Positions 1 to 52,091 of a DNA stretch of 52,091 nt are shown piece after piece. The stretch comes from Arthrobacter sp. H35-D1 (GTDB lineage: Bacteria; Actinomycetota; Actinomycetes; Actinomycetales; Micrococcaceae). The stretch lies in contig NZ_JASISP010000027.1 in NCBI RefSeq assembly GCF_030063185.1, positions 1 through 52,091 of the forward strand, in the 5' to 3' direction. Numbering within the stretch: position 1 is the first letter of the stretch; each line of letters opens with the position of its first letter. The notes under the pieces were generated by a model. The model saw only the letters and a program-made list of their open reading frames with translations. It ran no database searches and was not told where the DNA came from. Position numbers and translations under genes: made by a program.

Positions 1-215
1 AGCCCAGAGACCAGCGGACACACCCACCCCACCCCGCCCCCCCTCCCGGCACCACCACACGGCGACGCCGTTCCGTGTTGACCTGCTCCTCTTTAATCTC
101 ACGCCCCCTTCAGGGCCAGCCCCCCCCGAGCGCAACACAACGACGTCGCGGGCGGGGCGCCTCGCCCGCCCCCCCACCCCCCCGACCCCTGTTGCCCTGT
201 CTTGTGACAGGGTTG
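1..215. other. C-rich non-coding stretch with G-quadruplex potential
   Basis: No convincing gene is seen. The stretch contains several long C runs, including 7-base runs between about 164 and 189, so the minus strand carries four or more closely spaced G runs there. That pattern could fold as a G-quadruplex just downstream of the stop codon of the minus-strand gene at 216. The short plus-strand reading frame crossing it is proline/arginine low complexity and is not believable as a protein. Confidence 0.5.
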
Positions 216-1082
216 TTATCCGTTATGCCAGTGAGAGGGCACATCCAGATCCGCAGGAACACGTGTCGCTTGATTGCCATGAGCAGCATTGAGCTGTGGC
301 TGAGTCAGGTAAAGCGCGCTTGATAAATCGGCTCCTTCGAGCCGTGCATCCCGCAAATCTGCACCGAGCAGATCCACACCGGACAAATCGCTTCCCCGCA
401 AGTCCGCTGCAATGAGGTACGCGCCTCTAAGATCTGCCCCACACAGCCGACGGGAGCGGAAATTCCGGCTCATCAGATCCGCCCCTGGCTTCAACGCCGC
501 ATCCAGATGCTCACCCCCTGCCGCGAAGTAGGAAGCACGCACTTCCTCGCTGACCTCCATCAGAATGCACCTGACGTGAGAGTGAAGATCCTGTGCATCC
601 GTTGAAAGAAGCTTCGTCAAGTCGCCCCCGAGTGCTTGTTCAATCGTGTTCCGGAGCCGTTCTGCTTGTCCTGCGATTTCAGGATCGAATGTCCGCCGTC
701 CGGCTTCGACCAGATACCAGAGCATCTCATGTAGCTGCCGCGCGGCTTTGAATGCAGCAAACATGTCGTCTTTGGTATCGGGTTCCGCGAGCCAACTCTT
801 TCCAGCGAAGAACTGCTGGGATACGTTTTGGCCGGCTCCGAAGCAGTCAAAGGCTGTACATCCACGAAAGCCTCTCGGACGCAGGCTGTCGTGGATGGTG
901 CAGGAGAAGTCCTGGTCCAGGTTTTGGCATGGTGTCCCCGCTGGTTTGTCGAGGGCAAAGTCCGCCGAGCGAGAGAACCCGAATGCCGTACAGCACAGGG
1001 CAAAGCAATTGCCACAATCAGGGCGCAGGGATTGCCGGTCAAAGGCAGAGGAAATGGGGTCAGAAGTGTTCGCTGATGTCAT
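216..1082 (-). CDS. YkgJ-like cysteine cluster protein with C-terminal pentapeptide repeats
   Basis: A protein of about 288 residues. The N-terminal third has a cysteine arrangement (DCGNCFALCC, then TPCQ, FSCTIHD, RGCTAFDC) like the YkgJ zinc/iron-chelating family, which may bind metal or an Fe-S cluster. A central alpha-helical stretch follows. The C-terminal part has tandem pentapeptide repeats of the A(D/N)LxG type (ADLRGAYL, ADLRGSDL, ADLSSAL), which fold as a right-handed quadrilateral helix. I chose the ATG at 1082; a TTG at 1100 would add six residues and has no better ribosome site. No operon partner is visible. The domain types are clear from the motifs, but the cellular role is unknown. 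Confidence 0.75.
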   Translation of the reverse strand: MTSANTSDPISSAFDRQSLRPDCGNCFALCCTAFGFSRSADFALDKPAGTPCQNLDQDFSCTIHDSLRPRGFRGCTAFDCFGAGQNVSQQFFAGKSWLAEPDTKDDMFAAFKAARQLHEMLWYLVEAGRRTFDPEIAGQAERLRNTIEQALGGDLTKLLSTDAQDLHSHVRCILMEVSEEVRASYFAAGGEHLDAALKPGADLMSRNFRSRRLCGADLRGAYLIAADLRGSDLSGVDLLGADLRDARLEGADLSSALYLTQPQLNAAHGNQATRVPADLDVPSHWHNG

Positions 1083-1471
1083 GGTTCCGTGATCTTTCAA
1101 TGGTGATTTCGGTGAGCCGGTGAGTAGGGGAACTCCAAATGGAGATCCCCTAAAGGGCGCACATCATCACCACTCCGTTAAGGAGCGCTTTGGAACCGCT
1201 GAAAGGACTCTGGGTCACAGAGAAAAATTAAGTATCACTGTCAACAGCGTACCGCGGCCAGCCTCAATCACCTGGCACAGACCCCTCGACCAGCTTCCCC
1301 ATCCGCTGCTCACGAACTACAGGCCAAGCTCAGAGCTACAGAATGCCGGCAGATAGTGTCCGGGCAGCGTTCCGCTTGCGGATCGGTCATACGCCGAACT
1401 TCATGCGTACACCACCTCCGTGGACTTGACCGCTATCGGATCCACTGACAGAGTCCTTGGCATCATATTTG
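1083..1471. other. Intergenic region with a strong inverted repeat
   Basis: About 390 bases between divergently transcribed genes, with no convincing ORF. At 1126-1151 there is an inverted repeat: AGGGGA and CTCC pair with GGAG and TCCCCT around an AAAT loop, with one A/A mismatch. It lies 45-70 bases upstream of the pentapeptide gene start and could be an operator or an RNA hairpin. A 78-codon plus-strand frame at 1120-1356 has no recognisable domain and I do not call it a gene. Confidence 0.45.
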
Positions 1472-2350
1472 ATGAACTCTTGGGGGTACTCCGTGGTGAT
1501 CGATCTTCGTGATGTGGCCGCACCACCGTGGGAAGAGGACTTGCTGGTCACCGCCCAGCCCAAGGGAGTCGTGGACGTGTGGTCGTTGGTGCGTGGTGCG
1601 CGTTGTGCCACGTTCGAGTCGGTGTGGGGCTCCGGTGGCGTCTGGCGGGGGGCACTGGTGCCCGGTGAGCGCTCCGTGGTGGTGGCTGGCGCGTGGGAGC
1701 GCCACGGCGTGTGCGGGTACGACCTAACGGGACAGCGGCTGTGGCAGGACCGCAGCCGCACGAACGTAGAGGCCGTGACTGCCTTGGCTGGAGGTCGTGT
1801 GGTTGTCACTTACCTCCGCAGGGCCACCCGCGTGCTGGAGGCAGCGACCGGGGCGGAGGTGCGTTCCCTGCGCGGGGTGTTGAGGGTGATCGCGCTGACT
1901 TCGGACCTCTCGCTTGCAGTGGGTGGCGGTTGGTGCCGCCTGCTGGATCGTTCGCTGGATCCGCTGGGGTCCCGGATTGCGACCGGGCTGGGTCCAGTTT
2001 GGTTTGCAGCTAGCGACGGGGAGCACCTAGCGGTCACAGACAACGGGTTCTTACGAATCCTCGACTCCGACGGGCAGGAACGAGCGAGGGTGGCTGAGGA
2101 CTTCATCCGTCACGTCCTCCACGACCCGGTGACGGGGACCTGGGTCGCGGTCCACGAGACTTCCGAGGGGAAGAACTCCCTGCTCCGGTTCAGCAACCAC
2201 GGGGAGGTTCTAGAGCGACGTCCCTGGGACCTCCGCGTCAGCGGTACGGCGACGATGCGCGGAGGTAGGACGTTGATCCTGATCACGGCTGAAGGCGGGC
2301 AGGTCGTGAACTGCGCGGACTGGAGCGTGCGCGGGCTTCAGGCGACGTAA
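1472..2350 (+). CDS. Hypothetical beta-propeller-like protein
   Basis: About 292 residues from the ATG at 1472; a TTG at 1457 is an in-frame alternative, and neither has a clear Shine-Dalgarno site. The sequence is a series of short hydrophobic beta strands with repeats of the type LTSDLSLAVGGGW, LAVTDNGFLRILD and LILITAEGGQV, which resemble WD40/PQQ-type propeller blades. No signal peptide, membrane segment or catalytic motif is seen, so a cytosolic binding or scaffold role is possible. It has no same-strand neighbours within 4 kb. The fold is inferred from pattern only and the function is not known. Confidence 0.6.
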   Translation: MNSWGYSVVIDLRDVAAPPWEEDLLVTAQPKGVVDVWSLVRGARCATFESVWGSGGVWRGALVPGERSVVVAGAWERHGVCGYDLTGQRLWQDRSRTNVEAVTALAGGRVVVTYLRRATRVLEAATGAEVRSLRGVLRVIALTSDLSLAVGGGWCRLLDRSLDPLGSRIATGLGPVWFAASDGEHLAVTDNGFLRILDSDGQERARVAEDFIRHVLHDPVTGTWVAVHETSEGKNSLLRFSNHGEVLERRPWDLRVSGTATMRGGRTLILITAEGGQVVNCADWSVRGLQAT

Positions 2351-2365
2351 GCCTGGGCACCGAGT

Positions 2366-2388
2366 AGCCCGTGGCATTGCCACGGGCT
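2366..2388 (+). terminator. Hairpin after the propeller-like gene
   Basis: A perfect 10-bp inverted repeat, AGCCCGTGGC / GCCACGGGCT with a 3-base loop, begins 16 bases after the stop codon at 2350. It has no T tract. Strong GC-rich stems without a U tail are common at the ends of high-GC actinobacterial transcripts, so a terminator or 3' stabilising role is inferred. Confidence 0.5.
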
Positions 2389-2806
2389 GACGGCTGTGCC
2401 TGCCATCACCAGCGGCCAGCTCGCCACCAGCGCATCGCTCGCTTTTCGATATGACCGAGCGTTCCTGCCCGACAGCGGCAGCATCGGGTACACATCCAAC
2501 TATCGTGTCTAGATCTGCGTTTTTCGCTGTCGTATGGAGATCATAGATAAAGTCTCACACAGAGCCTCAAGCGCCCGTAAAGCGTTCCCCTTATGGACAC
2601 GGAGCCGCAGTGCATACGCCTTCTGGCATTCCGTGCAGTCGACTCCTGAAGATGACACCATGTTGTAGGACAGCGTGCGCAAAAGACGCACCATTGCTGG
2701 GACAGGGTCCGGCAAAAAGCAACCATCGCTGCGAGAGCGTTGGGGATTTTCGCCCCGGATCTAACCGAGCGTCCAGATAAAACGGCCCGAAGGTGAGGGA
2801 GCGTTT
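2389..2806. other. Gap between convergent genes
   Basis: About 420 bases. A short minus-strand frame (start ATG 2694, stop at 2509, about 61 residues, with VDCTEC) could be a small protein or a relic, but it has no recognised domain and a weak ribosome site. The right end (about 2788-2808, read on the minus strand) carries a GCTCCCTCACCTTCGGG-like motif related to the short dispersed repeats near 25.8 and 27.0 kb, placed directly after the ABC transporter stop codon. Confidence 0.4.
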
Positions 2807-3562
2807 TTAGTAGTAAACCGCCAGCGGGCCGCGGGGGCCTTCAATGACCTGCACGGGGGTGTCAAAGACACGGCTGAGGACCTCCTCGGTCATGATGGTT
2901 TCCGCCGTGCCAAATTCAATGACTTTCCCGCCCTTGACCGCGCAAATGTGGTCGGAATAATGTCCTGCGAAGTTGATGTCATGCAGCACAATGACAATGG
3001 TGCGGCCCAGTTCCACCGCTGCCCTTTGCAACAGCTGCATCATTTGCGCCGAGTGCTTCATGTCAAGGTTGTTCAGCGGCTCGTCAAGCAGCACGTAGTC
3101 GGTGTCCTGTGCCAACACCATCGCCACGTAGGCGCGCTGACGCTGCCCGCCGGAGAGCTGGTCCAGGTAGCGGTTTTCCAGGTCGCCCAGGGACAAAAAG
3201 TCGATGGAACGGCTGACGACCTCTTCATCGGCTGCGGTTAGCCGGCCCCTGGAGTGCGGAAAGCGGCCAAAACCCACCAGCTGGCGCACGGTCAGGCGGG
3301 TGACGAAGTGGTTTTCCTGGCGCAGAATGGAAACGATCTTGGCCAGGTCCTTGGATGCCGTGCTGGAGATGTTGTAGCCGGCAATCACGATGGCGCCTTC
3401 GTCCACACCCAGCAAGCGTCCGATCATTGTCAACAGCGTGGACTTCCCGGCACCGTTGGGCCCCACGAGCGCGGTGACGCCGCCACGCGGAATTTCCAAG
3501 GTGACGGGGCCGATCGCCACTTCGCTGCTGTAGCTTTTCTTGACGTCGGTCAGTGTGATCAC
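2807..3562 (-). CDS. Iron-siderophore ABC transporter ATP-binding protein
   Basis: A 251-residue cytoplasmic ATPase of the FecE/FhuC/YclP type that powers ferric-siderophore import. Visible motifs are Walker A GPNGAGKST (about residues 35-43), the ABC signature LSGGQRQR (about 137-144), Walker B YVLLDEP and the switch histidine in IVLHDINFAG. The length is typical. It is the last gene of a four-gene minus-strand set, and its ATG overlaps the stop of the upstream permease by four bases (ATGA), which implies translational coupling. The substrate cannot be fixed from the sequence; homologues import catecholate or mixed siderophores. Iron control is likely through the DtxR-type box upstream of the first gene. 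Confidence 0.93.
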   Translation of the reverse strand: MITLTDVKKSYSSEVAIGPVTLEIPRGGVTALVGPNGAGKSTLLTMIGRLLGVDEGAIVIAGYNISSTASKDLAKIVSILRQENHFVTRLTVRQLVGFGRFPHSRGRLTAADEEVVSRSIDFLSLGDLENRYLDQLSGGQRQRAYVAMVLAQDTDYVLLDEPLNNLDMKHSAQMMQLLQRAAVELGRTIVIVLHDINFAGHYSDHICAVKGGKVIEFGTAETIMTEEVLSRVFDTPVQVIEGPRGPLAVYY

Positions 3563-4647
3563 AGGCGACCCTTTCGCAGAATGAAGAACAAGAAGACGGA
3601 ACCGCCCACAACCTCGATGATGATCGAGACAACACCTTGGGCATAAAAGACGTTCTTCATGACGAAGTACGCCCCCGCCAGGACCACGAAACCTATGAGC
3701 ACGGCAACGGGGAAAACGTAGCGGTGGTCGTAGCTGTCAGCCAGCTGGTAGGCAAGAGTTGCCACGAGGAAGCCAAGGAATGTCATGGGCCCCACAAGTG
3801 CTGTTGAGGTGGCCATGAGGATGGAGACAAGGAACAGCACCCGCATCACCTCAAAGCGGTGGTTCAGGCCCAGGTTCGTGGTGGTGTCACTACCCAGGGC
3901 AATGATGTTCAGCCGCTTGGAGTTGCGCAGCAGCAGGATCCCGGCCCCCAGGCACAGCGGGATGGCGATGGGCAGGTAGCTGAGTTCGGCGTTGGAGATG
4001 GAGCCAAAGAGGCGTGCCGTGAGCACGTCGAATTCGCTGGGCGTCAACAACCGCTGCATGAAGACCGAGATGGAGCCGAGGCCGCCGCCGATGATGATGC
4101 CGATGAGCAGCATGATATGAAGGTTGCCGTATTTCCCGGAGAGCAGCCATCCGTAAAGGGCCATGGACAGCCCCACCATGAGCAGGATTTGAATGATGAA
4201 CTGGGCGTTGCCTTGGATGGCGCCCACACCGGCTATGCCAAGGAAGAACACGGCCCCGGTCTGCACGGCGATGTACAGGGATTCAAAGCCCATGATCGAC
4301 GGCGTGATGATGCGGTTGTTGGTGGCGGTCTGAAAGCTCACAGTGGCCATGGCCTGGCAGATGGCCACCACCATCATGACCACAATGCTTGTGCCACGCA
4401 TCTGCGCGATGCGCCAGAAGCCGGCGCTTCCCACGGGCATCGGGTTGTCCCATGCCAGCAGGCCAAAGCCGAATCCAACGGCCAAGGTGATGAGCACGCC
4501 CAGCACCACCCAGTAGCGCTTGCGTGAGCGGGCCGTGGGCAGGGCCCCGGACTCGCGGCCGGAGTGGTGCAGGCCCGTGCGCGTCTTGTTCCCGAGGTTT
4601 TTGTTCGTGAGACGCGGGGTTCGCCGGAGTATGGAGGTCTCAGCCAT
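3559..4647 (-). CDS. Iron-siderophore ABC transporter permease (FecCD family)
   Basis: A 362-residue inner-membrane permease with about nine to ten hydrophobic helices and a basic N-terminal tail, from the FecCD/BtuC superfamily. The usual coupling region, with a glycine-rich stretch and ALGSDTTTNLGLNH, is present about two thirds along. I chose the ATG at 4647 (MAETSI), which overlaps the stop of the upstream permease by eight bases; a start further upstream would add 14 residues lying inside the neighbour. It presumably pairs with the other permease as a heterodimer that receives the ferric siderophore from the lipoprotein encoded at 5721-6707. Confidence 0.9.
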   Translation of the reverse strand: MAETSILRRTPRLTNKNLGNKTRTGLHHSGRESGALPTARSRKRYWVVLGVLITLAVGFGFGLLAWDNPMPVGSAGFWRIAQMRGTSIVVMMVVAICQAMATVSFQTATNNRIITPSIMGFESLYIAVQTGAVFFLGIAGVGAIQGNAQFIIQILLMVGLSMALYGWLLSGKYGNLHIMLLIGIIIGGGLGSISVFMQRLLTPSEFDVLTARLFGSISNAELSYLPIAIPLCLGAGILLLRNSKRLNIIALGSDTTTNLGLNHRFEVMRVLFLVSILMATSTALVGPMTFLGFLVATLAYQLADSYDHRYVFPVAVLIGFVVLAGAYFVMKNVFYAQGVVSIIIEVVGGSVFLFFILRKGRL

Positions 4648-5617
4648 TGCGGCGCTGCTTAAGCAACAGGGCAATGAAGACCACAGCACCCACGACGCCC
4701 AGGATCAGGGAGACGGGGACTTCAAAGGGCATGATGATGGTTCGCCCCACCAGGTCGCACACCGTCACAATGCCAATGCCCAGCAGGCACACCCACGGCA
4801 GGTTCCCGCGCAGGTCGTCGCCGCGGAACATGGAAACAATGTTCGGCACAATCAACCCCAGGAACGGCAGGTTGCCCACCACCACCGTGACAATGCCGGT
4901 GGAGATGGCGATGAGCCCCGTCCCCAGCAGCATGATCTGGTTGTAGTTCAACCCCACATTGGTGGCGATTTCCTCGCCAAGCCCGGCCACCGTGAAACGG
5001 TCGGCAACCAAGAAAACGGCAATGCCCACCAGTGCCACAATCCACAGCACCTCGTACTGCCCCCGCAACACCGACGTGAAGCTGCCGGCAAACCAGATCC
5101 CCAGGCTTTGGAGCATGTTGGTTTGCAGGGCGATGAAACTGGCGACGGCGCCCACCACGGCTCCCAGCATGATGCCAACGATCGGCACTGTCAGGGATGC
5201 CTTGAGCGAGACGCGGCGCAAGAACAGAAAAAAGACCATGGTGCCGATGAAGGCGGCAATGACTGCGCCGCTCATCTTGAGCAGGATGCTGGCGCCGGGG
5301 TTGATGATCATGACCGTCAAAAGGCCCAGCCCGGCCCATTCGGTGGTCCCCGTGGTGGTGGGTTCAACAAAACGGTTTTGTGTCAGCATCTGCATGACAA
5401 GACCGGACATGGCCATCGCTGCCCCCGACAGGACCAGGGCGATGGTGCGCGGGACTCGGGTGACGGCAAACATCTCACCGCCGTCTTCGCCGCCGAAAAT
5501 GTCATAGACACCCGTGAACAGCGAGAACACCAATAGAAGCCCCACAACGGCAACGCCGATGAGCAGCTTGGGTTCAAACAGCCGGCCCTTGGACGGGACC
5601 CGCGTGGTGGTGGTCAT
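4640..5617 (-). CDS. Iron-siderophore ABC transporter permease (FecCD family)
   Basis: A 325-residue permease with roughly nine transmembrane segments. FecCD hallmarks include VPRTIALVLSGAAMAMSG near the N-terminus, GEEIATNVGLNYNQ in the cytoplasmic coupling loop, and the FLGLIVPNIVSMFRGDD stretch. It starts at the ATG at 5617, 103 bases after the substrate-binding protein gene, and overlaps the next permease. The order binding protein, permease, permease, ATPase suggests a complete importer. The substrate type is inferred from the family only. Confidence 0.92.
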   Translation of the reverse strand: MTTTTRVPSKGRLFEPKLLIGVAVVGLLLVFSLFTGVYDIFGGEDGGEMFAVTRVPRTIALVLSGAAMAMSGLVMQMLTQNRFVEPTTTGTTEWAGLGLLTVMIINPGASILLKMSGAVIAAFIGTMVFFLFLRRVSLKASLTVPIVGIMLGAVVGAVASFIALQTNMLQSLGIWFAGSFTSVLRGQYEVLWIVALVGIAVFLVADRFTVAGLGEEIATNVGLNYNQIMLLGTGLIAISTGIVTVVVGNLPFLGLIVPNIVSMFRGDDLRGNLPWVCLLGIGIVTVCDLVGRTIIMPFEVPVSLILGVVGAVVFIALLLKQRRNG

Positions 5618-5720
5618 GTTCAGCCGTCCCTTCAGACTGGCTTGGCTGCGAAACAGCTTGGATGCAACGCAGGGGCAGACCGCCGATTGGGGCCTGCCAC
5701 TGCGCTAGTGCCGGGTGCTT

Positions 5721-6707
5721 CTACTTCTTGCTTTCGAGCGCATCCGCAAAGCTGTTCAGGAACTCGGTGTACGTCTGAATACTCTCGTTCGTGTACGTGT
5801 CCGCCGGCATGTAGACAATGTTGCCGTCCTTGGTGGCCGTCACGTTCTTCAAGGCTTCGGAGCTTTCCAGCAGGCTGCTGGCCGGCTTGTAGTCGGCCTC
5901 GTCGGCAGCGGAGATGGCGGCGTCGCGGTCCATGACAAGGATCCAGTCGGGGTTGGACTTGGCAATGGCTTCAACGGAAATGTCGTCGCCCTGGTGGTCT
6001 GTGCTGGCGTCCTTGACTTCAAGAGCCGGAGTCAGGCCCAGAATGTCAAACAGCGGGCCAAGTGTGCGGCCGTTGCCCGGTGCGGAGTAGTTGATGTTGC
6101 CGCCGGAGGTGATGACGCCCATGACGGTGGAGTCCTGGGCGTAGGACTTTTTCACGCGGGCAATTGCCGCGTCAAAGTCGTCGTTGACCTTCTTGGCTTC
6201 GGCCTGCTTGCCGAACACCTCGCCCAGGACCGAGATCTGGCGCTTCAGTTCGGCATCGAAGGGCTCGCCCTCGCGCGGGTCGAGCTCCAGCACTGTGGCA
6301 TTGGGGGAAAGCTTGAGAAAATCGTCGTGGTACTGGGCGAAGCGCTGGCCATTGACAATCAAGTCCGGCTCAACGGCCACCACGGCTTCGAGATTCGGTT
6401 CGCGGTGGTTGCCCAGGTCCACGATCGAGGAGTCCGACTTGTAGTCGATGGTTTTGGGCATCAGTGCCACGGCGCCGGCGCTCAGTTCGATGTCCCAGTC
6501 CGAGAGGGTCTCGAACGTCCTGTTGTCGGTGGCCACCACCGACTGCAGTGGCAGATTCAGCTTTTGCGTGCCGTTGTTGTCCTCAACGCTCACGGACTTC
6601 GCAGCACCGTTTGCCTCCGCGTCGGTGGCGGGCGTCTGGGCACCACAGGCTGTCAAGGCAAGCACGGCGGCGGTGGCGGCGAGCGTGAGCAGGCGTGTCT
6701 TCATCAT
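5721..6707 (-). CDS. Siderophore-binding lipoprotein of ABC importer
   Basis: A lipoprotein of about 328 residues that captures ferric siderophore outside the membrane (FepB/FeuA/YclQ class). The N-terminus has a basic start (MMKTRLL), a hydrophobic core and the lipobox LTAC; the mature protein would begin at that cysteine. The two lobes show periplasmic-binding-protein features such as NLEAVVAVEPDLIV and SNPDWILVMDRD. I chose the ATG at 6707, which has GGAG eight bases upstream; a longer in-frame start at 6743 would place an unlikely extension before the signal peptide. It is the first gene of the operon, and the DtxR-type box at 6731-6749 lies 24 bases upstream of its start. Confidence 0.92.
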   Translation of the reverse strand: MMKTRLLTLAATAAVLALTACGAQTPATDAEANGAAKSVSVEDNNGTQKLNLPLQSVVATDNRTFETLSDWDIELSAGAVALMPKTIDYKSDSSIVDLGNHREPNLEAVVAVEPDLIVNGQRFAQYHDDFLKLSPNATVLELDPREGEPFDAELKRQISVLGEVFGKQAEAKKVNDDFDAAIARVKKSYAQDSTVMGVITSGGNINYSAPGNGRTLGPLFDILGLTPALEVKDASTDHQGDDISVEAIAKSNPDWILVMDRDAAISAADEADYKPASSLLESSEALKNVTATKDGNIVYMPADTYTNESIQTYTEFLNSFADALESKK

Positions 6708-6730
6708 CGAAATTCTCCAAAGTCGTGGGG

Positions 6731-6749
6731 TTAGCTTAGGCAATCCTTA
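6731..6749 (-). promoter_or_regulatory. DtxR/IdeR-type iron box
   Basis: The 19-mer TTAGCTTAGGCAATCCTTA matches the IdeR/DtxR consensus TTAGGTTAGGCTAACCTAA at 15 of 19 positions by hand count. It lies just upstream of the siderophore-binding lipoprotein start. Repression by an iron-loaded DtxR-family regulator would fit the importer's function. The site is seen in the sequence; the regulator itself is not in this window. Confidence 0.75.
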
Positions 6750-6814
6750 TAAGCTCTGCACTTGAACCTATTACGGCACCCAATAATTGCGCAACTTATT
6801 AGTAACCTATTTAC

Positions 6815-6830
6815 TGTGACTCTTGTCACG
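6815..6830. promoter_or_regulatory. CRP/GlxR-like palindrome upstream of methyltransferase gene
   Basis: TGTGACTCTTGTCACG matches the TGTGA-N6-TCACA pattern at nine of ten half-site bases and lies 25 bases before the ATG of the methyltransferase gene. It could serve either divergent gene. The match is a sequence observation; regulator and effect are inferred. Confidence 0.4.
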
Positions 6831-6855
6831 CTGTCCAAACGGCTAGGCTCTAGGG

Positions 6856-8091
6856 ATGCCCACCGATGCCATTTCCCCCCTGCTCACCGTTGAAGGCTGG
6901 GAACTCCTCTCCTCCCTTGGCCCCTACAAGGAAGCCGATTCACTCAAACTGAACGAGTCGCTCCGCAAGGCCGGGCACTCCCCCGAACTGGTCGCCGCCG
7001 CACTGACCCAAGCACGGCTGCGGGCGAAGGCAGAGGCCAAATTTGGCGAGTTCGCCCACCAAATGCTCTTCACCCAGGCCGGCTTGGAACAAGCCACGCG
7101 CCTGAGTATTGCGGCAATGCACGCACAGCGATTCACCACTGCGGGAATCACCTCCGTGGCCGACCTCGGCTGTGGCCTGGGCTCGGATTCGCTGGCGCTG
7201 GCCAGCCTCGACATCACCGTCAAGGCCGTGGAAATGGATGAAGTCACCGCTGCCTGTGCCACCGTCAACCTGATGCCCTTCCCGCACGCCACCGTCGTGT
7301 GCGCCAAAGCCGAGGAGACGGACCTGACAGGCATTGACGGCGTATGGCTTGATCCCGCTCGTCGCACCACCAGCAGTTCAGGGACCACGCGGCTCTTTGA
7401 CCCGGAAGCGTTTTCCCCGCCGTTGTCATTCGTGGAGGCGCTGGCCAACAAGGGACTGGCTGTTGGCGTGAAGATGGGGCCGGGAATTCCCCATGAGGCC
7501 GTCCCCCACACCGCGGAGGCGCAGTGGATTTCCGTCAACGGAGACGTCGTGGAAGCTGCACTGTACTTCAACGCACTGGCCCGCCCCGGCATCCGCCGCG
7601 CAGCGCTAGTCACAGGCGCCGAAGGCATGCACGAGCTGACAAGCTCCATCGCCTACGACCCCGCTGCCCAGAATGTTGAGCCGGGCCCGCTGGCCGGATA
7701 CCTCTACGAGCCCGACGGCGCCGTGATCCGCGCCGGACTGGTGGCGGACCTTGCCCGCAGCATGGGCGCCCATCTGGTCGACGAACACATCGCCTACCTG
7801 TGCTCGGACGAGCCCGTGGACACTCCCTTCGCCCGCCGGTACAAGATTCTGGAGGTCAAGCCATTCAACGTTAAGGCGCTGAAGGCTTGGGTCAAGGCCA
7901 ACCGGATCGGCGTGCTGGACATCAAGAAGCGCGGAATCTCCACCACACCGGAGGAATTGCGGCGCCAACTGCTCACAGGTTCGGGCAAGGGCCCCCACAA
8001 GGCCACGCTTGTCCTGACCCGCATTGGCGAGGAGAGGGTCGCCGTGGTGGTTGAACCCCAGGGCCCAACCCACGCACCCCTGGCCCGCTGA
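6856..8091 (+). CDS. Class I SAM-dependent methyltransferase with THUMP-like domain
   Basis: A 411-residue protein. A helical N-terminal region is followed by a Rossmann methyltransferase core with motif I VADLGCGLGSDS (about residues 120-131), an acidic residue ending strand 2 (KAVEMDE), and a motif IV-like DPARR, a common variant of the catalytic loop. The C-terminal part (FARRYKILEVKPFN, then GVLDIKKRG) resembles the THUMP-like domain of actinobacterial paralogues, suggesting an RNA substrate. It starts at the ATG at 6856. The gene is divergent from the siderophore operon and convergent with the next gene. The actual substrate is unknown. Confidence 0.8.
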   Translation: MPTDAISPLLTVEGWELLSSLGPYKEADSLKLNESLRKAGHSPELVAAALTQARLRAKAEAKFGEFAHQMLFTQAGLEQATRLSIAAMHAQRFTTAGITSVADLGCGLGSDSLALASLDITVKAVEMDEVTAACATVNLMPFPHATVVCAKAEETDLTGIDGVWLDPARRTTSSSGTTRLFDPEAFSPPLSFVEALANKGLAVGVKMGPGIPHEAVPHTAEAQWISVNGDVVEAALYFNALARPGIRRAALVTGAEGMHELTSSIAYDPAAQNVEPGPLAGYLYEPDGAVIRAGLVADLARSMGAHLVDEHIAYLCSDEPVDTPFARRYKILEVKPFNVKALKAWVKANRIGVLDIKKRGISTTPEELRRQLLTGSGKGPHKATLVLTRIGEERVAVVVEPQGPTHAPLAR

Positions 8092-8119
8092 CACCTTGAC
8101 TCGCTGACACCCTGGCCCG

Positions 8120-8962
8120 CTAGCGGCGTGAGAACTCCGAGGCTTTGCGCACCAGCTCCGTGCTGGGGCGCACACCTGTGTAGAGCACGAATTGTTCTGC
8201 GGCCTGCAGCGCAATGACCTCGGCGCCGGTGATGACCTTCTTGCCGGCGGCGCGGGCGGCCAGGATGAGTGGGGTTTCGGCGGGAAGTGCGACGACGTCG
8301 AACACCAGCTGCGCCTGCGCCACCACGGCATCGGCAAATGACTGCGACGACGCCTCGGATCCGGCCATGCCCAGCGGCGTGGCATTGATGAGCATTCCCG
8401 CACCAGCAGCAGTAGTAGCGGCGGCAGCTGCGGGAGTCTCGGCAGCCTCGGGCGCCCACGCAAAATCATGCTGCGCGGCAAGTGCCCGGCCGCGCGCTTC
8501 GTTGCGTGCCACGATCGTCACGTTCGCGTATCCGGCGTCGTGCACGGCGGCCGCAACGGCCTTGGCCATTCCGCCCGAGCCCCGCAGCAGCACGGGGGTG
8601 TCCAAGGGCAGGGCGTGGTCGGCCAAAAGCTGGGCGATCGCCAGGTAGTCGGTGTTGTAGGCGGTGAGGACACCGTCGTCGTTCACGATGGTGTTGACCG
8701 AATCGATGGCTGCGGCGGAGGCGTCCATGACGTCAACGAGCGCAATGACATCCTCCTTGTAAGGCATGGACACGCCCGCCCCGCGGATGCCCAGGCCCCT
8801 GATGCCCGCAACGGCCTGCGCCAAGTCCGCCGGCGCAAACGCCTTGTAAATATAGTTCAGCCCGAGCTCCGCGTAGATATAGTTGTGGAAACTCGTGCCG
8901 ATGTTGCTGGGCCGGGCGGCGAGGGAAATGCACAGCGTCGTGTCTTTGTTCAAAAGGGCCAT
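8120..8962 (-). CDS. Shikimate dehydrogenase-like protein (SDH-L type)
   Basis: About 280 residues from the ATG at 8962. From memory of the family, it closely resembles the Haemophilus HI0607-type shikimate dehydrogenase-like proteins rather than canonical AroE: the N-terminus has LCISLAARPSN followed by TSFHNYIY, then GAGVSMPYKED with the catalytic-type lysine, SVNTIVND, AYNTDYLA, and a Rossmann motif LLRGSGGMAKAV. SDH-L enzymes reduce or oxidise shikimate slowly, and their physiological substrate is uncertain. An alanine-rich insertion (about AAAAATTAAGAG) precedes INATPLGM. It is divergent from the ligase gene at 9062. The upstream in-frame extension overlaps that gene and is rejected. Confidence 0.85.
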   Translation of the reverse strand: MALLNKDTTLCISLAARPSNIGTSFHNYIYAELGLNYIYKAFAPADLAQAVAGIRGLGIRGAGVSMPYKEDVIALVDVMDASAAAIDSVNTIVNDDGVLTAYNTDYLAIAQLLADHALPLDTPVLLRGSGGMAKAVAAAVHDAGYANVTIVARNEARGRALAAQHDFAWAPEAAETPAAAAATTAAGAGMLINATPLGMAGSEASSQSFADAVVAQAQLVFDVVALPAETPLILAARAAGKKVITGAEVIALQAAEQFVLYTGVRPSTELVRKASEFSRR

Positions 8963-9061
8963 AAAACCATTGTGCAGCAGAACCTGAACTAGAATTAGAG
9001 GGCAGCAGGCACCCTTGCCGGATTGCACCACCACTGAACCATTGCCAAGGGGGCGCCCGAA

Positions 9062-10204
9062 GTGAAAATCGATTTTGCCAAATCCAAGCAGTCCACGTTG
9101 GGCCTGGAATGGGAAATTGCGCTCGTCGACAAGGAAACAGGCGAGTTGGCGGCACGCGCAGATGACGTTTTCGCGAACATCGAGACCGCCAACCCTGAGT
9201 CCATGAAGACCGGCGAACACCCCCACATCAAGGGTGAAATGCTGCAAAACACTGTGGAGCTTGTCACAGGGGTGGCCAACACCGTCGCAGACGGCACCGC
9301 CGATCTACGCCGCAGCCTGCTCGAGCTGCGCGAGGCCGCCGCCCCCCTGGGCCTCGACCTGCTCAGCGCAGGCACCCACCCTTTCAGCAAACCGAGCGAG
9401 CAGGCAGTCACCAACAAGGAACGCTACGCCAAACTCGTCGACAGGACCCAGTGGTGGGGCAGCCAGATGCTGATCTATGGCGTCCACGTCCATGTGGGCC
9501 TGGACCACGTCGCCAAGGCCATGCCGGTGCTGGACGGGCTGGTCAACCACTTCCCGCATTTCCAGGCACTGTCAGCTTCCTCACCGTACTGGAACGGCGA
9601 AGACACCGGCTACGCCTCCCAGCGCGCCTTGATGTTCCAGCAGCTGCCCACGGCCGGTCTGCCGTTCCAGTTCCCGGACTGGGCCGCGTACGAATCCTAT
9701 GTGCAGGACATGTTCACCACCGGGGTCATTGATGCACACAATGAAATCCGTTGGGACATCCGCCCCGTCGCAAACCTTGGCACCATTGAAATGCGCATCT
9801 GCGACGGCATGTCCACCCTCGAGGAAATTGGCGCCGTCGCAGCCCTGACCCAATGCCTTGTCGAAGACTTTTCCACCACCTTGAACGACGGCGGCACCAT
9901 CCCCACGATGCCCCCGTGGCACATCCAGGAAAACAAGTGGCGCGCGGCACGCTACGGCATGGACGCCATCATCATCCTGGATGCAGCCGGCAAGGAACAG
10001 CTTGTCACCGAACACCTTGTTGAGCTGCTGAACAAGCTGGAGCCGGTGGCCGCGCGGCTGGGCTGCCCGGACGAGCTGGCCAGCGTGGAAAAAATCATTG
10101 CCACCGGCGCCAGCTACCAACGCCAGCGTCGCGTCGCCGCAGCCCACGGAGGCGAGCTGCGCGCCGTCGTGCGTGAACTCGTGGCGGAGATGGCAAGCAA
10201 CTAG
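9062..10204 (+). CDS. Glutamate-cysteine ligase family 2 (YbdK-type carboxylate-amine ligase)
   Basis: A 380-residue ATP-grasp-like ligase of the GCS2 family. Landmarks are the start block TLGLEWEIALVD, the metal-binding GEMLQNTVELVTGV, GTHPFSK, and the active-site stretch YGVHVHVGLDH. The family forms amide bonds between glutamate or similar carboxylates and an amine; EgtA-type and YbdK proteins belong here, and actinobacteria making mycothiol often carry uncharacterised members. The start is the GTG at 9062, in the gap between divergent genes. Whether it makes gamma-glutamylcysteine is not decided by sequence. Confidence 0.88.
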   Translation: MKIDFAKSKQSTLGLEWEIALVDKETGELAARADDVFANIETANPESMKTGEHPHIKGEMLQNTVELVTGVANTVADGTADLRRSLLELREAAAPLGLDLLSAGTHPFSKPSEQAVTNKERYAKLVDRTQWWGSQMLIYGVHVHVGLDHVAKAMPVLDGLVNHFPHFQALSASSPYWNGEDTGYASQRALMFQQLPTAGLPFQFPDWAAYESYVQDMFTTGVIDAHNEIRWDIRPVANLGTIEMRICDGMSTLEEIGAVAALTQCLVEDFSTTLNDGGTIPTMPPWHIQENKWRAARYGMDAIIILDAAGKEQLVTEHLVELLNKLEPVAARLGCPDELASVEKIIATGASYQRQRRVAAAHGGELRAVVRELVAEMASN

Positions 10205-10497
10205 CCCCCCGGCCGGCCGGATAAATCGCTTGCGCGATTTCACCGGAACCTGGCCGGCGTGGGCCCACAACGCTCTTCGAATGGTCGCAAGCTCGCGTTG
10301 GGCCCCTCGGAGCTGTGGGCCCATAGCGATCTTCGATTACCTGCCCGCTGGCGCGTACCCCATTGGGGCCCCTCGGGATTGTGGGCCCATACGTGTTGGC
10401 TTGGCCGGACTGGGCCCATCATCGCTGGCTTGGCCGGACAGCTGTGGGGTTCTTAGTAAATTCTTAGCTGCCGTGCACAAGAGTTGAGGCAGGCCCA
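10205..10497. repeat. Intergenic degenerate tandem repeats built on GGGCCC
   Basis: Six GGGCCC palindromes lie within about 160 bases (10261, 10300, 10317, 10366, 10383, 10412). The pairs 10300/10317 and 10366/10383 have the same 17-base internal spacing and are offset by exactly 66 bases, showing a diverged tandem duplication. A second motif, GGCTTGGCCGGAC, occurs twice near 10398 and 10424. No convincing gene is present in this stretch between the ligase and the phosphatase gene. Confidence 0.65.
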
Positions 10498-10542
10498 TTG
10501 CGCCTTGCCTTGAAATTGCACGCCACACACCAGGGAGCTCCC

Positions 10543-11415
10543 ATGGCACCACCATCCCCCCGAAGCATCGAATCCGGAATCCGGCACCGCACCCGCCTGG
10601 CGACCCTTCCACAGCCTGCACTGTGGGGGCTCTGGGTGGTGCTGTTGTCCGTTGCCGTGCTGGCGATAGGTTTTTACGCTGTGGAAACACCCGACTTCAG
10701 CACGGGCGAATTCACCATTGACCAACAACTGAGCCGCAGCCACGTGGCTGCCCTGACGGTGATCGCCATGAGCCTTGGCACGGTTTTTTCTCCATTGGCC
10801 GGGGTCCTCATCATTGCCGCGCTCTGCCTGTTCCTGCTGGCGGTATGCAAGTCGCCGGTAAACGCTGTGGCCTGTGGCGGTGTGGCGGCGGCCGGATGGT
10901 TGTCGAGCCAGTTCTTCAAGGCCATTGTCGAACGTCCCCGGCCCAACCCGGCCCTGCTCTTGGATCCGCTCTCCCCGGAGACCGGATCCAACAGCTTCCC
11001 CAGCGGCCATGTGGCGCTGGTTGTCGGCCTGGCCTGGGCGTTCTTCTTCCTGCTCAGGAACGGCCCCTGGGCCAAGCCGGCCGCAGTCCTGGGCGTACTG
11101 GTGTCCGTCGCCGTGGCGTGGTCCCGGCTCTATGAGGGCGTCCACTATCCCAGCGATGTAGTCGCCTCGTTCCTGTCTGCGAGCGCCGGGGTGCTGCTCT
11201 TTTGCGGTGTGTGGAACAGGTTCCAAGGCCAGCTGCTGCCCCGCATTCCGCTACTGTCGCGCTTCGGCCCGGTTGCTGTACCGGCCGCTGGACCGGAACC
11301 GGCCGCTGGTCCCGGATTTGGACCGGCCGCGAGCGCCATGGACGGCCCCGCACTTGCTGCAAGCCCCAGTGGCAGGTCTGGGCCACGCTCCACCCTCAAC
11401 GACGAGAATTCCTGA
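10543..11415 (+). CDS. PAP2-family membrane phosphatase
   Basis: About 290 residues with six hydrophobic segments. It has the full phosphatidic acid phosphatase signature: KAIVERPRP, then PSGH, then SRLYEGVHYPSD, whose lysine, arginines and histidines form the active site. Such enzymes dephosphorylate lipid phosphates such as undecaprenyl or phosphatidyl phosphates. The C-terminal 50 residues are a low-complexity P/A/G-rich tail (repeats of AAGPEPAAGPGFGPAA). I chose the ATG at 10543 because AGGGAG lies five bases upstream; an in-frame start 45 bases earlier lacks this. It is followed after six bases by a DedA gene, so the two probably share a transcript and a role in membrane lipids. Confidence 0.88.
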   Translation: MAPPSPRSIESGIRHRTRLATLPQPALWGLWVVLLSVAVLAIGFYAVETPDFSTGEFTIDQQLSRSHVAALTVIAMSLGTVFSPLAGVLIIAALCLFLLAVCKSPVNAVACGGVAAAGWLSSQFFKAIVERPRPNPALLLDPLSPETGSNSFPSGHVALVVGLAWAFFFLLRNGPWAKPAAVLGVLVSVAVAWSRLYEGVHYPSDVVASFLSASAGVLLFCGVWNRFQGQLLPRIPLLSRFGPVAVPAAGPEPAAGPGFGPAASAMDGPALAASPSGRSGPRSTLNDENS

Positions 11416-11421
11416 GGCCGC

Positions 11422-12282
11422 GTGGTGTCTGCCGTTTTACCTGCCGTTCAGTCTGGGCTCCCCCTAGCCGGAGCCCAGCACTCCGGAGTGTTTTCCGCAT
11501 TGGACCCCGTTTCACTTTTGGAGGGACTCGGTCCGGCCGTGCTCATCGTCGTGGCCTTGATGGTCTTTATTGAATCGGGCCTGCTGTTTCCCTTCCTGCC
11601 CGGGGATTCTCTGTTGTTCACAGCCGGGCTTTTGCACCACGAGCTCAACCTTTCCCTTCCTGTGCTCATCGGGGTGGTGGCGTTGGCCGCCATTGCCGGT
11701 GACCAGGCAGGGTACTTCCTGGGCCACAAGTTCGGCCGGCGCTGGTTCAAGGACGACGCCAGAATCCTCAAGAGCAAATACCTGCACGAAACCGAGGCTT
11801 TCTTTGCCAAGCGCGGCGGCTGGGCCATTGTGTTGGCCAGGTTTGTTCCGATCGTGCGCACCTATGCCCCCCTCGTGGCGGGGGTGGCCAACTACAACTA
11901 CCGAAAGTTCACCCTCTGGAACATTCTCGGAGCAGTGGGCTGGGCAGGTTCGATCGTCATGCTGGGAACGTGGCTGGGTCATTTTGAGTTGATTGCCAAC
12001 AATATCGATGTCCTGGCGGTGGCACTTGTGCTGACCTCTGTGCTGCCTGCAGGCATCAGCTTCGTGCGCAAGCGCCGCGCCGCCCGGACCGCCGGAGCCA
12101 TCCAAACAGACCAGGCAGCGCAGGCAACTCGGGCCGCGCAGGCACCCGAGGCAGCTGGGGCAGCGCAGGCAACCGCGGTCAGCGAGGTCAGCGAGACCCG
12201 CAGTGCCGCCCATAATGTCGATGCAGGCACTCAGGCACCATGCAACGGGAGCGTGGACAATGGGGGTCATGCACATCCCTGA
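11422..12282 (+). CDS. DedA family membrane protein
   Basis: A 286-residue membrane protein of the DedA/SNARE-associated family, now linked to lipid flipping such as undecaprenyl phosphate recycling. Family landmarks are ESGLLFPFLPGDSLLF near residue 55, GDQAGYFLG, a basic stretch after it, and FVPIVRTYAPLVAGV with the conserved R and P. The start is GTG at 11422. The last 70 residues form an alanine/glutamine-rich low-complexity tail (QAAQATRAAQAPEAAG) seen as a cytosolic extension. The gene end overlaps the response regulator start at 12260, so the set PAP2-DedA-regulator-kinase looks like one transcription unit. Confidence 0.88.
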   Translation: MVSAVLPAVQSGLPLAGAQHSGVFSALDPVSLLEGLGPAVLIVVALMVFIESGLLFPFLPGDSLLFTAGLLHHELNLSLPVLIGVVALAAIAGDQAGYFLGHKFGRRWFKDDARILKSKYLHETEAFFAKRGGWAIVLARFVPIVRTYAPLVAGVANYNYRKFTLWNILGAVGWAGSIVMLGTWLGHFELIANNIDVLAVALVLTSVLPAGISFVRKRRAARTAGAIQTDQAAQATRAAQAPEAAGAAQATAVSEVSETRSAAHNVDAGTQAPCNGSVDNGGHAHP

Positions 12283-12940
12283 GCTGCCCCGGCTTCTGCT
12301 GGTTGAAGACGACTCCGTCTTGGGTCCGTTGATTGCCGAGCTGCTGGCCGACGACTACGACGTGGAGATAGCCGCCGACGGCCACAGGGGCCTGCATCTG
12401 GGCTTGACGGCACACTGGGATGCCATGGTCGTGGACCGCGGCCTTCCGGGCATGGATGGGATCGAACTGGTCTCCGCCCTTCGCCGCAAGGGCGTCACCA
12501 GCCCCGCCATCATCCTCACGGCCTTGGGTGCCACGGTGGAAAAGATTGCGGGGCTCAACGCAGGTGCCAACGACTACATGACAAAGCCATTCGACGCCGG
12601 CGAGCTCAAGGCGCGGCTGCATGCCGTCACGCGCAGTTTCACCCCCGCTGCAGCCCAGCTCAGTGTTGGCGACTGGTCGCTCGATCCGGGCAGCCGTTCG
12701 CTGCGGTCCAGCTACGGGGAACGCGTGGCGCTGACGGCCAAGGAAACCGAACTGCTGGCCGTGCTGGCACGCCAGCCCGAGCGAGTCTTCACCCGCCAGG
12801 AGCTGGTGTTGGAGCTGTTCCACCCCGAGGACTCCCCCGGAGTCATTGACACCTACGTGCACTATCTGCGCAAGAAGGTCTCCAAAACCGTGATCCGGAC
12901 CGTGCACGGCCTGGGCTACCAGATCGGTGACGGCTCATGA
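12260..12940 (+). CDS. OmpR/PhoB-type response regulator
   Basis: About 226 residues. The N-terminal receiver domain has LLLVEDDS for Mg binding and the phosphoacceptor Asp59 in MVVDRGLPGMDG, with the conserved lysine in YMTKPFD. The C-terminal winged-helix DNA-binding domain ends with YVHYLRKKV and VHGLGYQI. I chose the ATG at 12260, which has GGGAG eight bases upstream and lies inside the end of the DedA gene; ATG 12269 is an alternative. Its stop overlaps the kinase start by four bases. The regulated genes are unknown; the linked PAP2/DedA genes suggest envelope stress. Confidence 0.92.
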   Translation: MGVMHIPELPRLLLVEDDSVLGPLIAELLADDYDVEIAADGHRGLHLGLTAHWDAMVVDRGLPGMDGIELVSALRRKGVTSPAIILTALGATVEKIAGLNAGANDYMTKPFDAGELKARLHAVTRSFTPAAAQLSVGDWSLDPGSRSLRSSYGERVALTAKETELLAVLARQPERVFTRQELVLELFHPEDSPGVIDTYVHYLRKKVSKTVIRTVHGLGYQIGDGS

Positions 12941-13959
12941 TCATCTCCCGCAAGCCGGCCCCGGCCCACGCCGACACTCCGCAGCTGCGTCGGGCCGCGC
13001 TCACAGTGGGGTTGCGCATAGCCGTCGCCATCGCCTTGATGGTGGTGGCTGTCATCATTGCCGCCGCCCTCTACATGCTCAATCTGTCCCACCATCCGGA
13101 AGTGGCCGCGTCCGACACCTCCGCACGCGTCTACGTAGAGTCCAACGACATGCTCAAGGCCATGGCCGTGGCAGGCTTTGCCGGGATTCTGGCGGCTGGC
13201 GCCATCGGCTGGTTGAGTGCCCGCAGCGCCATCCGGCCGCTGGGACGGGCGCTGGAGCTGCAGCGCCGTTTCGTCCAGGACGCCAGCCATGAGCTGCGCA
13301 CGCCGCTGACCATCCTCGACGCCCGGGTCCAGCTGGCCGAACACAAGGTGGGGCCCAACACCGATGCCGCCCGCCTGCTGGACCAGATCCGCCAGGACAC
13401 TGCCGTGTTGTCCGCCACCGTGGAGGAACTCCTGCTCGCGGCCACGGGCGAGTCCCACGGGACGGCCGAACCGGTGGAGGTGTCCGCCGTCGTCGATGGT
13501 GTCATGGCGGGCCTGCAGGACTTGGCTGCCACACGGGATGTCCAGCTGCAGGCCACACACAGCGGCGATGCCTGGGTACGCATCCAGGCCAACAGTTTGC
13601 GCCGGGCAGTCCTGGGGCTTGCAGACAATGCGCTCAACCACACGCCACGGGGTGGGAGCATCACTGTCACCACCGCCGTGGCCGGCGGCAAGGTGCTGAT
13701 CAAGGTCACCGACACGGGCGGCGGCATCACCGGAATCCACCCGGACAGGATCTTTGACCGCTTTGCCCACACCAGCACGCCGCCTTCCGGAGGCCGGCGC
13801 AGCCACGGGCTGGGCCTGGCCCTTGTCCGCGAGATCGCCGTGGCAGCCGGCGGCGGCATCGGGTTGGGTGCCACCGGCCCCGGCGGCACCACCATGGAGC
13901 TGACGCTGCCAACCGCCGCTCCCCACCACCGCGGCCGCGGGGCTGACCCGGCCACCTGA
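12937..13959 (+). CDS. Sensor histidine kinase
   Basis: A 340-residue membrane kinase. Two transmembrane segments lie at about residues 24-48 and 76-93 with only about 28 residues between them, so the sensed signal is probably in or near the membrane. There is no clear HAMP domain. The H-box is FVQDASHELRTPLT with phosphorylated His118, the N-box ADNALNH, the G1 box DTGGGI, and the G2 box GLGLAL. The start overlaps the response regulator stop (ATGA), which marks it as the cognate partner. Confidence 0.92.
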   Translation: MIISRKPAPAHADTPQLRRAALTVGLRIAVAIALMVVAVIIAAALYMLNLSHHPEVAASDTSARVYVESNDMLKAMAVAGFAGILAAGAIGWLSARSAIRPLGRALELQRRFVQDASHELRTPLTILDARVQLAEHKVGPNTDAARLLDQIRQDTAVLSATVEELLLAATGESHGTAEPVEVSAVVDGVMAGLQDLAATRDVQLQATHSGDAWVRIQANSLRRAVLGLADNALNHTPRGGSITVTTAVAGGKVLIKVTDTGGGITGIHPDRIFDRFAHTSTPPSGGRRSHGLGLALVREIAVAAGGGIGLGATGPGGTTMELTLPTAAPHHRGRGADPAT

Positions 13960-13978
13960 ATCGAAACGGGAGCAGTTG

Positions 13979-14001
13979 GCAATGTTATCGAGAAACATTG
14001 C
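13979..14001. terminator. Hairpin between convergent kinase and tsaD genes
   Basis: An 8-bp inverted repeat, GCAATGTT and AACATTGC around a 7-base loop, lies in the 63-base gap between the convergent stop codons. It has no T run. Its position suits a bidirectional transcription end, by inference. Confidence 0.45.
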
Positions 14002-14022
14002 AATCTACTGCAAACTCGGCGA

Positions 14023-15114
14023 CTAAAGGCTGATGCTTGTCACCGGCATGGAGGAATCCGGGGCGAATGACAGCTTGCTCGGGGCGACGCCGTTCATCGC
14101 CAGCTGCGCGCCGAGGGCTGCCACCATGGCGCCGTTGTCGGTGCACAGTGACATCTTCGGCACCAGCAAGGTGATGCCTGCCGCTGCACACCGCTGCTGA
14201 GCAAGCACGCGCAAGCGAGAGTTTGCGGCCACTCCCCCGCCCATCAGCAAAGTTGTGATGCCCTGTTCCCTGCAAGCAAGCACCGCCTTGGCAGTGATGA
14301 CATCCAGCACGGCTTCCTGGAACGACGCCGCAATGTCCGCCACCGGGATCTCCTCGCCCCTGGCTTCGTACCCCTCCACGCAGCGGGCCACCGCGGTCTT
14401 GAGCCCGGAGAAGGAAAAGTCGTAGCGGTGCGGGCCCGGTGCTACGGCAGTGCCCATGTATTTGGGCATTGTCAGCCCGCGCGGGAAGCGGACGGCCTTG
14501 GCGTTCCCTTCCTTCGCGAGCCTGTCGACGGCCGGCCCGCCGGGATAGTTCAAGCCCAGCAGGCGCGCCACCTTGTCAAAAGCCTCCCCTGCTGCGTCGT
14601 CAATCGTTGCCCCGAGCAGTTCCACGTCGGAGGAAATGCTGCGCACGCGCAGGATCTCGGTGTGTCCGCCCGACACCAGCAACGCGCCCAGGTTCGTCGG
14701 CAGCCCGCCGTTGTCGCCAACCCCGGGGATCGACTCGTCGAGCAGGCCGACGCCAACATGCGCCACCAGGTGGTTGATGGCGTACAACGGTTTGCCGGTG
14801 GCCAGCGCCAGTGCCTTGGCTGCGCTGACACCGACCATGAGTGCCCCGGCCAGGCCCGGACCGCTGGTGACGGCGATCGCATCGACGTCCTCGAGGCCCA
14901 CCCCGGCATCGTCCAATGCCTTTTGCAGGGTGGGGACAAAGGCGTCCAGGTGGGCGCGCGAGGCAATTTCCGGGATGACCCCGCCAAAGCGGATGTGCTC
15001 TTCCATGGAGGAGGAGACGGTATTCGTCAACAGCGTAGTGCCGCGCACCAGCCCCACGCCTGTTTCATCGCAGGAGGATTCGATCCCCAAGATCAGCGGC
15101 TGCGTGTGGTTCAT
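14023..15114 (-). CDS. tsaD: tRNA N6-threonylcarbamoyladenosine synthase subunit TsaD
   Basis: A 363-residue Kae1/Gcp/TsaD protein that transfers threonylcarbamoyl to A37 of ANN-decoding tRNAs. Motifs are the start block [23 protein letters not shown], the metal ligands His115 and His119 in [15 protein letters not shown], and [10 protein letters not shown]. It is the last gene of the overlapping set alr-tsaE-tsaB-rimI-tsaD and starts at the ATG at 15114, which overlaps the rimI stop by four bases. Length and motifs are normal. Confidence 0.96.
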
Positions 15115-15659
15115 GGATAGTCCTTCACAGTGGTCGATGCGTCCGGCGTCGGCAGGGGAAGGTGCATGACGAGCCCGTCCGAGCCGTCCCGATAGTACTT
15201 GCGCCGGGTGTGAATGTGGGTGAAGCCGTAACGTTCGTAGAGTCGCTGGGCCCGGGGGTTGACCGCACTGACTTCGAGCATGACCTCGGTGGCCCCGCGG
15301 CTGGCAGCTTCGGCGATCAGTTCATCCAGCATGGCCCGGGCGATGCCGCGGCCCTCATGGTCCGGGAGCACGCCGATCGTTTGGATGTCGCCGGTCGGCG
15401 CCACGCACATGAGCCCCGCATAGCCGACGGCGAGGCTGCCGCCGGCGCTGTCGGGCACCTCGGCAATGACATAGCGGCGGGTTTCCGGATGCGCCAGTTC
15501 ATGCACGAACATGCTCTTAGGCCAGGCGTCGGCACCGAAGAGCTTCTTGTCCAGCGCCACAATGAAGTCCAGGTCCTCCGGACCCATGTCGCGCAGCAGT
15601 GCCGCTGCGCCGCTGGGCGGTGCATGCTGGTCGGATGCAGGCAGTTCAGGATCGACCAT
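15111..15659 (-). CDS. rimI: GNAT acetyltransferase, RimI type
   Basis: A GNAT protein of 182 residues. The acetyl-CoA binding site is [16 protein letters not shown], with the later [14 protein letters not shown] typical of RimI, which acetylates the N-terminal alanine of ribosomal protein S18 and possibly other proteins. The ATG at 15659 shares one base with the tsaB stop (TGATG) and has AGGAAG upstream; a GTG one codon earlier is possible. The N-terminal 30 residues are a short non-conserved extension. Its place between tsaB and tsaD is the usual actinobacterial arrangement. Confidence 0.93.
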
Positions 15660-16393
15660 CACAGGGCCCGCTTCCTGGGTCCGGGCACCTTTGCATCGGA
15701 CTCGCGCAGGTACAGCGGAGTTGATGCCAACAGTCCGGCTGCTTGGAGCGAACCGGCCGCAGTAATCCGGCGCGCTGCCGCTCGCCCCAGTTCAAGGGCG
15801 GTGGGCTGTGCCTGGGCGAACTCGAGATGGATGCTGCAGCCGTTGTTTTCCAAGACGTCAAGGTACAGCCCGGCACCGGCGCCGAAGACCAGGACGCCTG
15901 AAATCTGGTTTGCGGGTCCCACGTGCGGACCGTCAAGCAAATGGGCGCCGGCATTGTATTTGGCCCAGTACACTTCCTTGCGGCGCGCATCGGTGGCCAC
16001 CACAAAGTCCCCCATGGCCAGCGGCCCCACGGCACGGCCGTCCCGGCGGGCCGGGGTGTCGAAGACTTGTTGCGCCAGCGCGTCAAGGCTCATCATCCCG
16101 TAGAGCGGAACACCCCAGGTGAAACTGAGCGTGCGGGCCATCGCAATGCCTGAGCGCAGGCCGGTGAACGGTCCCGGGCCAGTGCCCACCACGATCGCAT
16201 CCAGCGCCGGGCCTTCTGCAACAGGGTCCTTGAAGAGCGACTTCACCCCCGGGGCCAACACCTCGGCGTGGCTGCGGGTGTCGTCGGTGGCAAAGTTGGC
16301 CACCAGTTCCGTGGTCCGCACAGGGTCAAGCGGATCGAACTCAAGCACAGCGGCGCTGGCGATGGCGGAAGTGTCTATGGTCAGGATTCGCAC
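15659..16393 (-). CDS. tsaB: tRNA threonylcarbamoyladenosine biosynthesis protein TsaB
   Basis: About 244 residues from a GTG at 16393 (VRILTIDTSA), overlapping the tsaE end by 13 bases. It belongs to the ASKHA fold, with the N-terminal block ILTIDTS and the signature VGTGPGPFTGLRSGIAMA. TsaB is a non-catalytic partner that dimerises with TsaD in t6A synthesis. A longer in-frame start exists but would lie inside tsaE and adds no conserved sequence. Confidence 0.94.
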   Translation of the reverse strand: MRILTIDTSAIASAAVLEFDPLDPVRTTELVANFATDDTRSHAEVLAPGVKSLFKDPVAEGPALDAIVVGTGPGPFTGLRSGIAMARTLSFTWGVPLYGMMSLDALAQQVFDTPARRDGRAVGPLAMGDFVVATDARRKEVYWAKYNAGAHLLDGPHVGPANQISGVLVFGAGAGLYLDVLENNGCSIHLEFAQAQPTALELGRAAARRITAAGSLQAAGLLASTPLYLRESDAKVPGPRKRAL

Positions 16394-17067
16394 GTGGTTT
16401 TCGTCTGTTCTGTAGTTTTTGCAAGTTGGCCGAGCACGGAAAAGTCCGTGCCTGCCCAACGCGTCCCGACCGCCCGCAAGCGCAGGGTGCGGGGTTCCCC
16501 GTCGTCCTCGTCGTCGTCAAAACTTTCGGCAAAGTCACTGTCGGGCAAGTGACTGTCGGCAAAGTCAGGGGCGCCTCCGTGGTCCCCGGCGGCGGCAGCT
16601 TTCGCGGCGTCCTGTTCGGAGGTCTGCTCGGTGGGCTGCAGCATGCCCGCCAGCCCTCCGCCGACGGCGCGCAGCAGCTCAATTTCAAGCCGGCTGGCAG
16701 CAAGGTGCTCAACCCTGTCCACGCCCCATTCCACAACAGTCACTGAGTTGTCCATGGTGTTTTCCAGGTCAATGTCGTCGATCTCACCGGCTGTGGCAAG
16801 CCTGTAGGCGTCGACGTGGACAAGGTCCGGACCGCCGGGGTTGTGGCCCTCCGGCAGGTTCGGGTGGATGCGCACCAGTACAAAGGTCGGGGAAATGATC
16901 CCTGCCCGCACCCCCAGGCGGCGGCCCAAGCCTTGGGTGAAGGTGGTTTTCCCGGCTCCCAATTCACCACTGAGGATGACGAGGTCGCCCGCTTGGAGCA
17001 GTGCTGCCAGATTCTCGGCGATGTGCTGGGTTTGCTCGGCCGTCTCCGTGATGAATTCCCACTCCAT
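16381..17067 (-). CDS. tsaE: tRNA threonylcarbamoyladenosine biosynthesis ATPase TsaE, with acidic C-terminal extension
   Basis: A 228-residue P-loop ATPase that drives the TsaBD complex. Walker A is GELGAGKTT at residues 34-42, with SPTFVLV (switch-like) and VHVDAYRL, VVEWG following. Usual family length is about 150-170 residues; here an extra region rich in A, D and E (SFDDDEDDGEP) sits between the ATPase core and a final conserved-looking strand. The ATG at 17067 shares its A with the alr stop codon. Confidence 0.93.
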   Translation of the reverse strand: MEWEFITETAEQTQHIAENLAALLQAGDLVILSGELGAGKTTFTQGLGRRLGVRAGIISPTFVLVRIHPNLPEGHNPGGPDLVHVDAYRLATAGEIDDIDLENTMDNSVTVVEWGVDRVEHLAASRLEIELLRAVGGGLAGMLQPTEQTSEQDAAKAAAAGDHGGAPDFADSHLPDSDFAESFDDDEDDGEPRTLRLRAVGTRWAGTDFSVLGQLAKTTEQTKTTCES

Positions 17068-18302
17068 CAGCAGTCACCTTCAGCGGCAGCACCGGACATG
17101 CAGGCCTGACCCACGTAGGTGCGCGGCACGCGTTGGCTGATCCGCGTCACGATCTCATAGTTGACCGTCCCGGCGGCTTCGGCCCACTGCTCGACGAGGG
17201 GGCCGCCGTCGTTCCCGTTGCCAAAGAGCTCCGCTGTGACACCCAGTGCCGTTCCAGTCCCTGCCCCGCCAATCCCAGCCGTGCCGGGTGCGCCTCCAAA
17301 GCGGCTGCGCCCAGTAGGGCCGAAGTCGATCACCATCTGATCCATGGCGATGCGCCCCACCACCGGATACGTGATGCCGCCAACGCGCACCGGCCCTCCG
17401 GTGGCAACGCGCGGTATGCCGTCGGCATAGCCCAGCGGCACCAGCCCCAGCGTGCTGGGCTCTTCCGTGGCGTAATTGAGTCCGTAGGACACCCCCTGCC
17501 CTGCCGGCACGTCCTTGCACAAAGCGATGCGGGTTTGCAGCGTCATGGCCGGAACCAGCCCCAACTCTGCCGAGCTCAGGTCAGCAAACGGGGAGAGTCC
17601 GTACATGCCCAGCCCCACCCTGACCATGTCAAAATGGGTGTCCGGGCGGGACAAGGTCGCGGGGGTGTTGGCAAGGTGGCGCAGGTCCGGATCCAGGCCG
17701 GCGTCCTGCGCCACGGCCACGGCTTGGCGGAAGCGCTCAAGCTGGTGGTCAGTTTCGGGGCGGTCGGGTTCGTCGGCAACCGCCAAGTGGCTGAATACGC
17801 CCACCACTCGCACCAGGCCCGCTCGCTGGTAGTCCGCGGCGGCCTCGACCAGCGCCTGCCAGTCAGTCAGGGAGCAGCCGTTGCGGCCCAATCCTGTATC
17901 GATTTTCAAGTGCACGCGGGCCGGACGTTCCAGCGCCCGGGCCGCAGCCACAATGTACTCCAGTTCCCAACCGGAGCAGCCCAGATCGATGTCCGCCGCG
18001 AGGGCCGCCGTGAAATCGGTGGCGGGGGTGTGCAGCCACGCCAGCACCGGCGCCTGAAGTCCAGCAGCGCGCAGGGCCAGCGCCTCGCTGACGTGGGCGG
18101 TGCCCAGCCAAGCGGCCCCGGCGGCCACAGCTGTTTGTGCCACTTGGGCCATGCCATGCCCGTAGGCATCAGCCTTGACCACCGCCATGAATTGGGCGGG
18201 TGCGGCAACGCCCATGAGGTGGCGGACATTGTTGGCGATCGCGGACAGGTCAATGATGGCTTGCCGTTCAAGCTCGGGAACGGGTGCGACGAAAGTGCTC
18301 AC
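17067..18302 (-). CDS. alr: Alanine racemase
   Basis: A 411-residue PLP enzyme that converts L-alanine to D-alanine for peptidoglycan. The PLP lysine is Lys43 in VVKADAYGHG, and the second catalytic base is the tyrosine in GVSYGLNY. The conserved KIDTGLGRNG and RVGLGMYG blocks are present. It is 25-35 residues longer than usual because of a G/A/T-rich insertion (GAPGTAGIGGAGTGTALG) in the C-terminal beta domain. The start is GTG at 18302. It is the first gene of the overlapping alr-tsaEB-rimI-tsaD operon and is divergent from the glycosyltransferase gene. Confidence 0.95.
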   Translation of the reverse strand: MSTFVAPVPELERQAIIDLSAIANNVRHLMGVAAPAQFMAVVKADAYGHGMAQVAQTAVAAGAAWLGTAHVSEALALRAAGLQAPVLAWLHTPATDFTAALAADIDLGCSGWELEYIVAAARALERPARVHLKIDTGLGRNGCSLTDWQALVEAAADYQRAGLVRVVGVFSHLAVADEPDRPETDHQLERFRQAVAVAQDAGLDPDLRHLANTPATLSRPDTHFDMVRVGLGMYGLSPFADLSSAELGLVPAMTLQTRIALCKDVPAGQGVSYGLNYATEEPSTLGLVPLGYADGIPRVATGGPVRVGGITYPVVGRIAMDQMVIDFGPTGRSRFGGAPGTAGIGGAGTGTALGVTAELFGNGNDGGPLVEQWAEAAGTVNYEIVTRISQRVPRTYVGQACMSGAAAEGDC

Positions 18303-18501
18303 CAGCCCATTTTAGGCCTCTTCCCCGACACCGCCGTCCACTGTTGCCCGCCACAGTCCCGCAGGGGGTGTTTTGGCTGCCACGTCCTGGCCGCCGTTCG
18401 GGCTAGGCCCAGTGCCTTGGCAGTGGCAAGATAAGGGTAGTAATCGGCAGATTTGCCGTGTCCGTCGGCGGCTGCGCCGAACGTTCTTCAGGAAGGAAGC
18501 T

Positions 18502-19752
18502 GTGCACCACGTCCGGCGCGTCGCCATGCTTTCCCTGCATACTTCCCCCCTGGAGCAGCCAGGTGGCGGTGACGCTGGCGGCATGAACGTCTACGTCCGG
18601 CATCTGGCCCTCGAACTCGCCGCAATCGGCGTGGCCGTGGACATTTACACGCGCCGCACGGCCGCCGGGCAGCCGGATCATGTGCAGCTGGCCGGAAACG
18701 TCGCCGTCCACCACATCACGGCCGGACCGTTTGCGACGGTTTCCAAGGAAGCCCTGCCCGAACTCGTCCCCGAAATGGCCGACGCCGTGGCCGCCCATGT
18801 TGCCGCGCTGCCCGGGGATCCCGTCACCGTCATCCATTCGCACTACTGGGTTTCCGGCATGGCGGGGATCCGTGTTGCCCGGCAGTTGGACCTGCCGCTG
18901 GTGCACACCATGCACACCATGGCGCGGGTCAAAAACCATCACCTGCCGCAAGGCCAAACCGCTGAACCCGGCATCCGGGAAAACGGTGAACAGCACATTG
19001 TGAGCGCCGCGACCCGCCTGATCGCCAACACCACAGCCGAAGCCGCGGAACTCGAAGGCCACTACGACGGCTGCGAGCAGCGCATCGACGTGGTGTCCCC
19101 CGGCGTCGACCTTGGGGTCTTCAAGCCCGCTTTCCGGAACCGCTCGCGGCAGCAACTGGGCATCGCCCGCCAACGCTTCCACATTGTGTTTGCCGGGCGA
19201 CTGCAGCGGCTCAAGGGCCCGCACGTACTCGTCCGGGCGGCCGCACTGCTGCGCACCGAACGCCCCGACATTGACCTCCAGCTCACGTTTTTGGGCGCTC
19301 GCAGCGGCAATGACAGCTATGATCTGGAGCTCATGATCGACGACGCCGGTTTGGCCGGCGTCGCATCCGTCCTGCCTCCCGTGGTTCCCGAACAGCTGGC
19401 CGATTGGTACCGCAGCGCCGACGTGGTGGCCGTGCCTTCCTCCAGCGAGTCCTTTGGCTTGGTGGCGTTGGAGGCCCAAGCCTGCGGCACACCCGTCATC
19501 GCCACGAACGTTGGCGGGCTGCCTCGGGCCGTCAGCGACGGACGCACCGGCCTGCTGGTGGAAGGGCGCTCAGCTCGCCTGTGGGCCGATGCCCTGGCAT
19601 CCCTGCACGACTTCAGCGACACCCGGGCAGACATGGGCCGGGCCGCCTCCGTTTTTGCTGAGTCGTTCGGATGGGAAAACACCGCAGCCCAAACGATTCT
19701 CAGCTACGATCTGGCGCTGACCTACCAATATGTGGTGCCGCCCGGCTGCTGA
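18502..19752 (+). CDS. mshA: GT4 glycosyltransferase, MshA-like
   Basis: A 416-residue GT-B fold glycosyltransferase. The N-terminus (RVAMLSLHTSPLEQPG then GGMNVYVRHLA) and VIHSHYWVSG, LVHTMHTMARVKN match D-inositol-3-phosphate glycosyltransferase MshA, the first mycothiol step, which joins N-acetylglucosamine to inositol phosphate. The GT4 EX7E motif is Glu316/Glu324 in SESFGLVALEAQ. I chose the GTG at 18502 because AGGAAGGAAGC lies just before it; upstream in-frame codons are arginine-rich and unlikely. The ino1 gene at 27.1 kb would supply the acceptor. A more general sucrose-phosphate-type role cannot be fully excluded. Confidence 0.85.
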   Translation: MHHVRRVAMLSLHTSPLEQPGGGDAGGMNVYVRHLALELAAIGVAVDIYTRRTAAGQPDHVQLAGNVAVHHITAGPFATVSKEALPELVPEMADAVAAHVAALPGDPVTVIHSHYWVSGMAGIRVARQLDLPLVHTMHTMARVKNHHLPQGQTAEPGIRENGEQHIVSAATRLIANTTAEAAELEGHYDGCEQRIDVVSPGVDLGVFKPAFRNRSRQQLGIARQRFHIVFAGRLQRLKGPHVLVRAAALLRTERPDIDLQLTFLGARSGNDSYDLELMIDDAGLAGVASVLPPVVPEQLADWYRSADVVAVPSSSESFGLVALEAQACGTPVIATNVGGLPRAVSDGRTGLLVEGRSARLWADALASLHDFSDTRADMGRAASVFAESFGWENTAAQTILSYDLALTYQYVVPPGC

Positions 19753-19760
19753 ATCATTTG

Positions 19761-19776
19761 TGTGACCCCTTTCACA
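19761..19776. promoter_or_regulatory. Perfect CRP/GlxR-type site
   Basis: TGTGACCCCTTTCACA is a perfect TGTGA-N6-TCACA palindrome, 127 bases upstream of the subtilase start. It overlaps a possible -35 (TTCACA, 19771) that pairs with TACGGT at 19793 over a 16-base spacer. Control by a cAMP-responsive CRP/GlxR-family protein is inferred from the consensus. Confidence 0.6.
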
Positions 19777-19816
19777 TGAGCCCGCAAACCTGTACGGTGT
19801 GTCAGGTACCCGCCGA

Positions 19817-19836
19817 AATTGACAACGTTGTCAATT
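19817..19836. promoter_or_regulatory. Perfect 20-bp LacI-family-type operator
   Basis: AATTGACAACGTTGTCAATT is a perfect palindrome with the central CG typical of LacI/GalR-family operators. It lies 66 bases before the subtilase start and just downstream of the proposed -10 at 19793, a position where a bound repressor would block transcription. No lacI-type gene is in this window. Confidence 0.75.
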
Positions 19837-19902
19837 GCGGCGTTCCGCTGATCGCACCGGCAACGACGCCGGACGGTCCCCGTCGAAAGGCCCGTATCAC
19901 TC

Positions 19903-22900
19903 GTGAAAAAAATGGGGAGATCTATATTCAGCAAACCAGGATTCAGGAAGGCCGCTGCACTATCCGCCGGCCTTCCGCTGCTCCTGACCACAGTGGGGTT
20001 GCTGCCGGCACAAGCCGACACCCTGCAGTCCACGCCTTCCACCGTCCAAACAAAGAATCAAACAAAGAACATTGACCCGATTGATTTCCAAGCCGGCCGC
20101 TACATTGTGGTGCTGGCTGAAAAGCCCGCCGCCACCTATGCCGGTGGCACGTCCGGACTGGCACCGACCAAGCCTGTCAAGGGCCGCAAACTGGATGCCA
20201 AGCGTCCGGAGGTCAAAAAATACCAGGCCCACCTGGAAAACCAGCAGGCAGTTGTGGCCAAATCCGAAAACGTCACAATCACCAACCAGTACACGGCCGC
20301 CATCAACGGCTTCTCCGCAACCTTGTCCGCCGACCAGGCACTCGCCCTGGCCAAGGACCCGGATGTGCTGATGGTTGCACCGGACACTGAAAACGCCCCC
20401 GACTACTCCTCCACGGATTTCCTGGGACTCAGCGGCAAAAAAGGTGCGTGGAAGAAGGACTTCGGCGGGGTGAAGAACGCAGGCAAGGGCGTGGTGGTCG
20501 GCGTGATCGACTCCGGCTACACGCCGTCGAACCCGTTCTTTGCAGGCAAGAAGGTCAAGCCGCTCAAGGGTGATCCCAAGGTTGGGGTCCCGTACAAGAC
20601 GGCGGATGGCAAGATCGCCATGCTGAAGGCCGACGGCGAAACGTTCATCGGCGAGTGCCAAAAGGGCGTCGGCACCGGCGCAGCCTTCGACGGCACCGCG
20701 TGCAACTCCAAGGTTCTCAGCGCCCGCTACTTCGCGGACGACTTCCTGAGCTATGCGGCCCCCGAACACCGGGCCCCGCAGGAGCTCATTTCCCCGGTGG
20801 ACGTTGGAAACCACGGCACCCACACGGCCAGCACCGCGGCAGGAAATGCCAACATCCACGCCAACATTGGTGCCAGGGACCTGGGCATCACCGGCGGCAT
20901 TGCCCCGGCCGCCAAACTGTCCATCTACAAGATTTGCTGGGAGGACGACGACCCGAATACCGGCGGCTGCTACAGCTCGGCCTCCATCGCAGCCATCAAC
21001 CAGGCCATTCTGGACGGCGTCGACGTGCTCAACTACTCCATCTCAGGCAGCACCTCCACCACCACGGACCCGGTTGCACTGGCCTTCCTCTCGGCCGCAT
21101 CGGCCGGGATTTTTGTTGCCGCCTCCGCCGGCAACTCCGGGCCCACGCCCAGCACGGTCAACCACGGTGCCCCGTGGCTGACCACCGTGGCGGCCACCAC
21201 TTTCAGCACAGAGCTGCAAGGGACGGCTGAATTCTCCGACGGCAGCAAGTTCCGCGGCGCCAGCATGATGGACCATGAGGTCCCGCCCAGCCCGGTGGTG
21301 TTGGCCATTGATGCGGCCGCGGCCGGAGCAGCCACCCCCGAGCTGTGCGGCCCCGACTCCCTCGACGCGGCCAAGGTCGCCGAGAAGGTGGTTGTGTGCG
21401 ACCGCGGCGTTTTTGACCGCGTTGCCAAGAGCGCCGAGGTCAAGCGCGCCGGCGGCATCGGCATGATCCTGGTCAACATCATCACAGGCTCCGAGGACCT
21501 TGACCTCCACTCGGTTCCCACCGTCCACGTCAATCCTCCGGCCAGCCAGGAAATCAAGGACAAGGTCAAGGCCAATCCGGAGATACTGGTTGCCCTTGTC
21601 AACAAGGACACCACCGGGCTGCCTGCCGACCCGCAGCCGCAGATTGCCGGATTCTCCTCCCGCGGACCGCTCACTGCCACGGATTCGGACCTGCTCAAAC
21701 CCGACGTCGCAGCACCCGGTGTCAACGTGCTGGCGGGGGTCTCCCCCATCGGTTCTGACGGCGCCCAGTTTGGCATGATGTCAGGAACGTCCATGGCGTC
21801 CCCGCACGTTGCCGGATTCGGTGCACTGCTCCTCTCGCAGAACCCGCTGTGGTCCCCCGCAACACTCAAGTCGGCGATGATGAGTACGGCGTCCGACGTC
21901 GTGAACGAAGATGGGACGAAGAACACCGACGTCTTTGCCACCGGTGCAGGACAGGTGGCTGTCGCCGCCGCCCTCGAACCCGGTCTTGTTTACAACGCCG
22001 GAGTCGACGACTACTTGAAGTTTATTCAAGGCACCGGCCTGGACCTGGGCATTCCGGGTCTGGGCAGCACCCAGGCGCGCGACATGAACCTGGCTTCGTT
22101 TGCCGTCGGCAGCCTGGCCGGCAAAGTCACCGTCACCCGCACCGTGACGGCGCTGACCCCGGGACTGTACCGGGCCAGTGCCAGTGTTCCCGGCGTGGAT
22201 GTCAAGGTTACCCCTCCGGTGCTGAACTTCAGCCAGGCCGGGGAACAGCGCACCTTCAAGGTGACCTTTGAAAATGCGACGGCGCCGCTGGGCGAGTTTG
22301 CGACGGGCAGCCTTGTCTGGCAGGGGGCGGGCAAGAATGTGGCCTCCCCCATCGCCGTTCGGCCGCTGCCGGTGCTCGTTGAGCCGAATGTGGCGTTCTC
22401 CTCCACGGGGGGCACGGGTAGTGGGAAGATTCCCGTGGTCTCGGGTTCCAACGCCCCCATCAAGGTTCGTCTTGATGGTTTGTCCAAGGCCGATTCCACC
22501 CCGATCTCACTGGTTCCGGGCCCGTTGGAAGTGGTGGCTAACAAGTCGAACTTCCTGAAGACCGTCACCGTCCCGGAAGGGGCGAAGCTGGCGAAGTTCT
22601 CCGTCATCTCATCAGAGCCCACGGCCGACTTTGACATGATCGTCTTCAACCCCGCCGGTACGTACTCCGACGTGCGGACCGGGTCCTCAAGCGAAAGCCT
22701 GTCGCTGCCGAATCCGGAACCGGGGACGTACACCATCCTCGCCAATCTGTACTCCAGCAACGGCGGGGCCGCAGTCAAGGCGACCGTTGACGCAGCCGTG
22801 CTGGGTGCCAACACGGGCAATGCCACCGTGACGCCTAACCCGTTGAAGCTGGCGAACGGCAAGTCGGGCTTCGTTACGCTGAAGTGGAAGGGACTCGAAA

Positions 22901-23106
22901 CCGGGTCCTATATTGGACGCGTGAGGTTCGGGGACGACGGAACCGAAACATTTGTTTCGGTCATCGTCACTCCGGGCGGCAACGCCGTGGCTCCTGACAA
23001 CGGCAAAAACAAGAAGGACAAGCCAGCCAAGCCCGGCAAGCCCAAACTGAAGCCCCAGCAATTGCAGCTTCCCGACGATTCAATGCACACCGACATAAAG
23101 GACTAG
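19903..23106 (+). CDS. Secreted subtilisin-like serine protease (S8) with I9 prodomain and PA insert
   Basis: A 1067-residue exported protease. A Sec signal (KK then a hydrophobic stretch, cleavage after AQA near residue 45) is followed by an inhibitor I9 propeptide to about residue 165. The catalytic triad is Asp203 in GVIDSGYTP, His307 in HGTHTAS, and Ser630 in GTSMASPHVAG. A protease-associated domain is inserted between His and Ser (about residues 440-560). The C-terminal third has Fn3-like and bacterial-prepeptidase-like beta domains and ends in a Lys/Pro-rich tail (KNKKDKPAKPGKPKLKP) that may contact the wall. The start is GTG at 19903; an ATG three codons later is possible. Upstream CRP-type and LacI-type sites suggest carbon-source control. 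Confidence 0.93.
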   Translation: MKKMGRSIFSKPGFRKAAALSAGLPLLLTTVGLLPAQADTLQSTPSTVQTKNQTKNIDPIDFQAGRYIVVLAEKPAATYAGGTSGLAPTKPVKGRKLDAKRPEVKKYQAHLENQQAVVAKSENVTITNQYTAAINGFSATLSADQALALAKDPDVLMVAPDTENAPDYSSTDFLGLSGKKGAWKKDFGGVKNAGKGVVVGVIDSGYTPSNPFFAGKKVKPLKGDPKVGVPYKTADGKIAMLKADGETFIGECQKGVGTGAAFDGTACNSKVLSARYFADDFLSYAAPEHRAPQELISPVDVGNHGTHTASTAAGNANIHANIGARDLGITGGIAPAAKLSIYKICWEDDDPNTGGCYSSASIAAINQAILDGVDVLNYSISGSTSTTTDPVALAFLSAASAGIFVAASAGNSGPTPSTVNHGAPWLTTVAATTFSTELQGTAEFSDGSKFRGASMMDHEVPPSPVVLAIDAAAAGAATPELCGPDSLDAAKVAEKVVVCDRGVFDRVAKSAEVKRAGGIGMILVNIITGSEDLDLHSVPTVHVNPPASQEIKDKVKANPEILVALVNKDTTGLPADPQPQIAGFSSRGPLTATDSDLLKPDVAAPGVNVLAGVSPIGSDGAQFGMMSGTSMASPHVAGFGALLLSQNPLWSPATLKSAMMSTASDVVNEDGTKNTDVFATGAGQVAVAAALEPGLVYNAGVDDYLKFIQGTGLDLGIPGLGSTQARDMNLASFAVGSLAGKVTVTRTVTALTPGLYRASASVPGVDVKVTPPVLNFSQAGEQRTFKVTFENATAPLGEFATGSLVWQGAGKNVASPIAVRPLPVLVEPNVAFSSTGGTGSGKIPVVSGSNAPIKVRLDGLSKADSTPISLVPGPLEVVANKSNFLKTVTVPEGAKLAKFSVISSEPTADFDMIVFNPAGTYSDVRTGSSSESLSLPNPEPGTYTILANLYSSNGGAAVKATVDAAVLGANTGNATVTPNPLKLANGKSGFVTLKWKGLETGSYIGRVRFGDDGTETFVSVIVTPGGNAVAPDNGKNKKDKPAKPGKPKLKPQQLQLPDDSMHTDIKD

Positions 23107-23112
23107 GCAGAC

Positions 23113-23129
23113 GGCAGGCATCTCCTGCC
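23113..23129 (+). terminator. Short hairpin after the subtilase gene
   Basis: GGCAGG and CCTGCC form a 6-bp stem around CATCT, seven bases after the stop codon, followed by TTTCC. It is a weak intrinsic-terminator candidate. Confidence 0.45.
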
Positions 23130-23283
23130 TTTCCAACCGGCCACTGTGTGTCAGATACCGCGCCAAAGCTCCCGAAATTCGGGCGCCAATGCGCACCTTC
23201 TGGCACACAGCTGCTGTGTCCGGACACGTTGCGGTACTGCTGGCTTTTGGGCAGTGGCCGGGGCATGAAAGTGGCTGTGAAGG

Positions 23284-23967
23284 CTAGATGGCGCCGGTTC
23301 CGCCTGCCGCGGCTCCGAAAAGTGGTGCCAGCGCCTGCCAGCGGGCGGTCTGGCAGCTGTCGGTCCGTTTGAAGGCCGCGCTGACTGCACGCCCCTTGAA
23401 CGTACCGGTGACAACGGCCACTTGCGGGCCGTCGAAGACATCCATGCACTGCTGCGGCGGGCCCGGAACGGGGAAGAAGATACCTTCGCCGTATCGCTCC
23501 AACGCTGCCATGGCCGCCGCGGGCTGCGGGACCGTCGATTCCGGCCCGGGGGTGCCGTTGGCGGCCACCAAGCGGAACACCTGCGGCTGGGCGCCGGGAG
23601 ACGGCGTCACGGTGATGGAAAGGTCAATTTCGTTGACGCTCGACTCCGGACCGCTGGATGGGGAACCACCCCCGGATGGAGAAACACCGTTGGACGGGGA
23701 AGCCCCGCTGGATGGGGAACCACCCCCGGATGGGAAAACGCTGTTGGGCGGTGACACGGCGGGCTCCTTCGGCTGTGTGGTGCGGGGGGAAGCTCCGGGG
23801 CCTTGTGGCACTTCGGGCGCGGGGGCGCAGGCCGCCAGCCCTGCCAGCAGGGCGGTGCAAGCCAAGGAAGCTGCACCGACTCGGAACGGGGACGTTGCGC
23901 GGGGGGTTGCTCCGGCGCGTGCGGCGGGGCTGAATACCTCCGGGGCCCAAAATCGTCCCAAATTCAC
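23284..23967 (-). CDS. Lipoprotein with Ser/Gly/Pro-rich repeat linker
   Basis: About 227 residues from a GTG at 23967, chosen because AGGAGGCG lies directly before it; the reading frame is open much further upstream but that part is antisense to the GH13 gene. A signal sequence ends in a lipobox (LAGLAAC). Next comes a linker of repeated SPS(G/N)G units (GVSPSGGGSPSSG), which is also visible as direct repeats in the DNA at about 23650-23745. A small C-terminal globular part has two cysteines (QQCMDV, DSCQTARW) that could form a disulfide. This looks like a surface lipoprotein of unknown function, convergent with the protease gene. Confidence 0.75.
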   Translation of the reverse strand: MNLGRFWAPEVFSPAARAGATPRATSPFRVGAASLACTALLAGLAACAPAPEVPQGPGASPRTTQPKEPAVSPPNSVFPSGGGSPSSGASPSNGVSPSGGGSPSSGPESSVNEIDLSITVTPSPGAQPQVFRLVAANGTPGPESTVPQPAAAMAALERYGEGIFFPVPGPPQQCMDVFDGPQVAVVTGTFKGRAVSAAFKRTDSCQTARWQALAPLFGAAAGGTGAI

Positions 23968-24075
23968 CGCCTCCTCGCGTTTCTGCCATACTAACTCACG
24001 TCGTGGGGCCCTGCTTGGGACAATGTTGTACGCAAAGTTGCTAACCTCACGGATACGACGAGAGGAATCCCTTCC

Positions 24076-25761
24076 ATGAGCATCCCCGCAAGCACCACCA
24101 CCCATCCGGAGGCCACCTGGTGGCGACAAGCCGCCGTCTACCAGATCTATCCGCGCAGCTTTGCCGACTCCAACGGAGACGGCATGGGTGATTTGCCCGG
24201 CGTCACGGCCCGCATGGACTACTTGGCCGCCTTGGGCATCGACGCCCTCTGGCTCAGTCCTTTCTACCCCTCGGCGCTTGCCGATGGCGGCTACGACGTC
24301 GACGACTACCGCAACGTCGACCCGCGGCTCGGCTCGCTGAAAGACTTTGACACCATGGTGGCCGCCGCCCACGACGCCGGCATCCGGATCATCGTGGACA
24401 TCGTCCCCAACCACTCCTCCAACCTGCACCCTTGGTTCCAGGCTGCACTGGCTGCAGCCCCGGGGTCCCCGGAACGCGCCCGTTACCACTTTCTTGAGGG
24501 GTTGGGCGAGGACGGCGAGCTGCCGCCGTCGGACTGGCCTTCCCACTTTGGCGGCGGCGCCTGGACGCGGGTGAAGGAAGCGGCCGGCCCCAACGCCGGC
24601 CAACTCGGCCAGTGGTACCTGCACCTGTTCGCCGCCGAGCAGCCGGACTTCAACTGGGACAACCAGGAAGTGCGCGAGGACTTTCACACCACGTTGCGTT
24701 TCTGGGCGGACCGCGGCGTCGACGGCTTCCGTGTCGACGTGGCGCACGCCCTGGACAAGGACATGTCCCTGCCGCTGCGTTCCAAGCCGGCCCTGGAGAT
24801 CCTTGTCGACGACGGCAGCGACCCTTTGTTTGACCGCGACGCCGTGCATGACATCTTCGCCGGGTGGCGTTCGGTGCTCAATGAATATGACCCGCCCAAG
24901 GCCGCCGTCGCCGAGGCTTGGGTGCCGTTTACCGACCGTCGTTTGAAGTACGCCCGCCCCGCCGAGCTGGGCCAGGCCTTTAACTTTGACCTCCTGCAAG
25001 CACACTTTGACGGCACCGAATTCCGCACCATCGCCGAAAAATGCCTCTCCGAGGCCCAGGCGTCCGGGGCGTCCTCCACATGGGTGTTTTCCAACCACGA
25101 CGTTGTCCGCCATGCTTCCCGCTACGCGCTGCCTGATGACAGCACGCTGGAGACCCTGGAAGCTTGGCTGCTGAGCGACGGCGTCAGCCCGGCCACGGAC
25201 TTGGCGCGCGGCCTGCGTCGTGCCCGTGCCGCGACGCTCTTCATGCTGGGGTTGCCCGGTTCCGCTTACCTGTACCAAGGTGAAGAACTCGGATTGTTCG
25301 AAGTGTCCGATCTACCTGCAGCAGCTCTGCAGGACCCTACCTGGTTCCGCACAAAGCACAAGATCAAGGGCCGCGACGGCTGCCGAGTGCCGCTGCCGTG
25401 GTCGGCGACAGAACCGAACTTCGGATTTGGCGGCACGCCTTGGCTGCCCCAGCCGTCTTGGTTTGCGTTGCAGGCCGCCGACGTGCAGGACGGCGCCGTC
25501 GGCTCGACGCTTGAAATGTACCGGGGGGCGTTGGCGTTGCGACGGAAGCTGCAGACGGAGGAGTCGCTGGAATGGCTCAGCGGCGAGTCAGGGCCGCTGG
25601 TGCACTACCGCAGGCCCAACGGCTGGGAAGTGCTGACAAACTTTGCCGACGAGCCCGCACAGCTGCCAACCGGCGTCGACCTTTCCAAGGTGGTGCTCAG
25701 CAGCGGCGAGCCAGCCGGGAAGACCATTCCAGGGGAGACCACCCTCTGGTTCGCCCCCTAA
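24076..25761 (+). CDS. GH13 alpha-glucosidase
   Basis: A 561-residue cytoplasmic GH13 (alpha-amylase superfamily) enzyme of the oligo-1,6-glucosidase/alpha-glucosidase type. The (beta/alpha)8 motifs are DIVPNHSS, GFRVDVAHAL with nucleophile Asp221, VAEAW with acid/base Glu280, and FSNHDV with transition-state Asp342. There is no signal peptide, so it would cleave imported malto- or isomalto-oligosaccharides, trehalose or sucrose. The start ATG has AGAGGAA upstream and is divergent from the lipoprotein gene. No sugar transporter or regulator is adjacent. Exact specificity cannot be read from the sequence. Confidence 0.92.
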   Translation: MSIPASTTTHPEATWWRQAAVYQIYPRSFADSNGDGMGDLPGVTARMDYLAALGIDALWLSPFYPSALADGGYDVDDYRNVDPRLGSLKDFDTMVAAAHDAGIRIIVDIVPNHSSNLHPWFQAALAAAPGSPERARYHFLEGLGEDGELPPSDWPSHFGGGAWTRVKEAAGPNAGQLGQWYLHLFAAEQPDFNWDNQEVREDFHTTLRFWADRGVDGFRVDVAHALDKDMSLPLRSKPALEILVDDGSDPLFDRDAVHDIFAGWRSVLNEYDPPKAAVAEAWVPFTDRRLKYARPAELGQAFNFDLLQAHFDGTEFRTIAEKCLSEAQASGASSTWVFSNHDVVRHASRYALPDDSTLETLEAWLLSDGVSPATDLARGLRRARAATLFMLGLPGSAYLYQGEELGLFEVSDLPAAALQDPTWFRTKHKIKGRDGCRVPLPWSATEPNFGFGGTPWLPQPSWFALQAADVQDGAVGSTLEMYRGALALRRKLQTEESLEWLSGESGPLVHYRRPNGWEVLTNFADEPAQLPTGVDLSKVVLSSGEPAGKTIPGETTLWFAP

Positions 25762-25782
25762 CCCAGCACTGCCCCCCACCCG

Positions 25783-25864
25783 ACGCTCCTGCACGTTCGG
25801 GGGCCTCTTTCCCAACGCTCCTGCATGTTCGGGGCACACTTTCCCAACGCTCCTGCACAGTCCG
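25783..25864 (+). repeat. Tandem copies of a short dispersed repeat (ACGCTCCTGCA family)
   Basis: Three direct copies start at 25783, 25815 and 25847, about 32 bases apart: ACGCTCCTGCACGTTCGGGG, ACGCTCCTGCATGTTCGGGG and a shorter ACGCTCCTGCACAGTCCG. The intervening bases are also similar (CTTTCCCA). Inverted copies lie on the other side of the DUF559 gene at 26981-27032. Confidence 0.7.
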
Positions 25865-25952
25865 TCGCCGCCCCCACGGCCGCGACGGACATCGGCGGGG
25901 CGCCTGTGGATAACTTCTGCGGGCGAGCGTCGATCGGGACCACAATGTCTTC

Positions 25953-26903
25953 ATGGACACACCACTGGGAATCTGCCCTCCGAGCACACCCTTCACCCTT
26001 GGCGAGGCCGAGGCATTGGGCATTTCACGGGACCGGCTGCGGGGACGGGGTTTTGCGGGAGTCAGCCACGGGCTGTACAGGCCGGCGTCTTGGGACTTCG
26101 AACTGCGGGACGCGGCGCGAGCTCTCTGTGCGGCGACGCCCGGTGCCTGGATTTCCCATACGACGGCGGCGCGGCTGCACGGGCTGATTCTGCCGCCGTG
26201 GCTGTCGGATAGTCGTGAACTGCATCTGAGCAAGCCCAGAAAGCTGGCGGGTGTCCGGCGCAAGGGCATCGTTGGCCACACTGTGTTGGCCCATGCCGAC
26301 GAAGTTGAGACTGCCGATGGCTTGCGAATCAGCACCCGCGCACGCACCTGGCTCGACCTTGCCCGCGCCCTGCCCGTGCCCGAACTCGCGTGCATCGGCG
26401 ATCAGCTCATCCGCATCCCCCGCCCAGTGTTCGAAGGCCGCGACACGCCATACGCCACAGTGGCATCGCTCCGAAGCATGCTGGCCCGGCACCGGAACCT
26501 GCAGGGGATTGTCCGGGCGCGTGAGGCCCTGGAACTTTTGCGGGTGGGCTCTGATTCCGGCCCCGAGACCTTGCTGCGCCTTGCCATGCTCGACGCCGGA
26601 CTGCCGAAGCCCGATCTGCAGCTCGCCTTGTGGGAACTGCCCGGAGCACCCTCGGCCGACCTCGGTTATCGGGTGCGGCGGATCGCCATCCAGTACGATG
26701 GCGGTGGCCATCTGGACGAGCTGCAGGCAAGGAGCGACAGGCGTCGGGACGGGGCCTTCCGAAATGCAGGCTGGACGGTCCTCGTCTTTGACCGCGAAGA
26801 CCTCGCCGACGGATTTGACGGTGCGGTCCGCCGGATCAGGAAGGCGCTGCGGGATGCCTGGACGGATCCCGCCGTCGCCGCCGGTTTTGCCACCGGCAGC
26901 TGA
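25953..26903 (+). CDS. AbiEi-like N-terminus with C-terminal DUF559 (Vsr-like endonuclease) domain
   Basis: A 316-residue protein. The N-terminal part (LGISRDRLRGRGFAGVSHGLY) has the winged-helix look of AbiEi/type IV antitoxin-like proteins. The C-terminal part has a DUF559/Vsr-like PD-(D/E)xK core: ETLLRLAMLDAG, the aspartate in SADLGYRV, and IAIQYDGGGH then RRRDGAFRNAGWTVLVF. Such proteins are abundant in actinobacteria and their role, defence or repair, is not established. It is a monocistronic gene flanked by inverted sets of the same short repeat, which suggests it moves or duplicates as a unit. No toxin partner is adjacent. Confidence 0.8.
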   Translation: MDTPLGICPPSTPFTLGEAEALGISRDRLRGRGFAGVSHGLYRPASWDFELRDAARALCAATPGAWISHTTAARLHGLILPPWLSDSRELHLSKPRKLAGVRRKGIVGHTVLAHADEVETADGLRISTRARTWLDLARALPVPELACIGDQLIRIPRPVFEGRDTPYATVASLRSMLARHRNLQGIVRAREALELLRVGSDSGPETLLRLAMLDAGLPKPDLQLALWELPGAPSADLGYRVRRIAIQYDGGGHLDELQARSDRRRDGAFRNAGWTVLVFDREDLADGFDGAVRRIRKALRDAWTDPAVAAGFATGS

Positions 26904-26932
26904 CCCGCGGCCGGAACCCCCAACACACGCTA

Positions 26933-26975
26933 AACGCCGGATGCCCTCTCGCAAAGTGAGGGAGCATCCGGCGTT
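26933..26975 (+). terminator. Long hairpin after the DUF559 gene
   Basis: A perfect 12-bp stem AACGCCGGATGC / GCATCCGGCGTT encloses a second stem CCCTC/GAGGG around TCGCAAAGT. It sits 30 bases after the stop codon and is the strongest hairpin seen in this window. It may end transcription of the DUF559 gene; the inner GTGAGGGAGC resembles the local dispersed repeat family. Confidence 0.6.
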
Positions 26976-26980
26976 GGCCA

Positions 26981-27032
26981 CCCGAAAGTGCAGGATGGTC
27001 GCCCGCAACGCCCCCGAAAGTGCAGGAGCGTC
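26981..27032 (-). repeat. Inverted copies of the dispersed short repeat
   Basis: Two copies in inverted orientation to those at 25.8 kb: CCCGAAAGTGCAGGATGG at about 26981 and CCCCCGAAAGTGCAGGAGCG at about 27011. They lie directly downstream of ino1 (stop at 27056) and may act at its 3' end. Confidence 0.65.
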
Positions 27033-27055
27033 GGTGGTGGGGTTGGGGCGCGAGC

Positions 27056-28135
27056 TTAGATGTCGCCGCGGATGAAGGCCTCAACCTTTTCGTGGGCGAT
27101 GTCGTCGGCGAACTGCTCCGGCGGGGACTTCATGAAGTAGCTGGAGGCGGAGAGGATGGGGCCGCCGATGCCACGGTCCAGCGCGATCTTGGCCGCACGG
27201 ATGGCGTCAATGATCACGCCGGCCGAGTTGGGTGAATCCCACACTTCCAGCTTGTATTCGAGAGAGACGGGGGCATCGCCAAAGTTGCGGCCTTCCAAGC
27301 GGACAAAGGCCCACTTGCGGTCGTCCAGCCACGCCACGTAATCGGACGGGCCGATGTGAACGTCGTCCTCTCCCAGCACGGCCGAGGTGTTGGAAGTGAC
27401 GGCCTGGGTCTTGGAGATCTTCTTGGATTCAAGGCGCTCACGCTCGAGCATGTTCTTGAAGTCCATGTTGCCACCAACATTGAGCTGGTAGGTGCGGTCA
27501 AGGACCACTCCTCGGTCTTCAAACAGCTTGGCCATGACGCGGTGCGTGATAGTGGCGCCGATCTGGCTCTTGATGTCGTCGCCAATAATCGGCACACCGG
27601 CGGCGGTGAACTTGTCGGCCCATTCCTTGGTGCCGGCAATGAAGACGGGCAGTGCGTTGACGAAGGCCACGCCGGCGTCGATGGCGCACTGGGCGTAGAA
27701 CTTTGCAGCCGCGTCGGAACCCACGGGCAGGTAGCACACAAGCACGTCAACCTTGGTTGCCTTCAGCTGGGCAACGATGTCGACAGGCTCGTCGTCGGAT
27801 TCCACAATGGTCTCGCGGTAGTACTTGCCGAGACCGTCCAAGGTGGTGCCGCGCTGGACCTTGACGTCAAGGTTGGGCACATCGGCAATCTTGATGGTGT
27901 TGTTTTCGCTGGCGCCAATTGCGTCGGAAAGATCTAGCCCGACCTTCTTGCTGTCCACGTCAAAGGCTGCAACAAATTGCACATCATTGACGTGGTACGG
28001 ACCGAACTCGACGTGCATCAGGCCCGGAACCTTGACGCTCGGATCTGCATTTTGGTAGTACTGGACACCCTGCACCAACGACGCGGCACAGTTTCCAACG
28101 CCTACGATGGCAACCCGAATAGGATGATTGGACAC
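27056..28135 (-). CDS. ino1: Inositol-1-phosphate synthase
   Basis: A 359-residue NAD-dependent enzyme that converts glucose 6-phosphate to inositol 3-phosphate, the precursor of phosphatidylinositol and mycothiol. The N-terminal NAD site is [12 protein letters not shown], and the family blocks [32 protein letters not shown] and [12 protein letters not shown] are clear. The start is GTG at 28135 with GAAGGAG close upstream. It links functionally with the MshA-like glycosyltransferase at 18.5 kb, although the two are 7 kb apart and on opposite strands. Confidence 0.96.
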
Positions 28136-28376
28136 GGAACTCCTTCATAAAAATCACACGGGTCCGGTTCTCACTTTGCGGTGATGGTCGACGCACACCT
28201 TCACACTTGACATAAAGATACGACGCACGGCTGTTTCGACCGGACCTGACGCCCCAACGGCGCCCTTAACCATTCTAGTCAACTACCCCCGCCCCGAATT
28301 TGTTCCTTCAAGGCGGGAATATCTCATTGATTTGTCACACACGCATGCTACGGGCAGGTTCTGGCGCCCGTGGCGG

Positions 28377-29414
28377 TTACTTTTGGGCCCACCGGTTGAT
28401 GTCGGATTCAACGGCGTACTCGTCGATGGCGCGCAGCTCCTGGTCGCTGAATGCCAGGTTGTTGATGGCTGCGATGCTGTTCTCCAGCTGTGCCACGCTC
28501 GAGGCGCCCACCAGTGCCGAGGTGACGGGTGCACCCCTGGGCTGGTCCCGCAGGATCCAGGCGATGGCCATCTGGGCCAGCGACTGGCCGCGGGTGGCGG
28601 CGATGTCGTTGAGGGCCCTGACACGTGCCATTTTCTCTTCCGTCAGGTCGTGTTCCGAGAGGAAATGTTCCTTGGCTGCGCGTGAGTCGGCAGGGACTCC
28701 GTTGAGGTATCGGTCGGTCAGCATGCCTTGGGCAAGCGGCGAGAACGCAATGGATCCGGCCCCCACGGTCTCGAGCGTTTCATGGAGATTTGGCTCCCCG
28801 TTCTCGGTCCAACGGTTGAGCATGGAGTACGAGGGCTGGTGGATGAGCAGCGGTGTGCCCATTTCCTTCAAAAGACGGGCGGCCTCAAGAGTTTGGGCCG
28901 GCGTATAGGAGGAAATGCCTGCGTAGAGGGCCTTTCCGGAGCGCACCGCGTAGTCCAGCGCCCCCATGGTTTCCTCCATGGGGGTCTCCGGGTCGGGGCG
29001 GTGGCTGTAGAAAATATCCACGTGGTCAAGGCCCATGCGGCCCAGCGAATCATCGAGGCTGCTGAGCAGGTTCTTGCGCGAGCCCCACTCACCGTAGGGG
29101 CCCGCCCACATGCGGTAGCCAGCTTTAGTGGAAATAATCAGTTCATTGCGGTGGGCAGCAAAATCACTCTTGAAGTGGCGGCCGAAGTTGATTTCCGCAC
29201 TGCCGTCGGGCGGGCCGTAGTTGTTGGCCAAGTCAAAGTGTGTGACGCCCAGATCGAAGGCTCGGCGCAGAATGGCCCGTTGCACCTCGAACGGCTTGTC
29301 GTCACCAAAGTTGTGCCACAGGCCCAGTGAAATGGCAGGCAGTTTCAGCCCGCTGCGTCCGACTCGGCGATAAGGCATGGTTTCATAGCGGTTCTCCGCG
29401 GCGTGAAAGGTCAT
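28377..29414 (-). CDS. Aldo/keto reductase (YghZ/MgrA-like)
   Basis: A 345-residue NADPH-dependent oxidoreductase. The catalytic tetrad is visible as the aspartate and tyrosine in HFDLANNYG, the lysine in IISTKAG, and the histidine in YSHRPD. The sequence matches the L-glyceraldehyde 3-phosphate reductase YghZ subgroup in its FGRHFKSDF and WAGPYGEWGSRK stretches. I chose the ATG at 29414, with AGGATTG upstream; an in-frame start nine codons earlier is weaker. It lies downstream of the encapsulin operon on the same strand, 143 bases away, so co-transcription is possible but not shown. Confidence 0.9.
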   Translation of the reverse strand: MTFHAAENRYETMPYRRVGRSGLKLPAISLGLWHNFGDDKPFEVQRAILRRAFDLGVTHFDLANNYGPPDGSAEINFGRHFKSDFAAHRNELIISTKAGYRMWAGPYGEWGSRKNLLSSLDDSLGRMGLDHVDIFYSHRPDPETPMEETMGALDYAVRSGKALYAGISSYTPAQTLEAARLLKEMGTPLLIHQPSYSMLNRWTENGEPNLHETLETVGAGSIAFSPLAQGMLTDRYLNGVPADSRAAKEHFLSEHDLTEEKMARVRALNDIAATRGQSLAQMAIAWILRDQPRGAPVTSALVGASSVAQLENSIAAINNLAFSDQELRAIDEYAVESDINRWAQK

Positions 29415-29557
29415 GGTTTCAATCCTGCCACTTAACTGCACTCAAACGCACCTGCTGCCGCGGGAAGTGTCAGCAACCGGCCAGGGCAGGGTGGCTCAGG
29501 CAGGGCAGAGCGCCAAGCCACCGCAGCACCCCCTGCGACTGGTTCCGCCCCGTCAGG

Positions 29558-30388
29558 TCACTGCGCACTGTCCTCATTGGAGCCCGTGAGCCAGACCGCC
29601 GCTTCAGGGGTGGCGACCCGAAAACTGAAGGACTGTTCCAGATAGAGGTGGACGGAATCGGCGTCGTGGTGACTGTAGCCCACGGACAGGTCCTGGCCGG
29701 ATTCGAAGAGGAAGTCACCGCCTCGCAGACTGACAACAATCGCACCGCTGACCCCTGGAGCCCAGATGAGCGGGCCACCAAGTATGTTTCTCAGATGGTC
29801 CGCGAGCAGATAGCCGCCGCGTTCGGTGAACTCCATGACGGCTGTGTAATGGCCCGGGCCCATGGCCATCCCGAACGGTCCGCCGATCCCGTTCCGCAGA
29901 AGCATGGCAACAGCCTTGGCCACCCGCTTTGGGTAGTCGTTGAAGTCTTCGACCCGCGGTATTTTGGGATTTGTCGACGAGTCCGTGACTCCTGGCATGG
30001 AGGCCTGCGGCCAGCCATGCAATACGGCAGTGTTCTCCGCACTGGCCATCCGTACTGCCGCGTCATCGAGGCTCTGGAGGTCGACGTCGGCCGCACCGGC
30101 GTCGTTGGCCAGCAGTTCACTTCTGTCGACGCTGAACTCGGACCGAACCTCCACCAGGGACAGGGTGCGGCGTCGGTTCGCCGTTATGCCGCTTTCGGGA
30201 GGGGCCAAGATGGGCTCGACCCGGCCCAAGTTGGTGGCAGAGTGCTCCCATCCCAATGGCCCGACGAAGTCGACCAACTTTCTTGCGCCCAGCGCCACCG
30301 TCAGGTGTTCTCGAGCTTCCTTGTCCAAAAGCTCCCACCCTTTGTCGGAGATGGGCGCGTGCTCGCGCAGCAGGTGGTTCTGAGTCAT
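29558..30388 (-). CDS. Family 1 encapsulin shell protein
   Basis: A 276-residue capsid-like protein with the HK97 fold (linocin/CFP29 family). The N-terminal block REHAPISDKGWELLDKEA then VGPLGWE and the C-terminal LYLEQSFSFRV are characteristic. It self-assembles into a nanocompartment whose lumenal groove binds cargo tails. The ATG at 30388 has GAAGGAG eight bases upstream and overlaps the stop of the cargo gene by four bases; in-frame codons further upstream lie inside that gene. The pair forms an iron-storage compartment (see next gene). Confidence 0.94.
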   Translation of the reverse strand: MTQNHLLREHAPISDKGWELLDKEAREHLTVALGARKLVDFVGPLGWEHSATNLGRVEPILAPPESGITANRRRTLSLVEVRSEFSVDRSELLANDAGAADVDLQSLDDAAVRMASAENTAVLHGWPQASMPGVTDSSTNPKIPRVEDFNDYPKRVAKAVAMLLRNGIGGPFGMAMGPGHYTAVMEFTERGGYLLADHLRNILGGPLIWAPGVSGAIVVSLRGGDFLFESGQDLSVGYSHHDADSVHLYLEQSFSFRVATPEAAVWLTGSNEDSAQ

Positions 30389-30777
30389 GGTCGGTGCTCC
30401 TTCAAACTTCCGATGCCCAGTGAAACGTCGTCGGCCCCGGGCTGTGCCGGGTTCGGGCCGCCGGATGCAGCAGCAGCCTCGGCGGCCTCGCCGTTCTCGA
30501 CGATGTCGCCGTCCTGGAACAAGATTCCGCGGGCAATGTTGCGCCACTGCGGTTTGGCCAACAGCAGGAATTCAAGTTCCATGCTGAAGTGTTTGTATTC
30601 CTCGCCCAAGGAGTCTTCCATGATGGCCCGTGCCTTCGCATCAGTTTCCACTGAAATGCGTTGTTCGTACCAGCCGATGGCCTCGGCCTCCTCCGTGAGG
30701 TTGGCGCACATACGGGCAAACGTTCGCGTTTGCTCCGATAGCTCAGCTGGCGGTTCATGGTACTGGTCAAAGCCCAT
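30385..30777 (-). CDS. Encapsulated ferritin-like protein (EncFtn) with encapsulin targeting peptide
   Basis: A 130-residue two-helix ferroxidase. The EncFtn metal residues are visible: Glu32 and Trp36 in EEAEAIGWYEQR, and Glu60/His63 in GEEYKHFSMELE, which form the ferroxidase centre at the dimer interface. A low-complexity linker leads to a C-terminal cargo tail DDVSLGIGSLKEHRP, the classic SLGIGSLK loading peptide. It oxidises ferrous iron, and mineral is stored in the encapsulin shell encoded next. The ATG at 30777 has GAGGAGG upstream. A palindrome sits in its promoter region. Confidence 0.94.
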   Translation of the reverse strand: MGFDQYHEPPAELSEQTRTFARMCANLTEEAEAIGWYEQRISVETDAKARAIMEDSLGEEYKHFSMELEFLLLAKPQWRNIARGILFQDGDIVENGEAAEAAAASGGPNPAQPGADDVSLGIGSLKEHRP

Positions 30778-30815
30778 CGGTGGCCCTCCTCAACGTCCCT
30801 GAATTTTCATCCTAC

Positions 30816-30836
30816 GCCGCCAATGCGTTTGGCGGC
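30816..30836. promoter_or_regulatory. Inverted repeat in the encapsulin operon promoter region
   Basis: GCCGCCAA and TTGGCGGC are perfect 8-bp half-sites around ATGCG, 39-59 bases before the EncFtn start. On the minus strand it is followed immediately by TAGGAT, a possible -10. It looks like an operator for an unknown regulator and does not resemble a DtxR box. Confidence 0.5.
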
Positions 30837-30872
30837 AGGGGAGCTGCGGATTCGGCAATGGGAAAAGTCCGC

Positions 30873-31212
30873 CTATGAGGAGGGCGAGTCGTCAGGGTCC
30901 ACGGGATACGTGATGTTGGTTCCATCCACGACGGCGAACGAGGTCAAGGTGTGTGGTTTGGCTGACTTCTCCGTCATGATGTCCAGCGCCTTGACTCTGC
31001 GAACCACCAACGCGTCACCGGCGTCGGCAAACTCCGGTGTCTGCATGTAGTCTGCACAGCCCTTGAACGAAGCGTTGCGCCATGCCCCCGTTCACACTGT
31101 CCTTGTGGACGTGCCGGAGTCCGCCAACCGACATCTTGATGCCGTGGGCTCTCAGCAAAGCGATGGACTCGTCGATGGGATGTGTCGAATGGCCAACGGT
31201 GAAGACGGTGAT
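30873..31212 (-). pseudogene. DUF488 family gene remnant with two deletions and a frameshift
   Basis: Pieces of a DUF488 protein are in the right order: the N-terminus ITVFTVGHSTHPIDESIALL, then GGLRHVHKDSVNGG, then after a one-base shift WRNASFKG and DYMQTPEF, then DALVVRRVKALDIM and the C-terminus EKSAKPHTLTSFAVVDGTN. About 40 residues are missing before GGLRH and about 40 before DALVV, compared with what I know of the family. There is no clear start codon. The stop is TAG at 30873-30875. The gene would have been divergent from pyruvate oxidase, so its promoter region overlaps the conserved leader copy at 31.27 kb. Confidence 0.75.
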
Positions 31213-31266
31213 GTCCGGCTTTTCCCCACATTGGCCGTCCACGCCGCACGGAGCCACAACATTTCC

Positions 31267-31381
31267 TTGACCGTTTGCCACGATGTGGCTATCGTCAAAA
31301 TTAGCTGCTGCAAGCGGCACATTCGCCCCGGCCCCGGCTGTGCTGCCCAAGGATTTGGCAGTGCGTAAGGGGCTTTCCATG
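31267..31381 (+). promoter_or_regulatory. Conserved promoter and structured leader, copy A (pyruvate oxidase)
   Basis: -35 TTGACC at 31267 and -10 TATCGT at 31290 with a 17-base spacer. The leader then has GCCCCGGCCCCGGC, a hairpin GUGCUGCC / GGCAGUGC (eight pairs with two wobbles), GGGGC that can pair with GCCCC, and CCATGCATCA at the end. Roughly 125 bases align with copy B on the minus strand at 42913-43028. The ATG at 31379 opens a 58-codon frame ending at 31555, 13 bases inside the pyruvate oxidase gene. Promoter and repeat are seen directly; the regulatory role is inferred. Confidence 0.75.
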
Positions 31382-31542
31382 CATCAACTGCAGTTGACTG
31401 GTGATCCGACCTGCGTCCCTGCGCACACCCTTCGTTGCCGACCGGTATCCAACCTTGCCTGTTACAGCCTTGCCTGGAACTGCGGTGGCAGGATTTTCAC
31501 GACTGCCGCCCGAAATGTAATCCGAATTGAAAGTGGTGCGGG

Positions 31543-33384
31543 ATGGAAACGGTAAGCGACTTCGTAATCCAGCGGATCCGGGAATGGGGAGTCAGCCGCG
31601 TATTCGCATTTCCAGGGGACGGGATTGGCGAGTTCGACGGCGCGCTCGGCAAGGCCCAGCGCGATGGCGACGGGTTGAAGTATGTCCGTCCCACCCATGA
31701 GGAGATCTGTTCCCTGATGGCCACCGCGCACGCCAAGTTCACCGGCGAGGTCGGTGTGTGCATTGCCACGTCGAGCCCGGGGGCCTTTCACCTGTTGAAC
31801 GGGCTCTACGACGCCAAGATGGACAACCAGCCTGTCGTTGCCATCATTGGGCAGCAGGGGCTGCCATCATTGGGGACGTTCACGCAGCAGGAAAGCAACC
31901 TTGAGCGGACCTTGTCCGACGTGGCCGTGTACGTGCAGACCATCGTTTCGCCGGAACAGGCCCAGGCTGTGGTAGACACTGCTTTCCGCACTGCCCGGGT
32001 GCGACTTGGTCCGGCCGTGGTCATTCTTCCCCACGACGTCCAAGGCATGAAGATGAAGGAGCTTTCTCCTGCCAACTGGGTGTCGCGTTCGAGCGCTGTG
32101 GCTCCTTCGATTTCCATCGTTCCCCCTGAGAGCGAGATCGTGAAGGCGGCGGCCATCATCAACGCCGGCGCCAAGGTGGCGTTCTTGGTTGGACATGGCA
32201 CCAACGGTGCCACCGACGAGGTCCTCGAAGCGGCACGACTCTGTGGTGCGGGCCTGATCACAACGCTTCGAGCCAAGCAGGTGGTGCCCTCGGACATTCC
32301 GCACCACAGCCAGCAACTGGGCCTGCTGGGCACCCTTCCAAGCATGCACCAAATGAAAGATTGCGACACGCTTGTGTTTCTGGGAACCAACTATCCCTAC
32401 AGCCAATTCCTGCCTCCGAGCGGGCAGGCTCGGGCAATCCAGGTCGATCTGAAGCCGGAGCAAATGGGGTTGCGCTACCCCACCGAGTTGAACCTCTGGG
32501 GAGATGTGAAGGCAACATTGATTGCTGTCATCCCGCACCTGGACGCGAAGACGGATCTCTCGTGGCAGGAAAAAGTTGCGGAGGAGATGGTCGAGTGGGA
32601 GAGCGAGATGGAAGTCCAGGCGATGCTGGTCTACGACGACGGCGTCAACCCGCGGCGCGTTTACCATGAACTGAACAAGCGTCTTCCACCCCAGGCAATT
32701 GTCACCGCGGACGCCGGCAGCACAGCCGATTGGTACGGGCACCACGTTCGTTTCCGCCGTGGCATGACCGGGGATCTTTCCGGACGGCTCGCGACCATGC
32801 TGGCGGCGATGCCGTATGCAGTGGCAGCAAAGTTTGCCCATCCGGACCGGTCGGTCATCTGCACGATCGGAGACGGGGCATTCCAGATGCTGGGGATGAA
32901 CGAACTCATCACCATCAAGAAGTACATGAAGGAATGGGACAATCCGCAACTGATCATCATGGTCCTGCACAACAATGACCTGGCCCAAGTGTCTTGGGAG
33001 ATGCGCACCGAGGATGCGAACCCGGTGTGGGAGACCTCCCAAGATGTGGAATCCATCGACTACGCCGGGTGGGCGGAGCTGCTCGGCTTCCAAGGCATCC
33101 GTGTCAAGCACGACGACGACGTGGCGGCTGCATGGGATGCGGCCTTCGCCCACCGTGGCATCACACTCATCGATGCGTACACGAGCAGGAGCGTCCCGCC
33201 GCTGCCTCCGCACATCACTGCAGAGTTCGCCAAGAACACTGGTGAAGTCCTCTTGAAGGGGGACCCCTTTGAGCTCGGTGTTGTCCGTGATTCTGCCGAG
33301 GCTCTCGTGTCCGAGGGCATCGAACGCGTCAAGGCAAAACTCCACATCGGCAACGAAGACAAGGACGAATACAAGGACAAGTAG
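31543..33384 (+). CDS. Thiamine-diphosphate pyruvate oxidase-type enzyme (YdaP/PoxB-like)
   Basis: A 613-residue ThDP enzyme. The N-terminal PYR domain has FAFPGDGIGEF and the catalytic glutamate region RPTHEE (residues 49-54); the central Rossmann-like domain has FLVGHGTNG; the C-terminal PP domain has the ThDP motif GDG (443-445) ending near HNNDLAQVSWEM. It resembles PoxB/YdaP enzymes that oxidise pyruvate to acetate and CO2, giving electrons to quinone or oxygen. The start ATG at 31543 has only GCGGG upstream; it overlaps the leader frame from 31379, so expression may be coupled to it. The last 15 residues are highly charged. It is followed by a molybdo-oxidoreductase gene. Confidence 0.87.
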   Translation: METVSDFVIQRIREWGVSRVFAFPGDGIGEFDGALGKAQRDGDGLKYVRPTHEEICSLMATAHAKFTGEVGVCIATSSPGAFHLLNGLYDAKMDNQPVVAIIGQQGLPSLGTFTQQESNLERTLSDVAVYVQTIVSPEQAQAVVDTAFRTARVRLGPAVVILPHDVQGMKMKELSPANWVSRSSAVAPSISIVPPESEIVKAAAIINAGAKVAFLVGHGTNGATDEVLEAARLCGAGLITTLRAKQVVPSDIPHHSQQLGLLGTLPSMHQMKDCDTLVFLGTNYPYSQFLPPSGQARAIQVDLKPEQMGLRYPTELNLWGDVKATLIAVIPHLDAKTDLSWQEKVAEEMVEWESEMEVQAMLVYDDGVNPRRVYHELNKRLPPQAIVTADAGSTADWYGHHVRFRRGMTGDLSGRLATMLAAMPYAVAAKFAHPDRSVICTIGDGAFQMLGMNELITIKKYMKEWDNPQLIIMVLHNNDLAQVSWEMRTEDANPVWETSQDVESIDYAGWAELLGFQGIRVKHDDDVAAAWDAAFAHRGITLIDAYTSRSVPPLPPHITAEFAKNTGEVLLKGDPFELGVVRDSAEALVSEGIERVKAKLHIGNEDKDEYKDK

Positions 33385-33507
33385 CGAACGGCGTGTATCC
33401 GAGGTCCCGAGCGGACCCACGGCATCCGGACCCCTCCCATTCGGCGGTTTGCGTGCCGTCCAGCGCAGAGAACAGCTGATTCGCGGTTCCAGTGCCCCAG
33501 AACTCCC

Positions 33508-33534
33508 GTGGAACGGGTGGAACGGGTGGAACGG
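33508..33534 (+). repeat. Three tandem copies of GTGGAACGG
   Basis: Three exact 9-bp copies begin at 33508, 33517 and 33526, 40 bases before the molybdo-oxidoreductase start. They may be a simple slippage repeat or a regulator site. Confidence 0.6.
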
Positions 33535-33576
33535 GACGTCGGTCAACGGCGGCGAGAGGAAAAGATTGGAATCGGC

Positions 33577-34812
33577 ATGGCTGAATTCTTTCCGTGGTGG
33601 GTGGGTGCCACTTATTTCCTGAACCTCTTCTTCCTGTTGCTGCTGGCACGAAGCGGACTGGAGGCGCTCTCCACCTTTCCCAAGCTGTGTTGGCATGACG
33701 ACCGCCCTCCCGGGCGGGAGTGGGTGCGGTTTTCCAAGAAGATGTACAGTGTGGATTCCCTCAAGCCGTGGTCGTCATCGGATGAAGTGGAGGCCTGGTC
33801 TCCGTTCATCACCCTTCCCGGGAAGAAGAACCTTGGGCTGGGCAGGCACTGGCACTGGCACTGGCACTTCATGAGCATCCACTTCTGGGTCCTGACGGGG
33901 GTTGTCTACCTTGCGATGGTTTTCGCCACAGGATACTGGCACTATTTGGTCCCAACGCACTGGTCGATCATCCCGGATTCCACCAACTCCGTCGGCACCT
34001 ATCTCCATTTCCAGATTCCGGCGATGATTCCGGGCGAACCGTTCGCGCCAGCCCCAAAGCTGGCTCATTTCACGGTGCTGGTCCTGCTCCTCGTGCTCCA
34101 TGTGGTGATTACCTGGTTATCGTTGCGTTATCGGCGACGGACGCACCGTCTGCTGGGAATCATGGTCAACCCTTTTGAGCGGGCCGTGTCAAAGTCATTT
34201 CTCTCGCGTGAAAGCTTCAGGCCCAAGGACATTTCGCCCTACTTCAGGGTCAATGGCTATCCTCCAACCAGCGCGAACTATAAGCAGCTGGCTGCAGACG
34301 AATTTCGGGACTACCAATTGTCGATCGGCGGCCTTGTTGCGAACCCGATTTCCCTTTCCTTGGAAGAGTTGCGCCGGGTTGGCGAGCAGACAAAAATCAC
34401 CAAGCACAATTGCATCCAGGGCTGGACAGCCGTCGCCCAATGGGGCGGGGTGCCGCTGGCTCGCATAATTGAGCTTGTCGAACCGCAGGAGACGGCCAAG
34501 CTCATCGTGTTCTATGCCTTTGATGACAAGGGCCTGACAAGAGGGGAAGGCCTGTACGGGTTCTTCTACGGCACAATCCCCGTGCATTTGGCCAAGAATC
34601 CGCAATCGATCCTAGTTCTGGAGATGAACGGGGAATCCCTGCCCATTGAACACGGCGCACCCGTGCGGGTCCGTCTTGAAACACAGCTTGGTTTCAAAAT
34701 GGTCAAGTGGGTGTGCGCCATTGAATTTGTTGAGGACTACAGGGACATCGGCCTGGGCCAGGGCGGCTGGCGAGAGGACCAACAATTTTATGCCAACGCC
34801 GCGGGCATTTAG
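33577..34812 (+). CDS. Membrane-anchored molybdopterin (sulfite oxidase-type) oxidoreductase with heme-b-like domain
   Basis: About 411 residues from the ATG at 33577 (GGAA upstream). The N-terminal half has about four membrane helices and the unusual histidine run RHWHWHWHFMSIHFW, plus GYWHYLVP and HVVITWLSL, which look like b-type heme ligands as in cytochrome b561-type or NarI-like subunits. The C-terminal half is a sulfite oxidase/MsrP-type molybdopterin domain with SLEELRRVGEQ, the cofactor cysteine in HNCIQGWTAVAQW, YGFFYGTIPVHLAKNP, and FKMVKWV. The fusion would pass electrons between a cytoplasmic or external substrate and quinone. The substrate is unknown. It probably shares a transcript with pyruvate oxidase. 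Confidence 0.82.
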   Translation: MAEFFPWWVGATYFLNLFFLLLLARSGLEALSTFPKLCWHDDRPPGREWVRFSKKMYSVDSLKPWSSSDEVEAWSPFITLPGKKNLGLGRHWHWHWHFMSIHFWVLTGVVYLAMVFATGYWHYLVPTHWSIIPDSTNSVGTYLHFQIPAMIPGEPFAPAPKLAHFTVLVLLLVLHVVITWLSLRYRRRTHRLLGIMVNPFERAVSKSFLSRESFRPKDISPYFRVNGYPPTSANYKQLAADEFRDYQLSIGGLVANPISLSLEELRRVGEQTKITKHNCIQGWTAVAQWGGVPLARIIELVEPQETAKLIVFYAFDDKGLTRGEGLYGFFYGTIPVHLAKNPQSILVLEMNGESLPIEHGAPVRVRLETQLGFKMVKWVCAIEFVEDYRDIGLGQGGWREDQQFYANAAGI

Positions 34813-34878
34813 ATCCTCGTCCAGGGCGCCGGTTTCGGCACTCGGGGCGGAACACAATGGAATCGAGGATGAATCACA

Positions 34879-36651
34879 ATGGTGAACGCGAAGGAAAGCT
34901 GGCAGTTCCCACCGCATGTACTACGGGAGTATGCACTGATCGCCGACGGTGAACGTGGAATCCTCGTTGGGCCCAAGGGCGACTTTGTCTGGATGTGTTT
35001 TCCTCGCTGGGACTCGGATGCGATCTTTTCCTCCCTGATCGGCGGCCACGGCAGCTACGCCATCACGCCTCGCGACAGGTTTGTCTGGGGCGGCTATTAC
35101 GAGGAGGGCTCGCTCATCTGGCACAGCAGGTGGGTCACCGAGAGCGGCATTGTCGAATGCCGCGAGGCGTTGGCGTTTCCTGCAGAACCCGGCCATGCGG
35201 TGGTCTTGCGGCGAGTCGTGGCGGTCGACGGCGACGCCCACGTCAGGGTCGTCTTGGACCCCAGGGCGGGGTTTGGCCACCATGGAGTCCGCTCGCTGGC
35301 GCGCGAGGATGGGGTCTGGACCGGACGCACCGATTCCCTGCGAGTGCGGTGGCTGGGTGCCGACGACGCCCGCCCGGCAGCCGGAAGCGGAGCCCCGGCC
35401 TTGGCGATGGATATGACGCTGCGCGCTGGTGAACATCATGACTTCGTGCTGGAACTCGGCGAAGGACCGCTGCCTGAAGAGCTCATTGTTCCGGACGCTG
35501 CCTGGGAAGCTACTGCCTCTGCGTGGCAGGCGGCGGTTCCAGAGTCCTCCGAGACGATCGCTCCCCGCGATTCCCGCCATGCCTACGCAGTTCTGCGCGG
35601 ATTGACCAGCACCGGCGGCGGCATGGTCGCTGCGGCGACCATGAGTTTGCCGGAGCGGGCAAGACAGGGCCGCAACTACGACTACAGGTATGTGTGGATC
35701 CGGGACCAGTGCTTCACCGGGGAAGCCGTCGCAGCCGCCGGCCCGTACCCGCTGCTCGATGATGCTGTCCGGTTCGTGTCGGCGCGGCTGCTGGAAGACG
35801 GCCCCAACCTGAAGCCGGCCTACACCACCCTCGGCGGCCCCGTCCCAGGGCAACGGTTGCTCAAACTGCCTGGCTATCCCGGTGGATCAGATATCGCCGG
35901 CAACCATGTCAACGCCCAATTCCAGCTTGATGCGTTGGGTGAGTCTCTGCTGCTGCTTGCCGCCGCAGCCAGCCACGACCACCTTGATGCCGATGGCTGG
36001 CGCGCAGCCCTGGCTGCTGCCGACGCCATCGCTGCCCGCTGGCAGGACGCGGAGGCGGGAATTTGGGAACTCGAAGACAAGAACTGGACGGAAAGCCGGC
36101 TGATCTGTGTGGCAGGGCTGCGTGCGATCAGCAAACGTGGGGCACCCAGCGGACGCATCGGCGACTGGCTGGCATTGGCCGAGAGGATTCTTGCCGAGAC
36201 TGCAGCCAGCTCAACGCATACCAGTGGACGCTGGCAGCGGGCGCCCGACGACGAGCGAAACGATTCCGCGCTGTTGTTGCCCCCGATCCGCGGAGGGGTT
36301 GCGGCGGATGACCCCCGCACCCTGGCGACACTGCACAGCGTGGAGGAGGAGCTCGGTGCCGACAGCTACCTCTACCGGTTCCGTCAGAATGCGGGCCCCC
36401 TCGAGGGCGCCGAGGGAGCCTTCCTGCTCTGCGGATTCACCATGGCGCTGGCCCAACACCAGCAAGGCCGCGAAGTCGCGGCGACGCGTTGGTTTGAACG
36501 AAACCGCGCCGCGTGCGGTCCCCCTGGCTTGTACTCGGAAGAATTCGATGTGACCCAGCGCCAGCTGCGGGGCAATCTGCCACAGGCCTTCGTCCATGCG
36601 CTCATGCTGGAGTGCTCGGCCAGGCTTGCCAAGCCTTGGGAGACGCACTAG
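34879..36651 (+). CDS. GH15 glucoamylase/trehalase-like protein
   Basis: A 590-residue protein with the N-terminal beta-sandwich domain (LREYALIADGERGILVG, then FVWMCFPRWDS) and the (alpha/alpha)6 catalytic domain (YDYRYVWIRDQCF, NAQFQLDALGE, GIWELEDKNWTESRL). The usual general-acid position falls in IWELED, and a second acidic pair occurs in LYSEEFD. The common GIWE then H-W motif is altered here (ELEDKNW), so substrate preference may differ from trehalase-type homologues. There is no signal peptide. The start ATG at 34879 lies 67 bases after the molybdo-oxidoreductase stop. Confidence 0.85.
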   Translation: MVNAKESWQFPPHVLREYALIADGERGILVGPKGDFVWMCFPRWDSDAIFSSLIGGHGSYAITPRDRFVWGGYYEEGSLIWHSRWVTESGIVECREALAFPAEPGHAVVLRRVVAVDGDAHVRVVLDPRAGFGHHGVRSLAREDGVWTGRTDSLRVRWLGADDARPAAGSGAPALAMDMTLRAGEHHDFVLELGEGPLPEELIVPDAAWEATASAWQAAVPESSETIAPRDSRHAYAVLRGLTSTGGGMVAAATMSLPERARQGRNYDYRYVWIRDQCFTGEAVAAAGPYPLLDDAVRFVSARLLEDGPNLKPAYTTLGGPVPGQRLLKLPGYPGGSDIAGNHVNAQFQLDALGESLLLLAAAASHDHLDADGWRAALAAADAIAARWQDAEAGIWELEDKNWTESRLICVAGLRAISKRGAPSGRIGDWLALAERILAETAASSTHTSGRWQRAPDDERNDSALLLPPIRGGVAADDPRTLATLHSVEEELGADSYLYRFRQNAGPLEGAEGAFLLCGFTMALAQHQQGREVAATRWFERNRAACGPPGLYSEEFDVTQRQLRGNLPQAFVHALMLECSARLAKPWETH

Positions 36652-37186
36652 AAAACCCGGGTATGGACACTGCCGGAGGTCCACACCGCCGTCAGTGTCT
36701 CATGCTGGACTCAGCGCGCAAGGCGGCGCTGACGGAGGGTGCTTGCCAGTCCTGCGGCAACGGCTGTGGGGCTGCCGCCGAGCATGGGTCGGTCGCGGGT
36801 GATGGCAGTGACGGTCCGCTGGTCGGCCCCCGGGCCGAACCCGCGCATCAGCCGGGCCCTGACATGCCCAATTCGTTCGTTCGGTGTCTTCGCGCCGGGC
36901 ACCGGACTGTTGGCACCGCCGGGAGCTGCCCCGGCAATGGAATCCTCCGCGCACCGAGGCAGGCGACCTCAGTCAACGGTTTGAGCGCGTCCGGCCTGAT
37001 CTCAAGAAATGGTGCGAAGACGGACGTGAAAGCTACGTTGATCCACACACCGATCGGACCGAACGCCCGGGAAGTCGTCCGCCCGTTGCCGGCACTGGCT
37101 CCGGTATTCACAACAGTCTGCGGGTGGTTATGGAATGCCTGCTTTCCGCCGGCCCTCTGCCGACATGTGGGAACGTTTGGGGATCT
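36652..37186. other. Gene-poor gap with possible gene remnant
   Basis: About 535 bases between convergent genes. On the minus strand two neighbouring frames (about 36848-37111 with SRAFGPIGVWINVAFTSVF, and about 36711-36902 with HVRARLMRGFGPGADQ) read like parts of one decayed protein, but I do not recognise a family. No promoter or strong hairpin was found. Confidence 0.35.
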
Positions 37187-38358
37187 TCAAGTTCCGGAAT
37201 CATCGCGTTGGCCGCCGTGACCCTCAACTGCACGGCCAATCCGTTCAGCCCATCCTTGGAGATCCTCCTGGTATTCAGGCACGGCCGCGTCGATGAGGTC
37301 TGCCAGCATGCCTGCCAGGCGGCCGGGCACTTGGGCGGCGCCGGAACCGTACTGCCAGATCTCTCCGACGGCCAAGTCCAGAAAATCTGCGTAGCTGTAT
37401 TGGGGGATCGTCAGCCGAACCACTGCGTCCGCGTCGGCCCATCGGCCGCCGGGAAGCTGGCAGATGGCCAGTCGCCGCAAGAGGTCGTGCAGGACATCAA
37501 GGCACTGGCACGCCGTTGTGGGGTCGTCGATTGCCGGTGACAACGCCCGCTCGGCAATGTCGACAAGCTGGCGAAAGCTAAAAGCAAGGTCCTGTTCAGA
37601 CGTTCGTTCAGTGTCCTGGGCAACGTGTGCCAGGATCTCCACATCGAGTGAACTTTCGTGCCGGGCTGCGTCCGTTCCCGTGTCCCCTTGGTACTGCTGG
37701 ACACTGAACAATGGCGCAGCGGCCGGCACAAAATCGTCCACTCGCACCGTCAGCGCCAACAGGCACCCCGATTCCGCTGCGACTTGCACAAGGCGTGCTT
37801 CGTTGACGGCAACAACCACACTGGCGCCAGGGGCAACCATGCCCCCGCGAAACTGCTTGGCCCCCGTTGAGGGAGGCGCCGTCCCCGGCGTCCCCTCGCC
37901 GTAGCGTCGTTCCACAGTGTGCCGCGCTTCAATTCCTAGATCTGTCGCAATCGTTGCCACCCGGATCAGATGGGATATCCGTGCCAAGCAGCCGATGAAA
38001 AAGGCAACGCTGGCAAGCACGAAGACAAAGGCCACACTCACCGCAATCCGCGGCACGAAAGGAGGCTCGGTGTCAGCACCCGGCACTGACCGTTGCACCA
38101 TCATCGAAAAGACGAGTCCGGTGAAGGAGATCATGGCAGTCACGATGGAGGAAAGCAGGCTGCGAGCGCCAGCGGGCTCGCCTGGGTAAAAGAACTCGGC
38201 GCCTTCGTTCGTGTCCAAGGCCCGATCCACCGTGATCAGTACCAGCGCCAAACGATCGATGCGAGGACACAGAGCGCCGGCACCAACCAAAATGTGGAAC
38301 GGATTTTGCCCCGCACGCGTTCCACGGAGGCGAAAGGCCCCGACTGCCTGCTGCCCAT
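37187..38358 (-). pseudogene. DUF2254 membrane protein gene, frameshifted and internally deleted
   Basis: The likely start is the ATG at 38358, encoding MGSRQSGPFASVERVRGKIR, an N-terminal TM segment (STFWLVPALCVLAS), and a stop (WRWY then TGA). The rest of the family, starting ALVLITVDRALDTNEG, continues in another frame, so a frameshift lies near 38250. Further on, ISFTGLVFSMMV joins directly to PFVPRIAVSVAFVF, so about 45 residues containing the usual LQLASSQFSPR segment are missing. The C-terminal cytosolic part (FRQLVDIAERALSPAIDDP) is intact. Function of DUF2254 is unknown. Confidence 0.75.
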
Positions 38359-38439
38359 GGCTAGTTCCGCTCCAGCCTGGGTGGGTCGGGGCCAGCCGCC
38401 ACCGCCTGGAAATGGCCGTTTCCGGGGTGGGTGGTGTTC

Positions 38440-39357
38440 CTAGGCATAGGGTTCGATCCCCCAGCGTGCACTGTGTCCCTGGCCCGGATCGAGCGTGAGC
38501 AAGCCGTCCCCGGAGTTGAAGGCGTTCGGCGCACACGTCATGGGTTCGACGCCGAGGCCGGTGCGTCGGCGTTCGGGCTGCGGCAAGGAATCGCCGGTAA
38601 AGACTTCAAGGTAGGGGTATCCCTCATCGGCCCACAGCGCCACCGCGGGCCCACTGGGCAGGTGCAACCTGACCCGCGCACGTCCATCTGGGCCGCGGTC
38701 CAGATCCGTGTAGGCCACATCGATTTTTCGGGCTCCGAGCAGTTCTTCGGTGCGCAAGTCATAGTGGGTGCCTTGGACCGGTTCCCGCCCGGTGGGAATG
38801 CCCACGGCATCGACGGGAAGGTAGAGCGAACCGGGAACCCGTGCATGTGCCGTGTCAATCGTCGGAGTTCCAACGCTGAGGTAGGGGTGTGCGCCGGTGC
38901 CGTAGGGACAAGGACCCTCGCCGAGATTCGTTGCGGTGGTGTGGACGCTCAATCCAGTGTCGTCCAGGCTGTAGTCGATCCGGCATTCGAGCACCCATGG
39001 CCAGCCCGGGCACGGGTACAGGATGTGCCCTAAGGAGACGTGGGCGCCGTCGTGCTCAAGCAGCTGCCAGGATGCCCATCGGGTGAGACCGTGGATGGCG
39101 CCGCTGAACGCCGGTTCGGTGAGATCGAGTTGGTGTTCAATGCCGTCCCAACCATATTTTCCATCCTTGACGCGGTTGGGCCACGGAATCAGCGAGTGCC
39201 CGCGCGCGCCGGTGCAGCTTTGGGTCTCGGGGTAACCGTCGATGACGGGGCGTGCACCTGCCATGTACGACCTCAGCCCTGCGCCCACTTCTGTGACGAC
39301 TACAACCTGCTCGCCGTGGCGTAGCTCGATCTGGCGTCCTGATGGTGCCGTGTACAT
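38440..39357 (-). CDS. Aldose 1-epimerase family protein
   Basis: A 305-residue cytoplasmic mutarotase of the galactose mutarotase-like fold. Active-site features are the histidine in IHGLTRW, the second histidine in GTGAHPYLSV, and the glutamate in GLGVEPMTC. The start ATG at 39357 has GAGGAG upstream. It lies at the 3' end of the minus-strand set with the GMC oxidoreductase, consistent with supplying the correct sugar anomer for oxidation, by inference. Confidence 0.9.
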   Translation of the reverse strand: MYTAPSGRQIELRHGEQVVVVTEVGAGLRSYMAGARPVIDGYPETQSCTGARGHSLIPWPNRVKDGKYGWDGIEHQLDLTEPAFSGAIHGLTRWASWQLLEHDGAHVSLGHILYPCPGWPWVLECRIDYSLDDTGLSVHTTATNLGEGPCPYGTGAHPYLSVGTPTIDTAHARVPGSLYLPVDAVGIPTGREPVQGTHYDLRTEELLGARKIDVAYTDLDRGPDGRARVRLHLPSGPAVALWADEGYPYLEVFTGDSLPQPERRRTGLGVEPMTCAPNAFNSGDGLLTLDPGQGHSARWGIEPYA

Positions 39358-39383
39358 TGCTGCTCCTCGCTGATTGTGGGCTC

Positions 39384-39934
39384 CTACCGCACCCGGAATT
39401 GTTCGACGTCACTGCTGCGCAAGTCCAGTCCGTTGCCCGGGGCCGAGCTGTCAGGGGTGATCGTGCCTCCCTGCGGGTCCAAGGTGCCGTCAAAGAACAG
39501 CGTTTCGATCCGCACCTGGTCGTGGAACCACTCAAGGTGGCGCAAGTTGGGGGTTGCTGCAGCGACATGGGCGTGGAGGCGGGGCCTCCGCAGCGGGAGT
39601 CGTCGATCTGAAGACAATTCACGGCCTGCGCATCGCACATGCGTCGGAAATGGACCAGATCGAACCCGTATTCTCCGGCCGCGACGTCGGCGGAGACGGA
39701 ATTGCGAATATCCCGCAACCCGTCCAAGTCGTTCGAGGACACCGGCTCCTCGAACCAACGCACGTCCTGGGCGGCGGCTCCATAGGTCCAGCCCATGCCG
39801 ATGGTGACGCCAGAGACGATGCGCACCAAGACCATGGTGGTTGAATCCCACGCGGTGGTGCCAGCTGATTCAGGAGCGTCCGTGGGAACAGTGAACACGC
39901 TAACATCGACAGTGTCGATGGCCGGATCTTTCAT
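39384..39934 (-). pseudogene. Enolase-superfamily (mandelate racemase-like) gene remnant
   Basis: The ATG at 39934 overlaps the GMC oxidoreductase stop (ATGA). The frame encodes an N-terminal piece (VSVFTVPTDAPES then TTMVLVRI), jumps to the barrel (QDVRWFEEPVSSNDLDGL, then FRRMCDAQAVNCLQIDDSRCGG), then shifts frame and jumps again to LHAHVAAATPNLRHLEWFHD and the normal C-terminus (TPDSSAPGNGLDLR). More than 150 residues, including the catalytic KxK region, are absent. The end is TAG at 39384. It cannot be active. Confidence 0.8.
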
Positions 39935-41577
39935 GACTGCCGCACTTGCCCTGCACGGCTGCCGGTGGTCATCCTGTCTGCAGCGCGGGCTGCGATGGCC
40001 ATGATGGTCAGCGCAGGGTTCGCGCTGCCCTCGGTGGGCAACACGCTTCCGTCGGCGATGTAAAGGTTCGGCACGGCGAAGCTGCGGCAGTCGCCGTCGA
40101 CCACGCCGCTGTGTTCGTCGGATCCCATCCGCGCCCCGCCCACCAGGTGGGCGTAGCGGTTGATGGTGATCACCTCATCCGCCCCCGCCGCTTGCAGGAT
40201 ATTCTCCATCACGGATTGGGCGGCACTCATCAGCTGCCGGTCGTTCTCGCACCGGGAATAGTTGAAATGTGCTACCGGCAGGCCATGGCGGTCCTTCTCG
40301 TCGGATAAGAAGACTCGGTTCTCCGGCAGGGGAAGGAACTCACACAGTGCTCCCAGACAGGACCAGTGTACGTAGTCGCTCATGTACTGGCGCAACCCGG
40401 CACCCCAGTGGCCTTGCGCGGCCACATGCTCGGCCCAAGTGATCGGCAGCGGCGACACCGTTTGAATCGAAAAGCCTCGTTTGTAGCTCTTCGTCGGGTC
40501 CGTCTCGTAAAAATCTTCGGTGCTGACCTCCGGAGGCGGCCCCTTCCACATGCGAACCTCGGCGTCGAATCGTCCGGCGGTCTGCGGTGCTCCCTGGACC
40601 ATCAGGTAGCGGCCCACCAGGTCGAAGTCGTTGCACAGGCCTTCAGGGAACCGGGTGGATGTCGAGTTGAGGAGCAGCCGCGGCGTCTCGATGGAGTATC
40701 CGGCAACCACAACCATCCTGGCCCGCTGGATGCGCTCGCGCCCACGCAGGTTGTAGTGCACACCGGTGGCTTTGCCGGTGTGCCCGTCCACTTCGATTCG
40801 GGTCACCATCGAGTCTGCGCGGACCTCGGCCCCGTGCGCCAACGCATCCGGGATGTGGGTGATCAGCGGAGATGCCTTCGCGTTCACTTTGCAGCCCTGC
40901 AAACAAAAACCTCGGTAGATGCAGTGCGGCCGGTTGCCGAAGCGTCCGTTGCTGATGGCCACAGGCCCCACTTTGGCGGTGACGCCGCAGGCAAGGGCGC
41001 CGCGCAGGAACATGTCCCCGTTGCCGGACACGGGATGGGGACGCTGCGGGTATGAGTGGGGGTCCCCCCACGGCCAGTTGTCACCTGCCACCGGAAGTTC
41101 TTCTTCGATGTCGACGTAATAGTTTTTGAGATCCTTATATTCCAGCGGCCAGTCGGCGCCGACTCCGTCGGTGCTGTGGATGCGAAAGTCGCTCGGGTGG
41201 AACCGAGGCACGTAGCCGGCGTAGTGGATCATTGAGCCGCCCACTCCCCTGCCGGAGTTGTTGGATCCCAGCGGAACCGGGTCCTGGCCACCTATCACCC
41301 GCGGCTCCGTCCAGTACAAGTGGTGGGAACCTGCTTCATCGGAAACCCAATCTTTTTCCGGATCCCAGAACGGGCCGGCATCCATCGCCACAACGCTCCA
41401 GCCGGCCCTGGCCAGCCGCTGCGCCATCGTTGAGCCACCCGCGCCGCACCCCACAATGACGACATCCACTTCCTCGTTGTCGCCGAAGCGGCGCATGTCA
41501 TCGCGGAGACCATGGTTGATGCCCGGTCCGGCCGGAAGCAGCCACGCTGATTCGTTGCGATCGCGGACGCGGTTCAT
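39931..41577 (-). CDS. GMC family oxidoreductase, gluconate 2-dehydrogenase flavoprotein-like
   Basis: A 549-residue FAD enzyme. The ADP-binding motif is VVIVGCGAGGSTMAQRLA (about residues 39-56), with HLYWTEPRVIGG and GRGVGGSMIHYAGY following as in GMC family members. The C-terminus has the catalytic histidine region HLVGGARMG and YIADGSVLPT. Its partner gene (subunit 3) overlaps its start by four bases, which matches gluconate 2-dehydrogenase-type enzymes that oxidise sugar or polyol substrates and pass electrons to a cytochrome. No third cytochrome subunit is found. The ATG at 41577 has AAGGGAA upstream; further upstream frame is antisense or part of the neighbour. Confidence 0.9.
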   Translation of the reverse strand: MNRVRDRNESAWLLPAGPGINHGLRDDMRRFGDNEEVDVVIVGCGAGGSTMAQRLARAGWSVVAMDAGPFWDPEKDWVSDEAGSHHLYWTEPRVIGGQDPVPLGSNNSGRGVGGSMIHYAGYVPRFHPSDFRIHSTDGVGADWPLEYKDLKNYYVDIEEELPVAGDNWPWGDPHSYPQRPHPVSGNGDMFLRGALACGVTAKVGPVAISNGRFGNRPHCIYRGFCLQGCKVNAKASPLITHIPDALAHGAEVRADSMVTRIEVDGHTGKATGVHYNLRGRERIQRARMVVVAGYSIETPRLLLNSTSTRFPEGLCNDFDLVGRYLMVQGAPQTAGRFDAEVRMWKGPPPEVSTEDFYETDPTKSYKRGFSIQTVSPLPITWAEHVAAQGHWGAGLRQYMSDYVHWSCLGALCEFLPLPENRVFLSDEKDRHGLPVAHFNYSRCENDRQLMSAAQSVMENILQAAGADEVITINRYAHLVGGARMGSDEHSGVVDGDCRSFAVPNLYIADGSVLPTEGSANPALTIMAIAARAADRMTTGSRAGQVRQS

Positions 41578-42215
41578 GAGGTTCCCTTGCCGAGCGGGTC
41601 CTGTCCGGGATGGGCGTCGGTGACCTCGAACGACTCCAGTCTGTTGACGCCCATGTTCTTGTAGCCGCGCGGATAGGCGGGGCCGGCGAACCCTATCTCC
41701 TCCCACGCCAAGGGGTGGGAGTAGAAGGCCGTGCAGGCGTAGCGGGTCCACAGGCTCCATATCCGGGCGGCCGGGATGCCATGCCAATCCTCGGATCCCT
41801 TGTCCTGCACCGCCTGCAGAATGGCTGTCTGCTGTTCCCACGCAGCGTCGGCGAAGCTGCAACCGCTGTGTGCCATGGCATCTTCGTCGAGGGCGGCCAG
41901 GGAGTCCCGCCATGATTGGCCGTCGGGGGCCATACCCTCGTAGTGCCAACCGTCCGTCTGATCCTCAGCCAGACGAGCATCCACCATGTTCACCACGGGC
42001 ACCTTTGTCGGTTCCCGTTGGTCAAGCAACTGGTCGCAGACGGCAGTGGCGGTCGCCTCCTCTGCAGCGTCAAAAAAGCGAATATCCGGCGGCATGCCCA
42101 GACGCGAGACGACGACGGCTTTTGTAGTCTCATCCCAATGCTTTGACTGGGCCATCACATCGAAACCGGGGAATCGGCCGCCACCGGCATTTGAGCCCAG
42201 TGGAAGGCTGCTCAT
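41574..42215 (-). CDS. Gluconate 2-dehydrogenase subunit 3 family protein
   Basis: About 213 residues. The family pattern is seen in FFDAAEEATATAVCDQLLDQ, VNMVDARLAEDQTDGWHYE, and WSLWTRYACTAFYSHPLAWEEIGF with GPAYPRGY. Such subunits assist the GMC flavoprotein; in this family they are often needed for assembly or export. No twin-arginine signal is visible in this copy. The ATG at 42215 overlaps the stop of the upstream membrane protein gene by four bases, and its stop overlaps the GMC start. Confidence 0.87.
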   Translation of the reverse strand: MSSLPLGSNAGGGRFPGFDVMAQSKHWDETTKAVVVSRLGMPPDIRFFDAAEEATATAVCDQLLDQREPTKVPVVNMVDARLAEDQTDGWHYEGMAPDGQSWRDSLAALDEDAMAHSGCSFADAAWEQQTAILQAVQDKGSEDWHGIPAARIWSLWTRYACTAFYSHPLAWEEIGFAGPAYPRGYKNMGVNRLESFEVTDAHPGQDPLGKGTS

Positions 42216-42688
42216 TTTTCCCGCCGCAGTATTGCAGCCAAGAGACCCATGCCGCCCACCATGGTCACCAGCAGCGGAGCCATCAGTGGCGGGCCCATTT
42301 CCATGTTGTAGCGAAAATTTCTGAAGCCGCCGGGCTTTTGGTGGATTCCGCGTGCGTGCAGGTAAGTTCCCTGAACGCCGTTGGCAACGATAATCCCGGA
42401 GACCAATGGCAGGACGGTCTTCGCCAGCTTGTGGCTGAACACCCCGGAGATGCCCGCGGCTGCCCCGACGGGACCGAGTGCCACGGGAACCCACATCCAC
42501 TTGTTGCTGAAGCTTGCGCTGTCGTGTTCGAAGTAGATCTCGGCCGCGGTGACGAGGGCGCCAATGCCGCTCAGGCCTGCCAGACTGCGTTCGAAGCGCC
42601 CGGTCCTGACGTTTTTCACCATTCGGTCGATGCCGTAAGCCGCAATTGCAACTTCCTTGGCAGCAACATGTGGTGGGCGCTTAAACAT
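42212..42688 (-). CDS. Hypothetical membrane protein, first gene of the GMC operon
   Basis: A 158-residue protein with about four hydrophobic helices (SLAGLSGIGALVTAAEIYF, MWVPVALGPVGAAAGISG, TVLPLVSGIIVANGVQG, LMAPLLVTMVGGMGLLA). I recognise no characterised family, although similar proteins sit next to GMC/subunit 3 pairs in other actinobacteria. It could be a membrane anchor or quinone-facing partner. The ATG at 42688 has GGAG two bases and GGAGG eleven bases upstream. An in-frame open stretch continues upstream to 42823. The conserved promoter/leader copy B lies 225 bases upstream. Confidence 0.7.
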   Translation of the reverse strand: MFKRPPHVAAKEVAIAAYGIDRMVKNVRTGRFERSLAGLSGIGALVTAAEIYFEHDSASFSNKWMWVPVALGPVGAAAGISGVFSHKLAKTVLPLVSGIIVANGVQGTYLHARGIHQKPGGFRNFRYNMEMGPPLMAPLLVTMVGGMGLLAAILRREK

Positions 42689-42912
42689 GTCTCCTCTTTC
42701 CTCCGGCACTGGCAAAACGACAAGCTGGCCGCGTTCGTCGTCGAATCGCGCTGCAAGTCGCTGGGATCTGGCCGGTCCACCATAAAAAAGAACAGTGACC
42801 GGTCCGTTCGATCCTGCTTCCAAATGGAGCTCGGATTTCCGCGCAGGCTCTGCTGCAAATGGCGTGCACTGGGAGGTCCGCCGAACGGATCAACTGCAGG
42901 CAATCGCTGATG

Positions 42913-43028
42913 CATGGAAGACCCCTTTCCACAGTGCCGAAGCCGTGGGCAACACCGCCGGGGCTGGGGCAAATGCACCGCTTGCAAGACCTAATTTTGA
43001 CCTTAGTCACATCCCGGCAAACGGTCAA
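42913..43028 (-). promoter_or_regulatory. Conserved promoter and structured leader, copy B (GMC operon)
   Basis: On the minus strand: -35 TTGACC (43028-43023), a 17-base spacer, -10 TAAGGT (43005-43000), then CAAAATTAG as in copy A. The leader has TTGCAAGCGG, GCCCCAGCCCCGGC, a short hairpin TGCC/GGCA, GGGGTC, and CCATGCATCA. By eye about three quarters of 125 positions match copy A. The leader ATG at 42915 opens a frame to 42616 that overlaps the start of the structural gene at 42688. The promoter is seen directly; function is inferred. Confidence 0.75.
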
Positions 43029-43096
43029 GGGATCGCTTTGAGCCACGAAGTTGATCCATGACATAGGCTCGTGGAATGGGTGTCTGTCTCATTGTT

Positions 43097-43113
43097 GCCC
43101 TCTCGAAGAGGGC
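43097..43113. terminator. Perfect hairpin downstream of the hypothetical gene at 43237
   Basis: GCCCTCT and AGAGGGC form a 7-bp stem around CGA, in the gap between copy B and the 3' end of the minus-strand gene at 43237. It has no T tract and may end that transcript. The rest of the gap 43029-43236 holds nothing I can assign. Confidence 0.4.
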
Positions 43114-43236
43114 TAACGTTGAAGTACGACGGCGGCTGCAACGCCACCACCGGCACCAGGGCAAGCGGCACTCCGGCAAGTGCCTGGCACGATGCCGTGT
43201 TTGAGGTTTGCGGGTGGGACTACCGGGTTGCACGGA

Positions 43237-43758
43237 TCAATGCGTGCCGCGGCCTTCCGCCTTGCCTCTCGCCTTGCCCCGGACCCAACCAATGCAAACG
43301 GATGCTGCGACCAGGCCTGCCCCAATGCCGGCAAACCAGGGCCATGGCACTGCGTTCCCCGGCCCCCGGTAGGTGGTGCGCCCTGTTTGACGTGCCCACG
43401 CAACCGGGTCCGGTGGGGCCGTGGATTGTTTCTCCGGGACTTCCAAGTACGTCTCGCCGTCGTCTTCCGTGTACATGATGAGGCCGGGCCTGTCTCCGTC
43501 TGGAACAAGCCTGCCCGAAGCGTCGCGGCCGGTCATCGTATGCATGACGGTGCCTCGGCGATTCCAGCTGACATGAATTCTGACGGACCCGTCCTCCTGT
43601 TTGTCGACCTCGGTGACAATGTCCTTTGCAGGCGCTCCCATGCCACGGAGCCTGTCCTGGTACGAGCCCACCAACATGGCCAGCCTCGTTTCGGTCCAAT
43701 CGTCCGGGCCGAAGTGGACGGAGATTTCCACTGGATCGTTGCTGGAACCCATCATCAC
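43237..43758 (-). CDS. Hypothetical protein with C-terminal membrane anchor
   Basis: About 173 residues. The N-terminal part is a soluble alpha/beta-like region (VEISVHFGPDDWTETRLAML, then DIVTEVDKQEDGSVRIHV), and a single hydrophobic helix lies near the C-terminus (WPWFAGIGAGLVAASVCIGW) followed by a basic tail (RGKARGKAEGRG), so the soluble part is probably outside the cytoplasm or the helix is a tail anchor. The start ATG (first of three) at 43758 has GGAG six bases upstream. No family is recognised. Confidence 0.6.
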   Translation of the reverse strand: MMMGSSNDPVEISVHFGPDDWTETRLAMLVGSYQDRLRGMGAPAKDIVTEVDKQEDGSVRIHVSWNRRGTVMHTMTGRDASGRLVPDGDRPGLIMYTEDDGETYLEVPEKQSTAPPDPVAWARQTGRTTYRGPGNAVPWPWFAGIGAGLVAASVCIGWVRGKARGKAEGRGTH

Positions 43759-43948
43759 CGTCTCCGGATCTATTCAGTGGGCGTCATTGCCCAAGGGCTG
43801 GGGGATTCCAACACCGTTCAGGCCGCCTCTTCCTCGCGCCCGTCATGCTGGAATGGCCTTTCCTGCAAGCCGTCCACCGTCTTTTCTTCAACGGTACGAT
43901 GCGCTTGTGGCTGTGGCAATGAGGCTGCTCCGACCGGCCGAATTTTCC

Positions 43949-44047
43949 TTGACAAAGTGGCGTGTATCACTCTATAACTGGCATATAGCAGTTGCTGCCC
44001 CGGACCCGGTAGCGCCTTGAGCGAGCTACATCTGAGGGGTCCACATG
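43949..44047 (+). promoter_or_regulatory. Conserved promoter and structured leader, copy C (small membrane protein)
   Basis: -35 TTGACA at 43949 and -10 TATAAC at 43973 with an 18-base spacer, preceded by TTTTCC as in copy A. The leader is shorter: TGCCCCGGACCCGG, a perfect hairpin GTAGC/GCTAC, GAGGGGTCC, and CACATGCATC. GGACCC and GGGTCC can pair. The primary sequence is more diverged than A or B, but the order of elements is the same and the hairpin bases change together. The ATG at 44045 opens a frame to 44512 that overlaps the gene starting at 44253. Confidence 0.65.
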
Positions 44048-44252
44048 CATCTATGGCCAGACGAGCATAGGGCCCGTGGCACCGTGGACATCAGTTCCAC
44101 CCATCGCTTCATGAGCACTCCATCGAATGCGGATTCAGCTGTCTTTGTCGTGACACCGCGTGAACGTGCGATCCGCTACTCCTTCACCTCCAACGCCACG
44201 CCGCAAGCACGGCTGGCTTCGCAGCACCACAACCGAATGGAATGTGATCCAA

Positions 44253-44423
44253 ATGAACGTACTAGTCATCGCCATAGCAGTGATTGCAATCATCCTGCTC
44301 TTCGTTGGAGGCTTCTCCACCGCCGTTCATTGGCTTTTGTGGGTGGGGATCGTCCTGTTGATCATCGCTGCCATTGTGTGGCTGCTCCGTTTCATTGGCG
44401 GGCGCAAGAGTTCCTCGGTCTAA
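44253..44423 (+). CDS. Small hydrophobic membrane protein
   Basis: A 56-residue protein with two membrane helices (LVIAIAVIAIILLFVGGF and LLWVGIVLLIIAAIVWLL) and a short basic tail (RFIGGRK). It resembles the small hydrophobic proteins that are abundant and stress-induced in actinobacteria and Firmicutes, whose function is unknown. I chose the ATG at 44253, since the longer frame upstream (from 44160) has no hydrophobic pattern. It lies 208 bases after the leader ATG of copy C. Confidence 0.7.
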   Translation: MNVLVIAIAVIAIILLFVGGFSTAVHWLLWVGIVLLIIAAIVWLLRFIGGRKSSSV

Positions 44424-44487
44424 CAAGCCGCCATTCAAGGCTGTCCCCAAGCCGAAGAAGCCCGGTGGTTGCGTTTGCCGGAACCCT

Positions 44488-44781
44488 ATGCAGCTTGGCA
44501 GTGCAGCCGTGAACTCCAGCCCGCATTTTGGTTTCAGCTCACTGCTGGCCACCACAGGCGTTGATGGCCCGTGGTGCAGCGAATGCGGAACGGACGAATA
44601 CATTTTGATTGAATCGCTTGAGGCGGTCCGGCCTTACCGCAGCTGTCGTTTGGAAATAAGCTACACATGCATGAATTGTGATGGTTTTTACGGTCATTCG
44701 GTCGGCAGAGACACTCTCCCACCGGCAATTCTCAACCAGTTTCGCATCGCGTCAAGAGCTGCCTGTGCAGCTCTGCGCTGA
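44488..44781 (+). CDS. Small zinc-ribbon-like protein
   Basis: About 97 residues from the ATG at 44488. Two CxxC knuckles, WCSECGTDEY and YTCMNCDGF, about 28 residues apart, form a zinc-ribbon pattern. The linker VRPYRSCRLEIS and FYGHSV look like an actinobacterial hypothetical family often seen in Arthrobacter. Function is unknown. The longer upstream frame overlaps the preceding membrane protein and is rejected. Confidence 0.65.
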   Translation: MQLGSAAVNSSPHFGFSSLLATTGVDGPWCSECGTDEYILIESLEAVRPYRSCRLEISYTCMNCDGFYGHSVGRDTLPPAILNQFRIASRAACAALR

Positions 44782-44837
44782 CGTCGGCTCCTGCCGCAGG
44801 CTACGCTGCTGACTTCCGACTGGTGCCCGGCACCGTC

Positions 44838-45485
44838 ATGGACGCGGAACTTCCTGCCCTGTTGGTGCGCGATTGCGCACAGTCGCTGTCAGTGACAAGT
44901 GCTGGGATCGTTTCGATGGTTGAAGGCAGACCCATCGGGACGCTCGCCGCCACCGACGGGCCTGCCAGGGTCCTTGAGGAGCTTCAATTTACGCTCGGGG
45001 AGGGGCCATGCATTGACTCCGCGGAACTGGGACGGCCGGTATTGCAGCCCCAGTTGGAACTTACCGCGCCCTCACGCTGGCCAGGATTCGCGGTCGGTGC
45101 CCTTGCAGCTGGTGTCAAAGCGGTATTCGCGTTTCCATTGCAGATCGGCGAAATTCTGCTGGGCGTGATGGATTTGTACCGCGATGCATAGGGAGACCTC
45201 GACAGCGGCGACCTGGAAGCGGCATTGGCTTTTGGCGATGCTGCCGTGGCCGTTCTGCTCTACTTGCAGGCCGGCGCGGGCCCCGGCGCCGTTCATCCGG
45301 CAGTAGCCGCCAGCGTGGCTGAGAAAACCGAGGTACATCAAGCCACGGGCATGATCGCGGGACAGCTGAGGATATCGCCGGCACAGGCGTTGGCCGTGCT
45401 GCGCGCCCGCTCCCTTGCCTCTGAGCGACCGATTCTGGCCGTGTCTCGCGACGTCCTTGCACGCATTCTTGATCTTAGCGATTGA
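44838..45485 (+). pseudogene. GAF-ANTAR regulator gene with premature stop
   Basis: The GAF part (DCAQSLSVTSAGIVSMVEG, then LGEGPCIDSAELGRPV, and GVMDLYRDA) ends at an in-frame TAG at 45189. The same frame then continues without a shift as GDLDSGDLEAALAFGDAAV and the ANTAR RNA-binding helix bundle HQATGMIAGQLRISPAQAL to a stop at 45485. In homologues these parts are one protein that binds RNA hairpins to cause antitermination. One nonsense change therefore separates sensor and output; a sequencing error could look the same. The ATG at 44838 is the likely start. Confidence 0.75.
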
Positions 45486-45594
45486 CGAAGTGTGCGGACA
45501 ATATCGCGGTTGGGGAAATGTCGGCGGTCGTTGAAAGGAGTTGCGCCACCGGGCGAGCGGCAGTGAACAGCAATCAGGAGCGTGACCAAGACAG

Positions 45595-45726
45595 GTGTCC
45601 ACGGTTCGACTGTTGCAGGAACGTTCCCAGAGGGAACAATCGGTCTTGGCCGAGCACCTACCAAGGGCACTCAACAACAGAGCAGTGATCGAACAGGCCA
45701 AAGGGATGTTGGCCGGAAATAGCAGT
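45595..45726 (+). pseudogene. Second ANTAR-domain fragment
   Basis: A stretch of about 43 codons reads VRLLQERSQREQSVLAEHLP then IEQAKGMLAGNSSL, the coiled-coil and first ANTAR helix of a second GAF-ANTAR protein. The GAF part before it and the rest of ANTAR after it are not recognisable; after about 45726 the sequence is unrelated. The remaining gap 45486-45793 has nothing else I can assign. Confidence 0.6.
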
Positions 45727-45793
45727 CTGTACGTCTGCGTTGGGTTCACCTTGATGAAGCCATACATCCGTGCTTTCTGCTCGTCCTTTCTAC

Positions 45794-47323
45794 TTAGTTT
45801 GGCGAGCTCGCTGCGAGACGCCCCCACACGTCGGGGATCCGGCTGGCAAGCATTCCGGCATTGAACGGCTCCCGTACAGGTGTGCTGCTGGCCAGTTCGC
45901 CGTGCAATGCCACCGCGAGCGCGGCGAACGCAGCATAGTCGGGCGGTGACGGTGCCATGGCCAGCAAGGCAACGAGAATCCCAGCCAGGGTGTCCCCGCT
46001 TCCGGCGGTGGCAAGACGCGCAGTTCCATTGGCTTGGGTGAAGGCAGTGCCGTCTGGTGCTGCCACGACAGTTGTAGGCCCCTTAAGTAGCACGTTTGCA
46101 CCAAATACTTGTGCGGCCTTGCGAGCCGCGGCCAGCGGCGCGGCCTCGATGCCGTCTCGGTCCAGCTCAATGCCGCAGCGCGAAAAAAGCGTGCCAAGCT
46201 CCCCGGCATGCGGGGTCAGCACAAGCAGGGCGTTTTTTCCTCCGACGTCCGGACACACGAGCGCCAGGGCAGCTGCATCAAGCACCGTGGGCACGCCCGA
46301 CTCCATGGCTTCACGCGCCCGCCCCAGCTGCCGGTCATCCCCGTCGATCCCCGGTCCGGCCAGCCAGGCCTGGACCCTGACATCCGGCGGAGCATCTTGC
46401 GAACACACGACTTCCGGGTTTCGCACATGAATGGCTGCAGCCACTGGGGCCGGCCCCAGATACCGCACCATGCCGGGCCCACAGGCGGACGCCGCAGCAG
46501 CTGCCAGCAGCCCCGCACCCGGGTACTGCCCGGAGCCAGCAATGATCCCAGCCACGCCGCGCGTGTATTTCTGGTCGGTTGCGTCCGGCGCTGGCAGCAG
46601 TGCGGCAATATCCGCCGATTCAAGCCGGAGCACGTCGGCCTCTCCAAGATGGGGCCCGAGCCCCAAGTCAACAAGGCTGACTTCGCCACAGAACTGCTCA
46701 CCCGGGGCGGCAACGAGCCCCGTCTTGTAAGCGCCAAAGGTGACAGTCAGGTCTGCCCGCAACACGGGGCCGCGAACTTCGCCCGTGGTGGCGTCAACGC
46801 CGCTGGGCAGGTCGCAGGCCACGACGACCGGCCGCGCGCCTGCGGACAGCTGCTCCAGCTTGGCCACGATCCCCGCCGCCGGCTCCCGAAGTCCTCCCCT
46901 GCCCCCCGTGCCCAGCAACCCATCAACCACGATGTAGGACGTTCCGGCTTCTGCTAGAAAGTCGGCCGCCGCGCGGGCAGGATCGGCCGCGTCGGCAAGA
47001 AGGGAAATACACCGTCCGCCCTCGCCCTGGAAAGCAGCCAGTGCGTCGGGATGGGTTCGGCCGCCGGTGAGCAGCGCCGTCGTGCGTGCACCGCGGGCAG
47101 CAAGCCAGGCGCCGGCAAAGAGAGCATCGCCCCCGTTGTTGCCCGGACCAACCAGCAGCACCACCTTGGCCCCGTACACCCCGCGTCCCCGGGTGCGCAG
47201 CATCGCGGCGACGCCCCTGGCCAAACCGTGCGCTGCCGTGCGCATGAGCTCCGGGCCGCGCCCGGCGGCCAGCAGGGGTGCTTCGGCGGCGCGGACGGCG
47301 GCGGCCGAGTAGGCGCTGATCAT
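45794..47323 (-). CDS. nnr: Bifunctional NAD(P)H-hydrate epimerase / ADP- or ATP-dependent dehydratase
   Basis: A 509-residue repair enzyme that converts damaged NAD(P)HX back to NAD(P)H. The N-terminal YjeF_N epimerase domain has GPGNNGGDALFAG and DGLLGTGGRGG; the C-terminal carbohydrate kinase-like dehydratase domain has YTRGVAGIIAGSGQYPGAG, LTPHAGELGTL, and ATAGSGDTLAG. The start ATG at 47323 is one base after the acpS stop, so they are co-transcribed. In many actinobacteria alr and tsaE follow nearby, whereas here the accessory island follows. Confidence 0.94.
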   Translation of the reverse strand: MISAYSAAAVRAAEAPLLAAGRGPELMRTAAHGLARGVAAMLRTRGRGVYGAKVVLLVGPGNNGGDALFAGAWLAARGARTTALLTGGRTHPDALAAFQGEGGRCISLLADAADPARAAADFLAEAGTSYIVVDGLLGTGGRGGLREPAAGIVAKLEQLSAGARPVVVACDLPSGVDATTGEVRGPVLRADLTVTFGAYKTGLVAAPGEQFCGEVSLVDLGLGPHLGEADVLRLESADIAALLPAPDATDQKYTRGVAGIIAGSGQYPGAGLLAAAAASACGPGMVRYLGPAPVAAAIHVRNPEVVCSQDAPPDVRVQAWLAGPGIDGDDRQLGRAREAMESGVPTVLDAAALALVCPDVGGKNALLVLTPHAGELGTLFSRCGIELDRDGIEAAPLAAARKAAQVFGANVLLKGPTTVVAAPDGTAFTQANGTARLATAGSGDTLAGILVALLAMAPSPPDYAAFAALAVALHGELASSTPVREPFNAGMLASRIPDVWGRLAASSPN

Positions 47324-47324
47324 G

Positions 47325-47672
47325 TCAGCTTTCGGCGATGACCATGGCGGTGGAAATACCGCCGTCGTGGCTTATGGAAAGGTGCCAGTGCTTGATGCCC
47401 TTGGACTTGGCCACTGCCGCCACAGTGTCCTTGACGTTGATGGTGGGGCCGTGCTCGTCCAGGCCGATCCAACAGTCCTGCCAGTTCATGCCGGCCGGGG
47501 CACCCAGCGCCTTGGCCACCGACTCCTTGGCGGCAAATCGCGCCGCCAGGGACTGCGTGTTCAGGCCGCGTTCGGCCGGCACAAAGAGCCTGTCGAGCAG
47601 CCCCGGCGTCCTTTCCAACTGGCGCCCGAACCGTTCAATGTCAACCACGTCCACACCAATGCCAATAATCAT
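47325..47672 (-). CDS. acpS: Holo-[acyl-carrier-protein] synthase
   Basis: A 115-residue phosphopantetheinyl transferase that activates acyl carrier protein. The magnesium-binding aspartate is in [12 protein letters not shown] and the glutamate in [20 protein letters not shown] is the conserved C-terminal block. It lies between glmS and nnr on the minus strand, 154 bases after glmS. Confidence 0.95.
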
Positions 47673-47826
47673 GACCCCAGCCTATCCCCACCCGCTCCCA
47701 CGCAGTGAAGCGGCAGCCGGCGAGACCGGTGTTCCCGCAGGCCGCGTCAGGGAGACCGTAAGTCCGCTTGCGGCCGGCGGTCGGAAAGCGGCCGAGGGTA
47801 TGCCGGTCCCGACGCAGGATCCGCAG

Positions 47827-49752
47827 CTATTCCACGGTGACGGATTTGGCTAGGTTGCGCGGCTGGTCCACATCGTAGCCCTTGGCCGTGGCAAGCTCGC
47901 AGGCAAAGATCTGCAAGGGCACGGTGGTCAGCAGCGGGGCCAGCAGCGTGCTGGTTTCCGGAATGTAAAATACGTGCTCGGCGTGGGCGCGCACAGATTC
48001 GTCGCCTTCCTCGGCAATCACAATGGTTTTGGCACCGCGTGCCCTGACTTCCTGAATATTGGAGACCACCTTGGCATGCAGCGAATCACGCCCGCGCGGG
48101 GACGGCACCACCACGATCACCGGCTGGCCTTCCTCGATCAAGGCAATGGGTCCGTGCTTGAGCTCTCCTGCAGCAAAGCCCTCGGCATGGATATATGCCA
48201 GCTCCTTGAGCTTCAAGGCCCCCTCCATGGCCACCGGGTAGCCCACGTGGCGGCCAAGGAACAGGACCGTGCGGGTGTCTGCCATGCTGCGGGCCAGTTC
48301 CTTGATCTGCCCCGCATGGTCCAGAACACTGGCGATCTTGGCCGGCGTCTTGGCCAGCTCGGCCAGAATATCCTTGATCTGCCCCTGAAAAAGATTCCCG
48401 CGCAATTGTGCCAAATAAAGGCCCAAGAGATACGCCGCCGTGATTTGGGCAAGAAACGCCTTCGTTGAAGCGACAGCAATTTCCGGACCCGCGTGCGTGT
48501 ACAACACGGCGTCGGACTCGCGGGGAATCGTGGAACCATTGGTGTTGCAAATGGAAACCGTTGTGGCTCCTTGCTCCTTGGCATAGCGAACGGCCATCAG
48601 CGTGTCCATGGTCTCCCCCGACTGGGAGATGGACACGATCAGCGTGCGGTCATCAACAATGGGATCCCGGTACCTAAACTCGTGCGACAGCTCCACTTCC
48701 GTCGGAATCCTGCACCAATGCTCAATGGCATACTTCGCCACCTGGCCTGCGTAGGCGGAGGTGCCGCAGGCCAGCACTATGATCTTGTTGATGGTCTTGA
48801 GCACCTCCGGGGCAACACGGAGCTCATCGAGAACAAGGTTGCCTTCGACATCGCTGCGGCCCAAAAGGGTCTGGGCCACCGCGTCGGGCTGGTCGTTGAT
48901 TTCCTTTTCCATAAAGGAGGGGTAGCCGTCTTTCTCGGCAGCCGCGGCGTCCCAGTCGACTTTGTATTCCTTGCCCACGCCCGGCGCTCCGTAAAAGTCC
49001 GTAATTTCCACGCTGTCGGCAGTGATCGTGACCACCTGGTCCTGGCCCAGCTCAACAGCCCTGCGCGTGTAGTCGATGAATCCGGAGACGTCGGAACCCA
49101 GAAAGTTCTCGCCGTCCCCCAACCCCACCACGAGGGGCGAGTTCCGGCGGGCCGCCACCACGACGCCGGGCTCCTCTGCGTGGGTGGCCACGAGCGTGAA
49201 GGCACCTTCCAATTGCTGTGCTGTCAATTGCATCGCATGGGCGAGGCGACTGCCCGACGCCCGCCCCTGCGCACCGAGGTCGCCAGTCTCCCCGCCCATG
49301 CCCCGGAAGATATCCCCAAGCAGCGTGGCCGCAACTTCGCTGTCGGTCTCGGAAGCGAAGGAGTACCCGCTGTCCAGAAGTTCGGCCTTGAGCACCGAGT
49401 AGTTTTCAATGATGCCATTGTGCACCACGGCCAGCGCGCCGCCGTCCACCACGTGGGGATGGGCGTTGGCGTCCGTGGGGCCGCCGTGCGTGGCCCAACG
49501 CGTGTGGCCGATGCCTGTCATGCCGGTCGGCAGCGGGTTCTGCTCCAACTCTTCAAGCAATCTGGCGAGCTTGCCGCTGCGCTTGCGGACCTCCATGCCA
49601 CCGGCACCTGCAACGGCAACACCTGCTGAGTCGTAACCCCGATATTCCAAGCGGCGCAGCCCCTCAACCAACACGTCGAGGGCGCTGTGGCCTGTTGCTG
49701 AAGCAGTTCCTTGAGCCGGGGCGGTACCGGCGTATCCCACAATTCCACACAT
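47827..49752 (-). CDS. glmS: Glutamine-fructose-6-phosphate aminotransferase (isomerizing)
   Basis: About 641 residues. The nucleophile is the cysteine right after the initiator in MCGIVGYAG, which fixes the start at 49752. The glutaminase domain (HTRWATHGGP, HNGIIENY) is followed by two SIS isomerase domains (CGTSAYAG, SQSGETMDT, GRHVGYPVA) and the usual C-terminus DQPRNLAKSVTVE. It makes glucosamine 6-phosphate for cell wall and mycothiol precursors. It is 15-30 residues longer than most homologues because of two small insertions, near residue 15 and near residue 150 (ETGDLGAQGRASGS). Confidence 0.96.
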   Translation of the reverse strand: MCGIVGYAGTAPAQGTASATGHSALDVLVEGLRRLEYRGYDSAGVAVAGAGGMEVRKRSGKLARLLEELEQNPLPTGMTGIGHTRWATHGGPTDANAHPHVVDGGALAVVHNGIIENYSVLKAELLDSGYSFASETDSEVAATLLGDIFRGMGGETGDLGAQGRASGSRLAHAMQLTAQQLEGAFTLVATHAEEPGVVVAARRNSPLVVGLGDGENFLGSDVSGFIDYTRRAVELGQDQVVTITADSVEITDFYGAPGVGKEYKVDWDAAAAEKDGYPSFMEKEINDQPDAVAQTLLGRSDVEGNLVLDELRVAPEVLKTINKIIVLACGTSAYAGQVAKYAIEHWCRIPTEVELSHEFRYRDPIVDDRTLIVSISQSGETMDTLMAVRYAKEQGATTVSICNTNGSTIPRESDAVLYTHAGPEIAVASTKAFLAQITAAYLLGLYLAQLRGNLFQGQIKDILAELAKTPAKIASVLDHAGQIKELARSMADTRTVLFLGRHVGYPVAMEGALKLKELAYIHAEGFAAGELKHGPIALIEEGQPVIVVVPSPRGRDSLHAKVVSNIQEVRARGAKTIVIAEEGDESVRAHAEHVFYIPETSTLLAPLLTTVPLQIFACELATAKGYDVDQPRNLAKSVTVE

Positions 49753-49783
49753 GAAAATCAATCATAAACCCCGGGCGCTTCAC

Positions 49784-49800
49784 AGGACGTTCTACGTCCT
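49784..49800. promoter_or_regulatory. Inverted repeat in the glmS/coaA divergent promoter region
   Basis: AGGACGT and ACGTCCT form a perfect 7-bp inverted repeat around TCT, 32 bases upstream of glmS in the 142-base gap shared by divergent genes. It could be an operator for either gene or the 5' end of the glmS leader. No glmS ribozyme features were noticed. Confidence 0.4.
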
Positions 49801-49894
49801 ATCGTGGAACTTCTGCTGAAAATGAGTCACCCGTCAAGCGGCCCCCCAGTTCCGTCGTTTCCCACCCCGCCCCAAACAAGGCAGAATTGAAAGT

Positions 49895-50863
49895 GTGACA
49901 GCGCAAAGAACTGAGTCCGGCAGCAGCATCAGCGCCTCCCCTTTTGTGGAGCTGGACCGCCAGACCTGGTCCCGTCTGGCAAATAAGATTGAGCAGCCCT
50001 TGGACGAGGCCGACGTCCAACGCCTCCGTGGTTTGGGCGACCAACTGGACATGCGCGAGATCCATGACGTTTATCTTCCGCTTTCACGGCTCCTGAATTT
50101 GTACGTGGGCGCTGCCGGACACCTGCACAGCGCGACCACCACCTTTTTGGGCGAACGCGGCTCCCGCACCCCCTTTGTCATTGGCGTGGCCGGGTCGGTG
50201 GCTGTCGGCAAGTCCACCACGGCCCGCGTGCTGCGCGAGATGCTCCGCCGCTGGCCCGACACCCCCAATGTGGAACTTGTCACCACCGACGGCTTTCTCT
50301 ACCCCAATGCCGAGCTGGAGCGCCGGGGGCTCATGGGCCGCAAGGGTTTCCCGGAATCCTACGACCGCCGCGCTCTCCTGCGATTTGTCAGCACTGTCAA
50401 GAGCGGCGCCGATGAAGTCCGCGCCCCCATGTACTCGCACCTGACCTACGACATCCTGACGGACAAGGAGGTTGTTGTCCGGCGCCCCGACGTGCTCATT
50501 GTGGAGGGCTTGAATGTGCTGGCCGCCGCCCGCCCCCGCAGCGACGGCCGCTCAGGTTTGGCCGTCAGCGACTTCTTCGACTTTTCCATCTACGTCGATG
50601 CGAAAACCAGCTACATCGAGCAGTGGTACATCGAGCGTTTCCGGTCCCTGCGCACCAGCGCCTTCGCTAATCCGGACTCCTACTTTCGCCGCTACGCCGA
50701 CCTCTCCGACTCCGAGGCAACAGCCACCGCATCCAGGATCTGGAAGAACATCAACGAACCCAACCTGGTCCAAAACGTGCTGCCCACCCGCGGCCGCGCA
50801 CAGCTGGTGCTGACCAAGGAGGCCGACCACTCCATTCGGCGCATGCTGTTGAGGAAGGTCTAG
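49895..50863 (+). CDS. coaA: Pantothenate kinase type I
   Basis: A 322-residue kinase for the first step of coenzyme A synthesis. Walker A is GSVAVGKST (residues 100-108). Other family blocks are [23 protein letters not shown], and [10 protein letters not shown] with FVSTVKSG between. The start is GTG at 49895, divergent from glmS. Its stop codon overlaps the start of the peptidase gene by one base. Confidence 0.95.
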
Positions 50864-51936
50864 TGCCGGTTGTCGGCTTTCACCAGGCCCGCCGTCCCCG
50901 CCAAACGCACCGCGCCCGGATCAAGCGCGAACTTTCCTGGCCCCGGCCAGGCGGCATAGCCCTCTCGCTGGCCGGAGCAGCGATCATTTTCTCCGGCGCC
51001 CAGGCACTTGCCCCGGGCGTGGACCCCGGACTGCCCTCCCCCGCCGCTGCACCCGCCCACTCACTGACGACGCCGGACACCTCCGCAGGGCCTGCCCGGT
51101 CTTTCGCTTCAACCCAGTCAAGCGCGTCACCTGCCGAAACGCAGTCAGGGGCAACTCCATCACGGCCCGCACAACAGCCTTCCAAGGGACCGTCAACGCT
51201 CTCGGGCGCGGGCAGCTCCCCGTCACCCATCACCGGCACGGCCGCTGCCCCGCTGGTGGCTGGGGCCGCAGCCGATTCACCCCTGCAAAAGTTGTTTGAG
51301 TCGGGAAACGCCACCCCCAAGGACCGGGCCCTGTGGGACATCAACGATCCGGGCAGCCCGCTGGCGCTTGTCAACAAGCGCCGCCCGCTCCATCCGGAAG
51401 CTTATGTGCCAGCGAACTTGGTGGTGCCCGCCGTCGAGGCAGGCTCGGCAGAACCTCCCCTGCTGCGCGCCGATGCCGCCGCCGCCGCTGAACGCATGTT
51501 TGCCGCCGCAGCGGCCGACGGCGTCCGCATCACCATCAAGAGCAGCTACCGATCCTTCGACACCCAGGTCTCGGTCTACAACGGCTATGTAGCCAACAAG
51601 GGCACAGCTGCCACAGATACCACCTCTGCCCGTCCCGGCTTCTCGGAGCATCAAACCGGGCTGGCAATGGACATTGGCGATGCCAATGCCGGAACGGCCT
51701 GCGACTTTTCTTCCTGCTTTGCCTCCACGGCTGCCGCCCGGTGGGTGGCAGCCCACGGGGCCGACTACGGTTTTGTGGTGCGCTACGCCCCGGGCGAGGA
51801 GTCCGTCACCGGATACCTGGCCGAGCCGTGGCACCTGCGCTATTTGGGCATCACTGTGGCCAGGGACATGGACGTGCGCGGCATCCACAGCTACGAAGAG
51901 TATGCCGGTCTTCCCGGAGCTCCCGATTACAAATAA
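50863..51936 (+). CDS. VanY-type D-alanyl-D-alanine carboxypeptidase
   Basis: A 357-residue exported zinc peptidase. A basic N-terminus and a hydrophobic segment (about residues 30-48) serve as signal or anchor, followed by a long S/P/A/T-rich linker to about residue 135. The M15B catalytic domain has SSYRSFDTQ, the zinc ligands His263 and Asp270 in SEHQTGLAMDIGD, and His324 in EPWHLRYLG. It trims peptidoglycan stem peptides. The GTG start overlaps the coaA stop (TAGTG), with GAGGAAGG just before it. Coupling to coaA is probably only positional. Confidence 0.92.
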   Translation: MPVVGFHQARRPRQTHRARIKRELSWPRPGGIALSLAGAAIIFSGAQALAPGVDPGLPSPAAAPAHSLTTPDTSAGPARSFASTQSSASPAETQSGATPSRPAQQPSKGPSTLSGAGSSPSPITGTAAAPLVAGAAADSPLQKLFESGNATPKDRALWDINDPGSPLALVNKRRPLHPEAYVPANLVVPAVEAGSAEPPLLRADAAAAAERMFAAAAADGVRITIKSSYRSFDTQVSVYNGYVANKGTAATDTTSARPGFSEHQTGLAMDIGDANAGTACDFSSCFASTAAARWVAAHGADYGFVVRYAPGEESVTGYLAEPWHLRYLGITVARDMDVRGIHSYEEYAGLPGAPDYK

Positions 51937-51966
51937 AAAGATGTCAAAGAATATATTAATGAGTTT

Positions 51967-52091
51967 GTGATCTCTCGGGACATCGGTGACAGTTCTGCCT
52001 CAGGACTTTGGTGACACTTGATGTCTCAGGACATCGGTACCGCTTCGCGTCCTTAGCTTGAGCTGCGGAAGCGGGCACGGGCTTGGCTGAT
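51967..52091. mobile_element. Likely terminal region of an insertion sequence cut by the window edge
   Basis: Three degenerate 18-bp direct repeats occur at 51974 (CTCGGGACATCGGTGACA), 51999 (CTCAGGACTTTGGTGACA) and 52025 (CTCAGGACATCGGTACCG), spaced 25-26 bases. Such arrays of transposase sites are typical at IS ends, for example in IS481-like elements of Arthrobacter. The last bases contain a frame reading LRKRARAWL, which could be the beginning of a transposase, but no start codon is visible. The AT-rich 30 bases before it differ from the surroundings. Confidence 0.5.

Follow-up and report, generated by a model that had tools for sequence, protein, structure and literature searches.

What, if anything, is controlled by a promoter and leader that occur three times in one stretch of DNA? 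The window, i.e., the whole stretch of 52,091 nucleotides analyzed here (Arthrobacter sp. H35-D1, contig NZ_JASISP010000027.1), carries the leader stretches A (31267..31381, + strand), B (42913..43028, − strand) and C (43949..44047, + strand), and re-reading of the letters places all three where the first-pass annotation had them. The reading preferred here, with a probability slightly below one half, is a translational leader cassette that masks the Shine-Dalgarno (SD) sequence and is perhaps switched by a GAF-ANTAR protein, a regulator of an RNA-binding type.

Copy A begins with the promoter TTGACC-17-TATCGT (31267..31295, +), for which the consensus scan found 1 site against 0.2 expected in shuffles; it lines up across 8 pox/GMC copies from 4 genomes. 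The promoters of B (TTGACC 43028-43023, 17-base spacer, TAAGGT 43005-43000, −) and C (TTGACA 43949-43954, 18-base spacer, TATAAC 43973-43978, +) were identified by eye, the scan flagging neither. The core of A (31324..31381, +) consists of a hairpin P1, CGCC-[CCGGCCCC]-GGCT (31324-31339), hairpin arms up to 31364, the SD AAGGGG (31367-31372) and an ATG (31379-31381). The corresponding elements are TGCC-[CCAGCCCC]-GGCG (42971-42956), AAAGGGG (42928-42922) and ATG (42915-42913) in B, and TGCC-[CCGGACCC]-GGTA (43996-44011), GAGGGG (44034-44039) and ATG (44045-44047) in C, which has orthologues in G020 and G016.

No inverted repeat in the window is longer than the one formed by A and B (108 nt, 81% identity), in agreement with the likeness first described; the common order extended to C is also found, with only the core TGCCCCGGACCCGG...GGGG...ATG shared. 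A whole-genome BLAST with A as query recovers A and B (B at E 1.5e-26), the next of the 16 matches being at E 0.024. Copy C is absent among these 16 matches and is also missed by model R1 (built without C) searched up to E=10. The gapped core pattern occurs 4 times in 395 genomes of the family (0 for the reversed-pattern control), i.e., window C, two copies of G020 and one of G016. By eye, the likeness drops past the ATG, whereas core, SD and ATG persist. A mobile element was considered and rejected: the A/B sites are syntenic in four genomes, and C and D (a further copy type, see below) have only the core in common.

Control at the DNA level, by a shared promoter and operator with the leader as a merely inherited 5' UTR having a good SD, is unlikely; the operator would be a dyad, TTGACC-N20-GGTCAA, placed around the -35/-10 elements in copies of types A and B. 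Promoter and spacer (GATGTG.CTA) are indeed among the best-conserved parts of A/B in four genomes, but C and D differ by eye in promoter and in -10-to-core distance while keeping core and ATG, and the core pattern, which includes no promoter, still recovers them.

The leader is present outside the source genome, as 16 copies in at least 5 of the 395 family genomes, all in two genera; this count is a lower bound owing to the threshold of the family search (E 3e-4) and to stricter filters. Two of the 16 are weak, G007:C1:1468935 (E 0.001) and G116:C77:18193 (E 0.0018); they were counted for their full layout and for the STAS-like gene, or the start of one, that follows them. Other matches as weak, the letters of which were not inspected, may be real too. 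Eight weak R1/R2 matches in other genus genomes (L078-L084, L095) and three family matches at E 3.8e-5 to 1.6e-4 (L112-L114) were dismissed as noise on their letters, without gene calls. Fourteen places in other organisms, from one cross-organism contig scan, look like chance, and a plasmid search with copy B gave no match. A and B keep their downstream genes (pox; DoxX/GMC) in G007, G016 and G020, the position of C is kept in G020 and G016, where the small membrane protein is missing, and copy type D opens a STAS-like gene. The A/B copies within one lineage are mutually closest, and their likeness is therefore partly due to recent exchange or duplication. At the gathering threshold, none of the 4227 families of Rfam 15 matches anywhere in the window; in E-value mode, loci L001 and L002 gave two matches (E 4.3 and 4.8), far below gathering and off the leader. 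The first proposal of a leader common to several operons is upheld to this extent, with positions kept in other genomes and no Rfam match.

The unconstrained RNAalifold consensus of nine copies gives P1 (UGCC/GGCA), then P2 (GUGUU/GRYAC), then the ATG; P1 and P2 are two adjacent hairpins that abut with no linker, and the loop of P1 is C-rich and complementary to the SD GGG(G). This alignment (A12) omits Gb, all C types, E and the A/B copies of G016, whose core is identical to that of G020. In 12 of 13 sequences P1 has 3 or 4 of its 4 pairs (an uncalibrated count, taken at whichever of three loop lengths fits best), the single failure being copy Gb; in copy E it reads TGCC-[CCGGACCC]-GGCG. Among the nine aligned copies 93% of cells are paired vs. 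at most 71% in slid controls, and no measure of covariation is clearly beyond shuffles; the P1/P2 fold is conserved, not proven. With four or six copies as input, RNAalifold yields different folds, that of six copies being an outer C-block/SD stem whose registers vary between copies. Single-sequence fold energies of A, B and C are no better than those of shuffles (z 0.00, 0.76 and 0.84), and C-class copies have no conserved P2. It was also seen by eye that the start codon may pair with the 5' region.

The inner hairpin that had been singled out as preserved with changed bases is not the conserved one, which is P1/P2: the GTGCTGCC/GGCAGTGC hairpin of A is real, but by eye the GTAGC/GCTAC of C is gone in its G020 orthologue, and the same arms contain a mismatch in B. 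The many matches with significantly covarying pairs that had been expected are not borne out: the element was found in two genera only, and the nine aligned copies pair above the slid controls, with covariation not clearly beyond shuffles.

The loop x SD duplex has a mean of -10.7 kcal/mol over 13 sequences; for shuffled SD windows the mean is -5.6 kcal/mol (sd 0.7), the best among 300 sets reaching -7.7, i.e., the upstream segment is complementary to the SD beyond chance, though the contrast is flattered since shuffling breaks up the GGGG. Loops paired with the SDs of other copies reach a mean of -9.6, merely 1.1 weaker than with their own SD. By class, A/B loops give -10.5 with A/B SDs vs. 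-9.7 with C and -9.1 with D SDs; C and D loops give -10.1 to -12.7 with C/D SDs vs. -7.8 and -8.0 with A/B SDs. Loop-SD complementarity is thus far above that of shuffled SDs and varies in step between copy classes.

Behind A lies a pyruvate oxidase-type TPP enzyme (pox, 31543..33384, +; Pfam TPP_enzyme N/M/C), whose orthologues in G007, G020 and G016 are 93-94% identical and also have the leader. The GMC operon assigned to B is present, yet a DoxX-like membrane protein (42212..42688, −) comes first, followed by the ORFs of a gluconate 2-dehydrogenase subunit 3 (41574-42500) and a GMC oxidoreductase (39931-41949). In G007, G020 and G016 the B-type copy is likewise followed by an orthologue of the DoxX-like gene, 84-85% identical; «DoxX family» is the name carried by one relative. 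The small hydrophobic protein behind C (44253..44424, +) has no Pfam family over the cut-off, and tblastn finds none in G020 and G016 and a weak match in G007 away from any copy. Its place in the target set, as first proposed, is not borne out, both genomes that keep C being without a match.

A metabolite riboswitch of a new class, directly sensing e.g. a product of pyruvate or sugar oxidation, is improbable. The oxidising enzymes in the operons behind A and B, the conserved TTGCCCCGG.CCCGGCAGTG and the lack of an Rfam match would fit it; against this, the core is small, D copies head a STAS-like gene that has a GAF-ANTAR gene in its vicinity, and linkage to a protein regulator provides a simpler trigger.

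The ATG of A opens a leader ORF of 58 codons (31379..31555, +) whose last 13 nt run into the start of pox; the overlap with the next gene is 73 nt in B, and elsewhere the two are separated by about 24 (G020 pox), 37 (G020 DoxX) and 400 nt (G007 DoxX). A conserved leader peptide was rejected for A and B, whose counterparts show no likeness, and for C, where 49% identity to the ORF of G020 over about 88 residues goes with an even spread of differences over codon positions: 9/12/12 and 18/14/17 (G020-G016) and 23/30/27 (G000-G020). By these counts the STAS-like gene is coding and the ORF of C is not. It must be noted that the uneven distances between leader ORF and gene, and the membrane protein of C, which is not conserved, count against the preferred mechanism.

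Transcription attenuation, with formation of a terminator further downstream depending on whether the leader ORF is translated, is highly improbable. A terminator-like site of 6 pairs then TTTTTT does lie inside the leader ORF of B (42790..42809, −), about 0.1 kb past its ATG, but its significance is doubtful: 42680-44260 has 3 such sites vs. 1.4 expected in shuffles, two of them overlapping in this ORF, and none at the SD hairpin, and the number around the leader of A (31150-31560) is 0.

A gene for a GAF (44823-45191) and an ANTAR (45192-45485) domain, split by an in-frame stop, lies 0.8 kb past copy C (44823..45485, +), and its two parts are 68.5% and 63.9% identical to an intact GAF-ANTAR gene of G116. 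A second ANTAR remnant (45652..45720, +) covers the first 23 positions of the domain and is below the family cut-off. Intact ANTAR genes of the source strain lie on contigs C10 and C77. All 5 carrier genomes have a GAF-ANTAR gene or remnant at most about 1 kb away from a copy; ANTAR domains occur in 23 of 23 genus genomes, and the linkage is partly through shared descent. That the gene adjoining copy C is broken in the window counts against the mechanism.

The STAS-like gene, which has no Pfam family, is present in 97 of the 395 family genomes. Like D copies, AGCAG-loop leaders head homologues of this gene, with a covariation-supported hairpin; AGCAG is at the loop in 17 of 25 readable non-D leaders. 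Alignment A10 holds 21 of 26 non-D leaders, from 30 STAS-like loci, and leaves out L171 (short upstream), L167 and L169 (near copies), and L164 and L180 (long insert). GAF-ANTAR genes are near 7 of the 26 loci. The B-type copy of G020 reads GGCCCC-AGCAGT-GTTGCC vs. GGCCC-AGCAGT-GCGCC for leader L162. Model R3, made of the 21 AGCAG leaders, does not pick out A-D in the islands (a match over B is rank 15 of 24, E 6.1, and window A and C are not listed) and gives none in the source genome at E<=1; homology of A-D to these leaders was accordingly dropped as a claim.

Are A, B, C and E instead decayed 5' ends of duplicated STAS-like genes, retained by chance or for their promoter only and devoid of any RNA role? 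This is quite unlikely. In likeness to STAS-like starts over the first nine residues, the ORF of E (MDHTLR) beats all 20000 random draws and that of Ga (MNHMRRLLIS) has P 0.0008, among nine ORFs tried, and the ORF of C is without coding constraint. The other seven ORFs, on the contrary, have no likeness to a STAS start (P 0.13 to 1.0), the full-length profile finds none (best E 0.055, for E), and by eye the likeness fades past the ATG, with core, SD and ATG kept.

SD-sequestering translational leaders and riboswitch expression platforms have an anti-SD segment upstream and the start codon at the 3' edge. The element has both; unlike in such leaders, a leader ORF separates it from the main genes in A and B. 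ANTAR-target RNAs of actinobacteria are described by Mehta and Ramesh (2021, PMC8164766) as dual stem-loops in the 5' leader that overlap the RBS of metabolic genes, with defining hexanucleotide loops (A at 1, G at 4) and stems 2-25 nt apart; Arthrobacter cases are reported, with the RBS within the second stem-loop in A. alpinus, and actinobacteria are said to have numerous ANTAR proteins with few validated RNA targets. As compared with these RNAs, the element is similar by the two stem-loops predicted from nine copies, overlapping the RBS in the 5' leader, by its metabolic genes and by a GAF-ANTAR gene near; it differs by its loops (7-8 nt in P1, about 10 nt in P2) and by stems that abut in the consensus fold vs. 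a 2-25 nt linker. A1/G4 hexanucleotide loops are absent from A-D (P1 loop 7-8 nt; P2 loop 10 consensus columns), and AGCAG leaders have A1 in 19 of 21 and G4 in 0 of 21. Hexaloop hairpins lie 3' of the AGCAG hairpin in 13 of 21 leaders, 1 of them with A1/G4; shuffles give 7.6, and 11 of 500 reach so high a count.

In the translational cassette preferred here, a sigma-70-like promoter would yield an RNA with P1, P2, SD and AUG, in which the 8-nt C-rich loop of P1 may pair with the SD run GGG(G) and its 3' flank, either in a pseudoknot that leaves P1 intact or, once P1 is open, in a nested stem that encloses P2. Pairing would mask the start in the cell, and release would allow ribosome loading. 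The AUG of D copies starts a real STAS-like gene; that of A and B starts a short ORF that is not conserved and precedes pox and DoxX/GMC, and translation of this ORF may keep the downstream operon open via coupling or protection from termination. The most likely trigger would be the GAF-ANTAR protein, a putative binder whose gene lies close to a copy in each genome.

A wider scheme is rather doubtful: a regulatory triad in Micrococcaceae would unite a STAS-like protein with a GAF-ANTAR protein and a translational leader family, the AGCAG hairpin being rebuilt in five genomes into a P1/P2 anti-SD switch and the cassette copied from a STAS-like gene to pyruvate- and sugar-oxidation operons, whose translation one signal would set jointly, with ANTAR reading non-canonical loops. 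No such triad was found in the open-access literature searched.

If true, the cassette would provide a compact ANTAR target set with a predicted switch that can be tested by base exchange, and a leader with its start codon would serve as a regulatory cassette even where the protein that followed has been lost. A hairpin with covariation support, ahead of a STAS-like gene that is widespread and has no Pfam family, is on offer as well, and the repeated leader may form a small control system at the RNA level that lends itself to testing.

The three leader copies claimed by the first-pass annotation were all found in the window, i.e., A at 31267-31381 (+), B at 43028-42913 (−) and C at 43949-44047 (+). 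No inverted repeat in the window is larger than the one made by A and B (108 nt, 81% identity) and, above noise, BLAST of the own genome (G000) with A matches just these two. C is retrieved neither by this search nor by an R1-type model built without it, because it is too different. Its membership is based on the core TGCCCCGGACCCGG...GGGG...ATG. Searched for as a gapped pattern, this core turns up four times in 395 family genomes: once in the window and three times in two sister genomes. Rfam gives no match to the leader in the window or in the loci L001 and L002. The promoters of A and B (31267-31300; 43028-42995) carry a dyad TTGACC-N20-GGTCAA across −35/−10, perfect in B and with one mismatch in A; partly kept in orthologues, it is a possible operator. 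Other repeats of the window are: (i) three tandem 32-nt copies at 25779-25874, which overlap one arm of a 62-nt inverted repeat, the other arm being 1.1 kb distant (25772-25874 and 26981-27042); (ii) a tandem repeat of 18-nt period at 23651-23754, with four overlapping 50-nt register copies.

With B as a DNA query, matches are obtained in 4 of the 395 family genomes. R1, a sequence-only model from five A/B copies run on 23 genus genomes, finds two strong copies per genome in G000, G007, G016 and G020, convergent and spaced by 11.6-13.9 kb. It also gives a weak signal (E-values 6e-4 and 0.001) at the D copies, i.e., those opening a STAS-like gene, of G020 and G016, both absent from its training set. 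R2, a core model from nine copies, has 13 strong matches in the genus (nine by construction plus four G016 copies) and, over the 395 family genomes, adds G116 (E-value 1.8e-9, a sequence outside the model); three further family matches were judged to be noise. Two copies were accepted from context: D of G007 (E-value 0.001, before a STAS-like gene, ~95 kb away from the island) and a further G116 copy, E (E-value 0.0018). The total is 16 copies in 5 of the 395 genomes: A, B and C in G000; A, B and D in G007; A to D in G016 and in G020; D and E in G116.

The genes downstream of A and B are the same in four genomes (G000, G007, G016 and G020): pyruvate oxidase (pox) after A, and after B a DoxX-like gene with the GMC operon. 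The position of C is kept in G020 and G016, between the 43237-43758 ORF and the 44422 ORF (window numbering), but its small membrane protein has no match in either. Neither pox nor GMC has a match on the G116 contig carrying the copies. D opens a 118-aa ORF which, since it is matched in 97/395 family genomes (with as many as 7 in a single genome) and has a third-position excess in three comparisons (codon positions 6/2/11, 15/18/39 and 27/21/44), is a real gene. No Pfam family matches it; we take it to be STAS-like. It is interrupted near codon 91 in G016 (L109:19064-19407) and intact in G020. In G116 (L150:6300-7240), E lies before a small membrane-protein gene, presumably DUF3040-like, divergent and 0.19 kb from tandem GAF-ANTAR genes (RNA-binding-type regulators). 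The ORFs of E and of the copy Ga start like STAS-like proteins (seven others do not), which hints that the cassette may have been copied together with the first codons of that gene. Copies A and B are mutually closest in G016/G020 (tree support 0.995), while those of G000/G007 cluster by locus (0.77, 0.80); this points to homogenisation of the copies, or to their separate duplication, within one of the lineages.

Folded as single sequences, the leaders do not exceed shuffles in stability. From nine copies RNAalifold predicts two hairpins, P1 with a C-rich loop (UGCC/GGCA) and P2 (GUGUU./.RYAC); four and six copies give other folds, that of six being an outer stem between the C-block and the Shine-Dalgarno (SD). 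P1+P2 pairing reaches 93% in the nine copies vs. at most 71% in slid controls. The covariance-model check proposed earlier has a mixed outcome: 5/395 family genomes, the own one included and in two genera, carry copies, but in the nine copies no measure of covariation is clearly above shuffles, and only one cell changed on both sides. By a count without null run, P1 keeps 3 or 4 of 4 pairs in 12/13 sequences (A 3, B 4, C 4). The inner hairpin of C, formerly read as conserved, is by eye lost in the G020 orthologue.

The duplex of loop and SD has a mean of −10.7 kcal/mol vs. −5.6 (sd 0.7) for shuffled SD windows, and −9.6 kcal/mol with the SDs of other copies. Loop and SD flank change in step: GGCCCC with GGGGCU in the A/B class, GGACCC with GGGUYC in the C/D class. 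In the copies B, Ap and Bp, the start region AUGCAUC/AUGUAUC is complementary to GGUGCAU/GGUAUGU just 5' of GCCCC (7 pairs by eye), which could be an extra masking stem. The predicted layout fits translational masking, in which the C-rich P1 loop would pair with the SD. A terminator is absent at the SD hairpin. The ATG of A and B opens an ORF without peptide conservation, which overlaps the next gene or stops before it, and control of pox and GMC might pass through coupling or protection from termination. A terminator-like hairpin with TTTTTT does occur inside the leader ORF of B (42809-42790, −) before the DoxX-like gene, such sites around B being as frequent as expected by chance; attenuation at B is an unlikely alternative. 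An SD-masking translational cassette is the main reading, at a probability of about 0.47, lowered because of this site and of the unconserved gene downstream of C.

Another hairpin is common to 21 other STAS-like leaders (within L155-L180): five pairs closed by a hexaloop that is mostly of the AGCAG type. Of its cells, 85.7% are paired (best slid control 57.7%) and 20 are changed on both sides. Its covariation is 0.547 vs. 0.225 in shuffles that leave relatedness in (0/500 as high), and RNAalifold also predicts the helix unasked. D- and B-type copies carry GGCAGT or AGCAGT at the corresponding place; a model of the AGCAG leaders does not retrieve A-D, so that kinship of the two hairpins is no more than a possibility.

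GAF-ANTAR genes recur beside the copies: (i) downstream of the STAS-like gene of D in G020 (ANTAR E-value 2.1e-14) and of the interrupted ORF in G016; (ii) convergent, ~60 nt from that gene, in G007; (iii) as an intact tandem pair flanked by D and E in G116; (iv) after C (44823-45720), broken by an in-frame stop and followed by a second ANTAR remnant. The broken gene is 68.5/63.9% identical to the first of the G116 pair. An ANTAR profile from 30 genus sequences, applied to fetched loci, finds such a gene in 11/30 STAS-like loci (7/26 among non-D-type) and in 0/12 others. Since genus genomes hold 1-5 ANTAR domains, one in any 3.3-kb stretch is estimated to be expected in well under 1% of cases; the linkage is partly due to shared descent.

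As defined in PMC8164766, ANTAR-target RNAs have dual stems, a linker and A1/G4 hexaloops. The leader agrees in RBS overlap and ANTAR linkage, and dual stems are likely, but it is without A1/G4 hexaloops and the linker also misfits. It is not filed as a member of that class, though it may work like one. That STAS-like protein, GAF-ANTAR protein and translational leader family would form a regulatory triad is a tentative and rather doubtful proposal, weakened by the same two observations on B and C.
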